From: Crocinitomicaceae bacterium | GTDB taxonomy: Bacteria > Bacteroidota > Bacteroidia > Flavobacteriales_D > Crocinitomicaceae | Reading direction: 5' to 3' | Length of the DNA: 48,044 nucleotides | NCBI GenBank assembly: GCA_014762645.1 | Contig: JABURP010000097.1 | Location: 1 to 48,044 of the forward strand | Shown: piece after piece, positions 1 to 48,044 of the stretch | Numbering within the stretch: position 1 is the first letter of the stretch | Layout: each line of letters opens with the position of its first letter | Notes under the pieces: model-generated | Told to the model about the DNA's origin: nothing | Database searches by the model: none | The model's input: only the letters and a program-made list of their open reading frames with translations | Translations under genes and position numbers: made by a program

Positions 1-29
1 AAAAAAATTAAAAAAAGCCCCAAGTGATG

Positions 30-686
30 TCAATATAGTCCAACAATATCAATTATACCCCGATCAATGACAGCAGCAGCCCATTTTTTTATATGTGGTC
101 CATAATGCCCTGACAGCGAATTAATATTCAATTGTAATAAACAGCCTCTGTCTTTAAAATCTTCCAATACATCCCACTTTTCAATGTAGTACGGATATCT
201 TTCTATATGTGCCATAATGGGGTGATACCCTTCTGTCACCAGGCTAAATATAGTATCCTTGACACGGGGAGGTTCTTCTGCAAATGAAAGTTCAAACAGT
301 ACATGGTTGTCACCAAAGGTCAGAAGTTCATTCTTTTCAATTAATTCCCGAAAATATTCATCCAGATAATATTCAGCTGCAGCTTCTATTTCAATTTGAA
401 TCCCGGCTTCTTCTTTTGCTATTCTGACTTTTTCTAAACCGCCTAAAATTATTTCCGGATTATTCCGGTAAAAATCGCTCATGATATGCGGGGTCGTTAT
501 AACCTTTTTATAACCCAGTTCAGAGAATTTCCGCAACATATTGAGGGTGTCATCCATTGATTTAGATCCGTCATCTATTCCGGGAATTAAATGCGAATGC
601 AGATCCGTTTTTAAAATGGAAAGATCTACTGGTTCTAATCGTTTTTTTTTATTAAAGATATTTCCAAAGATTCCCATTTGCTTCAA
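30..686 (-). CDS. PHP-family polysaccharide tyrosine phosphatase (CpsB/YwqE-like), C-terminally truncated
   Basis: The protein resembles the CpsB/CapC/YwqE family, manganese-dependent phosphatases of the PHP fold that dephosphorylate the tyrosine kinase controlling capsule or exopolysaccharide export. Visible metal-site motifs are DLHSH at residues 28-32, the IPGIDDG loop, TPH at 65-67, the AEYY glutamate near 105 and HIER at 160-163. The family normally ends with a further GTDxHH motif and a helix, about 240-250 residues in all; this copy stops at 218 with DIVGLY. The codons immediately after the TGA read H-H-L-G in the same frame, so the final metal motif appears to be interrupted by the stop. 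A second ATG lies three codons in (677). It is divergent from the next gene. Family assignment is firm; activity of this copy is doubtful. Confidence 0.85.
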   Translation of the reverse strand: MKQMGIFGNIFNKKKRLEPVDLSILKTDLHSHLIPGIDDGSKSMDDTLNMLRKFSELGYKKVITTPHIMSDFYRNNPEIILGGLEKVRIAKEEAGIQIEIEAAAEYYLDEYFRELIEKNELLTFGDNHVLFELSFAEEPPRVKDTIFSLVTEGYHPIMAHIERYPYYIEKWDVLEDFKDRGCLLQLNINSLSGHYGPHIKKWAAAVIDRGIIDIVGLY

Positions 687-746
687 TTAATTATTGTTCG
701 CGGATTATTTAGTTTTACGTTGTTTGGATTATTGAAAAGGAATAGA

Positions 747-754
747 CAAAAGTA
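747..754 (-). promoter_or_regulatory. candidate -7 promoter element for the PHP phosphatase gene
   Basis: On the minus strand these bases read TACTTTTG, a perfect match to the Bacteroidota -7 consensus TAnnTTTG, about 60 bases upstream of the phosphatase start in the 114-base divergent gap. No convincing -33 TTTG partner is visible, so this is a weak call. Confidence 0.3.
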
Positions 755-800
755 ACATTTTTGACCGGACAGGTTTAAAATGCTTTGCTATTTTTAGGTT

Positions 801-1868
801 ATGAAAAGATTGATAGTTACCGCTTTATTCCTTCCAATCATTTGCTTTGCTCAAGTGGATGAGTTATCCCTATCAGAAGATAAAGCAAATAAATTAGCAC
901 AAGTTCCCTTGGAATGCATTGAGAAAGAATATCCAAATAAACTCAATCAAACCCTGGCGGATTCTACACACCTTCAGTCTCCAAAAGAGCTGCACCCCAT
1001 ATTTTATGGTTGTTTCGATTGGCATTCCTCAGTGCATGGACATTGGCTAATGGCCAGCGTGATGAATATGTTTCCAGATTCAGAAATAGAAAAGGAGATA
1101 ACGGCGGTATTTAATCAGCAATTTCAGGTGCCTAATGTGCAAATGGAACTGGCGTATTTTATGCCGAAAGTAAATAAATCATTTGAGCGCACGTACGGAT
1201 GGGCGTGGTACATAAAGCTAGTAGCTGAGCTTGAACAGTCTCCACTGAATGAAACACATAAATGGACTGATCACCTGCAATCCTTGACCAATCAGATTGT
1301 TGATTTGTACAAAGCCTTTTTACCCAAGTTGGTGTATCCCATACGAGTAGGAGAGCATACGAATACAGCATTTGGCTTGTCCCTGGCATTAGATTATTGC
1401 CGTGTCGTCGGGGATGTTGAATTCGAACAGCTAATTATCCAAAGAAGTAAAGATTTTTACCTGAATGATCAGGGGTGTCCATTGAGTTGGGAGCCCAGCG
1501 GATTTGATTTTATTTCACCTTGCTTACAGGAGGCTGAATTAATGAGTAAGATTTTGGATAAAAAAGAGTTTAAAAAGTGGATGCAGGATTTTATACCGGA
1601 AATCTTTGAAAAAGAATTTACACTTGAGCCCGGGAAAGTGATTGATCGTACGGATGGCAAGTTAGTTCACCTGGATGGTTTGAACTTTTGTAGGGCATGG
1701 TGTTTTTATGGCCTTGCTAATGCGTTGCCAAAACAGGCAGAAATGCTAAATACGCTTGGTGACGTTCATGTAAAAGCATCTATGGAACATGTAATTGGGT
1801 CGGACTATATGGGCAGTCATTGGTTGGCGAGTTTTATGTTGAAAGCATTACAGGCGAGAAATGAGTAA
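801..1868 (+). CDS. secreted DUF2891 family protein
   Basis: A 355-residue protein with an N-terminal signal peptide (hydrophobic stretch to about residue 16, then CFAQ). The remainder matches what I know of DUF2891: the HPIFYGCFDWHSSVHGHW block near residues 65-82, alternating helices suggestive of an alpha/alpha toroid, and a C-terminal segment with DGLNFCRAW and GSHWLASF. The biochemical function of DUF2891 is not established to my knowledge; the fold resembles glycoside-hydrolase-like toroids, but that is inference. It is predicted to be periplasmic. It is followed after 2 bases by the next gene, so the two are probably co-transcribed. Confidence 0.85.
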   Translation: MKRLIVTALFLPIICFAQVDELSLSEDKANKLAQVPLECIEKEYPNKLNQTLADSTHLQSPKELHPIFYGCFDWHSSVHGHWLMASVMNMFPDSEIEKEITAVFNQQFQVPNVQMELAYFMPKVNKSFERTYGWAWYIKLVAELEQSPLNETHKWTDHLQSLTNQIVDLYKAFLPKLVYPIRVGEHTNTAFGLSLALDYCRVVGDVEFEQLIIQRSKDFYLNDQGCPLSWEPSGFDFISPCLQEAELMSKILDKKEFKKWMQDFIPEIFEKEFTLEPGKVIDRTDGKLVHLDGLNFCRAWCFYGLANALPKQAEMLNTLGDVHVKASMEHVIGSDYMGSHWLASFMLKALQARNE

Positions 1869-1870
1869 AA

Positions 1871-2791
1871 ATGGAATTGGAAAAATTAAAAAATAGCTTT
1901 CCTGAAGTATCCTGGCAGGATGGTGCTGTTGAATTGACCAAAGGTGTGATCTTCAAAAAGAAAATCAATGTTCCAATAAGTGAATTTGACGCCATTTCTA
2001 TTGAAGACAGTTACCGCTCAGGTGGCGCCGACGGAGATTACACCGAAAGGGGCTATGAGCTGTGGCTGCATCATCCTGACAAGGAGAAAAGTGTACGGGT
2101 ACTGGGATATCATCAGGGAGAAATTCAGGTAGGCACCAATGATAGCTTAATTTATGTCAGGAGCAAAGCGGAAGAACTGGCCGTATTATTGAACTTGCCG
2201 ATTCAGTCCAGATCAGAATTTTCTTTGGTTGGAATTACAAATGCGTATGAAGTCAACACTCCCTACCATAAGAAAATTAACACCGCATTGCTGGCAGGGT
2301 ATCAATTAAAGAATCGATTTCATCCCAAAATTAAAGTTCGTCAAATGAGTGATCACGTCAAACTGTCCCGTGACACAAGAACTGCGGCAACATTATGGGG
2401 AGCTGCTTTCTGGGTGGTGGCAATTGTATTGTACATCATTTTAGGATGGGATTATATTATGCTCTCAGGTGTGCTCGCCTGGATGGGACTAATTGTTGCC
2501 GTGTTATCTGGATTTGTTGAGCAACTGGAAATATACGAGGACAAGTTTGTTTACTCCTCCAAAGGACGTTTAGGATTTGTGAAATCAGACAAGGAAATAC
2601 CTAAGTCAAGGCTTGAAATGATAGCTGTTATGGAAAACCCCGGATTGAACGGTCAGCGCGCACTCACTATGATATCAGATGATGAAGTGATTTATTTTGC
2701 TACAGGGTTTAAATCGGATGTTCTGAAAGATCTTCTGGTGTTTACAAGTTGGGCGGTATTGGACTGGGAGAGAGTGATGAATAAAGTCTGA
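1871..2791 (+). CDS. hypothetical protein with central two-helix membrane hairpin
   Basis: I do not recognise a family. The 306 residues divide into a soluble N-terminal part (about 1-170, charged, beta-rich looking), two adjacent hydrophobic segments (about 174-194 and 196-215) that would form a membrane hairpin, and a C-terminal part of about 85 residues beginning LEIYEDKFVY. The C-terminal pattern, a short beta-rich segment right after the membrane helices, is reminiscent of bacterial PH-like domains, but that is a guess. There is no signal peptide. It starts 2 bases after the DUF2891 stop, so it is likely translated from the same message. Confidence 0.7.
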   Translation: MELEKLKNSFPEVSWQDGAVELTKGVIFKKKINVPISEFDAISIEDSYRSGGADGDYTERGYELWLHHPDKEKSVRVLGYHQGEIQVGTNDSLIYVRSKAEELAVLLNLPIQSRSEFSLVGITNAYEVNTPYHKKINTALLAGYQLKNRFHPKIKVRQMSDHVKLSRDTRTAATLWGAAFWVVAIVLYIILGWDYIMLSGVLAWMGLIVAVLSGFVEQLEIYEDKFVYSSKGRLGFVKSDKEIPKSRLEMIAVMENPGLNGQRALTMISDDEVIYFATGFKSDVLKDLLVFTSWAVLDWERVMNKV

Positions 2792-2861
2792 CTCATCCTT
2801 CAACCATAATTTTTAGCCCAACATTTCGTTATGCATTTTAACATTACTTAATAACTCGTAT

Positions 2862-2974
2862 GTAACAAGGTTACCTTTTAGATTGTTCTACATTATAAAT
2901 AAAGCGAGAGATTTTTTTAACCCAAAACTTATGTTTGAGATCTCAGCTCCAATTTGATAATTAAACCTTGTTAC
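2862..2974 (+). repeat. 10-base inverted repeat spanning the leader of the LRR gene
   Basis: GTAACAAGGT at 2862-2871 and its exact reverse complement ACCTTGTTAC at 2965-2974 flank about 93 bases of leader; the downstream arm ends one base before the ATG at 2976. The upstream arm also sits in a small local hairpin (GTAAC-AAG-GTTAC). In RNA the long-range pairing would bury the ribosome landing site. It lies in the 184-base gap 2792-2975, which otherwise shows no gene or clear promoter. Confidence 0.4.
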
Positions 2975-2975
2975 T

Positions 2976-5555
2976 ATGAAACATATTGGTCTGTTACTTG
3001 GAATGGCACTTATAGCCATGAAAGCTTCTGCTATTAAAATCACCAGTTTATCTGAAATTAATGGAAATGAGTTGCTAATTACTGAGATTGATCTCAGCAA
3101 CCGGGGTATTGTTGAGTTCCCTGAAATAATCTTACAATGTAAAAATCTGGAAACTCTTTCATTGAGAAAGAACGGGTTTGTTGAGTTGCCGTTAGAATTA
3201 GGTAAACTGGAGCATTTAAAGAAACTTGATCTTTCAGAGAATCAAAACATCAGTCCCTTACAACTGAATGATCTGTTTGATAGCTGTGTCTTTGAACTTG
3301 ATGAACTATACCTGGAAGATTGTGCTTTGTTTTTTCTCCCGGAAGGAATTGCGAAGCAGGAAAGTATTGCTGTTTTAGATATTTCTGATAATTATATCCA
3401 AACCTTGCCATATGCCATGATGCACATGAATCGTCTGGAAAATGCAGATTTTTCAAACAATAAGTTAAGAGATATTTCATGGTTAAGTACCAAGTGGTGG
3501 GCGCTCAAAGAAATTGATGCATCCGGTAATGAAGATTTGGAGGCTGCAGGCTTGCTAATGAATTTAAGTTTCCAGGATAATATCGAAAAAATCACAGTAT
3601 CTAACCTGTCCGTAATCCCTCAGGAATTCAAATACTTCACAGGCAAAGAAATTGTATTTAAAAACTGTGTTATACCTGATCTTCCAAGGCATAAATACTC
3701 CTCCAAAATAGCTAGGATATCTTTTGAAAACTGTGTCTTTCCTAAACCAGAGAAAATTGTAGAACGAATTAACAGTTATGCTAAGCCGGGTAAACTTACC
3801 TTCAGAAATACCGAGCATCATCAACTTTTACCATTTTTAAATGCAAATGTTGATTCACTGGATTTACGAGATAATCAATTAACATTAATTGATCCGGTAA
3901 TTGAGATGGAAAAATTAAAGTGGTTGGATATCCGGTCCAACCCGGTATCCAACAAGAGCCTTGATTTTGTAAGTAACGAACGACCAGACATTACCTTGTT
4001 TGCATCAGAACCTATTCAGGAATCTGTTGGAATTTCTCCACCTTTTCCGGGACGCGAGCCTCAACCTGAGGTTGTGAAAATACAAGCTAAAAAACCACAA
4101 GTTGTTCCCATAGGTAAAACAATATTTAATATTCCTGAAAATGCATTTTTAACGCAAAGTGGGGAAGTGTATCAGGGACCTGTTGATATAGAATACACTG
4201 AATACAACACGCCTGAAGATATATTTCTATCGGGTATTTCTATGACAACGAATTTTGAAGGAGAACCCTATATGCTTTCTTCCGGTGGTATGTTCAGGTT
4301 TGAAGCGAAGGATCAAGATGGAAATGAATTACAGGCTAATCCATCTCAACCTATTCAGGCCAAAGTAATTTCTCAATCAAGCAGACCTAATATGCAAACC
4401 TGGCGGATGAATGATACTGGAGTATGGGTGGATTATGGGGAAGACAATATGGATGAAGTTTTCAAGCTTGATAAATCCAGATTGGATTCAATAATGAAGA
4501 TTGATTTTGGTAGTTTGATAGAGACAAACGTAGAATATGTGCACAATAGATACGTCCCTATAATTAAAAAAGGAGATCGGTTAAAAGATTTTGAAATTAG
4601 CTTTGAATTGCTCAATACCGACTGGAGAACAAATAAAAAAATAAGACTTACTTCTGAGAATGATATTGAGGTATTCACACGAGATTATCATTCAGAATTC
4701 CTCTGTCATACCAACCTTGTATATGATGGTGACAGCTCAGCATATTATCAGGAAAAACTTGAAGCAATGCACGATTATTGCTCTAAAACATACAGTAAAC
4801 TACGACTTAAACAGAGCAGGTACGAGTCATACACGAAACAAGGTCCAAACTTTATCACTGAGTTAAAACTTAGTCCTGATTACGAAAATGACAACTTCGA
4901 CCTTACCTTTAAGTTTAAAGATTCTGTGGTAAATATACCAGTGGTTTTCAAAACAAGATCAGATCATTATTCATCCAAACCAAAAGAAATAAGCAGTTAT
5001 TTTAACAGGTATCAATATAGTTTTAAAAAGTATGTCAAAGAAAAGCGTCGTAATTATTTCAAAATAGTTCCCTACATAAAAAAAGCGAAAAAGGCTATGC
5101 GTTTAAGAGCATTAAACGCAGAAAAAGCAAGACAACGCAATTTGTTTGATCAGAGAGGAAATAATAAACTTATGCTGAGCATTGGAAGTGTAGAAAGGTC
5201 CGTTTCCATGGATGGATTTGGACTATGGAATTGTGATGTACGATCCCGAATGGTAGCTCCAAGAAATATGGGAGATGAATTTTATAGTGTTGCCGGAGAA
5301 ATGATTGATGACAAAGTGGAGAAAGTGACCGTAATTGATAAGTCACAAAACGGAGTAGTGAACTTTGATGGCAAAGAGAAAAAGTTTTTTGACAAAAATT
5401 CGAAAAATGTGATTATTGTATTTTTTGCAAGTGTTGGGGTCGGTATATTCAAATCCTGGATTGATAATATAAGAGGGAATAAGCTGGAATTGAAATTATT
5501 AGACCCAACTTCTGCTGAAAAAGAAATAGAATCCTTAATCAAAGAAGATTCATGA
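2976..5555 (+). CDS. secreted leucine-rich-repeat protein with ZU5-like domain
   Basis: An 859-residue protein with a signal peptide (residues 1-19, ending KASA). LRR units with the LxxLxLxxN pattern occupy about 35-190 and recur near 290-325 (DSLDLRDNQL, KWLDIRSNP). At about 378-490 there is a beta-rich segment starting IFNIPENAFL with GPVDIEYTEY, resembling the IPxNAF/ZU5-like modules common in Bacteroidota surface proteins. The C-terminal third is unrecognised, contains a strongly basic stretch (about 680-730), and ends with a mildly hydrophobic segment (VIIVFFASVGVG). I see no T9SS sorting domain. It is probably exported and may present the LRR face for binding. Its stop overlaps the next start (ATGA), implying coupled translation. 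Confidence 0.8.
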   Translation: MKHIGLLLGMALIAMKASAIKITSLSEINGNELLITEIDLSNRGIVEFPEIILQCKNLETLSLRKNGFVELPLELGKLEHLKKLDLSENQNISPLQLNDLFDSCVFELDELYLEDCALFFLPEGIAKQESIAVLDISDNYIQTLPYAMMHMNRLENADFSNNKLRDISWLSTKWWALKEIDASGNEDLEAAGLLMNLSFQDNIEKITVSNLSVIPQEFKYFTGKEIVFKNCVIPDLPRHKYSSKIARISFENCVFPKPEKIVERINSYAKPGKLTFRNTEHHQLLPFLNANVDSLDLRDNQLTLIDPVIEMEKLKWLDIRSNPVSNKSLDFVSNERPDITLFASEPIQESVGISPPFPGREPQPEVVKIQAKKPQVVPIGKTIFNIPENAFLTQSGEVYQGPVDIEYTEYNTPEDIFLSGISMTTNFEGEPYMLSSGGMFRFEAKDQDGNELQANPSQPIQAKVISQSSRPNMQTWRMNDTGVWVDYGEDNMDEVFKLDKSRLDSIMKIDFGSLIETNVEYVHNRYVPIIKKGDRLKDFEISFELLNTDWRTNKKIRLTSENDIEVFTRDYHSEFLCHTNLVYDGDSSAYYQEKLEAMHDYCSKTYSKLRLKQSRYESYTKQGPNFITELKLSPDYENDNFDLTFKFKDSVVNIPVVFKTRSDHYSSKPKEISSYFNRYQYSFKKYVKEKRRNYFKIVPYIKKAKKAMRLRALNAEKARQRNLFDQRGNNKLMLSIGSVERSVSMDGFGLWNCDVRSRMVAPRNMGDEFYSVAGEMIDDKVEKVTVIDKSQNGVVNFDGKEKKFFDKNSKNVIIVFFASVGVGIFKSWIDNIRGNKLELKLLDPTSAEKEIESLIKEDS

Positions 5556-6337
5556 ACAAGTGGTGGCTCGGCATATTGATTTTAATGCTCGGTTTTTCAG
5601 GTCAAGCACAGAATCGCAAGTTTCTGATTCATCTTAATAAACAGGACCCGTTTAAATATGATGAAATAGCGGCCGGTGCAGAGAGGCTGGATCTGATAAA
5701 TCTCAACACACAGCAAGTTTGTGGTGTGGTGCTTAATGGGGTGAACAGCCAATTAAGCAAAAAACTCCGAGAACCATTGGTTCAGGACTCTCTGTTGAAT
5801 AAGATTTGTTATTCCGGAGTTCAAACCTATTCAACTTCGAGGTATACAAAACGAAAAACCTGGAAAAAGGAAGAAAAGAATATCAATTACGCTCTCAAGT
5901 TAAATCATTCCAGACACAAAATGTTTGCGGCGTACGCGTTTAAGGTTGATTTGTTGGATTTACCTGGAAGGGATAAATTTTATTGTGATAAAAGGAATTT
6001 TGATTCGGACCTACATCTTTACGCAGGGCACCGACCGAAGATCAGGAATCCTGAGCATGAGGACTATGTTGAACCTGTACCCTTGTTTGCCAAGACTGAG
6101 CAGCAAATGGTTGAAACACTACTTGAGCTACTTGAAAGTAATGGGTGCATGCGAAATATAATGTCAAGAAAATTTACCCGGATTGGGATGGCTGTGCGAA
6201 TGGAAGAGCGTTCACTGTACCGAACCAAAAGACCCTATATGTATGTTGTTATGATACTTTCCGGGAAGCAAAATTATCATACAAAAAAGAAAGATAAGTT
6301 GGAAAGGATGGTAGAGCTTGAAAAGACCTATGAATAG
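5552..6337 (+). CDS. hypothetical secreted protein coupled to the LRR protein
   Basis: A 261-residue protein with a clear signal peptide (MNKWWLGILILMLGFSGQAQ). I recognise no family. After a polar N-terminal half it contains three aromatic-rich stretches and ends in a lysine-rich tail. The ATG overlaps the LRR gene's stop in an ATGA arrangement, which suggests fixed stoichiometry or complex formation with that protein. Its last 10 bases overlap the 3' end of the convergent rmlB gene. It is likely periplasmic or surface-associated; no catalytic motif is evident. Confidence 0.7.
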   Translation: MNKWWLGILILMLGFSGQAQNRKFLIHLNKQDPFKYDEIAAGAERLDLINLNTQQVCGVVLNGVNSQLSKKLREPLVQDSLLNKICYSGVQTYSTSRYTKRKTWKKEEKNINYALKLNHSRHKMFAAYAFKVDLLDLPGRDKFYCDKRNFDSDLHLYAGHRPKIRNPEHEDYVEPVPLFAKTEQQMVETLLELLESNGCMRNIMSRKFTRIGMAVRMEERSLYRTKRPYMYVVMILSGKQNYHTKKKDKLERMVELEKTYE

Positions 6338-7368
6338 TGTTCCTTGTAGTATTTTTGGTAATCACCTGAGGTGACATCATTTATCCAGTCTTCGTTTTCA
6401 AGATACCAGTCAATGGTTTTATCAAGTCCTTCTTCGAATTCTAAGGAAGGAACCCATCCCAATTCATTTTTAATTTTTGTAGCATCAATGGCGTAGCGCA
6501 TGTCATGTCCTGCTCGATCTTTTACAAACGTGATGAGCTTTTCAGAAGTTCCTGGTTCTCTCCCAAGTTTTTCATCCATAATCCGGCACATTTCTTTTAC
6601 CAAATCTATATTGGTCCATTCATTCCAACCACCAATATTGTATGTTTCACCAATCCTTCCCTTATGAAAAATCACGTCAATAGCACGTGCATGATCCTCT
6701 ACCCAAAGCCAATCCCGAACATTTTTGCCTGTTCCATATACCGGCAGGGGTTTATTGTGCTTAATATTATTGATCATTAATGGAATTAGCTTCTCTGGAA
6801 ACTGGTGGGAACCGTAATTATTTGAGCAGTTTGAAATTTTGACCGGTAAATTATAGGTATGGTGATAGGCACGTACTAAATGGTCCGAGCTTGCTTTAGA
6901 AGCTGAGTATGGGCTCCTCGGATCATAAGCTGTGTCTTCCACAAAATAGCCTTCATCACCAAGTGAACCATAAACTTCATCCGTTGAGATATGATAGAAA
7001 ATGTGACCATCATTCGTCCAAGAACTTCGTGCCACCTCCAATAAATTAGCTGTACCCACAATATTGGTCACAATAAACTCCATAGGTCCGGAAATTGACC
7101 GGTCAACATGAGATTCTGCTGCGAGATGGATCACATCTGTAATGGTTTCCTTCTCAAACAGGTTTTTCAGGAAGTCCTTATCCTGAATATCTCCTTTTAC
7201 AAAAGAGTAATTTTTGGCATTTTCAACATCCTTAAGGTTTTCCAGATTTCCGGCATACGTCAGTTTATCTAGATTTATAATGTGATAATCTGGATATTTT
7301 TGAACAAATAAACGTACAACATGTGATCCTATAAATCCTGCGCCGCCTGTAATCAGTATTTTTTTCAT
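6328..7368 (-). CDS. rfbB: dTDP-glucose 4,6-dehydratase
   Basis: RmlB converts dTDP-glucose to dTDP-4-keto-6-deoxyglucose, the branch point for rhamnose and other deoxysugars. The 346 residues are the usual family length. The NAD-binding GGAGFIGSH motif is at 8-16, the catalytic TDE triad at 129-131, and YSASK (Tyr154, Lys158) is the short-chain dehydrogenase pair; HLAAESHVDRS is also family-typical. It is the last gene of the seven-gene minus-strand sugar operon, 40 bases after the preceding stop. No rmlA, rmlC or rmlD is present in the window, so the final sugar cannot be deduced here. Confidence 0.97.
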   Translation of the reverse strand: MKKILITGGAGFIGSHVVRLFVQKYPDYHIINLDKLTYAGNLENLKDVENAKNYSFVKGDIQDKDFLKNLFEKETITDVIHLAAESHVDRSISGPMEFIVTNIVGTANLLEVARSSWTNDGHIFYHISTDEVYGSLGDEGYFVEDTAYDPRSPYSASKASSDHLVRAYHHTYNLPVKISNCSNNYGSHQFPEKLIPLMINNIKHNKPLPVYGTGKNVRDWLWVEDHARAIDVIFHKGRIGETYNIGGWNEWTNIDLVKEMCRIMDEKLGREPGTSEKLITFVKDRAGHDMRYAIDATKIKNELGWVPSLEFEEGLDKTIDWYLENEDWINDVTSGDYQKYYKEHYS

Positions 7369-7408
7369 GTTGATAATTGCTTCTTTGTCTCAGGTTTACC
7401 GGGGAATT

Positions 7409-8710
7409 TTACAACGACCAATAATCCGTGTCCTTGATTTTGTCTTTGTATATACCTTTCAAGTCCACGATAATCCCTTTGTCATCCGCTAACATTTTTT
7501 TGAAATCATCTTCACTTAGTGATGAATATTCCTTGTGATTAACAACGACAATGATTGCATCATAATCATTTGTTGGCGCATCTTTGATTTCAAATCCGTA
7601 TTCTTCGTACACCTCTACAGAATCTGCGTGTGGGTCAATAACGTCAACTGTACATGCAAACGATTCCAATTCTTTTACAACGTCTACTACCTTTGAATTA
7701 CGGATGTCAGAAACATCTTCTTTAAAGGTAGCACCCATAACCAAAACCTTTGATTCCATAGGGTTTTTCCCATGACCAATCATTTTCTTAACGGTTTGTT
7801 TACCGACATAAAATCCCATGGAGTCGTTAACGTATCTACCTGAATTAATGATCTTAGCGTGATAACCTAATTGCTTGGCTTTATGGGTCAGGTAATACGG
7901 GTCTACGCCTATGCAGTGTCCACCGACTAACCCTGGGCGGAAATTAAGAAAGTTCCATTTTGTTCCCGCAGCATCCAGGACATCATAGGTATTAATTCCC
8001 AATCGGTTAAAAATGATGGACAACTCATTGATGAGCGCGATATTTACATCCCGTTGCGTATTTTCAATAATCTTTGCTGCTTCGGCTACTTTTATGGAGG
8101 GAGCTCTGTGAACACCTGCAGATACGACTAATTCGTATGTTTTAGCAATATTTTCTGCAGATTCAGGGTCACAACCTGAAGACACTTTTACAATTGAAGC
8201 TAGTGTATTCACTTTATCACCCGGATTAATCCGCTCAGGAGAATATCCTACTTTAAAATCTTCAATGTATTTCAGACCTGATTCAGCTTCCAAAACCGGA
8301 ATACAATCCTCTTCTGTACATCCTGGGTAAACAGTAGATTCGAATACTACATAATCACCTTTTTTCAAAACTTGCCCTACAGTGGAACTCGCAGAAAGTA
8401 ATGGAGTCAAATCAGGCGTTCTGTTACTATCAATAGGTGTTGGGACAGCTACGATAAAAAATGTAGCTTCCTTAAGGTCTTCTAGCTTGTGGGTGAATTG
8501 TATATCACAGTTCTCAAAGGCTTCTGGTTCAAGCTCATCACTTGGATCCACATGATTTTGCATCATTTCTACCCGCTTTGCATTAATGTCAAAGCCAATA
8601 ACGGGTAGCTTTCTAGCAAATTCAAGTGCTATTGGAAGGCCTACATAACCCAGACCAATAACGGCTAGTTTGGTTTCTTTGTCAACTAGTTTTTCGTAAA
8701 TGGTTTTCAT
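7409..8710 (-). CDS. nucleotide-sugar (UDP-N-acetylhexosamine) 6-dehydrogenase, WbpA/TviB-like
   Basis: A 433-residue UDP-glucose/GDP-mannose dehydrogenase-family enzyme that oxidises C6 of a UDP-N-acetylhexosamine with two NAD molecules. The Rossmann motif GLGYVGLP is at 19-26, the catalytic cysteine is Cys266 in GGHCIGVDPYYL, and VGYSPERINPGD (about 154-165) is typical of the WbpA/WbpO/TviB branch rather than Ugd. It overlaps the upstream oxidoreductase gene by 4 bases. With the neighbouring WbpB-, WbpD- and WbpE-like genes it predicts the first step from UDP-GlcNAc to UDP-GlcNAcA. Substrate (GlcNAc versus GalNAc) is inferred from context, not read from residues. Confidence 0.92.
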   Translation of the reverse strand: MKTIYEKLVDKETKLAVIGLGYVGLPIALEFARKLPVIGFDINAKRVEMMQNHVDPSDELEPEAFENCDIQFTHKLEDLKEATFFIVAVPTPIDSNRTPDLTPLLSASSTVGQVLKKGDYVVFESTVYPGCTEEDCIPVLEAESGLKYIEDFKVGYSPERINPGDKVNTLASIVKVSSGCDPESAENIAKTYELVVSAGVHRAPSIKVAEAAKIIENTQRDVNIALINELSIIFNRLGINTYDVLDAAGTKWNFLNFRPGLVGGHCIGVDPYYLTHKAKQLGYHAKIINSGRYVNDSMGFYVGKQTVKKMIGHGKNPMESKVLVMGATFKEDVSDIRNSKVVDVVKELESFACTVDVIDPHADSVEVYEEYGFEIKDAPTNDYDAIIVVVNHKEYSSLSEDDFKKMLADDKGIIVDLKGIYKDKIKDTDYWSL

Positions 8711-9756
8711 TTTGAGTTTTTTTCTTTAAAGTATGTATCCCGTACCTGGTAAATACGTTCAATAATTTCAACCACTTTCAAACCTTCTAAGGCATTTGTG
8801 GTTGGTTTGTTTCTTAGTTTAAGTGAATCAATAACATTCTCAAAAATGTAGCCGTGATTAGCGGCCGACCCTTTGTATGCACCGTAATCGTTTGCAGGGT
8901 TTGAAGGAGGAAGTTCAGGCATTTTATAATCTTTAATATGACAGACTTCTACTTCGTTCATGTATTGTCCACCAATTTTCACGCTTCCATTTTCACCAAT
9001 TATGGTCATTGAACTTTCAAGATTTGTATCCCATACCGCAGTGGAATAATTTAAACAGCCCATGCCACCATTCATAAATTCAAATGTGACAAATCCCGAA
9101 TCTTCAAAATCAGTACTTTCTGCGTGTGTAAAATCGGCAAATTTTCCTTCAATATTAGTGATATCACCAAAGAGCCAGTACATAATGTCCACAAAGTGGG
9201 AGAATTGCGTAAATAACGTACCTCCGTCCAGATCCTTTGTGCCTTTCCATCCATCTCTTTTATAGTATCGATCATCTCTGTTCCAATAACAGTTCAATTG
9301 TACCATAAAGATGTTACCCAACAGTTTTTTATCAATTACTTCTTTAATCCATAAAGAAGGAGGTGAATATCTGTTTTGCATTACGCAAAAAACCTGTTTG
9401 GAATGCTGCAATGCAGTATATATAACATTTTCGCAATTGTCTTTTGACAAGCCCATTGGTTTTTCACACACAACATGATGACCAGATTCGATTGCTTTTT
9501 TAGCTTGCTCGGCGTGCAGGCCGTTTGGAGTACAGATACAAACTACGTCATACTGTAGATCAGATGATATCAAATCATCCATATCTTGAAAAAATGGAAC
9601 GTCCGAAAATTCTTCAAGGTTAAGGTTTTCCTTTTTATCTGTATCAACCAAAGCAATCAGTTGGGCTTCACTATTTCGCTGGATCATAGCTGCGTGTCGT
9701 TTACCAATATGGCCACAACCAACGATAGCAAATTTTATTATTTGATCTTCTCCCAT
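8707..9756 (-). CDS. Gfo/Idh/MocA oxidoreductase, WbpB-like UDP-GlcNAcA 3-dehydrogenase
   Basis: A 349-residue NAD-dependent oxidoreductase of the Gfo/Idh/MocA family. The dinucleotide motif GCGHIGKRH is at 13-21, and the signature EKP at 98-100 contains the catalytic-site lysine. The second domain contains DLDGGTLFTQFSHFVD. WbpB-type enzymes oxidise C3 of UDP-GlcNAcA and supply the 3-keto substrate for the aminotransferase, recycling NADH with 2-oxoglutarate. The assignment rests on family motifs plus the operon: it lies between the acetyltransferase (1-base overlap) and the C6 dehydrogenase (4-base overlap). Confidence 0.88.
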   Translation of the reverse strand: MGEDQIIKFAIVGCGHIGKRHAAMIQRNSEAQLIALVDTDKKENLNLEEFSDVPFFQDMDDLISSDLQYDVVCICTPNGLHAEQAKKAIESGHHVVCEKPMGLSKDNCENVIYTALQHSKQVFCVMQNRYSPPSLWIKEVIDKKLLGNIFMVQLNCYWNRDDRYYKRDGWKGTKDLDGGTLFTQFSHFVDIMYWLFGDITNIEGKFADFTHAESTDFEDSGFVTFEFMNGGMGCLNYSTAVWDTNLESSMTIIGENGSVKIGGQYMNEVEVCHIKDYKMPELPPSNPANDYGAYKGSAANHGYIFENVIDSLKLRNKPTTNALEGLKVVEIIERIYQVRDTYFKEKNSK

Positions 9757-10325
9757 TATTTCTTACTGACTTTGTTATTTACTAGGATATACACCTGTCC
9801 GCTTTCCGGACAAATAGCTTCGTTATTCTCAAAATTTAATCGGTGTCCATATTCACTGATCCAGCCCATTCGTTTGGCGGGGTTACCAAACCACAGCTCA
9901 TAAGGTAAAACTTCTTTAGTAACAACAGATCCAGCTCCGATAAAGGCGTATTCACCAATTGGGTTTCCACAAACAATTGTGGCGTTGGCTCCAATTGAAG
10001 CTCCCTTACCAACTCTGGTTTCCATGTATTGATCCCGTCGTACAATTGCCGATCTGGGGTTCATAACATTTGTAAATACCATTGATGGACCAAGGAATAC
10101 ATCATCTTCACAAATAACACCAGTGTATATGGATACATTATTTTGCACTTTGACATTGTTGCCAAGCTTGACTTTTGGTGATACCACTACATTTTGTCCT
10201 ATGTTGCAGTTTTCTCCTATTTCACAATCTGGCATAATATGAGAAAAATGCCAAATCTTAGTGCCTGTACCAATTGTACATCCTTCGTCTATTACGGCTG
10301 TTTCATGTGCAAAAAAATCAGACAT
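9756..10325 (-). CDS. left-handed beta-helix N-acetyltransferase, WbpD/WlbB-like
   Basis: A 189-residue hexapeptide-repeat acyltransferase. Imperfect hexapeptide turns run from residue 12 to about 130, with the family-characteristic segment GTKIWHFSHI near 21-30 and the extended loop FTNVMNPRSA. WbpD and WlbB acetylate the 3-amino group of UDP-2-acetamido-3-amino-2,3-dideoxy-glucuronate using acetyl-CoA, the final step to UDP-GlcNAc(3NAc)A. It shares single-base overlaps with both neighbours, so it is embedded in a translationally coupled run. Confidence 0.9.
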   Translation of the reverse strand: MSDFFAHETAVIDEGCTIGTGTKIWHFSHIMPDCEIGENCNIGQNVVVSPKVKLGNNVKVQNNVSIYTGVICEDDVFLGPSMVFTNVMNPRSAIVRRDQYMETRVGKGASIGANATIVCGNPIGEYAFIGAGSVVTKEVLPYELWFGNPAKRMGWISEYGHRLNFENNEAICPESGQVYILVNNKVSKK

Positions 10326-11323
10326 TACTTAACAATATATTTATCAAAGTTATAGTGATCTTTCTCGTTAAGTTCTTCCGGCGTTAAAGATTTAAAGAAA
10401 TCATACGTACGTTTAAGACCTTCCGATCTGCTCACTTTAGGTTCCCAGTCAAGAAGTTTTTTTGCGAGTGTAATATCAGGTTGTCTCTGTTGTGGATCAT
10501 TAATCGGTAAGTCTTTAAAGACAATTTTCTGATCCGTCCCGGTTAACTCTATAATTTCTTCTGCGAATTCCTTTATAGATATTTCGTCTGGATTACCCAG
10601 GTTTACAGGTTTCACATAATCAGAATGTAGCAATCTGAAAATACCCTCTACCAGATCATCCACATAGCAAAACGAACGGGTCTGTGATCCGTCTCCAAAA
10701 ACAGTGATATCCTCACCTCTCAGGGCCTGACCAATAAAAGCGGGTAATGCTCTTCCGTCATTTAACCGCATCCGTGGACCATAGGTATTAAATATTCGAA
10801 CGATTCGAGTGTCAATTTTATGATAGTTGTGGTATGCCATGGTCATGGCTTCCTGAAATCTTTTTGCCTCATCATAAACACCTCTTGGACCAATGGGATT
10901 TACATGTCCCCAGTACTCTTCAGTTTGTGGGTGTATTTCCGGGTCACCATAAACTTCCGAAGTTGAAGCGATCATTAATGTGGCATTTTTTGCTTTAGCA
11001 AGCCCTAAACAGTTATGAATTCCCAAAGATCCCACTTTCAATGTTTGAATGGGAATCTTTAAGTAATCTATTGGACTGGCCGGTGAAGCAAAATGCAATA
11101 TGTAGTCTAATTTCCCAGGGATATGAATGAATTTACTCACGTCGTGGTGATAAAATTCAAAATTCTCTAAAGGAAAATACTGTTCAATATTTTTTAAACG
11201 ACCTGTGATCAGATTATCCATGGCAAAGACATGATAATCCTCTTTTATAAAACGGTCACAAAGGTGAGACCCAAGGAAACCGGCAGCCCCGGTGATCAAT
11301 ATGCGTTTTCGTTCTGCCATCAA
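10325..11323 (-). CDS. UDP-glucuronate decarboxylase (UDP-xylose synthase)
   Basis: A short-chain dehydrogenase of 332 residues with [10 protein letters not shown] at 11-20, the ASPASP segment near 79-84 and the catalytic YDEAK (Tyr150, Lys154) in [12 protein letters not shown]. This combination, with TYGPRM and the [15 protein letters not shown] block, identifies the UXS family, which turns UDP-glucuronate into UDP-xylose. It overlaps the ugd gene by 4 bases and directly uses that gene's product. The tandem ATG (MMAERK) leaves a one-codon uncertainty in the start. Confidence 0.94.
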
Positions 11324-12633
11324 CCTAAAATAGTTCTGCGACCAATACTTTCATAGTAAAATCCAAGTCCTTCCATTTCGGGAAGATCAAACAAGTTTCT
11401 ACCATCAAAAATTTTTGGTTCTTTTAACAACTCTTTAATTCTGTTGAAATCCGGATTCCTAAATGCACCCCATTCAGTTGCAATCAATAATGCGTCTTTG
11501 CCTTCGATAGCATCATACGCATGCTCTACTAAAGTAATCTTATCTCCGAACACCTCACGAATATTGTCCATTGCTTCAGGATCGTATGCCGTGACTTTGG
11601 CTCCTTCATTTAGAAGTTCCTGAATCATATATACTGCAGGTGCTTCACGAATATCATCTGTATCAGGTTTGAAGGCTAATCCCCAAAGACCAAGTTCTTT
11701 ACCTTTCAAGTCACCGAAGTGATTTTTCACCTTCTCTATCAATTTGAGCTTTTGCTGATCATTGACTTTTAGTACTGCATCAATGATGGAGAATTTATAT
11801 CCTACTTCGTTTCCGGAACGAACAAGTGCCTGAACATCTTTAGGGAAACAACTTCCTCCAAAACCAATACCTGGAAACAAAAATCGCTTTCCAATTCTGG
11901 TGTCCGACCCCATTCCGATTCGCACGTCATCAACGTTGGCACCAACCTGTTCACAGAAATTAGCAATTTCATTCATGAACGTAATTTTCGTTGCAAGAAA
12001 TGAATTCGCGGCATATTTTGTTAGTTCCGCCGATTTTTCATCCATAAAAATGATTGGATTACCTTGTCGCACAAAAGGCTTGTACAATTCTTTCATGATT
12101 TTTCTAGCACGTTCTGAATTGGTACCAATCACTACGCGGTCTGGTTTAAGAAAATCATCTACGGCAAATCCTTCCCGTAAAAATTCAGGGTTTGAAACCA
12201 CATCAAATTCAACGGTTGCATTTTTTGCAATGGCGGCATGTACTTTTTCAGCAGTACCAACCGGAACAGTTGATTTGTCAACAATTACTTTATAATCGTC
12301 AATAATTTTCCCAAGTTGTTCGGCAACACCAAGTACATAGCTTAAATCAGCAGAGCCGTCTTCACCTGGAGGTGTTGGCAAGGCCAAAAATATAATCTCA
12401 GATTCTTTTACGGCAGCTTCAAGGTCTGTGGTAAAATTTAATCGATCGTGCTTAATATTTCGTTCAAAAATGACATCCAGATGAGGTTCATATATGGGAA
12501 CAACACCATCTTTCATTTGGTTGACCTTTTCTTCGTCAATATCGACACAGATAACACTATTCCCTGTTTCTGCGAAGCAAGTTCCGGTTACTAAACCTAC
12601 GTATCCTGAGCCGATTACAGCAATTTTTTTCAT
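11320..12633 (-). CDS. ugd: UDP-glucose 6-dehydrogenase
   Basis: A 437-residue enzyme that oxidises UDP-glucose to UDP-glucuronate with two NAD. The Rossmann motif is [15 protein letters not shown] at 8-22, STVPVGTAE at 121-129, the NPEFLREG block near 148-155 and the catalytic Cys262 in [10 protein letters not shown]. These are hallmarks of the UGD/RkpK branch, distinct from the second dehydrogenase of the operon at 7409-8710. It begins 6 bases after the aminotransferase stop and overlaps the decarboxylase start by 4 bases. Confidence 0.96.
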
Positions 12634-12639
12634 ATTGAT

Positions 12640-13770
12640 TTATTGTCCTAAGTATTCCTTAACCGCAGTGCAAATGTAATTCAATTGTTCATTATCCAAT
12701 TCTGTGTGCATGGGAAGTGAAATCACCGATTTACAAAGTTTATTCGTAACTGTAAAATCGTCATCATTATAGCGCTCAGCGTCATAAGCCTCCTGTGAAT
12801 GTAGTGGAACAGGGTAGTAGATCATTGCTGGAACTCCTTTTTCCCGCAGAAAGTTTTGCATCACAAATTGGTTAACACCATCTATTTTAAGTGTATATTG
12901 ATGAAATACATGGTCCGAATTTGGGTTCATAGCAGGTGTAATAACACCTTCTATTTGACTAAAAAACTCATTGTAATATTGTGCAGCAGCTTGTCGCTTA
13001 GCAATATATTCATCCAGTTTTCTCAGTTTTATTCTAAGCACCGCTGCCTGAACAGAGTCCAGTCTTGAATTTACGCCAATACGGTCGTAGTAATATCGTT
13101 CACCCATACCGTGATTTACAATTGACCTTATCTTTGTGGCAAGTGCATCATCATTTGTGAAGAGTGCACCTCCATCTCCATAGCATCCCAGGTTTTTTGA
13201 TGGAAAAAAAGAAGTGGTACCAATAATTCCCATTGTACCATTCTTTTCCGTTTTTCCATTACTGAACGTATAAGATCCGCCAATAGCTTGCGCATTGTCT
13301 TCAACGACATGTATATGATGTTCATGAGCAATAGCTAGAATTTCTTCCATATTAGCTGCCTGACCAAAAAGGTGCACGGGAATAATAGCTTTTGTTTTAG
13401 GTGTGATTGCAGCTTTGATAGCTTCCACTGAAATGTTGAATGTATCGGGGTCAACATCCACTAAAACATGTTTTAAACCAAGTAAACCTACCACTTCAAC
13501 TGTAGCAGCAAAAGTGAAGTCTGAAGTAATTACTTCGTCACCAGGCTTGAGGTCCAGCGCCATCAAAGCAATTTGAAGTGCATCCGTTCCATTTCCACAA
13601 GGAATAACGTGTTTAACACCCAGATATTTTTCCATTTCTTCTTGAAAAGCCTTGACATCAGGCCCATTTACAAAGGCAGATGATCCAATAACTTCTAAAA
13701 CTGCGCGGTCTACTTCTTCTTTGATCTCCTCATATTGAGTTTTTAAGTCGACCATCTGAATTTGCTTCAT
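12640..13770 (-). CDS. DegT/DnrJ/EryC1/StrS aminotransferase, WbpE-like
   Basis: A PLP-dependent sugar aminotransferase of 376 residues, the usual family length. The PLP lysine is predicted as Lys192 in FFPSKNLGCYGDGGA; VEDNAQAIGG at 156-165 contains the aspartate that contacts the pyridine nitrogen, and GNGTDAL at 59-65 binds phosphate. WbpE-type members aminate the 3-keto intermediate of UDP-GlcNAcA. It is the first gene of the operon; the 98-base gap upstream is shared with a divergent gene and should carry the operon promoter, though I see no perfect -7 element for it. Confidence 0.92.
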   Translation of the reverse strand: MKQIQMVDLKTQYEEIKEEVDRAVLEVIGSSAFVNGPDVKAFQEEMEKYLGVKHVIPCGNGTDALQIALMALDLKPGDEVITSDFTFAATVEVVGLLGLKHVLVDVDPDTFNISVEAIKAAITPKTKAIIPVHLFGQAANMEEILAIAHEHHIHVVEDNAQAIGGSYTFSNGKTEKNGTMGIIGTTSFFPSKNLGCYGDGGALFTNDDALATKIRSIVNHGMGERYYYDRIGVNSRLDSVQAAVLRIKLRKLDEYIAKRQAAAQYYNEFFSQIEGVITPAMNPNSDHVFHQYTLKIDGVNQFVMQNFLREKGVPAMIYYPVPLHSQEAYDAERYNDDDFTVTNKLCKSVISLPMHTELDNEQLNYICTAVKEYLGQ

Positions 13771-13868
13771 TCTATTGTTCGTTTTAAATGGTGTAATGAG
13801 TGTGCGAATATAACCAATAATCTACTGTGTTGCGTGTTAGTTACGGGTGCATTTTGTAATTTTGTAAA

Positions 13869-14615
13869 ATGAGATTTTTTTCAATCCTACTCTGTTTTAT
13901 TTCCTTCGTTGGTTTTAGTCAACGTAATTTGAAGGATGCCAGTATTAACACTGTTATATCAGCGGTTAGTTATAAATTTAACTTCACTTCGGGTGATATC
14001 AGAGACCTGTGGGGATTTAATCACGAAATTGGCCTTAGTGTTGACAACAAGTTTAAGAACAATTTTACCCTGGGATTAACGTCTGGATTTATTTTTGGGA
14101 ATCAATTCAAGAACTATAACATTTTTGAGGGGGTGATTAATGAATATGGAACTGTAACCAGTATGAATGGCAACCCTGCTGATGTACTTTTTCTAATGCG
14201 TGGAATGACTGCCAATATTAATGTGGGATTTGTGTGGAGTCGCCTGGGTAACAACCCGAATTCAGGCTTATGGATTCAGGCCGGTGCGGGTTTTTTAATG
14301 CATAAAATCAGAATAGAAAGTTTATATGATGATGTGCCGCAATTAGAAGGTGATTACAGAAAAGGTTATGACCGACTTCACATGGGATTTTCTACCCGTG
14401 AATTTATTGGTTATCTCTTTCAGGCGGACAGACGGTTTTTAAATTTTTATGCGGGATTTGAATTCATTCAAGGGTTCACAGAGAATCAACGAAACTATAA
14501 CTTTGATCTTGAAGGCCCGGATCCTGGAATTAAACAAGATTTTATCTGGAGTGCGAAGGCAGGTTGGTTAATCCCAATTTATAAACGTAGAGCCAAACAG
14601 ATTTATGTAGATTAG
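13869..14615 (+). CDS. hypothetical exported protein, possible outer-membrane beta-barrel
   Basis: A 248-residue protein with a signal peptide (MRFFSILLCFISFVGFSQ). The mature part is rich in alternating aromatic/polar strands (for example NFTLGLTSGFIFG, SGLWIQAGAGFLM, LNFYAGFEFIQGF) and glycine turns, which suggests a small beta-barrel. No named family is recognised. It precedes waaA by 4 bases and is probably co-transcribed with it, suggesting an outer-membrane role. A perfect TAATTTTG sits at 13857-13864, so close to the ATG that a transcript from it would be nearly leaderless. Confidence 0.7.
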   Translation: MRFFSILLCFISFVGFSQRNLKDASINTVISAVSYKFNFTSGDIRDLWGFNHEIGLSVDNKFKNNFTLGLTSGFIFGNQFKNYNIFEGVINEYGTVTSMNGNPADVLFLMRGMTANINVGFVWSRLGNNPNSGLWIQAGAGFLMHKIRIESLYDDVPQLEGDYRKGYDRLHMGFSTREFIGYLFQADRRFLNFYAGFEFIQGFTENQRNYNFDLEGPDPGIKQDFIWSAKAGWLIPIYKRRAKQIYVD

Positions 14616-14619
14616 CGGG

Positions 14620-15825
14620 ATGAAGTTTTTCTACACACTTGGCGTCAATTTTTACACCCTTGGAGTGCGTATTGCTTCTTTATGGAATCCCAAAGCTCGG
14701 AAATGGGTGGATGGGCGCAGAGATGTGTGGAAGAAACTTGAACAATTTCAACCGAAGAAAAATATCTATTGGTTCCATTGTGCAAGTCTTGGTGAATTTG
14801 AACAGGGTAGGCCCATCATTGAAGAGATTAAATCCCGTCAAAATTGCCAGATTGTTATCACCTTCTTTTCTCCCTCTGGTTATGAAGTTCGCAAAGGCTA
14901 TCGCGAAGCTGATTTGGTTGTTTATTTACCCAAAGATTCAGCAAGTAACGCGCGTCGATTTATAGATGTCGTGCAACCGGATCATGTCTTCTTCATAAAA
15001 TATGAATTTTGGGCGCACTATATTTTTGAATGTCGGGCAAGAAACATTCCTGTTTATTCAGTTTCAGCACTATTTAGAAGAGATCAGGTGTTTTTTACCG
15101 GTTACGGAGGGTTTATGCGAAAAGTCCTAAAAGAATTTACCAAAATTTTTGTTCAAAATGAATCGTCCAAAGCACTTTTGAATGAAATAGAAATAGAAGC
15201 TATTGTTTCCGGTGACACCAGGTATGATCGGGTAATGAAAAATGCAGAAAAAGTCGTTCAATATGAAGCCATAGAAACATTTTGTCGTGGCGGAAAAGTA
15301 ATGATTTGCGGATCTATTTGGCAGGAAGATCTCGAAGTGATTAAGGATAAAATTGGTGAGTTGGAGGATTGGAAGGTTATTATCGCTCCGCATGAAATTT
15401 CTCCGCGGTTTATTGAAAAAATTAAGCGATCGATCAATTTGAAAAGTATTTGTTATTCGCAAATTGACTCATTTTCAGATGAACGACTATTGATCATTGA
15501 TAATATCGGCATGTTGATGAACCTGTATCAATATGGTCAAATTGCATTTATCGGTGGTGCGTTTAGAACGGGATTACACAATATTCTTGAGCCTGCAGCA
15601 TTTGGATTACCCGTAATTTTTGGGAATAAATACAGCAAATTTCCGGAAGCATACGAGTTCATTGAAAATGGTATTGGTTTTTCCGTAGCCAACAAAAGTC
15701 AATTTTCGGCAGTGCTAGATGAATTAATGAAATCAGATCTTAAGGAGAAGGTAAACCGTTTTATGCATTCCCACACTGGCGCTACTGAAATCGTGTTGAA
15801 TGAGCTTTCTATTTCTGAATCTTAA
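14620..15825 (+). CDS. waaA: 3-deoxy-D-manno-octulosonic acid (Kdo) transferase
   Basis: WaaA transfers Kdo from CMP-Kdo to lipid IVA at the inner membrane, building the lipopolysaccharide inner core. The 401 residues match the family. The N-terminal membrane-associated stretch is followed by HCASLGEFEQGRP, with the family's catalytic glutamate predicted at Glu59; FIKYEFW near 119-125 and the C-terminal GGAFRTGLHNILEPAAFGLP (about 307-326) bind the CMP moiety in GT30 enzymes. It starts 4 bases after the upstream stop. Its 3' end overlaps the convergent cargo gene by 17 bases. Confidence 0.94.
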   Translation: MKFFYTLGVNFYTLGVRIASLWNPKARKWVDGRRDVWKKLEQFQPKKNIYWFHCASLGEFEQGRPIIEEIKSRQNCQIVITFFSPSGYEVRKGYREADLVVYLPKDSASNARRFIDVVQPDHVFFIKYEFWAHYIFECRARNIPVYSVSALFRRDQVFFTGYGGFMRKVLKEFTKIFVQNESSKALLNEIEIEAIVSGDTRYDRVMKNAEKVVQYEAIETFCRGGKVMICGSIWQEDLEVIKDKIGELEDWKVIIAPHEISPRFIEKIKRSINLKSICYSQIDSFSDERLLIIDNIGMLMNLYQYGQIAFIGGAFRTGLHNILEPAAFGLPVIFGNKYSKFPEAYEFIENGIGFSVANKSQFSAVLDELMKSDLKEKVNRFMHSHTGATEIVLNELSISES

Positions 15826-17116
15826 ACCTTTTCTGCTCGGTGAGTGTTGTGACACTAACAATATAAACACCGGATGCGAGTTGATCCAGATTGAGCCCAA
15901 TTTCTGACATCTCTCGATCAAAATTCAGAGGCTCAACTGCCATCTTGCCGTTGAGGTCATAAATAAATATTTGACCCGATTTTTCTTCCAGACCCTTTAT
16001 GATATGATTTCCGTCAGACCTGCTAAGATGAATAGAATGAAGATCGTTTTCTATTGTAATTGAACGCGAGTATTCATTCTTTCCATTCATATCTACACTC
16101 CGCAATCGATAGTAATTAATTTCACTTGATGTTTCGTGCATAAAGTTGTAATCAATGATATTATTCGAACTAAATGCCGCTTCAACTCTCCCAATATCTT
16201 TATAGCTGTGACCGTCAGTAGAATGTTCAATGATAAAGTGGCTGGAGTTTGCTTCAGAAATTGTACTCCAGGTCAAGGTGTTAATATTGTCTTCAGCTGT
16301 CCCATTAAAATCACTTAATTCTACAGCAAGAATGGTGGCGTACGTCAATGTAATATCATCTATTGCGACGGAAGGATCTGTTCCAAAACCGTTGCCATCA
16401 TTTGACCAGTGAAATGCAATACGGACATTCGGGTTATTATCTGCTCCGGCTGGGAATATTAAGTTTTGTGCGGTCCAGTAGCCTTGTTCTCCTCCAGCAC
16501 ACGCTTGTTGAGTTTGAGGGCCGCAGCAAATGCCAAAAAAAGCACACCAAGAGGCGTCTAAACATGAACAACACTGAGATGCTGATACATTTCCTCCGGT
16601 AAACGTGGTCCAACTCGAACCATTGTCCAGACTATATTCTACCCAAAATCCATCATCTCCCTGAGCTGCTATATAGTTGAAATTTAATTCAATCATACTG
16701 TAGCCTGAACAGTCAATTGTGGGTGAAATTGCACGTTTATTTGTGCGGTTAGCAGTACCGGACTCATCATATGCAGCTCCGCAGTCTGGCGTACCACATA
16801 ATCCTCCAATTGCTGAAACATGTAAGGAATTGTTGCCTCCAGGACAAGCGGATCCACAGTTACCTGCAGCATTTCCGCATTCTTCACCACTCACATACCA
16901 GTTATTAGCTGAAGAGCCATTAACACCAGTTGTAGCTTGGGTCCAGGTTCCTAAATCACCTGTAAAACCATTGACAGAAGTTCCCCTGGCAGCACCGGTA
17001 CCAAATGTTTCACTGGCAAAAATAGTCTGTGCATGAGCATTTTGGATGCTAAACATCAAAAGGGACGATATGGTGATCATTTCGGCTAATCTCATGATTG
17101 ATAAGGCCTTAATCAC
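15809..17116 (-). CDS. cysteine-rich T9SS cargo protein with type A sorting domain
   Basis: A 435-residue exported protein. The signal peptide ends near AHAQ (residue 30); an internal ATG at 17095 is an alternative start. The mature N-terminal half is a beta-sandwich-like module with about 13 cysteines concentrated between residues 75 and 210, including CCSC and FFGICCGPQ. A fibronectin-like region follows (about 265-350), and the last 75 residues (ending GVYIVSVTTLTEQKRFKIQK) have the type A Por secretion tail pattern. It is predicted to be exported by Sec, then secreted by T9SS and attached to the surface. I cannot assign a substrate. A terminator separates it from gdhA upstream. Confidence 0.82.
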   Translation of the reverse strand: MIKALSIMRLAEMITISSLLMFSIQNAHAQTIFASETFGTGAARGTSVNGFTGDLGTWTQATTGVNGSSANNWYVSGEECGNAAGNCGSACPGGNNSLHVSAIGGLCGTPDCGAAYDESGTANRTNKRAISPTIDCSGYSMIELNFNYIAAQGDDGFWVEYSLDNGSSWTTFTGGNVSASQCCSCLDASWCAFFGICCGPQTQQACAGGEQGYWTAQNLIFPAGADNNPNVRIAFHWSNDGNGFGTDPSVAIDDITLTYATILAVELSDFNGTAEDNINTLTWSTISEANSSHFIIEHSTDGHSYKDIGRVEAAFSSNNIIDYNFMHETSSEINYYRLRSVDMNGKNEYSRSITIENDLHSIHLSRSDGNHIIKGLEEKSGQIFIYDLNGKMAVEPLNFDREMSEIGLNLDQLASGVYIVSVTTLTEQKRFKIQK

Positions 17117-17127
17117 TATATAATACG

Positions 17128-17161
17128 AAAAAAAGGTGACCCTCGTTAGAGAATCACCTTT
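17128..17161 (-). terminator. intrinsic terminator of gdhA
   Basis: Read on the minus strand, an 8-bp stem AAAGGTGA/TCACCTTT with a 14-base loop (which can itself pair CTC with GAG) is followed by a run of seven T. It lies about 43 bases after the gdhA stop, in the right orientation to end gdhA transcription before the cargo gene start at 17116. Confidence 0.85.
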
Positions 17162-17203
17162 CCACTTATTATTTGGTTCTTTATTTTATTATCTGGTAAA
17201 AAA

Positions 17204-18613
<1,410 letters not shown>

Positions 18614-18756
18614 TTATTTAGAAAACCCGGCAGAATGATAAATGTTCGATTAATGTAAAAAATACCGGGTTAAATGGTTTGTAACTCAACTTTTTACTCG
18701 TTTGAAACGTCTTGTGTTTACTGGTGTTTAATGTTTTATTTTCTTATCTTGCAGTG

Positions 18757-21700
18757 ATGCTTACAAAAATTACACGTTTAGCCATATTTTTAGTGGCAAG
18801 TCCGACTATTATGTTTGGGCAAGAGATGGGCCATGAGTCCGGAGTATATAAATTTCAGGAAAACAAAGGCCAATGGCCGGATCATGTCAACTTTAAAGCG
18901 GATGTGCAAGGCGGAAATATCTGGCTGGAGAAAAACCGCATTATCTACCATTTTTATCAAAGGGATGATTTTCACCATCACCTGGATGAAAACCTGAAAC
19001 AATTTGATACCGAAATCAAAGAACATTTGATTTATGCGAGGTTTCTAGGGTCAGCGGAGAGCCCGGTAATTGAAAAACGCGACGAAAATTCAGAATATTA
19101 CAACTATTTTAAAGGGAATGACCCTGCCAAATGGGCGAAAAATGTGAGGTCCTATGGTGCGGTGAATTATAAAGAGCTTTATCCCGGTGTTGATTTGAAT
19201 TTCTATGAAAAAAACGGTCAGCTTAAGTACGAATATGAATTGGATCCAGGAGCAGATCCCTCACAAATTCAATTGAAGTATTACGGAGCACTTAGTGTTG
19301 AGCAGTTGGCAAATGGAGATGTTAAAATAAAAGGTCCCCTGGGCGAGATAATTGAAGAAAAACCATTCGCTTATCAGATTAAAGATGGAAATGTGCTACC
19401 TGTAAATTGTGATTTCAAGGTGTCTGATGATTATGTGCTAAGTTTTGAGCTTGGGGAGTATGACCCTACATTAAAATTAGTCATTGATCCCGTGCTGGTG
19501 TTTGCAACCTATAGTGGATCCGTTACAGATAACTTTGGAATGACAGCTACATATGCCTATGATGGATCTGCTTATAGTGCAGGAATGATTTACGGAAACG
19601 CTTATCCTGCACCGGCTGCTGCCTGGAACAATACGCCTAATATTACTGTGGCCAGTACTGGCGTTGCAACTACAGATGCATTCGTATCAAAATACTCTGC
19701 AGACGGTACAACTATGATTTGGACCAATTTTGTTGGCGGCGGAGATAATACACAAGGAACAGAAACTGTGAACTCAATGATCTGTGATTCACTGAACAAT
19801 ATATATTTGTTTGGAGTTACCTCTAGTCTGGATTTTCCGTTAATGAATGCTGTTCAAACTTCTCATGCTGGAGGATCAACCCTGAACGTGCAATTCAATG
19901 GAACTAATTTTGGGACTGTTGGAACTGACATTTATGTAACAAAAATCAGTGCAGATGGGTTAAGTTTAATGGGATCAACCTATATGGGTGGGGCAGAAAA
20001 TGATGGCGTCAATTATAATATAAATGGCGGCATGTACAATTCAGTTAACTCGTACGATTCACTTACCTCGAATTACGGTGATCAATTTAGAGGGGAGATA
20101 TATCTAGACAATAATAACAATGTGATAATTGCTTCCAGTACCCGGTCAACAGACTTCCCCATTGTAAACGGTTTTCAAAATAGCAATGCTGGACAGCAGG
20201 ATGGGGTTGTATTTAAATTGACTAATGACCTGTCATCATTGCTTTGGTCCACTTATTTTGGTGGAGCAGAAAATGATGCTTTGTATGGGGTTACAGTAAA
20301 TTCCATGAATGATGTGGTAGTTTCTGGCGGAACTTCTTCTTTGAATATTCCTGGGACAGTGGGCGCAGTTGCACCTAATTATTTGGGTGGGAAAACGGAT
20401 GGTGTCATTGCCGTAATTTCTTCAAGCGGTACTAATTTGATGTCAGCAACGTATATAGGTTCTACAGGAGGTGATCAAACCTTTATGGTGAAGACAGACG
20501 ATAATAACAACGTCTATATTGTCGGCCAAACAGGTCCAAATATGCCTGTCTTAAACGCTCCATATTTTAATGCGGGAAGTGGTCAGTTTATTACAAAATT
20601 TTCACCAGACTTATCAGGGATTTTGTATTCAACTGTTTTTGGAAGTGGTTCCGGTAATAGTGATATTTCTCCTGCAGCCTTTGCATTGGATCAATGTGAA
20701 AATGTGTATGTCAGTGGTTGGGGAGCTAATATTTTACAATCGACCCCTATGAGTGGTATGCCGGTTACTTCTAACGCTTATCAACCAACTCCTGCTAATG
20801 GGTTTGACTTTTATTTATTTGTACTGGAGAGAGATGCACAGGATATTATATACGGAAGTTATATTGGAGGGAGCCAGGCGAACGAACATGTTGATGGTGG
20901 AACGTCTAGGTTTGATGATAATGGTGTTTTATACCAATCCGTTTGTGGTGGCTGTGGTGGCAATAGTGATTTTCAGACTACTCCAGGAGCGTGGTCCAGT
21001 CAGAATTTAAGTACGAATTGTAACAATTTAGTTTTTAAGTTTGATTTTGAATCAGAAAAGGCCCTGTTTCAGATGAGTCAAAATGAAGGGTGTGCTCCAG
21101 TTGTTATTGATTTGACAAATCAAAGTAGTGATACATTGGGCTCTAGTTGGATTCTTCCACCTCAAGCCAATGTCATTACCGGTGGAATTCACCCACAAAT
21201 TAGTTTTGATGTCCCGGGTACTTATGATATTTCACTTGTGGTTTCTGATCCTTATTGTAGCGTGGATGATACACTGACCCAAACAGTGAATATTTATCCA
21301 CCACCACCCGTGGTCGCAGGTATTTCTGCAGATACTTCATTATTATCTTATGTTACGGTAAATCTTTGGGTAGATGCCGCAGGGTCTGCATCTAATTTCA
21401 CCTGGGCGGATAATATTAATTTTACTAATCCCATTGCCTCTGGTCCGAATGATTCAACAATAGCAGTAAACCCTACAGTTACAACAACATACTACGTTTT
21501 AATTTCAAGTGGATCTTCGCTATGTGATGTGATTGATTCGGTTACTGTTTTTGTAGATCCTAATATTTCCATAGGTACAGATCAGAATTTGAACATGCTG
21601 GTTTATCCCAATCCGTTTAACGACAAAATTGTTGTTGAAAGTTCATTAGAAATTGAATCGATTCAAGTGCTTGACGAAATGGGTAGAGAGGTTCTAATAA

Positions 21701-21822
21701 TTAATGAGGTTCAGGGTAAACAAGAGTTCCTCGATCTTTCTAAAATATCAAAAGGCGTGTATGTCGTAAGGGTAATCAACCATAACGGCAGCATACATGA
21801 GAAAAAAATTATTAAAAAATAA
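18757..21822 (+). CDS. SBBP-repeat surface protein with type A T9SS tail (paralogue 1)
   Basis: I place the start at 18757 rather than 18712 because it gives a normal signal peptide (MLTKITRLAIFLVASP, cleaved near FGQ); the longer form puts a second hydrophobic stretch in front. About 1,021 residues. An N-terminal module beginning ENKGQWP resembles the DUF7948 domain found before SBBP repeats; beta-propeller-like SBBP repeats with D-A-F-V-S-K-Y and WSTYFGG patterns follow, with a QSVCGGCGG motif, a PKD-like domain, an Ig-like segment ending VDSVTVFVD, and the type A sorting tail (YPNPFND ... GVYVVRVIN). Predicted to be a giant surface or secreted protein; ligand unknown. Its stop overlaps the next ATG by one base. 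Confidence 0.88.
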   Translation: MLTKITRLAIFLVASPTIMFGQEMGHESGVYKFQENKGQWPDHVNFKADVQGGNIWLEKNRIIYHFYQRDDFHHHLDENLKQFDTEIKEHLIYARFLGSAESPVIEKRDENSEYYNYFKGNDPAKWAKNVRSYGAVNYKELYPGVDLNFYEKNGQLKYEYELDPGADPSQIQLKYYGALSVEQLANGDVKIKGPLGEIIEEKPFAYQIKDGNVLPVNCDFKVSDDYVLSFELGEYDPTLKLVIDPVLVFATYSGSVTDNFGMTATYAYDGSAYSAGMIYGNAYPAPAAAWNNTPNITVASTGVATTDAFVSKYSADGTTMIWTNFVGGGDNTQGTETVNSMICDSLNNIYLFGVTSSLDFPLMNAVQTSHAGGSTLNVQFNGTNFGTVGTDIYVTKISADGLSLMGSTYMGGAENDGVNYNINGGMYNSVNSYDSLTSNYGDQFRGEIYLDNNNNVIIASSTRSTDFPIVNGFQNSNAGQQDGVVFKLTNDLSSLLWSTYFGGAENDALYGVTVNSMNDVVVSGGTSSLNIPGTVGAVAPNYLGGKTDGVIAVISSSGTNLMSATYIGSTGGDQTFMVKTDDNNNVYIVGQTGPNMPVLNAPYFNAGSGQFITKFSPDLSGILYSTVFGSGSGNSDISPAAFALDQCENVYVSGWGANILQSTPMSGMPVTSNAYQPTPANGFDFYLFVLERDAQDIIYGSYIGGSQANEHVDGGTSRFDDNGVLYQSVCGGCGGNSDFQTTPGAWSSQNLSTNCNNLVFKFDFESEKALFQMSQNEGCAPVVIDLTNQSSDTLGSSWILPPQANVITGGIHPQISFDVPGTYDISLVVSDPYCSVDDTLTQTVNIYPPPPVVAGISADTSLLSYVTVNLWVDAAGSASNFTWADNINFTNPIASGPNDSTIAVNPTVTTTYYVLISSGSSLCDVIDSVTVFVDPNISIGTDQNLNMLVYPNPFNDKIVVESSLEIESIQVLDEMGREVLIINEVQGKQEFLDLSKISKGVYVVRVINHNGSIHEKKIIKK
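19622..19724 (+). repeat. near-identical tract shared with the downstream paralogue (copy 1)
   Basis: This 103-base tract matches 22714-22816 at 99 positions; all four differences are third-position synonymous changes. The sequence on both sides differs at many more synonymous positions although the proteins remain similar, so the tract looks like a local homogenisation. Confidence 0.8.
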
Positions 21823-24800
21823 TGGGTAGACAATTTAAAATAGGATGCGGTAGAATACAGGCAAGCTTAATGACAGCCTTGATCCTCTTTGTGTCTTCTT
21901 TTGTCTATTCTCAAGATATGAGTCATGAGCCAGGCATCTACAAATTTCAGGAAAACAAGGGGCAATGGCCCGGTCACGTGAATTTTAAAGCAGATGTCAG
22001 TGGTGGAAATATTTGGTTAGAACAAACCCGTATTATTTACCACTTCTATCAAAGAGACGACTTTCATCACCATTTGGGCGAAAATTTAAAAGAATTTGAT
22101 GCTGAGGTTAAAGAACACTTGATTTATGCTAAGTTTCTTGGGTCCAACGAAAATCCATCATTGGAAAAACTATCCACATGCCCTGAATATTACAATTACT
22201 TTATTGGCAATGATAAATCCAGGTGGGCAAAGAACGTAAAGGCATATAAGGAAGTGGTGTATAAAGACCTTTATCCAGGTATACATCTAACATTTTTTGA
22301 GAAAGAAGGACAGCTAAAATATGAATATCAACTTGATCCGGGAGCTGACCCAAGCCAAATTCAATTAAAGTATTACGGAGCAATTAAAGTGAAGAAAACC
22401 AGAGAGGGGAGTATTGTTGTAAAAGGCCCTCTTGGAGAAATAATCGAAGAAAAACCTTATGTCTACCAAATAAAAAACGGAAAAGTAATAGAAGTTGAAA
22501 GCGAGTTTGAATTGTCAGATGATCAGGTCCTGTCTTTTAATATAGGAGAATATGACCCATCTCTGAAATTGGTCATTGATCCGGTGCTGGTATTCGCAAC
22601 ATATAGCGGTTCGGTTACAGATAATTTCGGGATGACAGCAACCTATGCGTATGACGGTAAAGCTTATAGTGCGGGTATGATTTACGGTAATGCATACCCT
22701 GCACCTGATACATCCTGGAACAATACGCCTAATATTACTGTGGCCAGCACTGGCGTTGCGACTACAGATGCATTCGTATCAAAATACTCTGCGGACGGCA
22801 CAACTATGATTTGGACAAATTTTGTTGGTGGAGGAGATAACACTCAAGGGACTGAGACTGTTCATTCATTAATTTGTGATAAATCAGATAATATTTACAT
22901 GTATGGTGTGACGTCGAGCTTGGATTTTCCATTGATGAATGCCTTTCAGTCTTCACATTCCGGGGGGGCTTCGCTCAATGTACAGTTTAACGGAACAAAT
23001 TTTGGTTCTGTAGGAACAGACATATATGTAACAAAGATTAGTGCTGACGGGTTAAATTTAATGGGTTCAACCTATATAGGTGGTTCTCAAAATGATGGTG
23101 TAAATTATAAAGTAACATCTGGAAGTTATAACTCGGTAGCTGCATACGATTCTTTAACAACGAATTACGGAGATCAGTTCAGAGGGGAAATAATGTTAGA
23201 TTCTTTAAATAACATCATGATTGCCTCTTGTACGCGTTCAACGGACTTTCCAACTCAAACCCCTTTTCAGGCAGCTAATGCTGGGCAACAGGATGGGGTA
23301 GTATTTAAACTTTCTTCGGATTTTTCCAGTCTACTTTGGTCCTCCTATTTTGGTGGGTCACAAAATGATGCTTGTTACTCGGTAAAAATTGATTCTAGTT
23401 ATAATATTCTCATGGCAGGTGGAACCAGCTCAAGTAACCTACCTGCTACAATCGGGGCACTGACGCCTACTTATCAGGGCGGAAAAACAGATGGATTTGT
23501 CGCCAAAATCACTCCTGATGGAACCACGTTGATCAGAACAAGTTACATAGGTACGTCAGTTTACGATCAAACAATATTCGTAGAAACTGACCGCTGGAAT
23601 AACGTTTATATTGTTGGTCAGTCTTTGGGGAGTATGCCCATATTTAATGCACCCTATTCAAATCCTGGAAGTAGTCAGTATATCATGAAATTGACGCCTG
23701 ACTTAACGGCCATTGAATATTCAACGGTGTTTGGAAATGGTAATGGTCAGATTAACATATCGCCTTCTGCTTTTCTGGTTGATGTTTGCGGAAATGTTTA
23801 TGTATCTGGTTGGGGAGCGAATATTCTACAAAGTGTTCCTTTAAACGGTATGCCAACAACTACAGATGCTTTTCAGCAAACATCTCCAAATGGGTTTGAC
23901 TTCTACTTGTTTGTATTGGAGCGTGATGCCCAAAGTGTTTTGTATGCAAGTTATATGGGAGGAAATCAAGCTGATGAGCATGTGGATGGTGGAACTTCAA
24001 GGTTTGACAAATTTGGAGTAGTATATCAATCCGTATGTGGTGGCTGCGGTGGAATCAGTGATTTTCCAACAACGGCTGGTGCCTGGTCAAGTCAAAACCT
24101 AAGCTCCAATTGTAATAATCTCATATTTAAATATGATTTTGAAATTGTTCCGGTTGCTGAGTTCCTAATATCTGACCTTGAGGGCTGTGCCCCATTCACG
24201 TTTATTCTGGATAATGAAAGTAATGATACGATTAACTCTGTTTGGACATTTCCACCAGAAGCAATTGTTGTTCAGGGGGGCGTAAATCCTCAGATCATGT
24301 TCGAGTCACCCGGTCAGTACGAAATAATTCTTTCCATCACAGATACCATTTGTAATTTACAGGATACTGCCTTGAAGATTATTAATGTGTATGATTCGTT
24401 AAACCTTAATGTGTCTAATGATACGGTGTTGTGCAACAGCATCTCGATAGATATTTGGGCAAATTCTAACGGAACAGCCACTTCTTTTAACTGGTATGAT
24501 GATCCTGGGCTTACCAATCAGATTAATGCAGGAGGTCTCGATTCAGCAATTACGGTTAATCCAGTAGTAACAACAACTTATTACGTGCAGGCTACGAATG
24601 GATGGTCATTATGTGATAAAATCGACTCAGTGACCATTTATATGTCGGATGGTGCCATGTCTATTGATCCCGCAGATAGTATTTGTGTGGGTGATACCAC
24701 GCAGTTAATGGCTCATAACTTATTACCTTCGCAATCAATTACTTACACATGGTCGCCTACACAGGATATCGTTCAAACGGATGACTCCATTGCCTGGGTA

Positions 24801-25421
24801 AATCCACCATCATCACAGTATTTTTATGTGACTGGTGTAACAAGTTCAGGATGTGTTTTTACAGATTCAGTTTGGGTTCATGTGGATTGGATCGACCCTG
24901 CTACGGTATATGCGACTGCTACTCCGGATTCTATTCCGGAAGGCGGTAGCTCTGTACTTGAAGCCTTTCCAAATGATCCTTCATACACATATCTCTGGGC
25001 GCCTCCTTTAGGGCTTTCTTCAAATATAGGACAAACAGTCACTACCTCGGTAGAACAAACGACCACTTACACTATGCTAATGTCGGGAAATGGATGTACA
25101 CGAACTGCTACGGTAACGGTGTATGTTCTGGAATTCATCTGTGGTGATATCTACATTTTTATCCCATCTGCTTTTACACCTAATGGAGACGGTGAAAATG
25201 ACATGGTTTATGTTAGGGGACAAAATCTTGAAGAAATCGATCTCAAAATATTTGATCGTTGGGGAGAATTAGTTTTTGAAGCCACTGATCAGTCACAGGG
25301 TTGGGATGGGACATTCAAAGGAAAACCACTGGATCCGGATGTGTATGTTTATCACCTAAAAGCAGTCTGTTTTGATGGGCAGGAAACATTGATTAAAGGA
25401 AATATTACACTCTTGAGATAA
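21822..25421 (+). CDS. SBBP-repeat surface protein with type B (CHU_C/gliding) T9SS tail (paralogue 2)
   Basis: A 1,199-residue paralogue of the preceding gene, collinear from the signal peptide (ending FVYSQ, residue 31) and the ENKGQWP module through the SBBP repeats, the QSVCGGCGG motif, the PKD-like domain and the Ig-like segment ending SVTIYMSD (about 24650). After that point the two proteins diverge. This one carries an extra region of about 140-150 residues with Ig-like WSP features and ends with a gliding motility-associated (type B, CHU_C) domain: IPSAFTPNGDGENDMVY, then FDRWGELVFE and GWDG. Type B cargo commonly depends on a PorP/SprF-family partner, and such a gene starts 3 bases downstream. 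Confidence 0.9.
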   Translation: MGRQFKIGCGRIQASLMTALILFVSSFVYSQDMSHEPGIYKFQENKGQWPGHVNFKADVSGGNIWLEQTRIIYHFYQRDDFHHHLGENLKEFDAEVKEHLIYAKFLGSNENPSLEKLSTCPEYYNYFIGNDKSRWAKNVKAYKEVVYKDLYPGIHLTFFEKEGQLKYEYQLDPGADPSQIQLKYYGAIKVKKTREGSIVVKGPLGEIIEEKPYVYQIKNGKVIEVESEFELSDDQVLSFNIGEYDPSLKLVIDPVLVFATYSGSVTDNFGMTATYAYDGKAYSAGMIYGNAYPAPDTSWNNTPNITVASTGVATTDAFVSKYSADGTTMIWTNFVGGGDNTQGTETVHSLICDKSDNIYMYGVTSSLDFPLMNAFQSSHSGGASLNVQFNGTNFGSVGTDIYVTKISADGLNLMGSTYIGGSQNDGVNYKVTSGSYNSVAAYDSLTTNYGDQFRGEIMLDSLNNIMIASCTRSTDFPTQTPFQAANAGQQDGVVFKLSSDFSSLLWSSYFGGSQNDACYSVKIDSSYNILMAGGTSSSNLPATIGALTPTYQGGKTDGFVAKITPDGTTLIRTSYIGTSVYDQTIFVETDRWNNVYIVGQSLGSMPIFNAPYSNPGSSQYIMKLTPDLTAIEYSTVFGNGNGQINISPSAFLVDVCGNVYVSGWGANILQSVPLNGMPTTTDAFQQTSPNGFDFYLFVLERDAQSVLYASYMGGNQADEHVDGGTSRFDKFGVVYQSVCGGCGGISDFPTTAGAWSSQNLSSNCNNLIFKYDFEIVPVAEFLISDLEGCAPFTFILDNESNDTINSVWTFPPEAIVVQGGVNPQIMFESPGQYEIILSITDTICNLQDTALKIINVYDSLNLNVSNDTVLCNSISIDIWANSNGTATSFNWYDDPGLTNQINAGGLDSAITVNPVVTTTYYVQATNGWSLCDKIDSVTIYMSDGAMSIDPADSICVGDTTQLMAHNLLPSQSITYTWSPTQDIVQTDDSIAWVNPPSSQYFYVTGVTSSGCVFTDSVWVHVDWIDPATVYATATPDSIPEGGSSVLEAFPNDPSYTYLWAPPLGLSSNIGQTVTTSVEQTTTYTMLMSGNGCTRTATVTVYVLEFICGDIYIFIPSAFTPNGDGENDMVYVRGQNLEEIDLKIFDRWGELVFEATDQSQGWDGTFKGKPLDPDVYVYHLKAVCFDGQETLIKGNITLLR
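22714..22816 (+). repeat. near-identical tract shared with the upstream paralogue (copy 2)
   Basis: This is the second copy of the 103-base tract at 19622-19724, direct orientation, offset about 3.09 kb, with four synonymous mismatches. It encodes the WNNTPNITVASTGVATTDAF segment and the residues that follow in both proteins. Confidence 0.8.
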
Positions 25422-25424
25422 GGT

Positions 25425-26429
25425 TTGCGGAAGTTAGTTTTTATATCGGTTATGCTGGTTTTGAGCAATAGTTTTGCTCAGGATGTACATTTCTCCCAGT
25501 TTTATATGAATCCCGTTTACCTGAACCCAGCATTGACAGGGAATCATGACTGCGATTACCGATTTTCTGCAAATCAACGAACGCAGTGGAAATCAGTTTC
25601 GAGGCCTTATAATACATTTGCCTTATCTGCTGAAAACAAATCTGGGTGGATCCTACCCAATCTATATCATGCGGTAAACTTGTTTCATGATGTTGCCGGA
25701 GATGGTGATTTTAGGACGTTAGAATTCAATATTTCTTCGGCGTATCAAATTTATTTGGATCACGATTCTGTCCATAGCGTAACACCGGGTATTCAAATTG
25801 GTGTTAATCATAGGAGCATTGATTTTACTGCATTGTCATGGGATAATCAGTATAACGGATATTATTATGATGCTGGGTTAGGTTCAGGAGAAAATTTTGG
25901 TGTTAGTAGGCGTACGGGATTTAATGCAGCAGTTGGTGCTATTTATGCCTGGAGACCTGAGTACAGGAAAGAAATTGTCGCAGGTGTGGGTTGGTTCAAT
26001 ATCCCCCAAATGAAACAAAGTTTTTATGGAGATGACCTAATTAAGAGGGATATGCGTTTTGTCATACACGCAAAAGGGGTTTGGCCGTTAAATTTTGAAT
26101 GGGATCTTCAGCCCGGAATAATGACACAGTTTCAGGGGAAGTACAAGGAAATTATTTTTGGTGCAAACGCACGTTATTTGATCATAGATAAAAGGGGAGA
26201 ATTTATTGCACCCTACGCCGGAGTGTGGATGCGAAATAAAGACGCAGCTTACTTGACAGCCGGAATCTATTATAACCGTTGGACGGCGGGAATATCTTAT
26301 GATATTAACTTTTCAAAGTTGGTACCAGCAAGTAATTTGAGAGGTGGGTTGGAGTTTTCTGTTCAATACATTTTATGCATATTTAAACCTAAACAAATCA
26401 CACACCGAATTTGCCCGGATTATTTATGA
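25425..26429 (+). CDS. PorP/SprF family type IX secretion outer-membrane protein
   Basis: A 334-residue protein of the PorP/SprF family, outer-membrane beta-barrels that in gliding Bacteroidota help secrete or anchor type B cargo. The family signature DVHFSQFYMNPVYLNPAL lies right after the signal peptide (cleavage near SFAQ), and the C-terminal strands fit a barrel. The start is a TTG at 25425: the first in-frame ATG (25452) would leave only ten residues before the mature end, too few for export. It follows the type B cargo gene by 3 bases and overlaps the next gene, making a cargo-receptor-anchor operon. Confidence 0.93.
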   Translation: MRKLVFISVMLVLSNSFAQDVHFSQFYMNPVYLNPALTGNHDCDYRFSANQRTQWKSVSRPYNTFALSAENKSGWILPNLYHAVNLFHDVAGDGDFRTLEFNISSAYQIYLDHDSVHSVTPGIQIGVNHRSIDFTALSWDNQYNGYYYDAGLGSGENFGVSRRTGFNAAVGAIYAWRPEYRKEIVAGVGWFNIPQMKQSFYGDDLIKRDMRFVIHAKGVWPLNFEWDLQPGIMTQFQGKYKEIIFGANARYLIIDKRGEFIAPYAGVWMRNKDAAYLTAGIYYNRWTAGISYDINFSKLVPASNLRGGLEFSVQYILCIFKPKQITHRICPDYL

Positions 26430-28699
26430 TGCAAATGAAAAAAAAGAGATCAGGTTTTTCTGTGCATTTTGCTTTGCTAATCTTGCAAGCTTTTTTTGTT
26501 ACTAATGTTGTTGGTCAGACCTATGATCAACTCGTGGAGTTTGCAGATCAAAAAATGCAGGAACGCGATTATTTCTATGCCATTAAGAATTATGAGCGCG
26601 CTATGAAGATCGACTCCAATTCGGTTGAAATTTTATGGAAATATGCGGAAGCATTGAGGCATTATAAAAATTATCCAAAAGCTGAACTTTATTATTCAAA
26701 GGTGTATAGCAGAGAAAATGCACGCATCTATAACCGAAGTGTTTTTTGGTTGGCAACCATGCAACAGTACAATGGTAAATATGACGAAGCTCTGGAGACA
26801 TGGAAAACGGCGAAAAAGGTCTATAAAAAAGATCGGGATAGCTATGAATACCTGAAATCGAAACAAATGATTGTTTCTTGCCTTTGGGCCAGACGTGCAG
26901 TGCGAGACACATCTGATTATATTGTTGAACCATTACCACAACCAGTGAATACTAAGAATGCAGAATTTGCCGGTACAATTCATAATAACAAGCTTTATTT
27001 TAGTTCATTAAAGGCAGATTCTATCAACTTTTCTGAAGAGGTTTATACAGCGGATTATTCTATTCAAATCTACTCCGCCGATCAGGAAGACAGTGTTTTT
27101 AATAACGTAATGTTGGAGAAAGATGTGGCTAAAAAAGGGTGGAATAGTGCAAATGGTTCGTTTAGTCCGGATGGTAAACGCTTTTATTTTAGCAGATGTA
27201 ATTCCGCTTATGAATGCAAAATATTTGTCGGAAAAGTTGAGGGAGATAGGATAACGGATATTGATAGCCTTGGAGAGATTATTAATGAACCAGGTTACAT
27301 TAGTACTATGCCACATTGTACAAATGTTGGGGAATATGAGGTGTTGTTCTTTGCGTCCAATATCAACTTTAACTACGGGGGATTAGATATATGGTATAGT
27401 GTAATCAAGGATGGTAACCAATATATGTTACCTAAGAGCCTAGGATCAGATATTAATACACCAGACGACGAAATATGTCCCTTTTATGATACTATAGAAA
27501 ACCGATTGTATTTTTCTTCAAGCTGGTTTCCTGGGTTCGGAGGACAGGATATCTTTTACGTCCAGAATTATAATTTCACTTTTAAGGATCCTGTAAACCT
27601 TGGGTTACCCATAAATTCGTCTAAAAATGATATCTATTATATTATTGATCAGGAAAATGATGTGAGTTATTTTTCATCTAATCGGGAAGGGGTTCAGTAT
27701 GCGAAAAATCCTACCTGCTGTAGTGATATTTTTACAGCCCGTTTGCCAAAAGAACCTGATCCTCCTGATCGCTTTGAGTCATTGGCAGATTTGAATAAGA
27801 AACTACCTGTACGGCTTTACTTTCACAATGACAGACCGGATCCAGATACAAGGGATACGATTGCAAGTATTACCTACATGCAGAGTTATTATAATTATCT
27901 CAAGCTAAAAAAGAAATACAAGAAAGAGTATTCTTCTGGCTTGTCAGGAGATGATGCAGAAGAAGCAAAAGAAGATATTGATGACTTTTTTGTGGAATAT
28001 GTACAACAAGGGGTCATAGATCTGGAAGAGTTCCTGAGGTTACTAGTGATTGAACTTGAAAAAGGATACGAAATTGAAATGTCCATTCAGGGATTTGCCA
28101 GCCCCCTTGCAAAAACGGATTATAATGTGCCTTTGACGAAGAGGCGAATCAGTAGTTTGATTAATTACTTGAGAGAATATCAAGGAGGAGTGTTGAGACC
28201 TTATCTAGATGGTACCGCTCAAAATGGCGGGAGACTCACCTTTGTTGGAAACCCTTATGGTGAGTATACCGCTGATCAACTTATTTCTGATAATCCAAAT
28301 GATGCTAAGAATTCTATTTTTAGTAGAAAAGCAGGTATGGAACGGAGAATTGAGATACAATCGGTTAGCTTGATAACTAAAGATTCGAGTTACGCTAAAA
28401 TGGATTTCTTAAAACAGACTCATGATTTTGGAGCTTCAAAGAAAGGCGATATTTTAACCTGGGAGTTCAAATTTACGAACACGGGTAAGGAGACACTTGA
28501 AGTTACAGATTTGGTTGAGAGTACGGATCACCTGACGTATGAACTGTCACAGTCTGTCTTTGAACCCGGAGAATCTGGCTCAATTCTATTGACCTGGGAT
28601 ACCAGTGAAGCATCCGGAATTACTTATTGTAGATTAACGATACATGCAAACATAAAAGGAGGCAAGCGTGAACTCACACTTACCTCCGAAGTACACTAA
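26426..28699 (+). CDS. TPR-PD40-OmpA-like protein with C-terminal DUF1573-like domain
   Basis: I choose the ATG at 26426, which overlaps the upstream stop as ATGA; ATGs at 26429 and 26435 are also possible, and a TTG at 26411 is less likely. A signal peptide follows. TPR-like helices (about 35-110 of the mature protein) precede WD40-like PD40 strands (GSFSPDGKRFYFSR; IENRLYFSSSWFPGFGGQDI). An OmpA-like domain contains IQGFASPLAKTDYNVPLTKR: the arginine of the peptidoglycan site is present but the aspartate of the usual GHTD is Ser. The last 85 or so residues (HDFG ... FKFTNTGKETLEVTDL) look DUF1573-like. Predicted to be a periplasmic or outer-membrane adaptor for the neighbouring secretion unit. 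Confidence 0.85.
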   Translation: MMQMKKKRSGFSVHFALLILQAFFVTNVVGQTYDQLVEFADQKMQERDYFYAIKNYERAMKIDSNSVEILWKYAEALRHYKNYPKAELYYSKVYSRENARIYNRSVFWLATMQQYNGKYDEALETWKTAKKVYKKDRDSYEYLKSKQMIVSCLWARRAVRDTSDYIVEPLPQPVNTKNAEFAGTIHNNKLYFSSLKADSINFSEEVYTADYSIQIYSADQEDSVFNNVMLEKDVAKKGWNSANGSFSPDGKRFYFSRCNSAYECKIFVGKVEGDRITDIDSLGEIINEPGYISTMPHCTNVGEYEVLFFASNINFNYGGLDIWYSVIKDGNQYMLPKSLGSDINTPDDEICPFYDTIENRLYFSSSWFPGFGGQDIFYVQNYNFTFKDPVNLGLPINSSKNDIYYIIDQENDVSYFSSNREGVQYAKNPTCCSDIFTARLPKEPDPPDRFESLADLNKKLPVRLYFHNDRPDPDTRDTIASITYMQSYYNYLKLKKKYKKEYSSGLSGDDAEEAKEDIDDFFVEYVQQGVIDLEEFLRLLVIELEKGYEIEMSIQGFASPLAKTDYNVPLTKRRISSLINYLREYQGGVLRPYLDGTAQNGGRLTFVGNPYGEYTADQLISDNPNDAKNSIFSRKAGMERRIEIQSVSLITKDSSYAKMDFLKQTHDFGASKKGDILTWEFKFTNTGKETLEVTDLVESTDHLTYELSQSVFEPGESGSILLTWDTSEASGITYCRLTIHANIKGGKRELTLTSEVH

Positions 28700-28712
28700 T
28701 GTGTTATTAATG

Positions 28713-29291
28713 TTATTGCTTAATCAAAATTGACTCACAATCAAAGGATGTGATCAATTTTGGTTCTAAATCGGCAACAGCTTTTTCATCCAACTCTTCT
28801 CCTTCTTCTAATGCATCTTCCATTAAGTGCTTTTGCATTTCAACACTTAATGTATCACTAAACGGTGATCCGTAAAGAACTGCTTCGGTTCCCTGCGCAG
28901 TTTCAGTAGGTATTCCGAAGTGATCTTTGAAATAAACACGTACTTCTGCATCTTCATGATCCAAAAATGTTATCCAACATCCCATTTTCTTACATACCTC
29001 ATTAATATTAACCTGGACTTTTCCTTTCCAGTTTTCGTCAGTTTCCCAACTTTTCATCATTTCTTCTGTAGTAACTGCACCTGCTGCATCAATTTCTGTA
29101 TGTCCGTAAAGCACATAACCATCTTTTTCAACACCATCAAATGCAATTTCGGCCATTTCTTCTTCTTCAGTATCTTCAACCGCAGTTGTATCTGATTCTT
29201 CAGTATTGTTTTCAGTTTCTTCTTCTGCACCCCCACAAGACCCTAAAAATAAGGGAACGGGTAATAACATTAATAGTAATATTCTTTTCAT
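28713..29291 (-). CDS. lipoprotein with DUF4920 domain
   Basis: Start chosen at 29291 (MKRILLLMLLPVPL), which gives a lipoprotein signal with the lipobox LGSC and the lipid-anchored Cys at residue 19 of this form; the upstream ATG at 29309 lies within a candidate promoter element. An acidic linker of about 30 residues rich in Glu and Thr follows. The C-terminal domain (VCKKMGCWITFLD, then VRVYFKDHFGIP) matches DUF4920, with the paired cysteines of its VCxxxGCW motif. The function of DUF4920 is not known to me; the conserved cysteines and exported location could suit metal or redox chemistry, but that is speculative. Convergent with the OmpA-like gene. Confidence 0.87.
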   Translation of the reverse strand: MKRILLLMLLPVPLFLGSCGGAEEETENNTEESDTTAVEDTEEEEMAEIAFDGVEKDGYVLYGHTEIDAAGAVTTEEMMKSWETDENWKGKVQVNINEVCKKMGCWITFLDHEDAEVRVYFKDHFGIPTETAQGTEAVLYGSPFSDTLSVEMQKHLMEDALEEGEELDEKAVADLEPKLITSFDCESILIKQ

Positions 29292-29306
29292 AATTCTAAT
29301 TTTGAG

Positions 29307-29314
29307 CAAAAATA
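29307..29314 (-). promoter_or_regulatory. candidate -7 element for the DUF4920 lipoprotein gene
   Basis: The minus strand reads TATTTTTG, a perfect TAnnTTTG. It would place transcription start a few bases before the ATG at 29291, giving a very short leader and supporting that start. No well-spaced -33 TTTG is seen. Confidence 0.4.
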
Positions 29315-29368
29315 GCTAATCTCTCAAATTTGACCTATATAATAATGTTTAAATCCTTTATTGTGAAA

Positions 29369-29400
29369 TTTGCAACACTAGAATAAAACAGTTAATTTTA
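29369..29400 (+). promoter_or_regulatory. Bacteroidota-type promoter of the secreted protein gene at 29430
   Basis: TTTG at 29369-29372 is followed after 20 bases by TAATTTTA at 29393-29400, one base off the -7 consensus TAnnTTTG. The spacing fits the -33/-7 architecture. Transcription would start about 20-25 bases before the ATG, leaving an A-rich leader. Confidence 0.5.
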
Positions 29401-29429
29401 CGGCTCGTAAACAAAACAAATAATTAATT

Positions 29430-31223
29430 ATGAAAAAAATCTACTTTTTAGCTTCAATGCTATTGTTAGGTTCAGGCGTATCTGCGCAGGTTCAAACACA
29501 ACCTGTTATGCGTGCTGATGCTCAAAACATTGACGCTTATAATAACGAAAGACCGGTAATCACTGGTCAGGATAGAGCACCTGGAGATGTAATTGGAACT
29601 TACCAGGATGATTTCTCAAACCCTGCTAACTGGACAGTTGCTAACAATAGTAACCCAAGTGGTGACTGGCAAATTAACAGTACTGGACCAGGTGTTGGAG
29701 CTGCATTCGCTTCTACAACTGCAGCTAATGGTTTTGCATGGTATGATGCAGATGCTATCGGTGTAGACTTGAGTTCAACTACTGATGCTCAATTGACTTA
29801 CAACACAGTAATGGATTTCTCTGCAAACCCAGCTGTGGCAGTTAGTTTTGAGTCATATTACCAAGAGTACCAAACTTCAGTTTATGTTGAGGTAAGTACA
29901 AATGGTTTAGCAGGACCGTGGACACAGTATGAAGTACATACAGACATCACAGATAACAATGCTTCTGCAAATCCTACATTAGTTAACGTAAACGTTTCAG
30001 CTCAGGCTGGAGGTCAGTCAAACGTTGCTGTTCGATTTAATTATCAAGGAGGATGGGGATGGTTTTGGTCTATTGACGATTTCAAAATGATTGAGGCTTA
30101 CGAGCACGAATTGGAAACTACTTGGGCTCACTTCTCATCAGGAACTGAAACTAATGAGTACTATGCAATTCCAACAACTCAGATCACTGAAATCACTTTC
30201 GGATCATTGGTAACTTCAAATGGTGTTACTACTCAAACAAATGTTCAGATGACAGCTGACGTAAATGCTGGTTCTGAGTATTCTGGTGTTTCTGGACAAG
30301 TAGTTACTTTGAACGAAGCTCAATCAGATTCTTTCTCAATTGAAACTCCTAACGGATGGACTCCATCTGGTGCTGGTGCATATGACCTTGTTGTTTCTGT
30401 AGGATCTGACCAAGGTGAGCAGTTACCTGGAAATAACGACTGGGCACCTGAGTCAATTACAGTAGGTGGAAACATTTACTCAAGAGATGATGGTATTATT
30501 ACTGGAGGATTCTCAGGGTTCATTTCAACACAGGGAGATCCTATCGCAGTAGGTAATACTTTTGAGATTTTCGGCGACATGTCATTCGGACACATTGATA
30601 TAGGATTGACTAGTGCAGCTGCATCAGAAGGTGAATTGATCTATGGAGCTGTTTACAAATGGAATGGTGTAGACAATTTTGACTGGGTTGTTCAAACAGA
30701 GGATTATTCTGTACAAAACGGAGACCTTGGTTCAATCGTATCACTTGAATTACCATTTAATGTTGATGTTTTTGCTGGTGAGCTTTACTTAATTGTTGCT
30801 GGACGTTACACTGATAACGCTTCTTTTGCACAAGCTCAACCAACTCAAGAACAAACAGTATTGGCTGTTCACACAAGTGGATTGCTTGCAGGTGCAGACC
30901 CAAGTGCTATTATCTGTAGAATCAATACTACACCTTCAACAGTTGGTATTGAGGATCCAATAAATGTAACAGGATTGAACATTTATCCTAACCCAGCTGA
31001 TCAATCAACTTTGTTGTCATACAATGTTGTAAACGAAGCTAATGTTGCACTTACTTTGACAGATCTTTCTGGTAAAGTTGTTTACACAGAAAACTATGGT
31101 ACACAAGCTGCTGGACAGTACAATGTAGATCTTTCTACTGCTGAATTGTCTAACGGAGTTTACTTCTACTCACTAACTGTAGGAGAAAGTACTGTAACGA
31201 AGAAATTCGTAGTATCTCACTAG
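29430..31223 (+). CDS. T9SS cargo protein with type A sorting tail, probably abundant
   Basis: A 597-residue exported protein with a signal peptide (MKKIYFLASMLLLGSGVSAQ). A beta-sandwich-like module occupies about 55-220 (DDFSNPANWTV; FSIDDFKM-like WFWSIDDFK), a second beta-rich region follows, and the last 80 or so residues (GLNIYPNPADQSTLLSY to TVTKKFVVSH) form a type A T9SS tail. I cannot name the mature function. Codon use looks more restricted than in neighbouring genes (frequent AAC, GGT/GGA, GCT, TTC), it has its own promoter-like element and a strong terminator, and it stands alone. Together these suggest a highly expressed monocistronic surface protein; the expression level is inference. 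Confidence 0.87.
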   Translation: MKKIYFLASMLLLGSGVSAQVQTQPVMRADAQNIDAYNNERPVITGQDRAPGDVIGTYQDDFSNPANWTVANNSNPSGDWQINSTGPGVGAAFASTTAANGFAWYDADAIGVDLSSTTDAQLTYNTVMDFSANPAVAVSFESYYQEYQTSVYVEVSTNGLAGPWTQYEVHTDITDNNASANPTLVNVNVSAQAGGQSNVAVRFNYQGGWGWFWSIDDFKMIEAYEHELETTWAHFSSGTETNEYYAIPTTQITEITFGSLVTSNGVTTQTNVQMTADVNAGSEYSGVSGQVVTLNEAQSDSFSIETPNGWTPSGAGAYDLVVSVGSDQGEQLPGNNDWAPESITVGGNIYSRDDGIITGGFSGFISTQGDPIAVGNTFEIFGDMSFGHIDIGLTSAAASEGELIYGAVYKWNGVDNFDWVVQTEDYSVQNGDLGSIVSLELPFNVDVFAGELYLIVAGRYTDNASFAQAQPTQEQTVLAVHTSGLLAGADPSAIICRINTTPSTVGIEDPINVTGLNIYPNPADQSTLLSYNVVNEANVALTLTDLSGKVVYTENYGTQAAGQYNVDLSTAELSNGVYFYSLTVGESTVTKKFVVSH

Positions 31224-31250
31224 GAGATAACTAATAATAATACAGATAGA

Positions 31251-31278
31251 ACCCCTGGCCGCTGGCTGGGGGTTTTTA
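31251..31278 (+). terminator. strong intrinsic terminator after the T9SS cargo gene
   Basis: AACCCCTGGCC and GGCTGGGGGTT form an 11-bp stem (two G-U pairs) closed by a GCT triloop and followed by a run of T. It begins 28 bases after the stop at 31223. This is one of the clearest terminators in the window. Confidence 0.92.
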
Positions 31279-31299
31279 TTTGATCTAAAGTGTATTGAT

Positions 31300-31635
31300 T
31301 TAACCTACTTTCCAGCCATTTTGTACTGAACCAGAAGGTTGTAGTAGAATTACATCATTTCCTTCACCGTAAATTCCCAGTACCAGACACTCACTCATAA
31401 AGGGTCCGATTTGCTTCTTTGGAAAATTGACCACGGCAATAATTTGACGGCCTAAAAGATCTTCTTTTGAGTACAGTGAAGTGATTTGAGCCGAAGATTT
31501 TTTCTCACCTAAATCTCCAAAATCAATACGTAACTTGTAAGATGGATTTCTTGCTTCAGGAAAGTCGTCTACAGCAATAATGGTTCCTACACGCATGTCA
31601 ACTTTTGTAAAGTCTTCCCAACTAATCGTGTCCAT
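31300..31635 (-). CDS. csaA: CsaA-type tRNA-binding-domain protein
   Basis: A 111-residue single OB-fold protein of the CsaA family, similar to the C-terminal domain of methionyl-tRNA synthetase. The motif KVDMRVGTI at 11-19, the YKLRIDFG segment and PKKQIGPFMSE are typical. CsaA has been described as an export-related chaperone that also binds tRNA-like RNA; which role applies here cannot be told from sequence. The gene overlaps the response regulator stop by one base and is thus the last gene of a two-component operon. Confidence 0.93.
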   Translation of the reverse strand: MDTISWEDFTKVDMRVGTIIAVDDFPEARNPSYKLRIDFGDLGEKKSSAQITSLYSKEDLLGRQIIAVVNFPKKQIGPFMSECLVLGIYGEGNDVILLQPSGSVQNGWKVG

Positions 31636-32330
31636 TAGTCAACTGTTAGTTTAAATCCGACTCCGTGTATGTTATTGATCTTTACAGATTCATCTTTCTT
31701 CAGATATTTCCGCAATTTCGTTATAAACACATCCAATGATCGTCCTACAAAGTAATCGTCCTGACCCCATACTGAGTTGAGCACCACATCTCTTGGCAAT
31801 ACCTTGTTGATGTTCTGAACGAGCAACAATAGGATCTTAGCCTCTTTTTTGGTGAGCTTCTTTTCCTCACCATCTGCATATTTCAACTGATAGTTTTCTG
31901 AATCAAATTCAATACTACCTAGTACGTAAGATGTTTGTGTAACTTCTCCCTCTATGAGGTTCACTCTTCTCAAAATTGCCTTAACACGTAACAGGAATTC
32001 TTCAGTAGAAAAAGGTTTGGTGAGATAATCATCTGCCCCCACTTTAAAACCTTCAATTTTATCCTCCGTTTGGTTTTTAGCAGTTAAAAACAATATAGGT
32101 ACCTCCGTGTCCAGTTTTCGGATATCTTTTGCAAGTGTAAAGCCATCTTTTTTAGGCATCATCACATCCAAAATACACATGTTGATGCTGTGATCATTGA
32201 ATTTTTTAAGTCCTTCTACACCGTCAGACGCGAATACCACGTCATATCCTTCTTCTTTTAGCTGATCCTGGACAACAAATCCCAGGTTATAATCATCTTC
32301 TACCAATAGAATTTTGACTTTATCACTCAT
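31635..32330 (-). CDS. OmpR-family response regulator (RprY-like)
   Basis: A 231-residue response regulator. The receiver domain has EDD at 11-13 and the phospho-acceptor predicted at Asp55 in CILDVMMPKKDG, plus FLTAK and the DDYLTKPF lysine. A winged-helix DNA-binding domain occupies about 130-230 (LTKKEAKILLLL; SLDVFITKLRKYL; IHGVGFKL). It overlaps the kinase stop by 4 bases, so the two form a cognate pair. The pair resembles RprX/RprY of Bacteroides in architecture; regulon unknown. Confidence 0.95.
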   Translation of the reverse strand: MSDKVKILLVEDDYNLGFVVQDQLKEEGYDVVFASDGVEGLKKFNDHSINMCILDVMMPKKDGFTLAKDIRKLDTEVPILFLTAKNQTEDKIEGFKVGADDYLTKPFSTEEFLLRVKAILRRVNLIEGEVTQTSYVLGSIEFDSENYQLKYADGEEKKLTKKEAKILLLLVQNINKVLPRDVVLNSVWGQDDYFVGRSLDVFITKLRKYLKKDESVKINNIHGVGFKLTVD

Positions 32331-33694
32331 TGTTTTTCAGATTTTACGGGAAGCGCAATCGTAAATTCGGATCCATTACCAATCGAGCTTTTTACAGTGA
32401 TGCTTCCACCAAGTTCTTCAATTATTGTTTTTACATAATACAGTCCTAGCCCAAACCCTTTTACGTCGTGAACATTTCCAGTAGGAACACGATAGAATTT
32501 GTCAAAAATGAACTTAATATCTTCTTTAGAAATACCTTTACCGTTATCTGCAACTGTCAGCAAGCATTTCCCCTTCTGGTTTTTGGTACTTATTTCAATT
32601 TGAGGCACCTGCTCACAATATTTAATGGCATTGTCAATAAGGTTGTTAACTACATTCGTTACATGAACCATGTCAGCAATCACTATATGGTTTTCTGCTT
32701 GTAAATCTAAAGTAATCTTTCCGCCAACTTCTTCAAGCTGTGAAAACTCAAAATTTTCTTTGGCTTCTTCTACAATTTCATGAATATCTATGGATTCAAG
32801 TTTCAGTTTGAGTTCTTTTTTATCCAATTTGGCAATATTCAGTACGCGTTCTACTTGTTGCTCCAATCGTTTATTCTCTTTATAAATTATCCCTGCATAA
32901 CGCAAACGTTTTTCAGGGTCTGTATTATCGTTAAAATTGAGCAGTGATTCACTGGATATGCGAATTGTAGCAATAGGTGTTTTCAACTCATGGGTCATAT
33001 TGTTTATGAAGTCATTCTTTATTTCAGAAAGCTTATTTTGCCGGTAAATAATGCTGACGGCAAATGCAAAAAAGGCTATAACAAAGAGAATAATAAAGAT
33101 GAGGTAAATCCAGGGGGTTACAGGGTTCGGCATTTTACGCAGCCCTGCATGACCACGAGAAGGGAAATACACACCGAAATAATGCATATCTGTATTCAAA
33201 CGCAATTCTTCTTCATCTACAATAAAGCTGTTAAAATCAATACTGTGATCTACGGTGTAAATAGAATCAGCTTCGAAGTTCATATAATTCCCATAGATGA
33301 TACTGTCACTCCAGCAATCGTAAATGCCAAATTGAAAGTCTTCTCGGAGGTTTTTTTCATCAAACTCCCACTTGAGCAGTTGCTCCAGCAAGAAAGGGTG
33401 TACCGTATCCATCATTTCAACGGTGAAATAATTAGATGACCTCTGCTGAACGTTTCCGTAAAGGTTCATGTCTGAATTATTTATGCGTTGAATATCGTCC
33501 GCAACCTTTTTGAGCGCAATGATTACTTTATCGTTGAACTGAGCAGTATTGAGGCTATCCTGTCTGTTTTGAATCTGAATGTTCGTCTCCTGAAATTCAA
33601 TGTTCTTCTGTATCCAGAATATTTGAATGGTGAGGATAGATAGGATAGAGATAATCCCGAAAAAGATGACCGTTCTAATCCGTTTGTTACTCAT
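32327..33694 (-). CDS. membrane sensor histidine kinase (RprX-like)
   Basis: A 455-residue kinase with two membrane helices (about 8-27 and 195-217) enclosing a periplasmic sensor of about 165 residues with no recognised fold. There is no visible HAMP domain; the second helix passes directly to the dimerisation helix with the phospho-acceptor His235 in NNMTHELKTP. The ATPase domain has the N box (NNLIDNAIKY), G1 (DNGKGI), the F box (FDKFYR) and G2 (GFGLGLYYV). Partner is the response regulator that overlaps by 4 bases. The M23 peptidase gene 57 bases upstream on the same strand may belong to the same transcript. Confidence 0.95.
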   Translation of the reverse strand: MSNKRIRTVIFFGIISILSILTIQIFWIQKNIEFQETNIQIQNRQDSLNTAQFNDKVIIALKKVADDIQRINNSDMNLYGNVQQRSSNYFTVEMMDTVHPFLLEQLLKWEFDEKNLREDFQFGIYDCWSDSIIYGNYMNFEADSIYTVDHSIDFNSFIVDEEELRLNTDMHYFGVYFPSRGHAGLRKMPNPVTPWIYLIFIILFVIAFFAFAVSIIYRQNKLSEIKNDFINNMTHELKTPIATIRISSESLLNFNDNTDPEKRLRYAGIIYKENKRLEQQVERVLNIAKLDKKELKLKLESIDIHEIVEEAKENFEFSQLEEVGGKITLDLQAENHIVIADMVHVTNVVNNLIDNAIKYCEQVPQIEISTKNQKGKCLLTVADNGKGISKEDIKFIFDKFYRVPTGNVHDVKGFGLGLYYVKTIIEELGGSITVKSSIGNGSEFTIALPVKSEKQ

Positions 33695-33751
33695 AGCAGG
33701 CTAATTTACAGCTTATCCGAATATCAGCCTGTTAATTATTTGTGAAAAGAC

Positions 33752-35506
33752 TTAATTGTAGACAACCGTCCACGTACCCTCACTCTCGTTCCCCTTACCG
33801 TCATTCGCCCAAATTTTGATGGTGTTATCTCCTTTTTTGAGCAATGGTTTGGAGTGTTCGGTGAAGTGAATGATATAGCGTTTTCGCCTGCGGTCAAATT
33901 CCATTAGCGCCCACTCACCATTAATAAACGCCTTGTATTTCCATACTCCGGCCAGGTTATCTTCAATGGTCAGTTGAAGGTTTCGGTAACGCGAAATATT
34001 TTTTCCATTGTTAAAATCTAGCGGTGTAATTTTCGGTGGAATTGTGTCAACCAGCAAGACAAATTTCCCAAAATCACGCGAAGTAGCTTCTACCCAACCA
34101 CTGATATAATCTCCACCAATGAAACTCATCCACCCTGTATTAGAAATAACACCTATCCCTAATTTATTTACCGGAAAATGGTCATTTATCTCAGGAGTTT
34201 TGATTCTGACATCAAAGCGCTTTTGAACGGGTATTTCAGATTCTGAAAATTGATACCCGACACTGAGGTATTGCGTACTGGAGTCTATTCGAAAAATCCG
34301 TTGCAGGGGTTCATAAAATGTTCCGGGCTCCATTAATACCTGAAAATCTTCATATAATAATGTGTTCACAGAATCGGGAAAGAAATATTTTTGGGGCTTG
34401 TCAAAAGGGTTTTTAGCTTTCGATTTTGAATTGTTCTGAACTTTGAAATTTAATCTAATCCAATTGCCGTGAACATCTATTGCTTTAAAGCTATACGGCC
34501 CGTTACATTCCTCCCACTTTATTAATCCACCCGCTTTAGGGTAAATAGGCAAAGGGTTGATGACTGTTTTGAAGCTTTTGTGAATGTTTCTTCGGTTTTG
34601 CTTAAACTCGTAATAATCCTGATGGGAGTTCAAAAACCGATTGTGGTCAAAATTTATATAATCTGTTTTTTGTTCATGTAGTACTTCATCTCCTTTGTTG
34701 AGAAAAGTATGGTGGATGCCACAGACATTGCCTGCTCCATCTAATTTGTCTGTTACATGAAATGCAAAGGCGAGATAACTGTTCTCCGTTACCAGGTCCG
34801 AAACATCAATCGGGTTACCGTCGTTCACTTCGTGTTTACCGTCCTGATACCTTACGTAATAATAAGTTGATTTACCAGGAATCATATATCCTTTTTCTGT
34901 CACTGCATATACTTTGATCCCCTTTAAAGTAGGTTTGGTTTTATCCCGTATTAGTTTTCTGTAGCACCTAAACAGTAGTGGATTAATGGCGTGTTCAGTA
35001 ACGGTTTCACGAATTTCAAAATGAAGGTGTGCTGCTGCTGAACTACCCGAGTTTCCAGATAGACCAATAAACTCGCCTCGGTTCACTTTTACACCTTGAT
35101 TTAGGACTATTTCATCCACAATGTAGGTTTCTTGTTTCTTTTGGATGCTATAGACCAAAGAGTCAATTTCTGGTGAAAAAGATTGCATGTGTGCATATAC
35201 AGATGTTAATCCATTTGGATGATCGATATACACAGCTAACCCATAACCCCAGGGTGAAACTCTTACTCTGGAAATAACGCCTTCTTCAATAGCGTATAAT
35301 TTAATACCCTCAACTCCTCTGGTTTTTATATCTAATCCCGTATGAAAATGATTACTCCTCATCTCACCAAAATTTCCCGATAAAATCAATGGGATTTTCA
35401 TGGGCGGATGCAAATCCATATTCTCAAAATCAAAATTTTTAGCTTGATAAGATTGTGCATTCACTGAAAGTGAAGTAATAATGAATATGGTTAAAAGTAA
35501 TCTCAT
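33752..35506 (-). CDS. M23-family zinc metallopeptidase, exported
   Basis: A 584-residue protein with a signal peptide (MRLLLTIFIITSLSVNAQ). The LytM/M23 domain occupies about 40-175, with the first zinc ligands His55 and Asp59 in HFHTGLD, the catalytic-loop histidine His106 in YAHM and HLH at 160-162. All ligands are present, so it should be an active peptidoglycan endopeptidase or a related lysyl/glycyl-type peptidase. The long C-terminal region is beta-rich, with Ig-like segments ending in DNTIKIWANDGKGN. It likely acts on cell wall in the periplasm. Next on the strand is the sensor kinase after 57 bases. Confidence 0.93.
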   Translation of the reverse strand: MRLLLTIFIITSLSVNAQSYQAKNFDFENMDLHPPMKIPLILSGNFGEMRSNHFHTGLDIKTRGVEGIKLYAIEEGVISRVRVSPWGYGLAVYIDHPNGLTSVYAHMQSFSPEIDSLVYSIQKKQETYIVDEIVLNQGVKVNRGEFIGLSGNSGSSAAAHLHFEIRETVTEHAINPLLFRCYRKLIRDKTKPTLKGIKVYAVTEKGYMIPGKSTYYYVRYQDGKHEVNDGNPIDVSDLVTENSYLAFAFHVTDKLDGAGNVCGIHHTFLNKGDEVLHEQKTDYINFDHNRFLNSHQDYYEFKQNRRNIHKSFKTVINPLPIYPKAGGLIKWEECNGPYSFKAIDVHGNWIRLNFKVQNNSKSKAKNPFDKPQKYFFPDSVNTLLYEDFQVLMEPGTFYEPLQRIFRIDSSTQYLSVGYQFSESEIPVQKRFDVRIKTPEINDHFPVNKLGIGVISNTGWMSFIGGDYISGWVEATSRDFGKFVLLVDTIPPKITPLDFNNGKNISRYRNLQLTIEDNLAGVWKYKAFINGEWALMEFDRRRKRYIIHFTEHSKPLLKKGDNTIKIWANDGKGNESEGTWTVVYN

Positions 35507-35583
35507 AAATAAGTCAGCCTTACTCGTAAAAAAATCTGATGTTTTGATTGTCAGGCGAAAATGCCTGTTATTCTTTAAACGAG

Positions 35584-35591
35584 CAAATTTA
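35584..35591 (-). promoter_or_regulatory. candidate -7 element for the M23 peptidase gene
   Basis: The minus strand reads TAAATTTG, a perfect TAnnTTTG, 78 bases before the start at 35506. The implied leader contains a small hairpin (CAGGC/GCCTG at 35552-35567). No -33 partner is evident. Confidence 0.35.
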
Positions 35592-35664
35592 ATGCCTTGA
35601 ATTTATTGGTGATTTATTATTCGTTTATCTTCTCAAAGATGATATTGTTAATAAATAGAAGTAC

Positions 35665-35699
35665 TTTGTTGGGATAATTACTCATGAATGCTAATTTTG
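35665..35699 (+). promoter_or_regulatory. promoter of the coiled-coil/zapA/rny transcript
   Basis: TTTG at 35665-35668 is followed after 23 bases by TAATTTTG at 35692-35699, a perfect -7 element. The ATG at 35724 would have a leader of about 18 bases. The spacer is at the long end of what is described for Bacteroidota. Confidence 0.5.
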
Positions 35700-35723
35700 T
35701 GTATTGAATCTTGACCGACTATT

Positions 35724-36008
35724 ATGTCAGAAACTAAAAAACTCATTACTTCACTTGACGAGAAAGTAGAGCTTCTTTTAAAACATATAAAAGAACAACA
35801 GGCTAATCTCGAAAGTAAAAAGCGTGAATGTGAAGAGTTGAGTAAGACTGTGGCAACTAAAGAGTCAAAGATAAAGGAGTTGGAGGCTGAAAACGCAAGG
35901 TTGAAAAGTACTCCTTCTGAAAGCAATCAGGACTCTGATGATATGAAGGTCAGGATTAGTGAATTGGTGCAGGAGATCGATAAATGTATCTCACTACTAA
36001 AGGTTTAA
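35724..36008 (+). CDS. small coiled-coil protein upstream of zapA
   Basis: A 94-residue protein almost entirely of heptad pattern (LDEKVELLLKHIKEQQANLE through KIKELEAENARLK), with a short Ser/Asp-rich break near 65-75 and a last helix. There is no signal peptide. It lies 5 bases before zapA, so the two are almost certainly co-transcribed. By position and size it may be a ZapB-like or ZapA-binding division factor, but coiled coils give little family information, so this is inference. Confidence 0.75.
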   Translation: MSETKKLITSLDEKVELLLKHIKEQQANLESKKRECEELSKTVATKESKIKELEAENARLKSTPSESNQDSDDMKVRISELVQEIDKCISLLKV

Positions 36009-36013
36009 AATAG

Positions 36014-36304
36014 ATGGATAAGATTCCTTTGAAAATAATAATTGCAGGACGAACTTATCCTTTGACAATAAAAAAGGAAGAGGAAGCAGTAATAAAAGCT
36101 GCTGCTGATAGGATTAATTCCAATATCAAGAAGCTGCAGGGAAGTTATGCAGTAAAGGATATGCAGGATTTGTTAGCTATGACAGCTTTACAATTGGCAG
36201 TTCAAATGCAATCCGGAGGAAGTTCATCTTCTCCATCTGTCAATCAACCTGACCTTAGTGATGATATTAAAAAGATCATTGAGAAGTTGGATACAGCTCT
36301 TTAA
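36014..36304 (+). CDS. zapA: cell division protein ZapA
   Basis: A 96-residue FtsZ-ring-associated protein. The N-terminal domain has the family pattern IIIAGRTYPLTIKKEEEAVIKAAADRIN (positions 9-36; key residues Gly12, Arg13, Tyr15) and the C-terminal helix continues through MTALQLAVQMQ, followed by a Ser-rich tail. ZapA bundles FtsZ filaments at mid-cell. It sits between a coiled-coil gene and rny, an order familiar from Bacteroidota. Confidence 0.93.
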   Translation: MDKIPLKIIIAGRTYPLTIKKEEEAVIKAAADRINSNIKKLQGSYAVKDMQDLLAMTALQLAVQMQSGGSSSSPSVNQPDLSDDIKKIIEKLDTAL

Positions 36305-36352
36305 GCACCTTCACAGTTAATTATATACGCTAGTCACGTGAGGTAATGTGTG

Positions 36353-36366
36353 CCATGCATGCATGG
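36353..36366. repeat. 14-base perfect palindrome in the zapA-rny gap
   Basis: CCATGCATGCATGG is its own reverse complement and lies about 40 bases before the rny start, in a 101-base gap. It could be an operator for a dimeric protein or a small RNA hairpin. A shorter palindrome, CACGTG, lies at 36335-36340. Confidence 0.55.
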
Positions 36367-36405
36367 TTATAGGCTTCATTGATGATGGGTACAAAATAGG
36401 GAATT

Positions 36406-37947
36406 ATGGATATAACAAGTATTATTATCGGAGGTGTGATTGGCCTTGTTGGAGGAGCGCTTATCATGCTGATCCTACAGAAAACAGTATTAAAATCAAA
36501 GACAGATAGTATTTTAAAAGAAGCAGAGGCAGAAGGGGAGGCAATTAAGAAGGATAAGATTATACAGGCGAAGGAAAAATTTCTCCAGCTTAAAGAAGAA
36601 CACGAAAAAAAAGTACGTAATCGGGAAAGAAATATTCAAAGCCTGGAGGATAAAACCAAGAGCAAGGATAAAAGTCTCAATCAAAAACTGGGTGACGTTA
36701 ACCGTAAAAATAAGGAGGTTGACCGACTTAAAAAGGAGCTGGAGGATCAAATGGAGGTGATTGAAAATAAGAAAAAAGAAATCGAAAAAATTCACCAAAA
36801 ACAAGTAGTTGAGCTCTCTAATATTTCAGGATTACAGGCAGATGAGGCAAAGAAACAATTAATGGAAACCTTGAAAGAGGAAGCCAGAACAGATGCCATG
36901 GCCCATATCAAAGATATTGTGGATGAGGCCAAGATCAACGCTAACAAAGAAGCTAAGAAAATAGTAGTTCAATCCATTCAAAGAGTGGCTACCGAACAGG
37001 CGATTGAAAATTCGGTGTCTGTCTTTAACATTGAGTCGGATGAAATGAAAGGACGTATTATCGGGCGTGAGGGTCGAAATATTCGTGCGCTTGAAGCGGC
37101 AACAGGTGTTGAGATCATTGTAGATGATACACCTGAAGCAATTATTTTATCATGTTTTGATGCAGTAAGACGAGAAGTGGCAAGACTGGCACTTCACCAA
37201 CTGGTGTCAGATGGTAGAATTCACCCGGCGCGAATTGAAGAAGTCGTAGCAAAAACGAAAAAATCCCTCAACGAAGAGATTATCGAAACCGGTAGAAGAA
37301 CCTGTATTGATCTTGGTATTCATGGTTTGCACCCGGAGCTCATGAAAATGGTTGGACGAATGAAATACCGTTCGTCTTATGGGCAAAACCTATTGCAGCA
37401 CTCAAGAGAAGTAGCTAACCTATGCGCAATTATGGCTTCAGAACTTGGCTTGAATGTTAAGTTAGCCAAACGCGCAGGATTGTTGCATGATATCGGAAAA
37501 GTTCCTGAAGATGAACCAGAGCTTCCTCACGCAATTTTAGGTATGAAGCTAGCTGAAAAGCATGGTGAAAAACCGGATATCTGCAATGCCATTGGTGCTC
37601 ACCATGATGAAATTGAGATGACGACCATAATTTCACCAATTGTTCAGGTGTGTGATGCTATATCAGGGGCAAGACCCGGAGCACGACGAGAAATTGCGGA
37701 ATCTTATATCAAGCGAATCAAAGAACTCGAAAGCACGGCACTTGGCTTTGACGGTGTAATTAAATCTTACGCCATACAGGCTGGTAGAGAGTTGCGTGTA
37801 ATGGTAGAAGCTGAAAAAGTGAATGACCAGAGAGCAGATGAACTTTCATTTATTATCTCGCAAAAAATTCAGAACGAAATGACCTACCCAGGTCAGGTTA
37901 AAGTTACCGTAATTAGAGAAAAACGAGCGGTTCACTATGCCAAGTAA
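36406..37947 (+). CDS. rny: ribonuclease Y
   Basis: RNase Y is a membrane-anchored endoribonuclease that starts mRNA decay. The 513 residues show the family order: N-terminal membrane helix (about 5-24), a long charged coiled coil (about 30-190), a KH domain ([21 protein letters not shown], about 214-233) and an HD domain with the metal-binding HDIGK (near 362-366) and AIGAHHDE. Length is typical. The gap before it carries a palindrome. Its 3' end overlaps the methyltransferase start by 11 bases, so it may run into the polysaccharide locus. Confidence 0.97.
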
Positions 37948-38629
37948 GCTTTCTAAAAAGGAGCTTAATGACATCATCCAGTGGGATGTTAAAACCTGGA
38001 GTAAAGCGCTTGACTTCTGGGAGAAATATATCACCCTTAAACCAGGAATGTCGGTTTTAACTATCGGCGAACGGGAAGGTGGCCTATCATTATGGTTAGC
38101 TCAAAAAGGCTTAGAGGTGACTTGTACCGATTATAAAGAGTTTCCGGATACTACGGCGTCAATGCATAATGAATATGGGGTAAGTGCAAATATCAAATGT
38201 GAGAGTGGGGTAGATGTAACAGACTTGTCCAGGTATTCGGATGAGCAGTTTGATGTGGTTGTTTTTAAAAGCGTAATCGGTGCGTTATCAGAAAAAGAAA
38301 GACAACAGCAAGCCATAAATGAAATAAGAAGGGTGCTCAAACCAGGCGGAAGTCTTTTGTTTGCAGAAAATCTTATTGGTACCCGATTGCATGTGGCATT
38401 AAGAAAAAGATTCATTCGTTGGAACACCTATTGGCGGTATCTCCATGTAAAAAAAGATATGGACTTATTTGAAGGATTTTCTAAAAAATTTTTCGAGACG
38501 AAAGGGTTTGCGGCAAATTTTGGTCGGTCTGAAGCTCAAAGAAGATTCCTGGCCACAATTGACGGGGTTGTTGTGTGGTTATTGCCCAAAAGCTGGAGAT
38601 ATGTCCTTTTTGGAGTTTTGATCAAGTAA
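37937..38629 (+). CDS. class I SAM-dependent methyltransferase
   Basis: A 230-residue methyltransferase of the Methyltransf_11/25 type. Motif I is [16 protein letters not shown] (about 40-55), slightly unusual because the normal DxGxGxG reads IGEREGG; motif II has [21 protein letters not shown] and the post-motif segment [16 protein letters not shown] are typical. It might methylate a sugar of the polysaccharide assembled downstream or a lipid carrier; the substrate cannot be read from sequence. It overlaps rny by 11 bases and, at its 3' end, the convergent flavoprotein-like gene by 51 bases. Confidence 0.8.
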
Positions 38630-39706
38630 ATTTTTGGATTTCCACTTTTTTAGCTGAGTATAAAAACCGTATACCAAATCAGTAGTTGAAATGAGTTCAA
38701 TACTCGGATCTAGATTGTTGATTAACTGGTGTTGTTGCCCATTGATATATGCCGTAGGAAAACGGTTTTTTTGGAAGTTCACTAGTTCATTAGATTTGGC
38801 CAGGTATCCTTTTTCAACTAAAAATGCTAAAATCTTTTCAGCAATTTGTTCATCACTTCCCCATTCTGAAATCGTTTTGTCAAATACACCTACCAGCAAT
38901 ACTGTTTCATTCTTGCGGGATTGAGACAGTTGATTGGTGATGTCACTGATCCTGTGAATATGACTATTATTTAATACCCTGATATAAGAAATTGGTTTAA
39001 GCAGATCTCCAGAAACAATTAAGTGGAAGTGACTGTAGGTAATATAACTGTGATTCAGCTCAAGAAGTTTGTTGTCATATGTAATGCGTTCAATGTTTGA
39101 AGTCGCCGTCAAAACAACATTTTTTGAACGTAAGATGATTCCGTCTTTATCAATAATTTCCCAATTGTCATCTGTATAATTAAGCTCAACAGCCTTTGTG
39201 TTTAGCTTAACGGTAACTTTAGAATCCCCAATCAAGGATTTTAGTTTGTCTTGAAATTCACGGGCACCTCCTTTAGGATATCTATACGCTCTTGGTATTA
39301 TTGGCATACGTGCTGCTGGATGACGACGTAGTAAGAAATTACCTGCTGCTTTGAAATCTCCATAAAATACTTGCTTTAGTATGTATTTTGGAGTTAGATA
39401 TAGGCTTTTATGATCGTAGATCATTTTACGGTTCCCTTTGAGAATGTATGGTTGTGGTCGCATGTTAACCATATCAAGATCTAAGAAACTGGTTAAAAAT
39501 CGATAGACTTTTTTATTGTACGACCAAATGTGGCAGCCAATTTCTAAATTTCCATATTCTCCAACTGGGATTGCCACCCAGGCTCCTCCAATTTGTCCCC
39601 CAGCGTCAATAAGCGCAACCTTGTCCCCCCGCTCTGAATGTAAATAGGCATCAATTACATTAATAGGTCCTGAACCTATGTATACCTTGTCATAAACATC
39701 ATCCAT
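38579..39706 (-). CDS. FAD/NAD(P)-binding Rossmann protein of the polysaccharide locus
   Basis: Start placed at 39706 (MDDVYDKVYIG); a longer form from 39715 adds three residues but overlaps a perfect -7-like element at 39713-39720. The N-terminus has a dinucleotide fold, GSGPINVIDAYLHS followed by VALIDAGGQIGGAW, related to flavin amine oxidases and UDP-galactopyranose mutase-like proteins; the third Gly of GxGxxG is Asn. A second hint of a nucleotide fold (NVVLTATSNIER) occurs mid-protein. The position suggests oxidation or rearrangement of a sugar, but no specific reaction is supported. It overlaps the methyltransferase 3' end by 51 bases, tail to tail. Confidence 0.7.
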   Translation of the reverse strand: MDDVYDKVYIGSGPINVIDAYLHSERGDKVALIDAGGQIGGAWVAIPVGEYGNLEIGCHIWSYNKKVYRFLTSFLDLDMVNMRPQPYILKGNRKMIYDHKSLYLTPKYILKQVFYGDFKAAGNFLLRRHPAARMPIIPRAYRYPKGGAREFQDKLKSLIGDSKVTVKLNTKAVELNYTDDNWEIIDKDGIILRSKNVVLTATSNIERITYDNKLLELNHSYITYSHFHLIVSGDLLKPISYIRVLNNSHIHRISDITNQLSQSRKNETVLLVGVFDKTISEWGSDEQIAEKILAFLVEKGYLAKSNELVNFQKNRFPTAYINGQQHQLINNLDPSIELISTTDLVYGFYTQLKKWKSKNLLDQNSKKDISPAFGQ

Positions 39707-39855
39707 CTGGCGCAAAAATAGCCGCTTTGTAAAGAGAAGCCGTAAAAAAATCGAAAAATATTGTATCAGGTAAGCAATCCGCAGAAAATAACTTTAAACA
39801 ATTCAACGTTTGTGTTATTCGTTAACAGTTACAATTACAGAAGAGTATTTGATAT

Positions 39856-39863
39856 ACCTTTGA
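39856..39863 (+). promoter_or_regulatory. candidate -7 element for the flippase operon
   Basis: TACCTTTG is a perfect TAnnTTTG, 19 bases before the wzx ATG, implying a leader of about 13 bases. No -33 TTTG at the right distance. The 167-base gap holds nothing else I can support. Confidence 0.42.
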
Positions 39864-39882
39864 ACTGGAATAGGTTGATTGA

Positions 39883-41247
39883 ATGTTTAAAAATCTGGTA
39901 AAATCTGAATTTGGTAAAAATGTCCTCACTCTAATGACAGGGACATCCATTGCTCAGTTGATTCCATTACTACTGACGCCGGTTCTCACACGACTTTTTT
40001 CTCCTGAGGAGTTTGGTATATTCAACTTTTTCATGCCACTTGTGACCTTTTTATCTGTTATAGGTGCAGGAAGGTATGAGCAGGCTATCGTTCTTCCAAA
40101 GAAAGACAAAGATGCCATTAATATTCTCGCACTCTGTTTGATTATTTTAACTGCTTATGTTGGCGTATTGAGTATTGTTTTTTTATTGTTTCGTAAAGAT
40201 ATTGCAACCCTTATTAATGTTGAAAGCATTAACGGTTGGCTATGGTTTATTCCTATTTGTGTGTTTCTTACAGTAGGATATAGAATCTTCACATACTGGA
40301 GCAACAGAAAAAAAAGGTTTTTGGGTACATCAGGTGCCGTCGTGTCATTGGCCACTGCCAGGGCTACGACTCAAATTTCTGGTGGATTGATTAAGTTTTC
40401 TGCACCAATTGAAAGTAAGGGATTTGTCGAGTTTTTTAAGTCTATTTTCAAAAAAACTTATGTTATTCCATCAGGTATTACAACGGTTGGAGTATCCAGT
40501 TTGATCTTAAGTTATGCTATTGGTTTATTGTTTGGAGTGCTGCTCTTGTTGTTTCCTTTTTTGAAGAAGGATAGAGCTCTATTCTCGAACGTGTCAAAAT
40601 CCGGCATGAGGGAGCAGGCTAAAATCTATAAAAAATTTCCAAGAATTAATACCTGGCACGCCTTTGGAGATGAGTTGAAAAACATGGGAGTAAATTCAAC
40701 ATTAATTTACGGATTTGGAGAAGTTATTCTTGGTTTTTATGGGATGACTTACCGAATCTTAAGGGCACCCCTGGCCGTAATTGGCAATTCGTTTGCACAG
40801 GTATTCTTTCAAAAAGCTGCAGAGATGCATGCAAATGGACAAAATTTTGTAAAACTGGTTGATTCCACCGTAAAAAAACTCACCCTTGTGGCCGTGCCGA
40901 TTTTTGCCACAATATTGATTTTCGGCCCGGATTTGTTTGATTTTGTATTGGGAGATAAATGGCGTGTTGCGGGAGTATATGCCCAATATTTGACACCCTG
41001 GTTGTTTCTAAGTTTTGTAGTGGCCCCTGTTCAACAGGCCGGAGTAATCCTCAATAAACAAGGACAACTATTCATGTTCTCGCTTTTGGGCAACTTCCTC
41101 ATATTTGGTTCCATACTTATTGGTGCTTTTTTATTAGAAGATATTCTAAAAGGTTTTTTAATGTTGTCCATTCTGCAAATAGGTTATTACATTTGGGTGT
41201 TTTTATGGATTCGTTCAATATCGAAGAAGTTATCTGGTAAAGTTTAA
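39883..41247 (+). CDS. wzx: O-antigen/polysaccharide flippase (Wzx-like)
   Basis: A 454-residue polytopic membrane protein of the MOP/polysaccharide transport superfamily. The N-terminus (LMTGTSIAQLIPLLLTPVLT and FSPEEFGIFNFFMPL) is typical of flippases that move undecaprenyl-linked repeat units to the periplasm. About 10-12 membrane segments can be counted. The centre (about 148-200) is more polar than usual, with a run from GTSGAVVSLATARATTQ to KKTYVIPSGI; I cannot tell whether this is a loop or an amphipathic stretch. The acyltransferase gene begins 10 bases downstream. Confidence 0.87.
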   Translation: MFKNLVKSEFGKNVLTLMTGTSIAQLIPLLLTPVLTRLFSPEEFGIFNFFMPLVTFLSVIGAGRYEQAIVLPKKDKDAINILALCLIILTAYVGVLSIVFLLFRKDIATLINVESINGWLWFIPICVFLTVGYRIFTYWSNRKKRFLGTSGAVVSLATARATTQISGGLIKFSAPIESKGFVEFFKSIFKKTYVIPSGITTVGVSSLILSYAIGLLFGVLLLLFPFLKKDRALFSNVSKSGMREQAKIYKKFPRINTWHAFGDELKNMGVNSTLIYGFGEVILGFYGMTYRILRAPLAVIGNSFAQVFFQKAAEMHANGQNFVKLVDSTVKKLTLVAVPIFATILIFGPDLFDFVLGDKWRVAGVYAQYLTPWLFLSFVVAPVQQAGVILNKQGQLFMFSLLGNFLIFGSILIGAFLLEDILKGFLMLSILQIGYYIWVFLWIRSISKKLSGKV

Positions 41248-41257
41248 ATCAAAGTAG

Positions 41258-41833
41258 ATGCTCAAATCATTGTTGTTAAAATTGAGAAGAAATAGGCATC
41301 TCAGGGGCCGACCTAAGATGGTATGGGGATATAAGCGTCTCTCTGATGGTGTTTATTTAAAGCGGACGCGTATCAGTAACTCAACCTTTCTGGATGCTCC
41401 TGAGGGCTTACAAATAGCCGACAACGTCTTTGTAGGACATTTTAATTACATAGAAGCAACAAATGGAGTAACGATTGAAGAAGGCTGCCAAATAACGAAT
41501 TACGTCACTATCACCAGTCATTCAAGCCACAATTCAATTCGGTATTATGGGGACAGTTATACCGGACCTGAAATGAAAGGGTATGTCAAAGGGAAAATAA
41601 AGATAGGAAAGTTCACTTTTGTCGGTCCCCACACAACCATTATGCCAGGGACGGATATCGGGAAAGGATCAATAGTGGCAGCCTATAGTTATGTAAAAGG
41701 TGATTTCCCAGATTTTTCAATTATAGCCGGAAACCCAGCACAAATAGTTGGAGACACAAGAGACAAAGACAATGAATTTCTAAACGATAACCCTGAATTA
41801 AGGGAGCACTATGACAAGTGGGCATCATCCTAA
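41258..41833 (+). CDS. hexapeptide-repeat acyltransferase
   Basis: A 191-residue left-handed beta-helix acyltransferase. Hexapeptide turns are visible in IADNVFVG, VTIEEGCQITN, KIKIGKFTFVGPHTTIMPGTDIGKGSIVAA, and AGNPAQIVG marks the end of the coil; a basic N-terminal helix (LLLKLRRNRHLRGR) may associate with the membrane. The family acetylates or otherwise acylates sugars. In this position it probably O-acetylates the repeat unit. It is 10 bases after wzx and 9 bases before the first glycosyltransferase. Confidence 0.86.
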   Translation: MLKSLLLKLRRNRHLRGRPKMVWGYKRLSDGVYLKRTRISNSTFLDAPEGLQIADNVFVGHFNYIEATNGVTIEEGCQITNYVTITSHSSHNSIRYYGDSYTGPEMKGYVKGKIKIGKFTFVGPHTTIMPGTDIGKGSIVAAYSYVKGDFPDFSIIAGNPAQIVGDTRDKDNEFLNDNPELREHYDKWASS

Positions 41834-41842
41834 GGGCGTTTT

Positions 41843-42886
41843 ATGAGTACGAAATCAGAGAAAAAATTATTGTTAATAGGCCCATCTACTGGTGCAGTTC
41901 ATCTTGAGAATTATTACAATTTAATTCGAGACTATTTTGATGATATCCTTGTCATAACTACAGACCCAATTGATTATTGTAAGTATGAAGTCATTAGTTT
42001 TTCTTTTCGTTCGCCTTTGAAAATAAGGTCACAGATTAAACAGTTCCGTGAAGTTATGGATAGGTTTGATCCAAGTGTGATCCACGTCCATCAGGCCAAT
42101 ACAGGAGGTTATCTAGCAGCAAAAGCAAATAAAAGAAAGTACCCAATGATAGTTACATGTTGGGGAAGTGATGTATTGGTTCTGCCTAATCAGGGTATTT
42201 TGAAGAGAATGGTGGTGAAAGGGGCGCTTAAAAATGCGGATTTCATTACAGCAGATGCACAATACATGGCTCAAGCCATTAGGGAATTGGGGATAAAGAA
42301 TGAAGTGGTTTTGGCCAATTTTGGAATCAACCTTCGAGAAGATCTGGACCTGAATAAAGAGAAAATTATTTATTCTAATCGACTCCATAAAGAACTGTAT
42401 AATATTGATGAAATAATCAAAGGTTTTTCTGAGTTCGTAAAAGAATTTAAAGACTGGAAATTGATTGTAGGTGCAAAGGGACCTAATACAACTGAACTTG
42501 AAAATTTAGCGAACGAACTTCTCCCAGAAAACACGTATGAGTTTATCGGATTTGTTGACCAGGAAGAAAATAATCGTCAGTATGCCAGAGCGCAAATATG
42601 GGTGTCTATACCGGATAGTGATGGAACGGCCATTAGCTTGCTGGAAGCAATGGGGTATGGGTGTATTCCTGTAGTTTCAGACCTTCCGGCGAACAAAGAA
42701 TGGATTACGGATGGTGAAAACGGAATTATTATGGACGATAACTTGAAAAATGCCATTAAAAAAGCCGTTCAACTCAATCAGGATGCTGTAGCCCGGCAAA
42801 ATAAAAAACTCATTCTGGAAAAAGGTACTAAAGAAGTAAACAAGTCAATTTTTGAACAGATTTATAATTCAATTCATTCTGAATGA
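41843..42886 (+). CDS. GT4-type glycosyltransferase
   Basis: A 347-residue GT-B fold glycosyltransferase of the GT4 group. The C-terminal domain has DSDGTAISLLEAMGYGCIPV, the family's ExxxxxxxE-like nucleotide-sugar loop with the second Glu intact and Asp for the first. The N-terminal domain contains VIHVHQANTGGYLAA and VTCWGSDVLV. It adds one sugar of the repeat unit on the cytoplasmic face; donor and acceptor unknown. The stop overlaps the next gene by 4 bases. Confidence 0.88.
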   Translation: MSTKSEKKLLLIGPSTGAVHLENYYNLIRDYFDDILVITTDPIDYCKYEVISFSFRSPLKIRSQIKQFREVMDRFDPSVIHVHQANTGGYLAAKANKRKYPMIVTCWGSDVLVLPNQGILKRMVVKGALKNADFITADAQYMAQAIRELGIKNEVVLANFGINLREDLDLNKEKIIYSNRLHKELYNIDEIIKGFSEFVKEFKDWKLIVGAKGPNTTELENLANELLPENTYEFIGFVDQEENNRQYARAQIWVSIPDSDGTAISLLEAMGYGCIPVVSDLPANKEWITDGENGIIMDDNLKNAIKKAVQLNQDAVARQNKKLILEKGTKEVNKSIFEQIYNSIHSE

Positions 42887-44001
42887 TAAAAGTTTGCCAT
42901 ATATCTACTGTCCATAAAATAAGTGACGTTCGCGTATTTCATAAGCAATGTGTCTCTTTGGCTAAACATTTTGACCTTTATCTCATAATAACACATGACA
43001 AAGAAGAAGTAAAAAATGGAGTAAAAGTGATTCCATTGAAGAAAAGCAAAGGTCGATTGTACCGTTTGGTTTTTAAAACAACTTCGGCGTTGATGAAGGC
43101 TTTACGAGTAAAAGCAAAAATTTATCACATACACGATCCAGAACTACTAATTGTTGGTCTTGTTTTAAGAATGTTTGGCAAAAAAGTCGTGTATGATATA
43201 CATGAGCTGGTTTATTATCAAATAACGGATAAAAAATGGCTGGGTGGAATGTTTATTCGTAGAATCGTAGCTTTTTTTTATAAGGGTTTTGAGTCGTTAG
43301 GTGTAAGGTTTTTTAACAAGTTGGCACTTGCCGAAAAAGGGTATTATCCATATTTCGAAAAGCATTATGCTAAAAGGCTAGATAAAGTGATGTTTATTCG
43401 GAATTTTCCAATTTTAGATTTGATTAATGATCAACCGGCTACGGAAAAAATGTTTCCGGGTAAGGTTACGTTGGTATATGCTGGTGGGCTAACTAGGATA
43501 CGTGGGATTAAAGAGTTGTGTGAAGGTGTTGAACGCGCAGAAACAGATGTCCGCTTGATTTTACTCGGCCCATGGGAATCCGAATCATTTGAAGAAGAGT
43601 GTCTTAAGGATAAAGCAAGAGTGAAATACGTTGGATTGAAACCATTAAATGAAGTGTTTCCAATTATGAAAAGTGCGGATATTGGAGCAGCTGTACTTCA
43701 TCCACTTGAAAATCACATGAACAGCTCTCTCATTAAGACTTATGAATATATGGCCTGTTCCTTACCCATGCTCCTGTCTAATTTTGATAGTTGGAAAGAG
43801 GAATTTGGTCCTTACGCTATTTTTGCAAATCCATTATCGGTAGATGATATCGCTGAGAAGATTGATTGGGCTGCATTAAACATGGATCAAATGAAGGAAA
43901 TGGGGGCTAAAGCCAGAGAAGTGGCACTTGCAAACTATAACTGGTCTGTTGAAGCAGAAAAGGTTCGGCGTATGTATGAGAGCTTAGTCAACAAAAAATA
44001 A
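42883..44001 (+). CDS. GT4-type glycosyltransferase
   Basis: A 372-residue GT-B glycosyltransferase. The N-terminal domain starts VCHISTVHKISDVRVFHKQC, a typical opening of flavobacterial GT4 enzymes, with YHIHDPELL and VVYDIHE following; the C-terminal domain has YAGGLTRIRGIKEL (about 197-210) and the acceptor loop PLENHMNSSLIKTYEYMAC. It overlaps the preceding glycosyltransferase by 4 bases (ATGA), so the two are coupled. Donor sugar unknown. It is convergent with the Wzy-like gene, 13 bases away. Confidence 0.9.
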   Translation: MIKVCHISTVHKISDVRVFHKQCVSLAKHFDLYLIITHDKEEVKNGVKVIPLKKSKGRLYRLVFKTTSALMKALRVKAKIYHIHDPELLIVGLVLRMFGKKVVYDIHELVYYQITDKKWLGGMFIRRIVAFFYKGFESLGVRFFNKLALAEKGYYPYFEKHYAKRLDKVMFIRNFPILDLINDQPATEKMFPGKVTLVYAGGLTRIRGIKELCEGVERAETDVRLILLGPWESESFEEECLKDKARVKYVGLKPLNEVFPIMKSADIGAAVLHPLENHMNSSLIKTYEYMACSLPMLLSNFDSWKEEFGPYAIFANPLSVDDIAEKIDWAALNMDQMKEMGAKAREVALANYNWSVEAEKVRRMYESLVNKK

Positions 44002-44014
44002 ATAAAGATAAATC

Positions 44015-45487
44015 CTAAATATCTTCAGGTGACTTATTTTTGACTTCACGTTTCCTTTGGGAATTTGAATAAATAGCCCAACCTGCACACGCTGCAAGTA
44101 ATATCAGAATAGTTTGATGAATGAAGGGGTTATTTGTTAATCCTGAAATACCTAGCGTAATTGTAAAATACAATAGCATAGAACCGCCTAAAGAGTGCCT
44201 ACCTTTTATACCTTTTATTAGCAGGTAGATAAGAATGGATAAATAAAGAATAAGGCCAATAAATCCATATCTCCAGGTAAACAGAATGTATTCATTTTCT
44301 GAATACAAGTCATTTGAGTAGAAATATTCCTTATAAGGACCATGCCCAAATACCGGTTTTTTCTTAATCATATTCCATAAATGCCTCCATATTTCCAATC
44401 TTTCTCTGAATGAGTTGGATTCAAATGCACTTCCATCCAGCATGGTTTCCATGTAACTATTTTTAGTTTTTCTGGCTTTTAATGAGTCTACAAATGAAGG
44501 ATCAGATTTGCTGAAGTACGCCCTGAGATCTTCCACCAATATAATACTGTCCAAAACAATGGTATCGTAATCATTATACAACAGGGTAGTTGAATCCTGA
44601 TAAATAATACCCTTGTATTTGAAAAGTTCCATATGCTCTGTTTTATTGTACTGGGCCAAACGATAATCAACGGATGCATTGCTGATGACCTTTGCTAAGA
44701 AAAATGACAGACCAACAGACATGATCAGGACGACTATCATTTCCCAGCTTTTTTTGATATAAATTGCGGTATGGACCATTACGATAACACCAATAATTGG
44801 CAGGGAGGTCCTTGACTGACACAAGAACACCATAAATACCGCAATAATAAAATAGACATATGCCCAGTTAGAAATCGGAATATTCTTTTCTTTTCTGGGG
44901 ATAAATAAGATGGTAAAAAACAAGAAAACAATTGCATTGTAATTGGGATTGTTTGGGAATCCCAGCATCCGTTTATCTGTAGGTTGACCAATAGAGTTTT
45001 TCCCAAACTCAGGTATTCGTTCACCTGCCGGATAATAGTTTTCTAGAAGATCGTTGAAGTTAAACAACTCGAAATAATGGATGAGATTAAAAACTACGAG
45101 TGCTATAAATATTGGTCGACTCCATTTTTTGATAAAATTTTCTGCAGATGTGTGAGAAAACAACCAAATCACCAGAATGAATTTGACCATTTTGAATATT
45201 TCAAAGTAATCCCTTATTTGACCCCATCTCCCATTTACTAGAATTGTGATAAAAATGTAAACAGTAAATCCACCAAGTAATAAGTAAAGATTCCGTTCAT
45301 TGAGTTCTTTTCGTTTAATGAAAAATGCAATAAAAAGAACCGGAACCAATAAATCAATGATTTCTATGCCGGGCCCGGGTTTAAACGGCTGAATGAGGGG
45401 TAAGAACAAAACAGTTACTAAAACAAAAACGCTGAAAATCTCCAGTGATTTGTTAGAAAGTGCTTGGGTTAGTTTTCGCATAGTCAT
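44015..45487 (-). CDS. Wzy-like polysaccharide polymerase (O-antigen ligase family fold)
   Basis: A 490-residue integral membrane protein with at least ten predicted segments and a large external loop (about 265-385). Near the end of the loop is RERLEIWRHLWNMIKKKPVFGHGPY, the R..iW....i...P.fGhG signature shared by Wzy polymerases and WaaL ligases. It lies on the opposite strand from the other assembly genes and has its own perfect -7 element upstream. I favour polymerase because a better ligase candidate is the next gene, but the two roles could be reversed. A second ATG lies two codons in (45481). Confidence 0.78.
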   Translation of the reverse strand: MTMRKLTQALSNKSLEIFSVFVLVTVLFLPLIQPFKPGPGIEIIDLLVPVLFIAFFIKRKELNERNLYLLLGGFTVYIFITILVNGRWGQIRDYFEIFKMVKFILVIWLFSHTSAENFIKKWSRPIFIALVVFNLIHYFELFNFNDLLENYYPAGERIPEFGKNSIGQPTDKRMLGFPNNPNYNAIVFLFFTILFIPRKEKNIPISNWAYVYFIIAVFMVFLCQSRTSLPIIGVIVMVHTAIYIKKSWEMIVVLIMSVGLSFFLAKVISNASVDYRLAQYNKTEHMELFKYKGIIYQDSTTLLYNDYDTIVLDSIILVEDLRAYFSKSDPSFVDSLKARKTKNSYMETMLDGSAFESNSFRERLEIWRHLWNMIKKKPVFGHGPYKEYFYSNDLYSENEYILFTWRYGFIGLILYLSILIYLLIKGIKGRHSLGGSMLLYFTITLGISGLTNNPFIHQTILILLAACAGWAIYSNSQRKREVKNKSPEDI

Positions 45488-45525
45488 TACACCACAGAAT
45501 TTACCTAAATTCTGAATAGTTTATA

Positions 45526-45533
45526 CAAAAATA
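45526..45533 (-). promoter_or_regulatory. candidate -7 element for the Wzy-like gene
   Basis: The minus strand reads TATTTTTG, a perfect TAnnTTTG, 39 bases from the start at 45487. No -33 element is clear. The 228-base gap 45488-45715 otherwise holds only the divergent element at 45674. Confidence 0.4.
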
Positions 45534-45673
45534 GGTAGTATGGGGTTTTAACGTTATTATTAGTCCTTGTTTTATCCATATACGATTGTGAACGATAAAC
45601 GGTTTGTCTTCTCTATTTAGAGCAAATAGATTTCATTATGAATGGGCTAGATTATTATAATTTTTGGTTTGAT

Positions 45674-45681
45674 TAACTTTG
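45674..45681 (+). promoter_or_regulatory. candidate -7 element for the O-antigen ligase-like gene
   Basis: TAACTTTG is a perfect TAnnTTTG, 35 bases before the TTG start at 45716. A -33 TTTG with proper spacing is not seen. Confidence 0.35.
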
Positions 45682-45715
45682 GGGTCAAATTGCGAAGAAC
45701 CTCTAAATAATACCA

Positions 45716-46963
45716 TTGAAAACAACCGCTAAGAATAACCTCTCGCTAATTAACTTTAATGTTCTGCTGTTATCAATGGTCATTGTACTATTGCTATTTG
45801 CTCCGCGTTTTGTGCCAGTGGTATTGACAGGCTGGGCATTCTTCAGTTTTATTCATGCAGGCCTGAACCGAATTACGCCAAAGTTTGGTGCTGTGCAGAT
45901 CTTTTTGATCATTCTCTACCTTTTTTATGTTGTCGGAGGAATATGGTCTGAGAATAAAGGAGCCTGGGCATTCCATTTGGAAGTAAAAATGACCATGCTA
46001 GTGGTGCCTGTTGTTTTCGCGTTCACACGGTTGTCATGGAAACACATTCGCTGGATCACTTATATTTTTTTAATTGGCCTGATGTCACATTTTTCGCTGC
46101 TTTTCATAAAGGCGGTAATTACTTTGATGCAAAATGGTACGACTGATGTTTTATTCTACACAACATTAAGCCCGGATATCCACCCTGCTTATTATGCCTT
46201 CTACATTAACATTGCTATTGCTCTAGTCCTGGTTGACATGTTTAACGATCAACTTAGGCTATTCCCTAATAAGTGGATGCCGTCTGTGTTAATTCTGTTA
46301 ATGGCCGCTGCGAATATATTTCTTCTCTCGAAAATGGGTATTCTGACCGCTTTATTTCTTAGTCTAATGTTGTTAGTATACTGGATTCGTCGGAAAAAGT
46401 ACTGGTTGGTAATTTTGGTTGTTTCTGCCTCATTGATTTTTGGGTTTGTAGTTTATAAAAAATCAGCTTATGTTCAATGGCGTGTAGTTGAAATGGTCGA
46501 AGCATTAAGTGGAGGCCATTCGGATAACTATATTTATTCAACATCACTGCGAATTGCAGTTTGGGAGACAGCAAGAGATAAATTTATGGAGCAACCTATT
46601 ATCGGCTATGGACCAGGAGATGTTAAAGATGTGTTACATGCTGAGTACGTAGAAAGAGAGCTCAGAAAAGCTCCTGAACTCAACTTGAATGCACACAACC
46701 AATTTCTGGAGACTGGGCTGGGACTTGGGGTGATTGGTTTAATTTTACTCGGCCTTATACTTGTTTACCCCATTGTTAAATACCGGAAAAATCACTTGTT
46801 CGGTGCAGCCATAGGTTTGGTTACACTCTTATTCTTTTTATCCGAATCTGTATTGGAAACACAAGCGGGAGTAGTGGGAGGAATTGTTTTTCTATGTCTA
46901 TTTAATTTACCTGCAACCACCTCGCAAAGAAAAGCAGATCATAAAACTGAAATTACTTCCTGA
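45716..46963 (+). CDS. O-antigen ligase-like membrane protein (WaaL/Wzy_C)
   Basis: A 415-residue membrane protein with about ten hydrophobic segments and an external loop (about 255-325) with SLRIAVWETARDKFMEQPIIGYGPGD and AHNQFLETGLGLGVIGL, the hallmark of the Wzy_C/O-antigen ligase family (PF04932 type). It would transfer finished polymer from undecaprenyl diphosphate to lipid A core. The start is a TTG at 45716: the first in-frame ATG (45776) would cut off part of the first membrane segment. The GT2 gene begins 2 bases after its stop, giving a short operon. Confidence 0.83.
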   Translation: MKTTAKNNLSLINFNVLLLSMVIVLLLFAPRFVPVVLTGWAFFSFIHAGLNRITPKFGAVQIFLIILYLFYVVGGIWSENKGAWAFHLEVKMTMLVVPVVFAFTRLSWKHIRWITYIFLIGLMSHFSLLFIKAVITLMQNGTTDVLFYTTLSPDIHPAYYAFYINIAIALVLVDMFNDQLRLFPNKWMPSVLILLMAAANIFLLSKMGILTALFLSLMLLVYWIRRKKYWLVILVVSASLIFGFVVYKKSAYVQWRVVEMVEALSGGHSDNYIYSTSLRIAVWETARDKFMEQPIIGYGPGDVKDVLHAEYVERELRKAPELNLNAHNQFLETGLGLGVIGLILLGLILVYPIVKYRKNHLFGAAIGLVTLLFFLSESVLETQAGVVGGIVFLCLFNLPATTSQRKADHKTEITS

Positions 46964-46965
46964 AT

Positions 46966-47976
46966 ATGGACTATCCAAAAGTTAGTATCGTAATACCGTG
47001 TAAAAATGAGGAGGCCTATATCCAAAAAAATATAGATTCGATTTTGTCACAGAATTACTCTGGTGAAATTGAGGTATTGGTAGTAGATGGTATGAGTACG
47101 GATAGGACAGTTGAGATTGTTCAGGATTACAATGATGACAATATAAAGCTGATAGAAAACCCGAGAATGTTTACGCCTTATGCATTGAATCTCGGGATAG
47201 AAAATAGTACAGGAGAGTACTTTATAATTCTTGGAGGACATGCATACCTTGAACCCGATTTCGTTAAGAATTGTATAGATAACTTTCTTCATGATAAAAC
47301 GCTGGGATGTGTCGGTGGACAAATACTCAACAAACACATAAATGAACTTAGCGCGGCGGTGTCTGATGCTATGGCCTCAAAATTTGGTGTGGGTGGAGTA
47401 GTTTTTCGGACTGGAGGTAAAAAGCAATTTGTGGATACAGTAGCATTTGGTTGTTACCCCAAAAGTATCGTAGACGAAATCGGTTATTTTGACGAAGAAC
47501 TCGTGCGAAATCAGGATGATGAGTTTAACTTTCGAGTTACGAAAAAAGGATATAAAATTCTTTTTGATCCTTCAATCATCTCACATTATTACGTCAGGGC
47601 TTCGCTTCAAAAATTATGGAAACAATATTATCAATATGGATATTGGAAAGTTTATGTAGGTAAAAAACATAAAGCAGTAACAACCATACGTCAATTAATA
47701 CCATTTTTGTTTGTTTCTGGAATTATAACCGGCGCAGTGCTATGTGTTTTTATCCCCAAAATGTGGATTGTTTACCTGGCAGGAATTGGTTTATACTTTC
47801 TCCTCTCGTTCGTATTTGCCTATAGCACGGCATCTAAAAAAAGATATTTTCCAAAAATTGCATTAGTCTTTTGGATTCTCCATTTCTCGTATGGTTTAGG
47901 GTATTTGTTTGGAATAATCAATTTTATTTTTTTCAATAAAAAACCATCCGGTAGATCTAAACAGCTTTCAAGATAA
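46966..47976 (+). CDS. membrane-associated GT2 glycosyltransferase
   Basis: A 336-residue GT-A enzyme. The nucleotide-binding motifs VSIVIPCKNEE (6-16) and DGMSTD (41-46) are clear, and NQDDEFNFR at 182-190 supplies the acidic catalytic pair. Where ExoA-like relatives carry a D-x-H or DxD metal motif, this one reads LGGHAYLEPD (89-98), so the leading Asp is replaced by Gly. Two or three C-terminal hydrophobic helices (about 243-315) anchor it in the membrane. Acceptor and donor unknown; it follows the ligase-like gene by 2 bases. Confidence 0.86.
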   Translation: MDYPKVSIVIPCKNEEAYIQKNIDSILSQNYSGEIEVLVVDGMSTDRTVEIVQDYNDDNIKLIENPRMFTPYALNLGIENSTGEYFIILGGHAYLEPDFVKNCIDNFLHDKTLGCVGGQILNKHINELSAAVSDAMASKFGVGGVVFRTGGKKQFVDTVAFGCYPKSIVDEIGYFDEELVRNQDDEFNFRVTKKGYKILFDPSIISHYYVRASLQKLWKQYYQYGYWKVYVGKKHKAVTTIRQLIPFLFVSGIITGAVLCVFIPKMWIVYLAGIGLYFLLSFVFAYSTASKKRYFPKIALVFWILHFSYGLGYLFGIINFIFFNKKPSGRSKQLSR

Positions 47977-47994
47977 TACTCTTACTTACCTTTG
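47966..47994 (+). promoter_or_regulatory. candidate promoter for the aminotransferase gene at the right edge
   Basis: TACCTTTG at 47987-47994 is a perfect -7 element; TTTC at 47966-47969 is one base off the -33 TTTG with a 17-base spacer. The ATG at 48011 would have a leader of about 10 bases. Confidence 0.42.
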
Positions 47995-48010
47995 CATAAA
48001 TATTAAGCAC

Positions 48011-48044
48011 ATGCTCCCATTTTCACCACCAAGATTAGATCAAA
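48011..48044 (+). CDS. partial gene: N-terminus of a DegT/DnrJ/EryC1-type aminotransferase
   Basis: Only eleven codons are in the window (MLPFSPPRLDQ). This opening is very like the MIPFSPPxIDE start of many flavobacterial DegT-family sugar aminotransferases (PLP-dependent enzymes making amino sugars for glycans). A perfect -7 element lies 17 bases upstream, and the position at the end of a polysaccharide locus fits. Because so few residues are visible, the family call is a pattern match only. Confidence 0.5.
   Translation, partial: MLPFSPPRLDQ

Follow-up and report, generated by a model that had tools for sequence, protein, structure and literature searches.

Two neighbouring genes in the analysed window, a stretch of 48,044 nucleotides (contig JABURP010000097.1) from a Crocinitomicaceae bacterium, probably arose by duplication of a type B surface protein gene, re-tailing of one copy to type A and exchange of the front halves, which would leave the two products with different predicted export routes. 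The two genes form a mosaic: up to residue ~405 they are sister sequences, while in the remainder copy 2 is joined to its orthologue and copy 1 is set apart. Features of the locus are listed in Table 1.

Table 1. Features of the locus, in positions of the window
Feature	Position	Strand	Remarks
Glutamate dehydrogenase gene (named by eye)	17204..18571	-	divergent flank; fixes the locus
Copy 1 (copy A)	18757..21822	+	1021 aa; signal peptide (by eye), DUF7948, beta-propeller, Ig-like segments, type A tail
DUF7948, copy 1 residues 33-246	18853..19494	+	PF25778, E 4.4e-69
Beta-propeller, copy 1 residues 247-765	19495..21051	+	structure model and CylK match
Near-identical tract	copy 1 19622..19736; copy 2 22714..22828	+	110/115 bases identical, against 67% overall
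Approximate recombination breakpoint	19969	.	copy 1 residue ~405
Type A T9SS sorting tail, copy 1 residues 949-1019	21601..21813	+	PF18962, TIGR04183
Copy 2 (copy B)	21822..25421	+	1199 aa; front as in copy 1, further Ig-like sequence, type B tail
Ig_7, copy 2 residues 866-931	24417..24614	+	PF19081, E 7.6e-11
Type B (CHU_C) sorting tail, copy 2 residues 1113-1196	25158..25409	+	PF13585, TIGR04131
PorP/SprF-family outer-membrane protein gene	25425..26429	+	PF11751, E 3.6e-34
PorE-like gene	26411..28699	+	TPR-like helices, beta-propeller, alpha/beta domain, C-terminal DUF1573

The first-pass annotation had described two collinear paralogues, and both genes indeed aligned from the signal peptide through DUF7948 and the propeller into the Ig-like segments. 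The sharp divergence that it placed at about 21558 and 24650 was recovered near 21553 in copy 1 and 24657 in copy 2, right after the Ig_7 domain of the latter. This endpoint held, but the picture of a simply shared front did not, similarity before the tail being uneven (mosaic, see below). The length of copy 1 was counted from an ATG (the listed ORF begins at a TTG, 18712), and its stop overlaps the start of copy 2 by one base (TAATG). DUF7948 (PF25778) scored over its cut-off in both copies (>233 bits each). The Ig_7 profile matched copy 2 only; its counterpart in copy 1 aligned but went unrecognised. The SBBP model (PF06739) gave a weak match to the propeller of copy 2 (22.9 bits against a cut-off of 20.5) and none to that of copy 1 (7.2 bits), whose propeller fold was nevertheless clear in predicted model m2a8ea1508663 (mean pLDDT 83.5). 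The best structural match of this propeller was CylK (PDB 7fh6; Z 35.9, rmsd 2.4 A, 391 aligned residues, 22% identity), which has the same fold; CylK is an alkylating enzyme, whereas nothing in copy 1 hints at alkylating activity. The proposed description of the ectodomain as "receptor-like" found no support. A DNA comparison within the genome paired the copies closely with each other and gave just one further match, of 81 bases on contig 116.

Profiles from Pfam and NCBIfam assigned the sorting tails to different types, as had been suggested. Copy 1 carries a type A tail (PF18962, E 5.7e-12, 46.2 bits, cut-off 27; TIGR04183, 8.3e-12, 44.9 bits, cut-off 23) and copy 2 a type B (CHU_C) tail (PF13585, E 5.5e-17, 62.1 bits, cut-off 27; TIGR04131, 1.7e-18, 66.5 bits, cut-off 35). 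Neither copy matched the tail model of the other at E <= 0.01. A weak match of copy 1 to the type C tail model NF033708 (20.3 bits) stayed below the cut-off of 40. When the copy 1 tail region (97 aa) was used as query, no recent type A tail donor was found among 129 matches in the same genome (E <= 10, self included), the best non-self match being 30% identical (8.5e-10). The last 255 residues of copy 1 were also compared with 240 genomes of the family, and matches were listed from 155 of them. Among these listed matches, 11 reached the tail and the rest stopped at query residue 181 or earlier; none of the 11 loci displayed a DUF7948-propeller match. Several tail-reaching matches spanned the query from residue ~54-70, in the Ig-like segment, to its end (~25-36% identity, none close). 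An Ig-like segment followed by a type A tail is thus a common arrangement, which makes a join at that point conceivable.

The type B tail is the ancestral state and the type A tail is derived. A type B motif was present in all 105 closed ORFs of the orthologue group (103 distinct). Among 40 selected members examined with Pfam, CHU_C was found in 38 and a type A tail in two (copy 1 and L138); at E <= 0.001 DUF7948 was detected in 40/40 of them and SBBP in 22/40. Single-copy ancestors had been proposed as a point to check, and the two congeners where the gene was found (G004 and G026), which made up this comparison, each displayed one type B copy at the locus, in the order glutamate dehydrogenase - type B gene - PorP - TPR gene and with CHU_C confirmed by Pfam. 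Copy 2 is the orthologue of this single gene of the relatives. No type A-tailed orthologue was found among the matches listed for the 240 family genomes. A second, independent type A/type B pair was encountered in G059, in another DUF7948 branch of the family, again with the type A copy first and the type B copy second. No report of a natural change from type B to type A tail was found in the parts of the open-licence PMC literature covered.

The mosaic structure was revealed by several comparisons. With G004 as third sequence, the maximum chi-square reached 164.7 (0/10000 permutations), and the breakpoint fell at residues 405-407 also with G039, G020 and G163, at 429 with G023 and at 501 with G026. 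One of four control triplets gave a weak signal (13/10000), and none of 926 background triplets reached the value obtained for the core only. Residues 28-345 grouped the two copies (100/100), copy 2 with G004 being rejected (p-AU 8e-5); residues 450-932 grouped copy 2 with G004 (97/97), the two copies together being rejected at p-AU 0.023 (0.009 with G163 added), so that the AU test is only moderate for the back half. Identity between the copies was 70.6% in the N part at 65.3% in the C part, and none of 1583 comparable pairs was as high; copy 2 and G004 shared 47.5% in the N part at 84.1% in the C part, and all 54 comparable pairs were higher. In background pairs, conservation of the N part was on average 17.5 points below that of the C part, as opposed to 5.3 points above it between copies 1 and 2. 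Few of 5565 pairs matched or exceeded this N-over-C excess, the two copies of G121 ranking first (20.4). The near-identical tract yielded a maximum-scoring segment of 28.7, which was reached in 0/5000 codon shuffles (five control gene pairs: 7.2-10.8), and would best be described as gene-conversion-like from its sequence. The placement of the copy 1 back half is weakened by its long branch (1.0-1.25 changes per site), and the split point was chosen after the identity profile had been seen.

An exchange of the front half from copy 1 to copy 2 would need fewer events: a single exchange covers both identity outliers, while the reverse would require an extra replacement in G004. The identities of copy 2 and G004 to third species lay within the normal range and so do not decide between the two directions. 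No external donor of the copy 2 front was found in the 240 genomes, the best match outside the same genome being 54% (G020). An origin of copy 1 before G000 and G004 separated would imply its loss in G004.

Dividing the gene is essential to the mosaic, because a tree of the whole core joined the two copies with full support (100/100; end branches 0.39 for copy 1 and 0.05 for copy 2). This tree, together with a relative-rate test against G004 (174 versus 38 unique changes), would suit a plain recent duplication with a tail swap and no recombination, copy 1 merely evolving faster, above all in its back half. Such a history is unlikely in view of the maximum chi-square and AU tests, of an N part more conserved than the C part between the copies, opposite to background pairs, and of the abnormally low N-part identity between copy 2 and G004. 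The earlier proposal of a duplication followed by a change of sorting signal was therefore supported in part: the tails do differ in type, but a single duplication and swap found no support, the portion up to residue ~405 and the remainder of copy 1 differing in history. More credible, though still on the unlikely side, is that copy 1 was a type A paralogue, of old date or gained by horizontal transfer, that came to stand beside copy 2, so that only front halves were exchanged and no tail was swapped on site. Residues 766-932 of copy 1 had no relative above ~45% identity among the matches listed for the 240 genomes, and its back half branched outside the pair of copy 2 and G004, as such an origin would predict. 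Yet copy 1 heads the gene row with a one-base overlap and follows the common domain order up to Ig_7, its base composition is unremarkable, all closed ORFs of the orthologue group are type B and a donor was not found.

Faster evolution of copy 1 could also mark a decaying leftover that retained its type A tail by chance and has no separate role. In the back half, copy 1 retains 85/91 near-invariant columns and copy 2 91/91; at 0.934, copy 1 lies just above the orthologue-group minimum of 0.933. Decay is nevertheless distinctly improbable: the 1021-codon frame stayed open in spite of near-saturation at synonymous sites (up to residue 932 and leaving aside 238-345, the copies agree at 13-43% of four-fold sites), 155 of the 163 core columns that are near-invariant in the orthologue group are retained, and the tail scores over its cut-offs. 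An assembly chimera of two strains or loci, conceivable for one contig of a 128-contig assembly, is very improbable, since the flank order is that of both congeners and the copies differ at 33% of bases, with five differences in 115 bases even in the most similar tract. The duplication with re-tailing and front-half exchange is thus the reading retained below.

The PorP/SprF gene starts three bases after copy 2, as first described, and was recognised by PF11751 (119 bits, cut-off 22.3) and TIGR03519 (150 bits, cut-off 90.55). The next gene had been called TPR-PD40-OmpA-like and overlapping: the overlap (19 bases) was confirmed, but its TPR and PD40 Pfam matches all remained under cut-off and no OmpA domain was found, residues 440-660 giving no Pfam match to it even at E <= 10. 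Proteins of the PorE family consist of TPR helices and a propeller, followed by a C-terminal OmpA-like peptidoglycan-binding domain. Here the PorE model NF052230 scored 127.9 bits (cut-off 600) and NF053607 159.1 bits, both under cut-off and over residues 28-428, and all 25 aligned members of the gene matched both models. The AF2 model (mean pLDDT 80.8) displayed helices at 38-161, strands at 171-444 with propeller matches over 165-448, and an alpha/beta domain; DUF1573 at the C-terminus scored over its cut-off. The Foldseek and VIA-align matches mostly concerned the propeller of this protein and were chiefly to glycosidases, with no PorE structure among those listed. A phmmer search of PDB sequences retrieved one designed TPR protein for this gene (E 1.5e-4) and nothing for PorP.

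The order type B gene - PorP - TPR gene was conserved in both gene-bearing congeners (L080, L081) and in near genera (L085-L092, L094, L101; the TPR frame of L089 is divided into two parts). More broadly, of the 94 orthologue loci that extend at least 3.6 kb further downstream, 25 showed the order, once with a 465-base gap, and 69 did not; it was also absent from the near relative G039 (L084), in which a different gene follows. The partner genes are thus mostly not adjacent to the type B gene. In all ten examined genomes without the adjacency, the best PorP (33-48% identical) and TPR gene adjoined each other elsewhere. Of 88 orthologue loci that could be assessed, 10 had the divergent glutamate dehydrogenase gene on the upstream side of the type B gene, the congeners' L080 and L081 included. 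A PorP gene next to a CHU_C gene is the usual arrangement in the genome analysed, where 20 of the 25 full-length PorP genes are found at most 400 bp after a CHU_C tail, and copy 2 and its neighbouring PorP may, by their adjacency, form a cognate pair. The genome encodes one PorV (192.4 bits) and one SprA (2405 bits). A promoter and terminator scan was uninformative (35 and 7 sites, versus 37.3 and 8.3 in shuffles).

Comparable trios are known from Flavobacterium johnsoniae, where a large type B-tailed protein gene is followed directly downstream by PorP/SprF and PorE-like genes; five such operons were counted, e.g. Fjoh_3952-3951-3950, and static foci were reported for Fjoh_3952 (PMC12618676). 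Unlike these operons, the present trio is preceded by a type A-tailed paralogue, and its PorE-like gene has DUF1573 and lies below the PorE cut-off. In the chimeras SprB-CTD(RemA) and SprB-CTD(AmyB), the tail set whether the protein moved on the gliding track, was statically anchored or was released (PMC12618676). One passenger was thus combined with tails of either class, A or B, as in this pair, but in laboratory constructs, whereas neighbouring natural genes are concerned here. In Porphyromonas gingivalis, type B protein PG1035 was bound to PorP and PorP to PorE, a likeness in three components; the account of that complex mentions no type A paralogue in the parts consulted (PMC9143113). Gingipain and haemagglutinin genes are likewise T9SS cargo genes that exchanged parts of their coding sequence, by domain rearrangement and allelic exchange, with a C-terminal domain described as conserved (PMC5266723); here the front was exchanged and the tails differ in class.

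In the scenario that we infer, which extends to the operon, the secretion routes, the final locations and any benefit, a conserved type B surface protein (DUF7948, propeller and Ig stalk) would have had its own PorP/SprF shuttle and PorE-like anchor. Its gene would have been duplicated at the head of the putative operon. In copy 1 the outer Ig-like stretch would then have disappeared along with the type B tail, a type A tail being gained right behind the Ig_7-like segment, and the N-terminal ~400 residues would have been exchanged afterwards. DUF7948 and the first propeller blades would thereby be similar on both proteins, the propeller back, stalk and tail being different. The PorP/SprF gene had been presented as secretion partner of the pair; by analogy it is likely the shuttle or anchor of copy 2, and this role does not extend to copy 1, type A tails being assigned to PorV in published work. 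Following the F. johnsoniae tail swaps, copy 1 most likely exits via PorV, to be attached to surface lipopolysaccharide or released without consuming PorP, and copy 2 is most likely retained at the surface in a static complex with PorP and the PorE-like protein. It is possible, though we put it forward tentatively, that a tail exchange from the PorP/PorE route to the shared PorV route is a recurring move after tandem duplication, with the switched copy placed ahead of the ancestral type B one. The front exchange would keep the exposed end common, placing one head on two anchoring systems, and the driver would be escape from one-to-one shuttle stoichiometry.

Knowledge of tail classes stems largely from engineered fusions, while here a natural pair displays one head with two tail classes in one gene row. 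As the pair shows, tail class is not fixed within a family, and annotation should therefore avoid carrying tail type over from one homologue to another. The common front and separate backs let one ask which part selection keeps alike. Evolution having carried out the swap, the pair offers a test that is already set up, for which the single-copy congeners serve as controls; it resembles a natural re-targeting experiment, with front halves made common by recombination and back halves and tags that differ.

The analysed contig (complete contig 49 of a 4.23 Mb host genome in 128 contigs) carried copy 1, copy 2, a PorP/SprF gene and a PorE-like gene (TPR-PD40-DUF1573) in a row, with a glutamate dehydrogenase gene divergent from it. 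Copies 1 and 2 overlapped by one base at stop and start, and the tight spacing noted by the first-pass annotation was recovered, PorP starting 3 bases past copy 2 and being overlapped by the TPR gene by 19 bases. Judging from this layout, the four genes look like one operon. The two copies could be aligned from their signal peptides through the Ig_7 of copy 2, beyond which no convincing alignment between them was found. After the shared stretch copy 1 displayed a type A tail (PF18962, TIGR04183) and copy 2 about 165 further residues and a type B tail (PF13585, TIGR04131), so that profiles also bore out the earlier reading of two tail types. The predicted model of copy 1 (mean pLDDT 83.5, pTM 0.62) displayed a propeller at residues 247-765, for which CylK was the closest structural match (Z 35.9, 391 residues, 2.4 A). 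A further type A-tailed protein encoded nearby (PF18962 E 1.4e-11) had relatives in the congener locus L080 (56 %) and in L086 (36 %). Loci L270 and L272 each encoded two other proteins with an Ig-like segment and a type A tail, similar to the end of copy 1.

Coordinates of the genes and segments considered
Feature	Location	Strand	Remark
Copy 1	window 18757-21822	+	type A tail
Copy 2	window 21822-25421	+	type B (CHU_C) tail
PorP/SprF gene	window 25425-26429	+	
TPR gene	window 26411-28699	+	PorE-like
Further type A-tailed protein	window 29430-31223		
Near-identical tract	window 19622-19736 and 22714-22828		copies 1 and 2
G059 pair	L138 (G059:C1) 5851-9834 and 9949-12588	-	type A copy first, CHU_C copy second
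G121 copies	L122 102-3818; L123 4690-7899		both type B
Ig-like segment and type A tail	L270 3218-3724, 7664-8218; L272 2980-3534, 7686-8192		two per locus
Gene in place of PorP	L095 5083-6162; L104 5135-6217		about 359 residues
Tandem copies and PorP	L041 9815-17618		Thermoflavifilum

The family was searched with the window in 240 genomes, and residues 1-793 of copy 2 had a homologue in all 150 genomes of an evenly drawn sample. Loci were taken for most, not all, best matches, together with 18 from named public contigs; with the window they yielded 145 ORFs matching the core (DUF7948 and beta-propeller, residues 33-765) over at least 150 residues. Outside the window, the type B motif was displayed by 105 out of 105 closed ORFs of the orthologue group, the relatives' counterparts of copy 2 (103 distinct, L032/L100 and L033/L190 being the same gene in two collections; a few genomes gave two copies), and three more were cut at the 3' end. 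L033 (CAMDGH010000045.1), titled Chryseobacterium gleum, was the same gene as in family genome G041, and its title is probably mislabelled. Paralogues and outgroups displayed the motif in 23 of 29 closed ORFs (six more were cut); the six exceptions were one type A ORF (L138) and five distant ones without recognised motif. Among 40 selected members Pfam found 38 CHU_C and two type A tails. Type B is thus the ancestral state and type A the derived one. Both congeners in which the gene was found, G004 and G026, had a single type B copy (CHU_C by Pfam) between dehydrogenase and PorP. The third congener, G042 (93 % complete), displayed matches to other DUF7948 branches only.

A tandem pair from a different DUF7948 branch was found in G059, a genome of another genus of the same family. 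Its first copy (879 residues) carried a type A tail (PF18962 E 1.1e-12) and its second (1327 residues), 114 bases after on the same strand, a CHU_C tail (E 2.3e-14). The two type A copies represented two separate changes on the tree, even using well supported branches alone, and the G059 pair is independent of copies 1 and 2. In both pairs the type A copy was the first and shorter, and its end branch was longer (0.85 vs 0.15; 0.36 vs 0.06). No PorP of the subfamily linked to copy 2 was found beside the G059 pair.

Copies 1 and 2 were sisters (100/100) in the tree of the whole core. The gene was split for further trees after the identity profile had been seen: residues 28-345 again grouped both copies (100/100; copy 2 with G004 rejected, p-AU 8e-5), and residues 450-932 grouped copy 2 with G004 (97/97; both copies together rejected, p-AU 0.023, or 0.009 with G163 added). 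Trees of 21 rows retained the two copies together for the front and were unresolved for the back. A maximum chi-square scan, which needs no preset split, placed the breakpoint at residue 405 (window ~19969) with G004 as third sequence, a value matched by none of 10000 permutations; left of this point 126 of 154 informative sites had copy 2 agreeing with copy 1 and not with G004, and right of it 17 of 165 did. Other third sequences gave residues 405-407 (G020, G163 and the near relative G039), 429 (G023) and 501 (G026). Of four control triplets, two of them with the same three genes, three were null, and G004/G026/G039 displayed a weak signal around residue 826 (13 of 10000). The core-only value of 102 was attained by none of 926 near-neighbour triplets, whose top value was 55, and smaller exchanges may therefore be common in this gene. 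The two copies were 70.6 % identical in the N part, attained by none of 1583 pairs with similar C identity, and 65.3 % in the C part; copy 2 and G004 were 47.5 % and 84.1 % identical, all 54 comparable pairs being higher in N. Background pairs and triplets came from the same 106 orthologue-group rows, with a few two-copy genomes and the duplicated records among them; a list was used to remove 33 loci, namely paralogues, outgroups and the deep branches L189 and L197. Copies 1 and 2 thus read as a mosaic, with front and back of two histories. A fresher tract was near-identical between them (110 of 115 bases; score equalled by none of 5000 shuffles). As a parallel, the G121 copies were 89 % identical in N and 69 % in C, another sign of front-half exchange.

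Copy 1 was faster than copy 2, with 174 vs 38 unique changes against G004 (residues 238-345 excluded); among five third sequences used, the weakest contrast was 104 vs 57. Each copy kept 70 of 72 near-invariant columns in the front; in the back, copy 1 kept 85 of 91 and copy 2 all 91.

Among the 94 orthologue loci that extended far enough, 25 had the order type B gene, PorP, TPR gene; a further 14, near relative G039 among them, were too short for this count. In G039 the gene after the type B gene was of another kind. Many loci without adjacent PorP displayed in its place a gene of about 359 residues, whose product looks by eye like an aminopeptidase. In ten out of ten examined genomes without adjacency, the best-matching PorP (33-48 % identical) lay elsewhere, directly upstream of the TPR gene. 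PorP and the PorE-like gene thus move as a pair, to which the cargo gene is joined in some members of the family. Of the 25 full-length PorP genes in the own genome (two additional fragments left out), 20 lay no more than 400 bp behind a CHU_C tail, of which there were 58, and the CHU_C-PorP pairing as such is therefore ordinary. Contigs 2 and 93 carried three such pairs each.

According to one study (PMC12618676), PorV serves the type A tails of F. johnsoniae and type B tails rely on a PorP/SprF of their own, and SprB given a type A tail leaves the gliding track for static anchoring or release. The same study proposes that type B proteins whose genes lie with those for PorP and a PorE homologue are kept in static complexes, and argues that their shuttles are needed in stoichiometric amount. 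For P. gingivalis, PMC9143113 describes PorE, PorP and a type B protein in one complex and the linkage of type A proteins to lipopolysaccharide. By analogy, copy 2 would use the PorP/PorE-like pair and copy 1 PorV, giving two export routes; the own genome contained one PorV and one SprA. With a second type B-tailed copy there would be competition for a single PorP; PorV, in contrast, is shared. Such competition is no rule, since tandem pairs with both copies type B exist (L041, L121); in L041 the two type B-motif copies were followed by one PorP gene. Escape from PorP competition is a possible gain of the type A tail. The case is a real and tidy natural change of tail class, with an unexpected mosaic, in an operon type already known.
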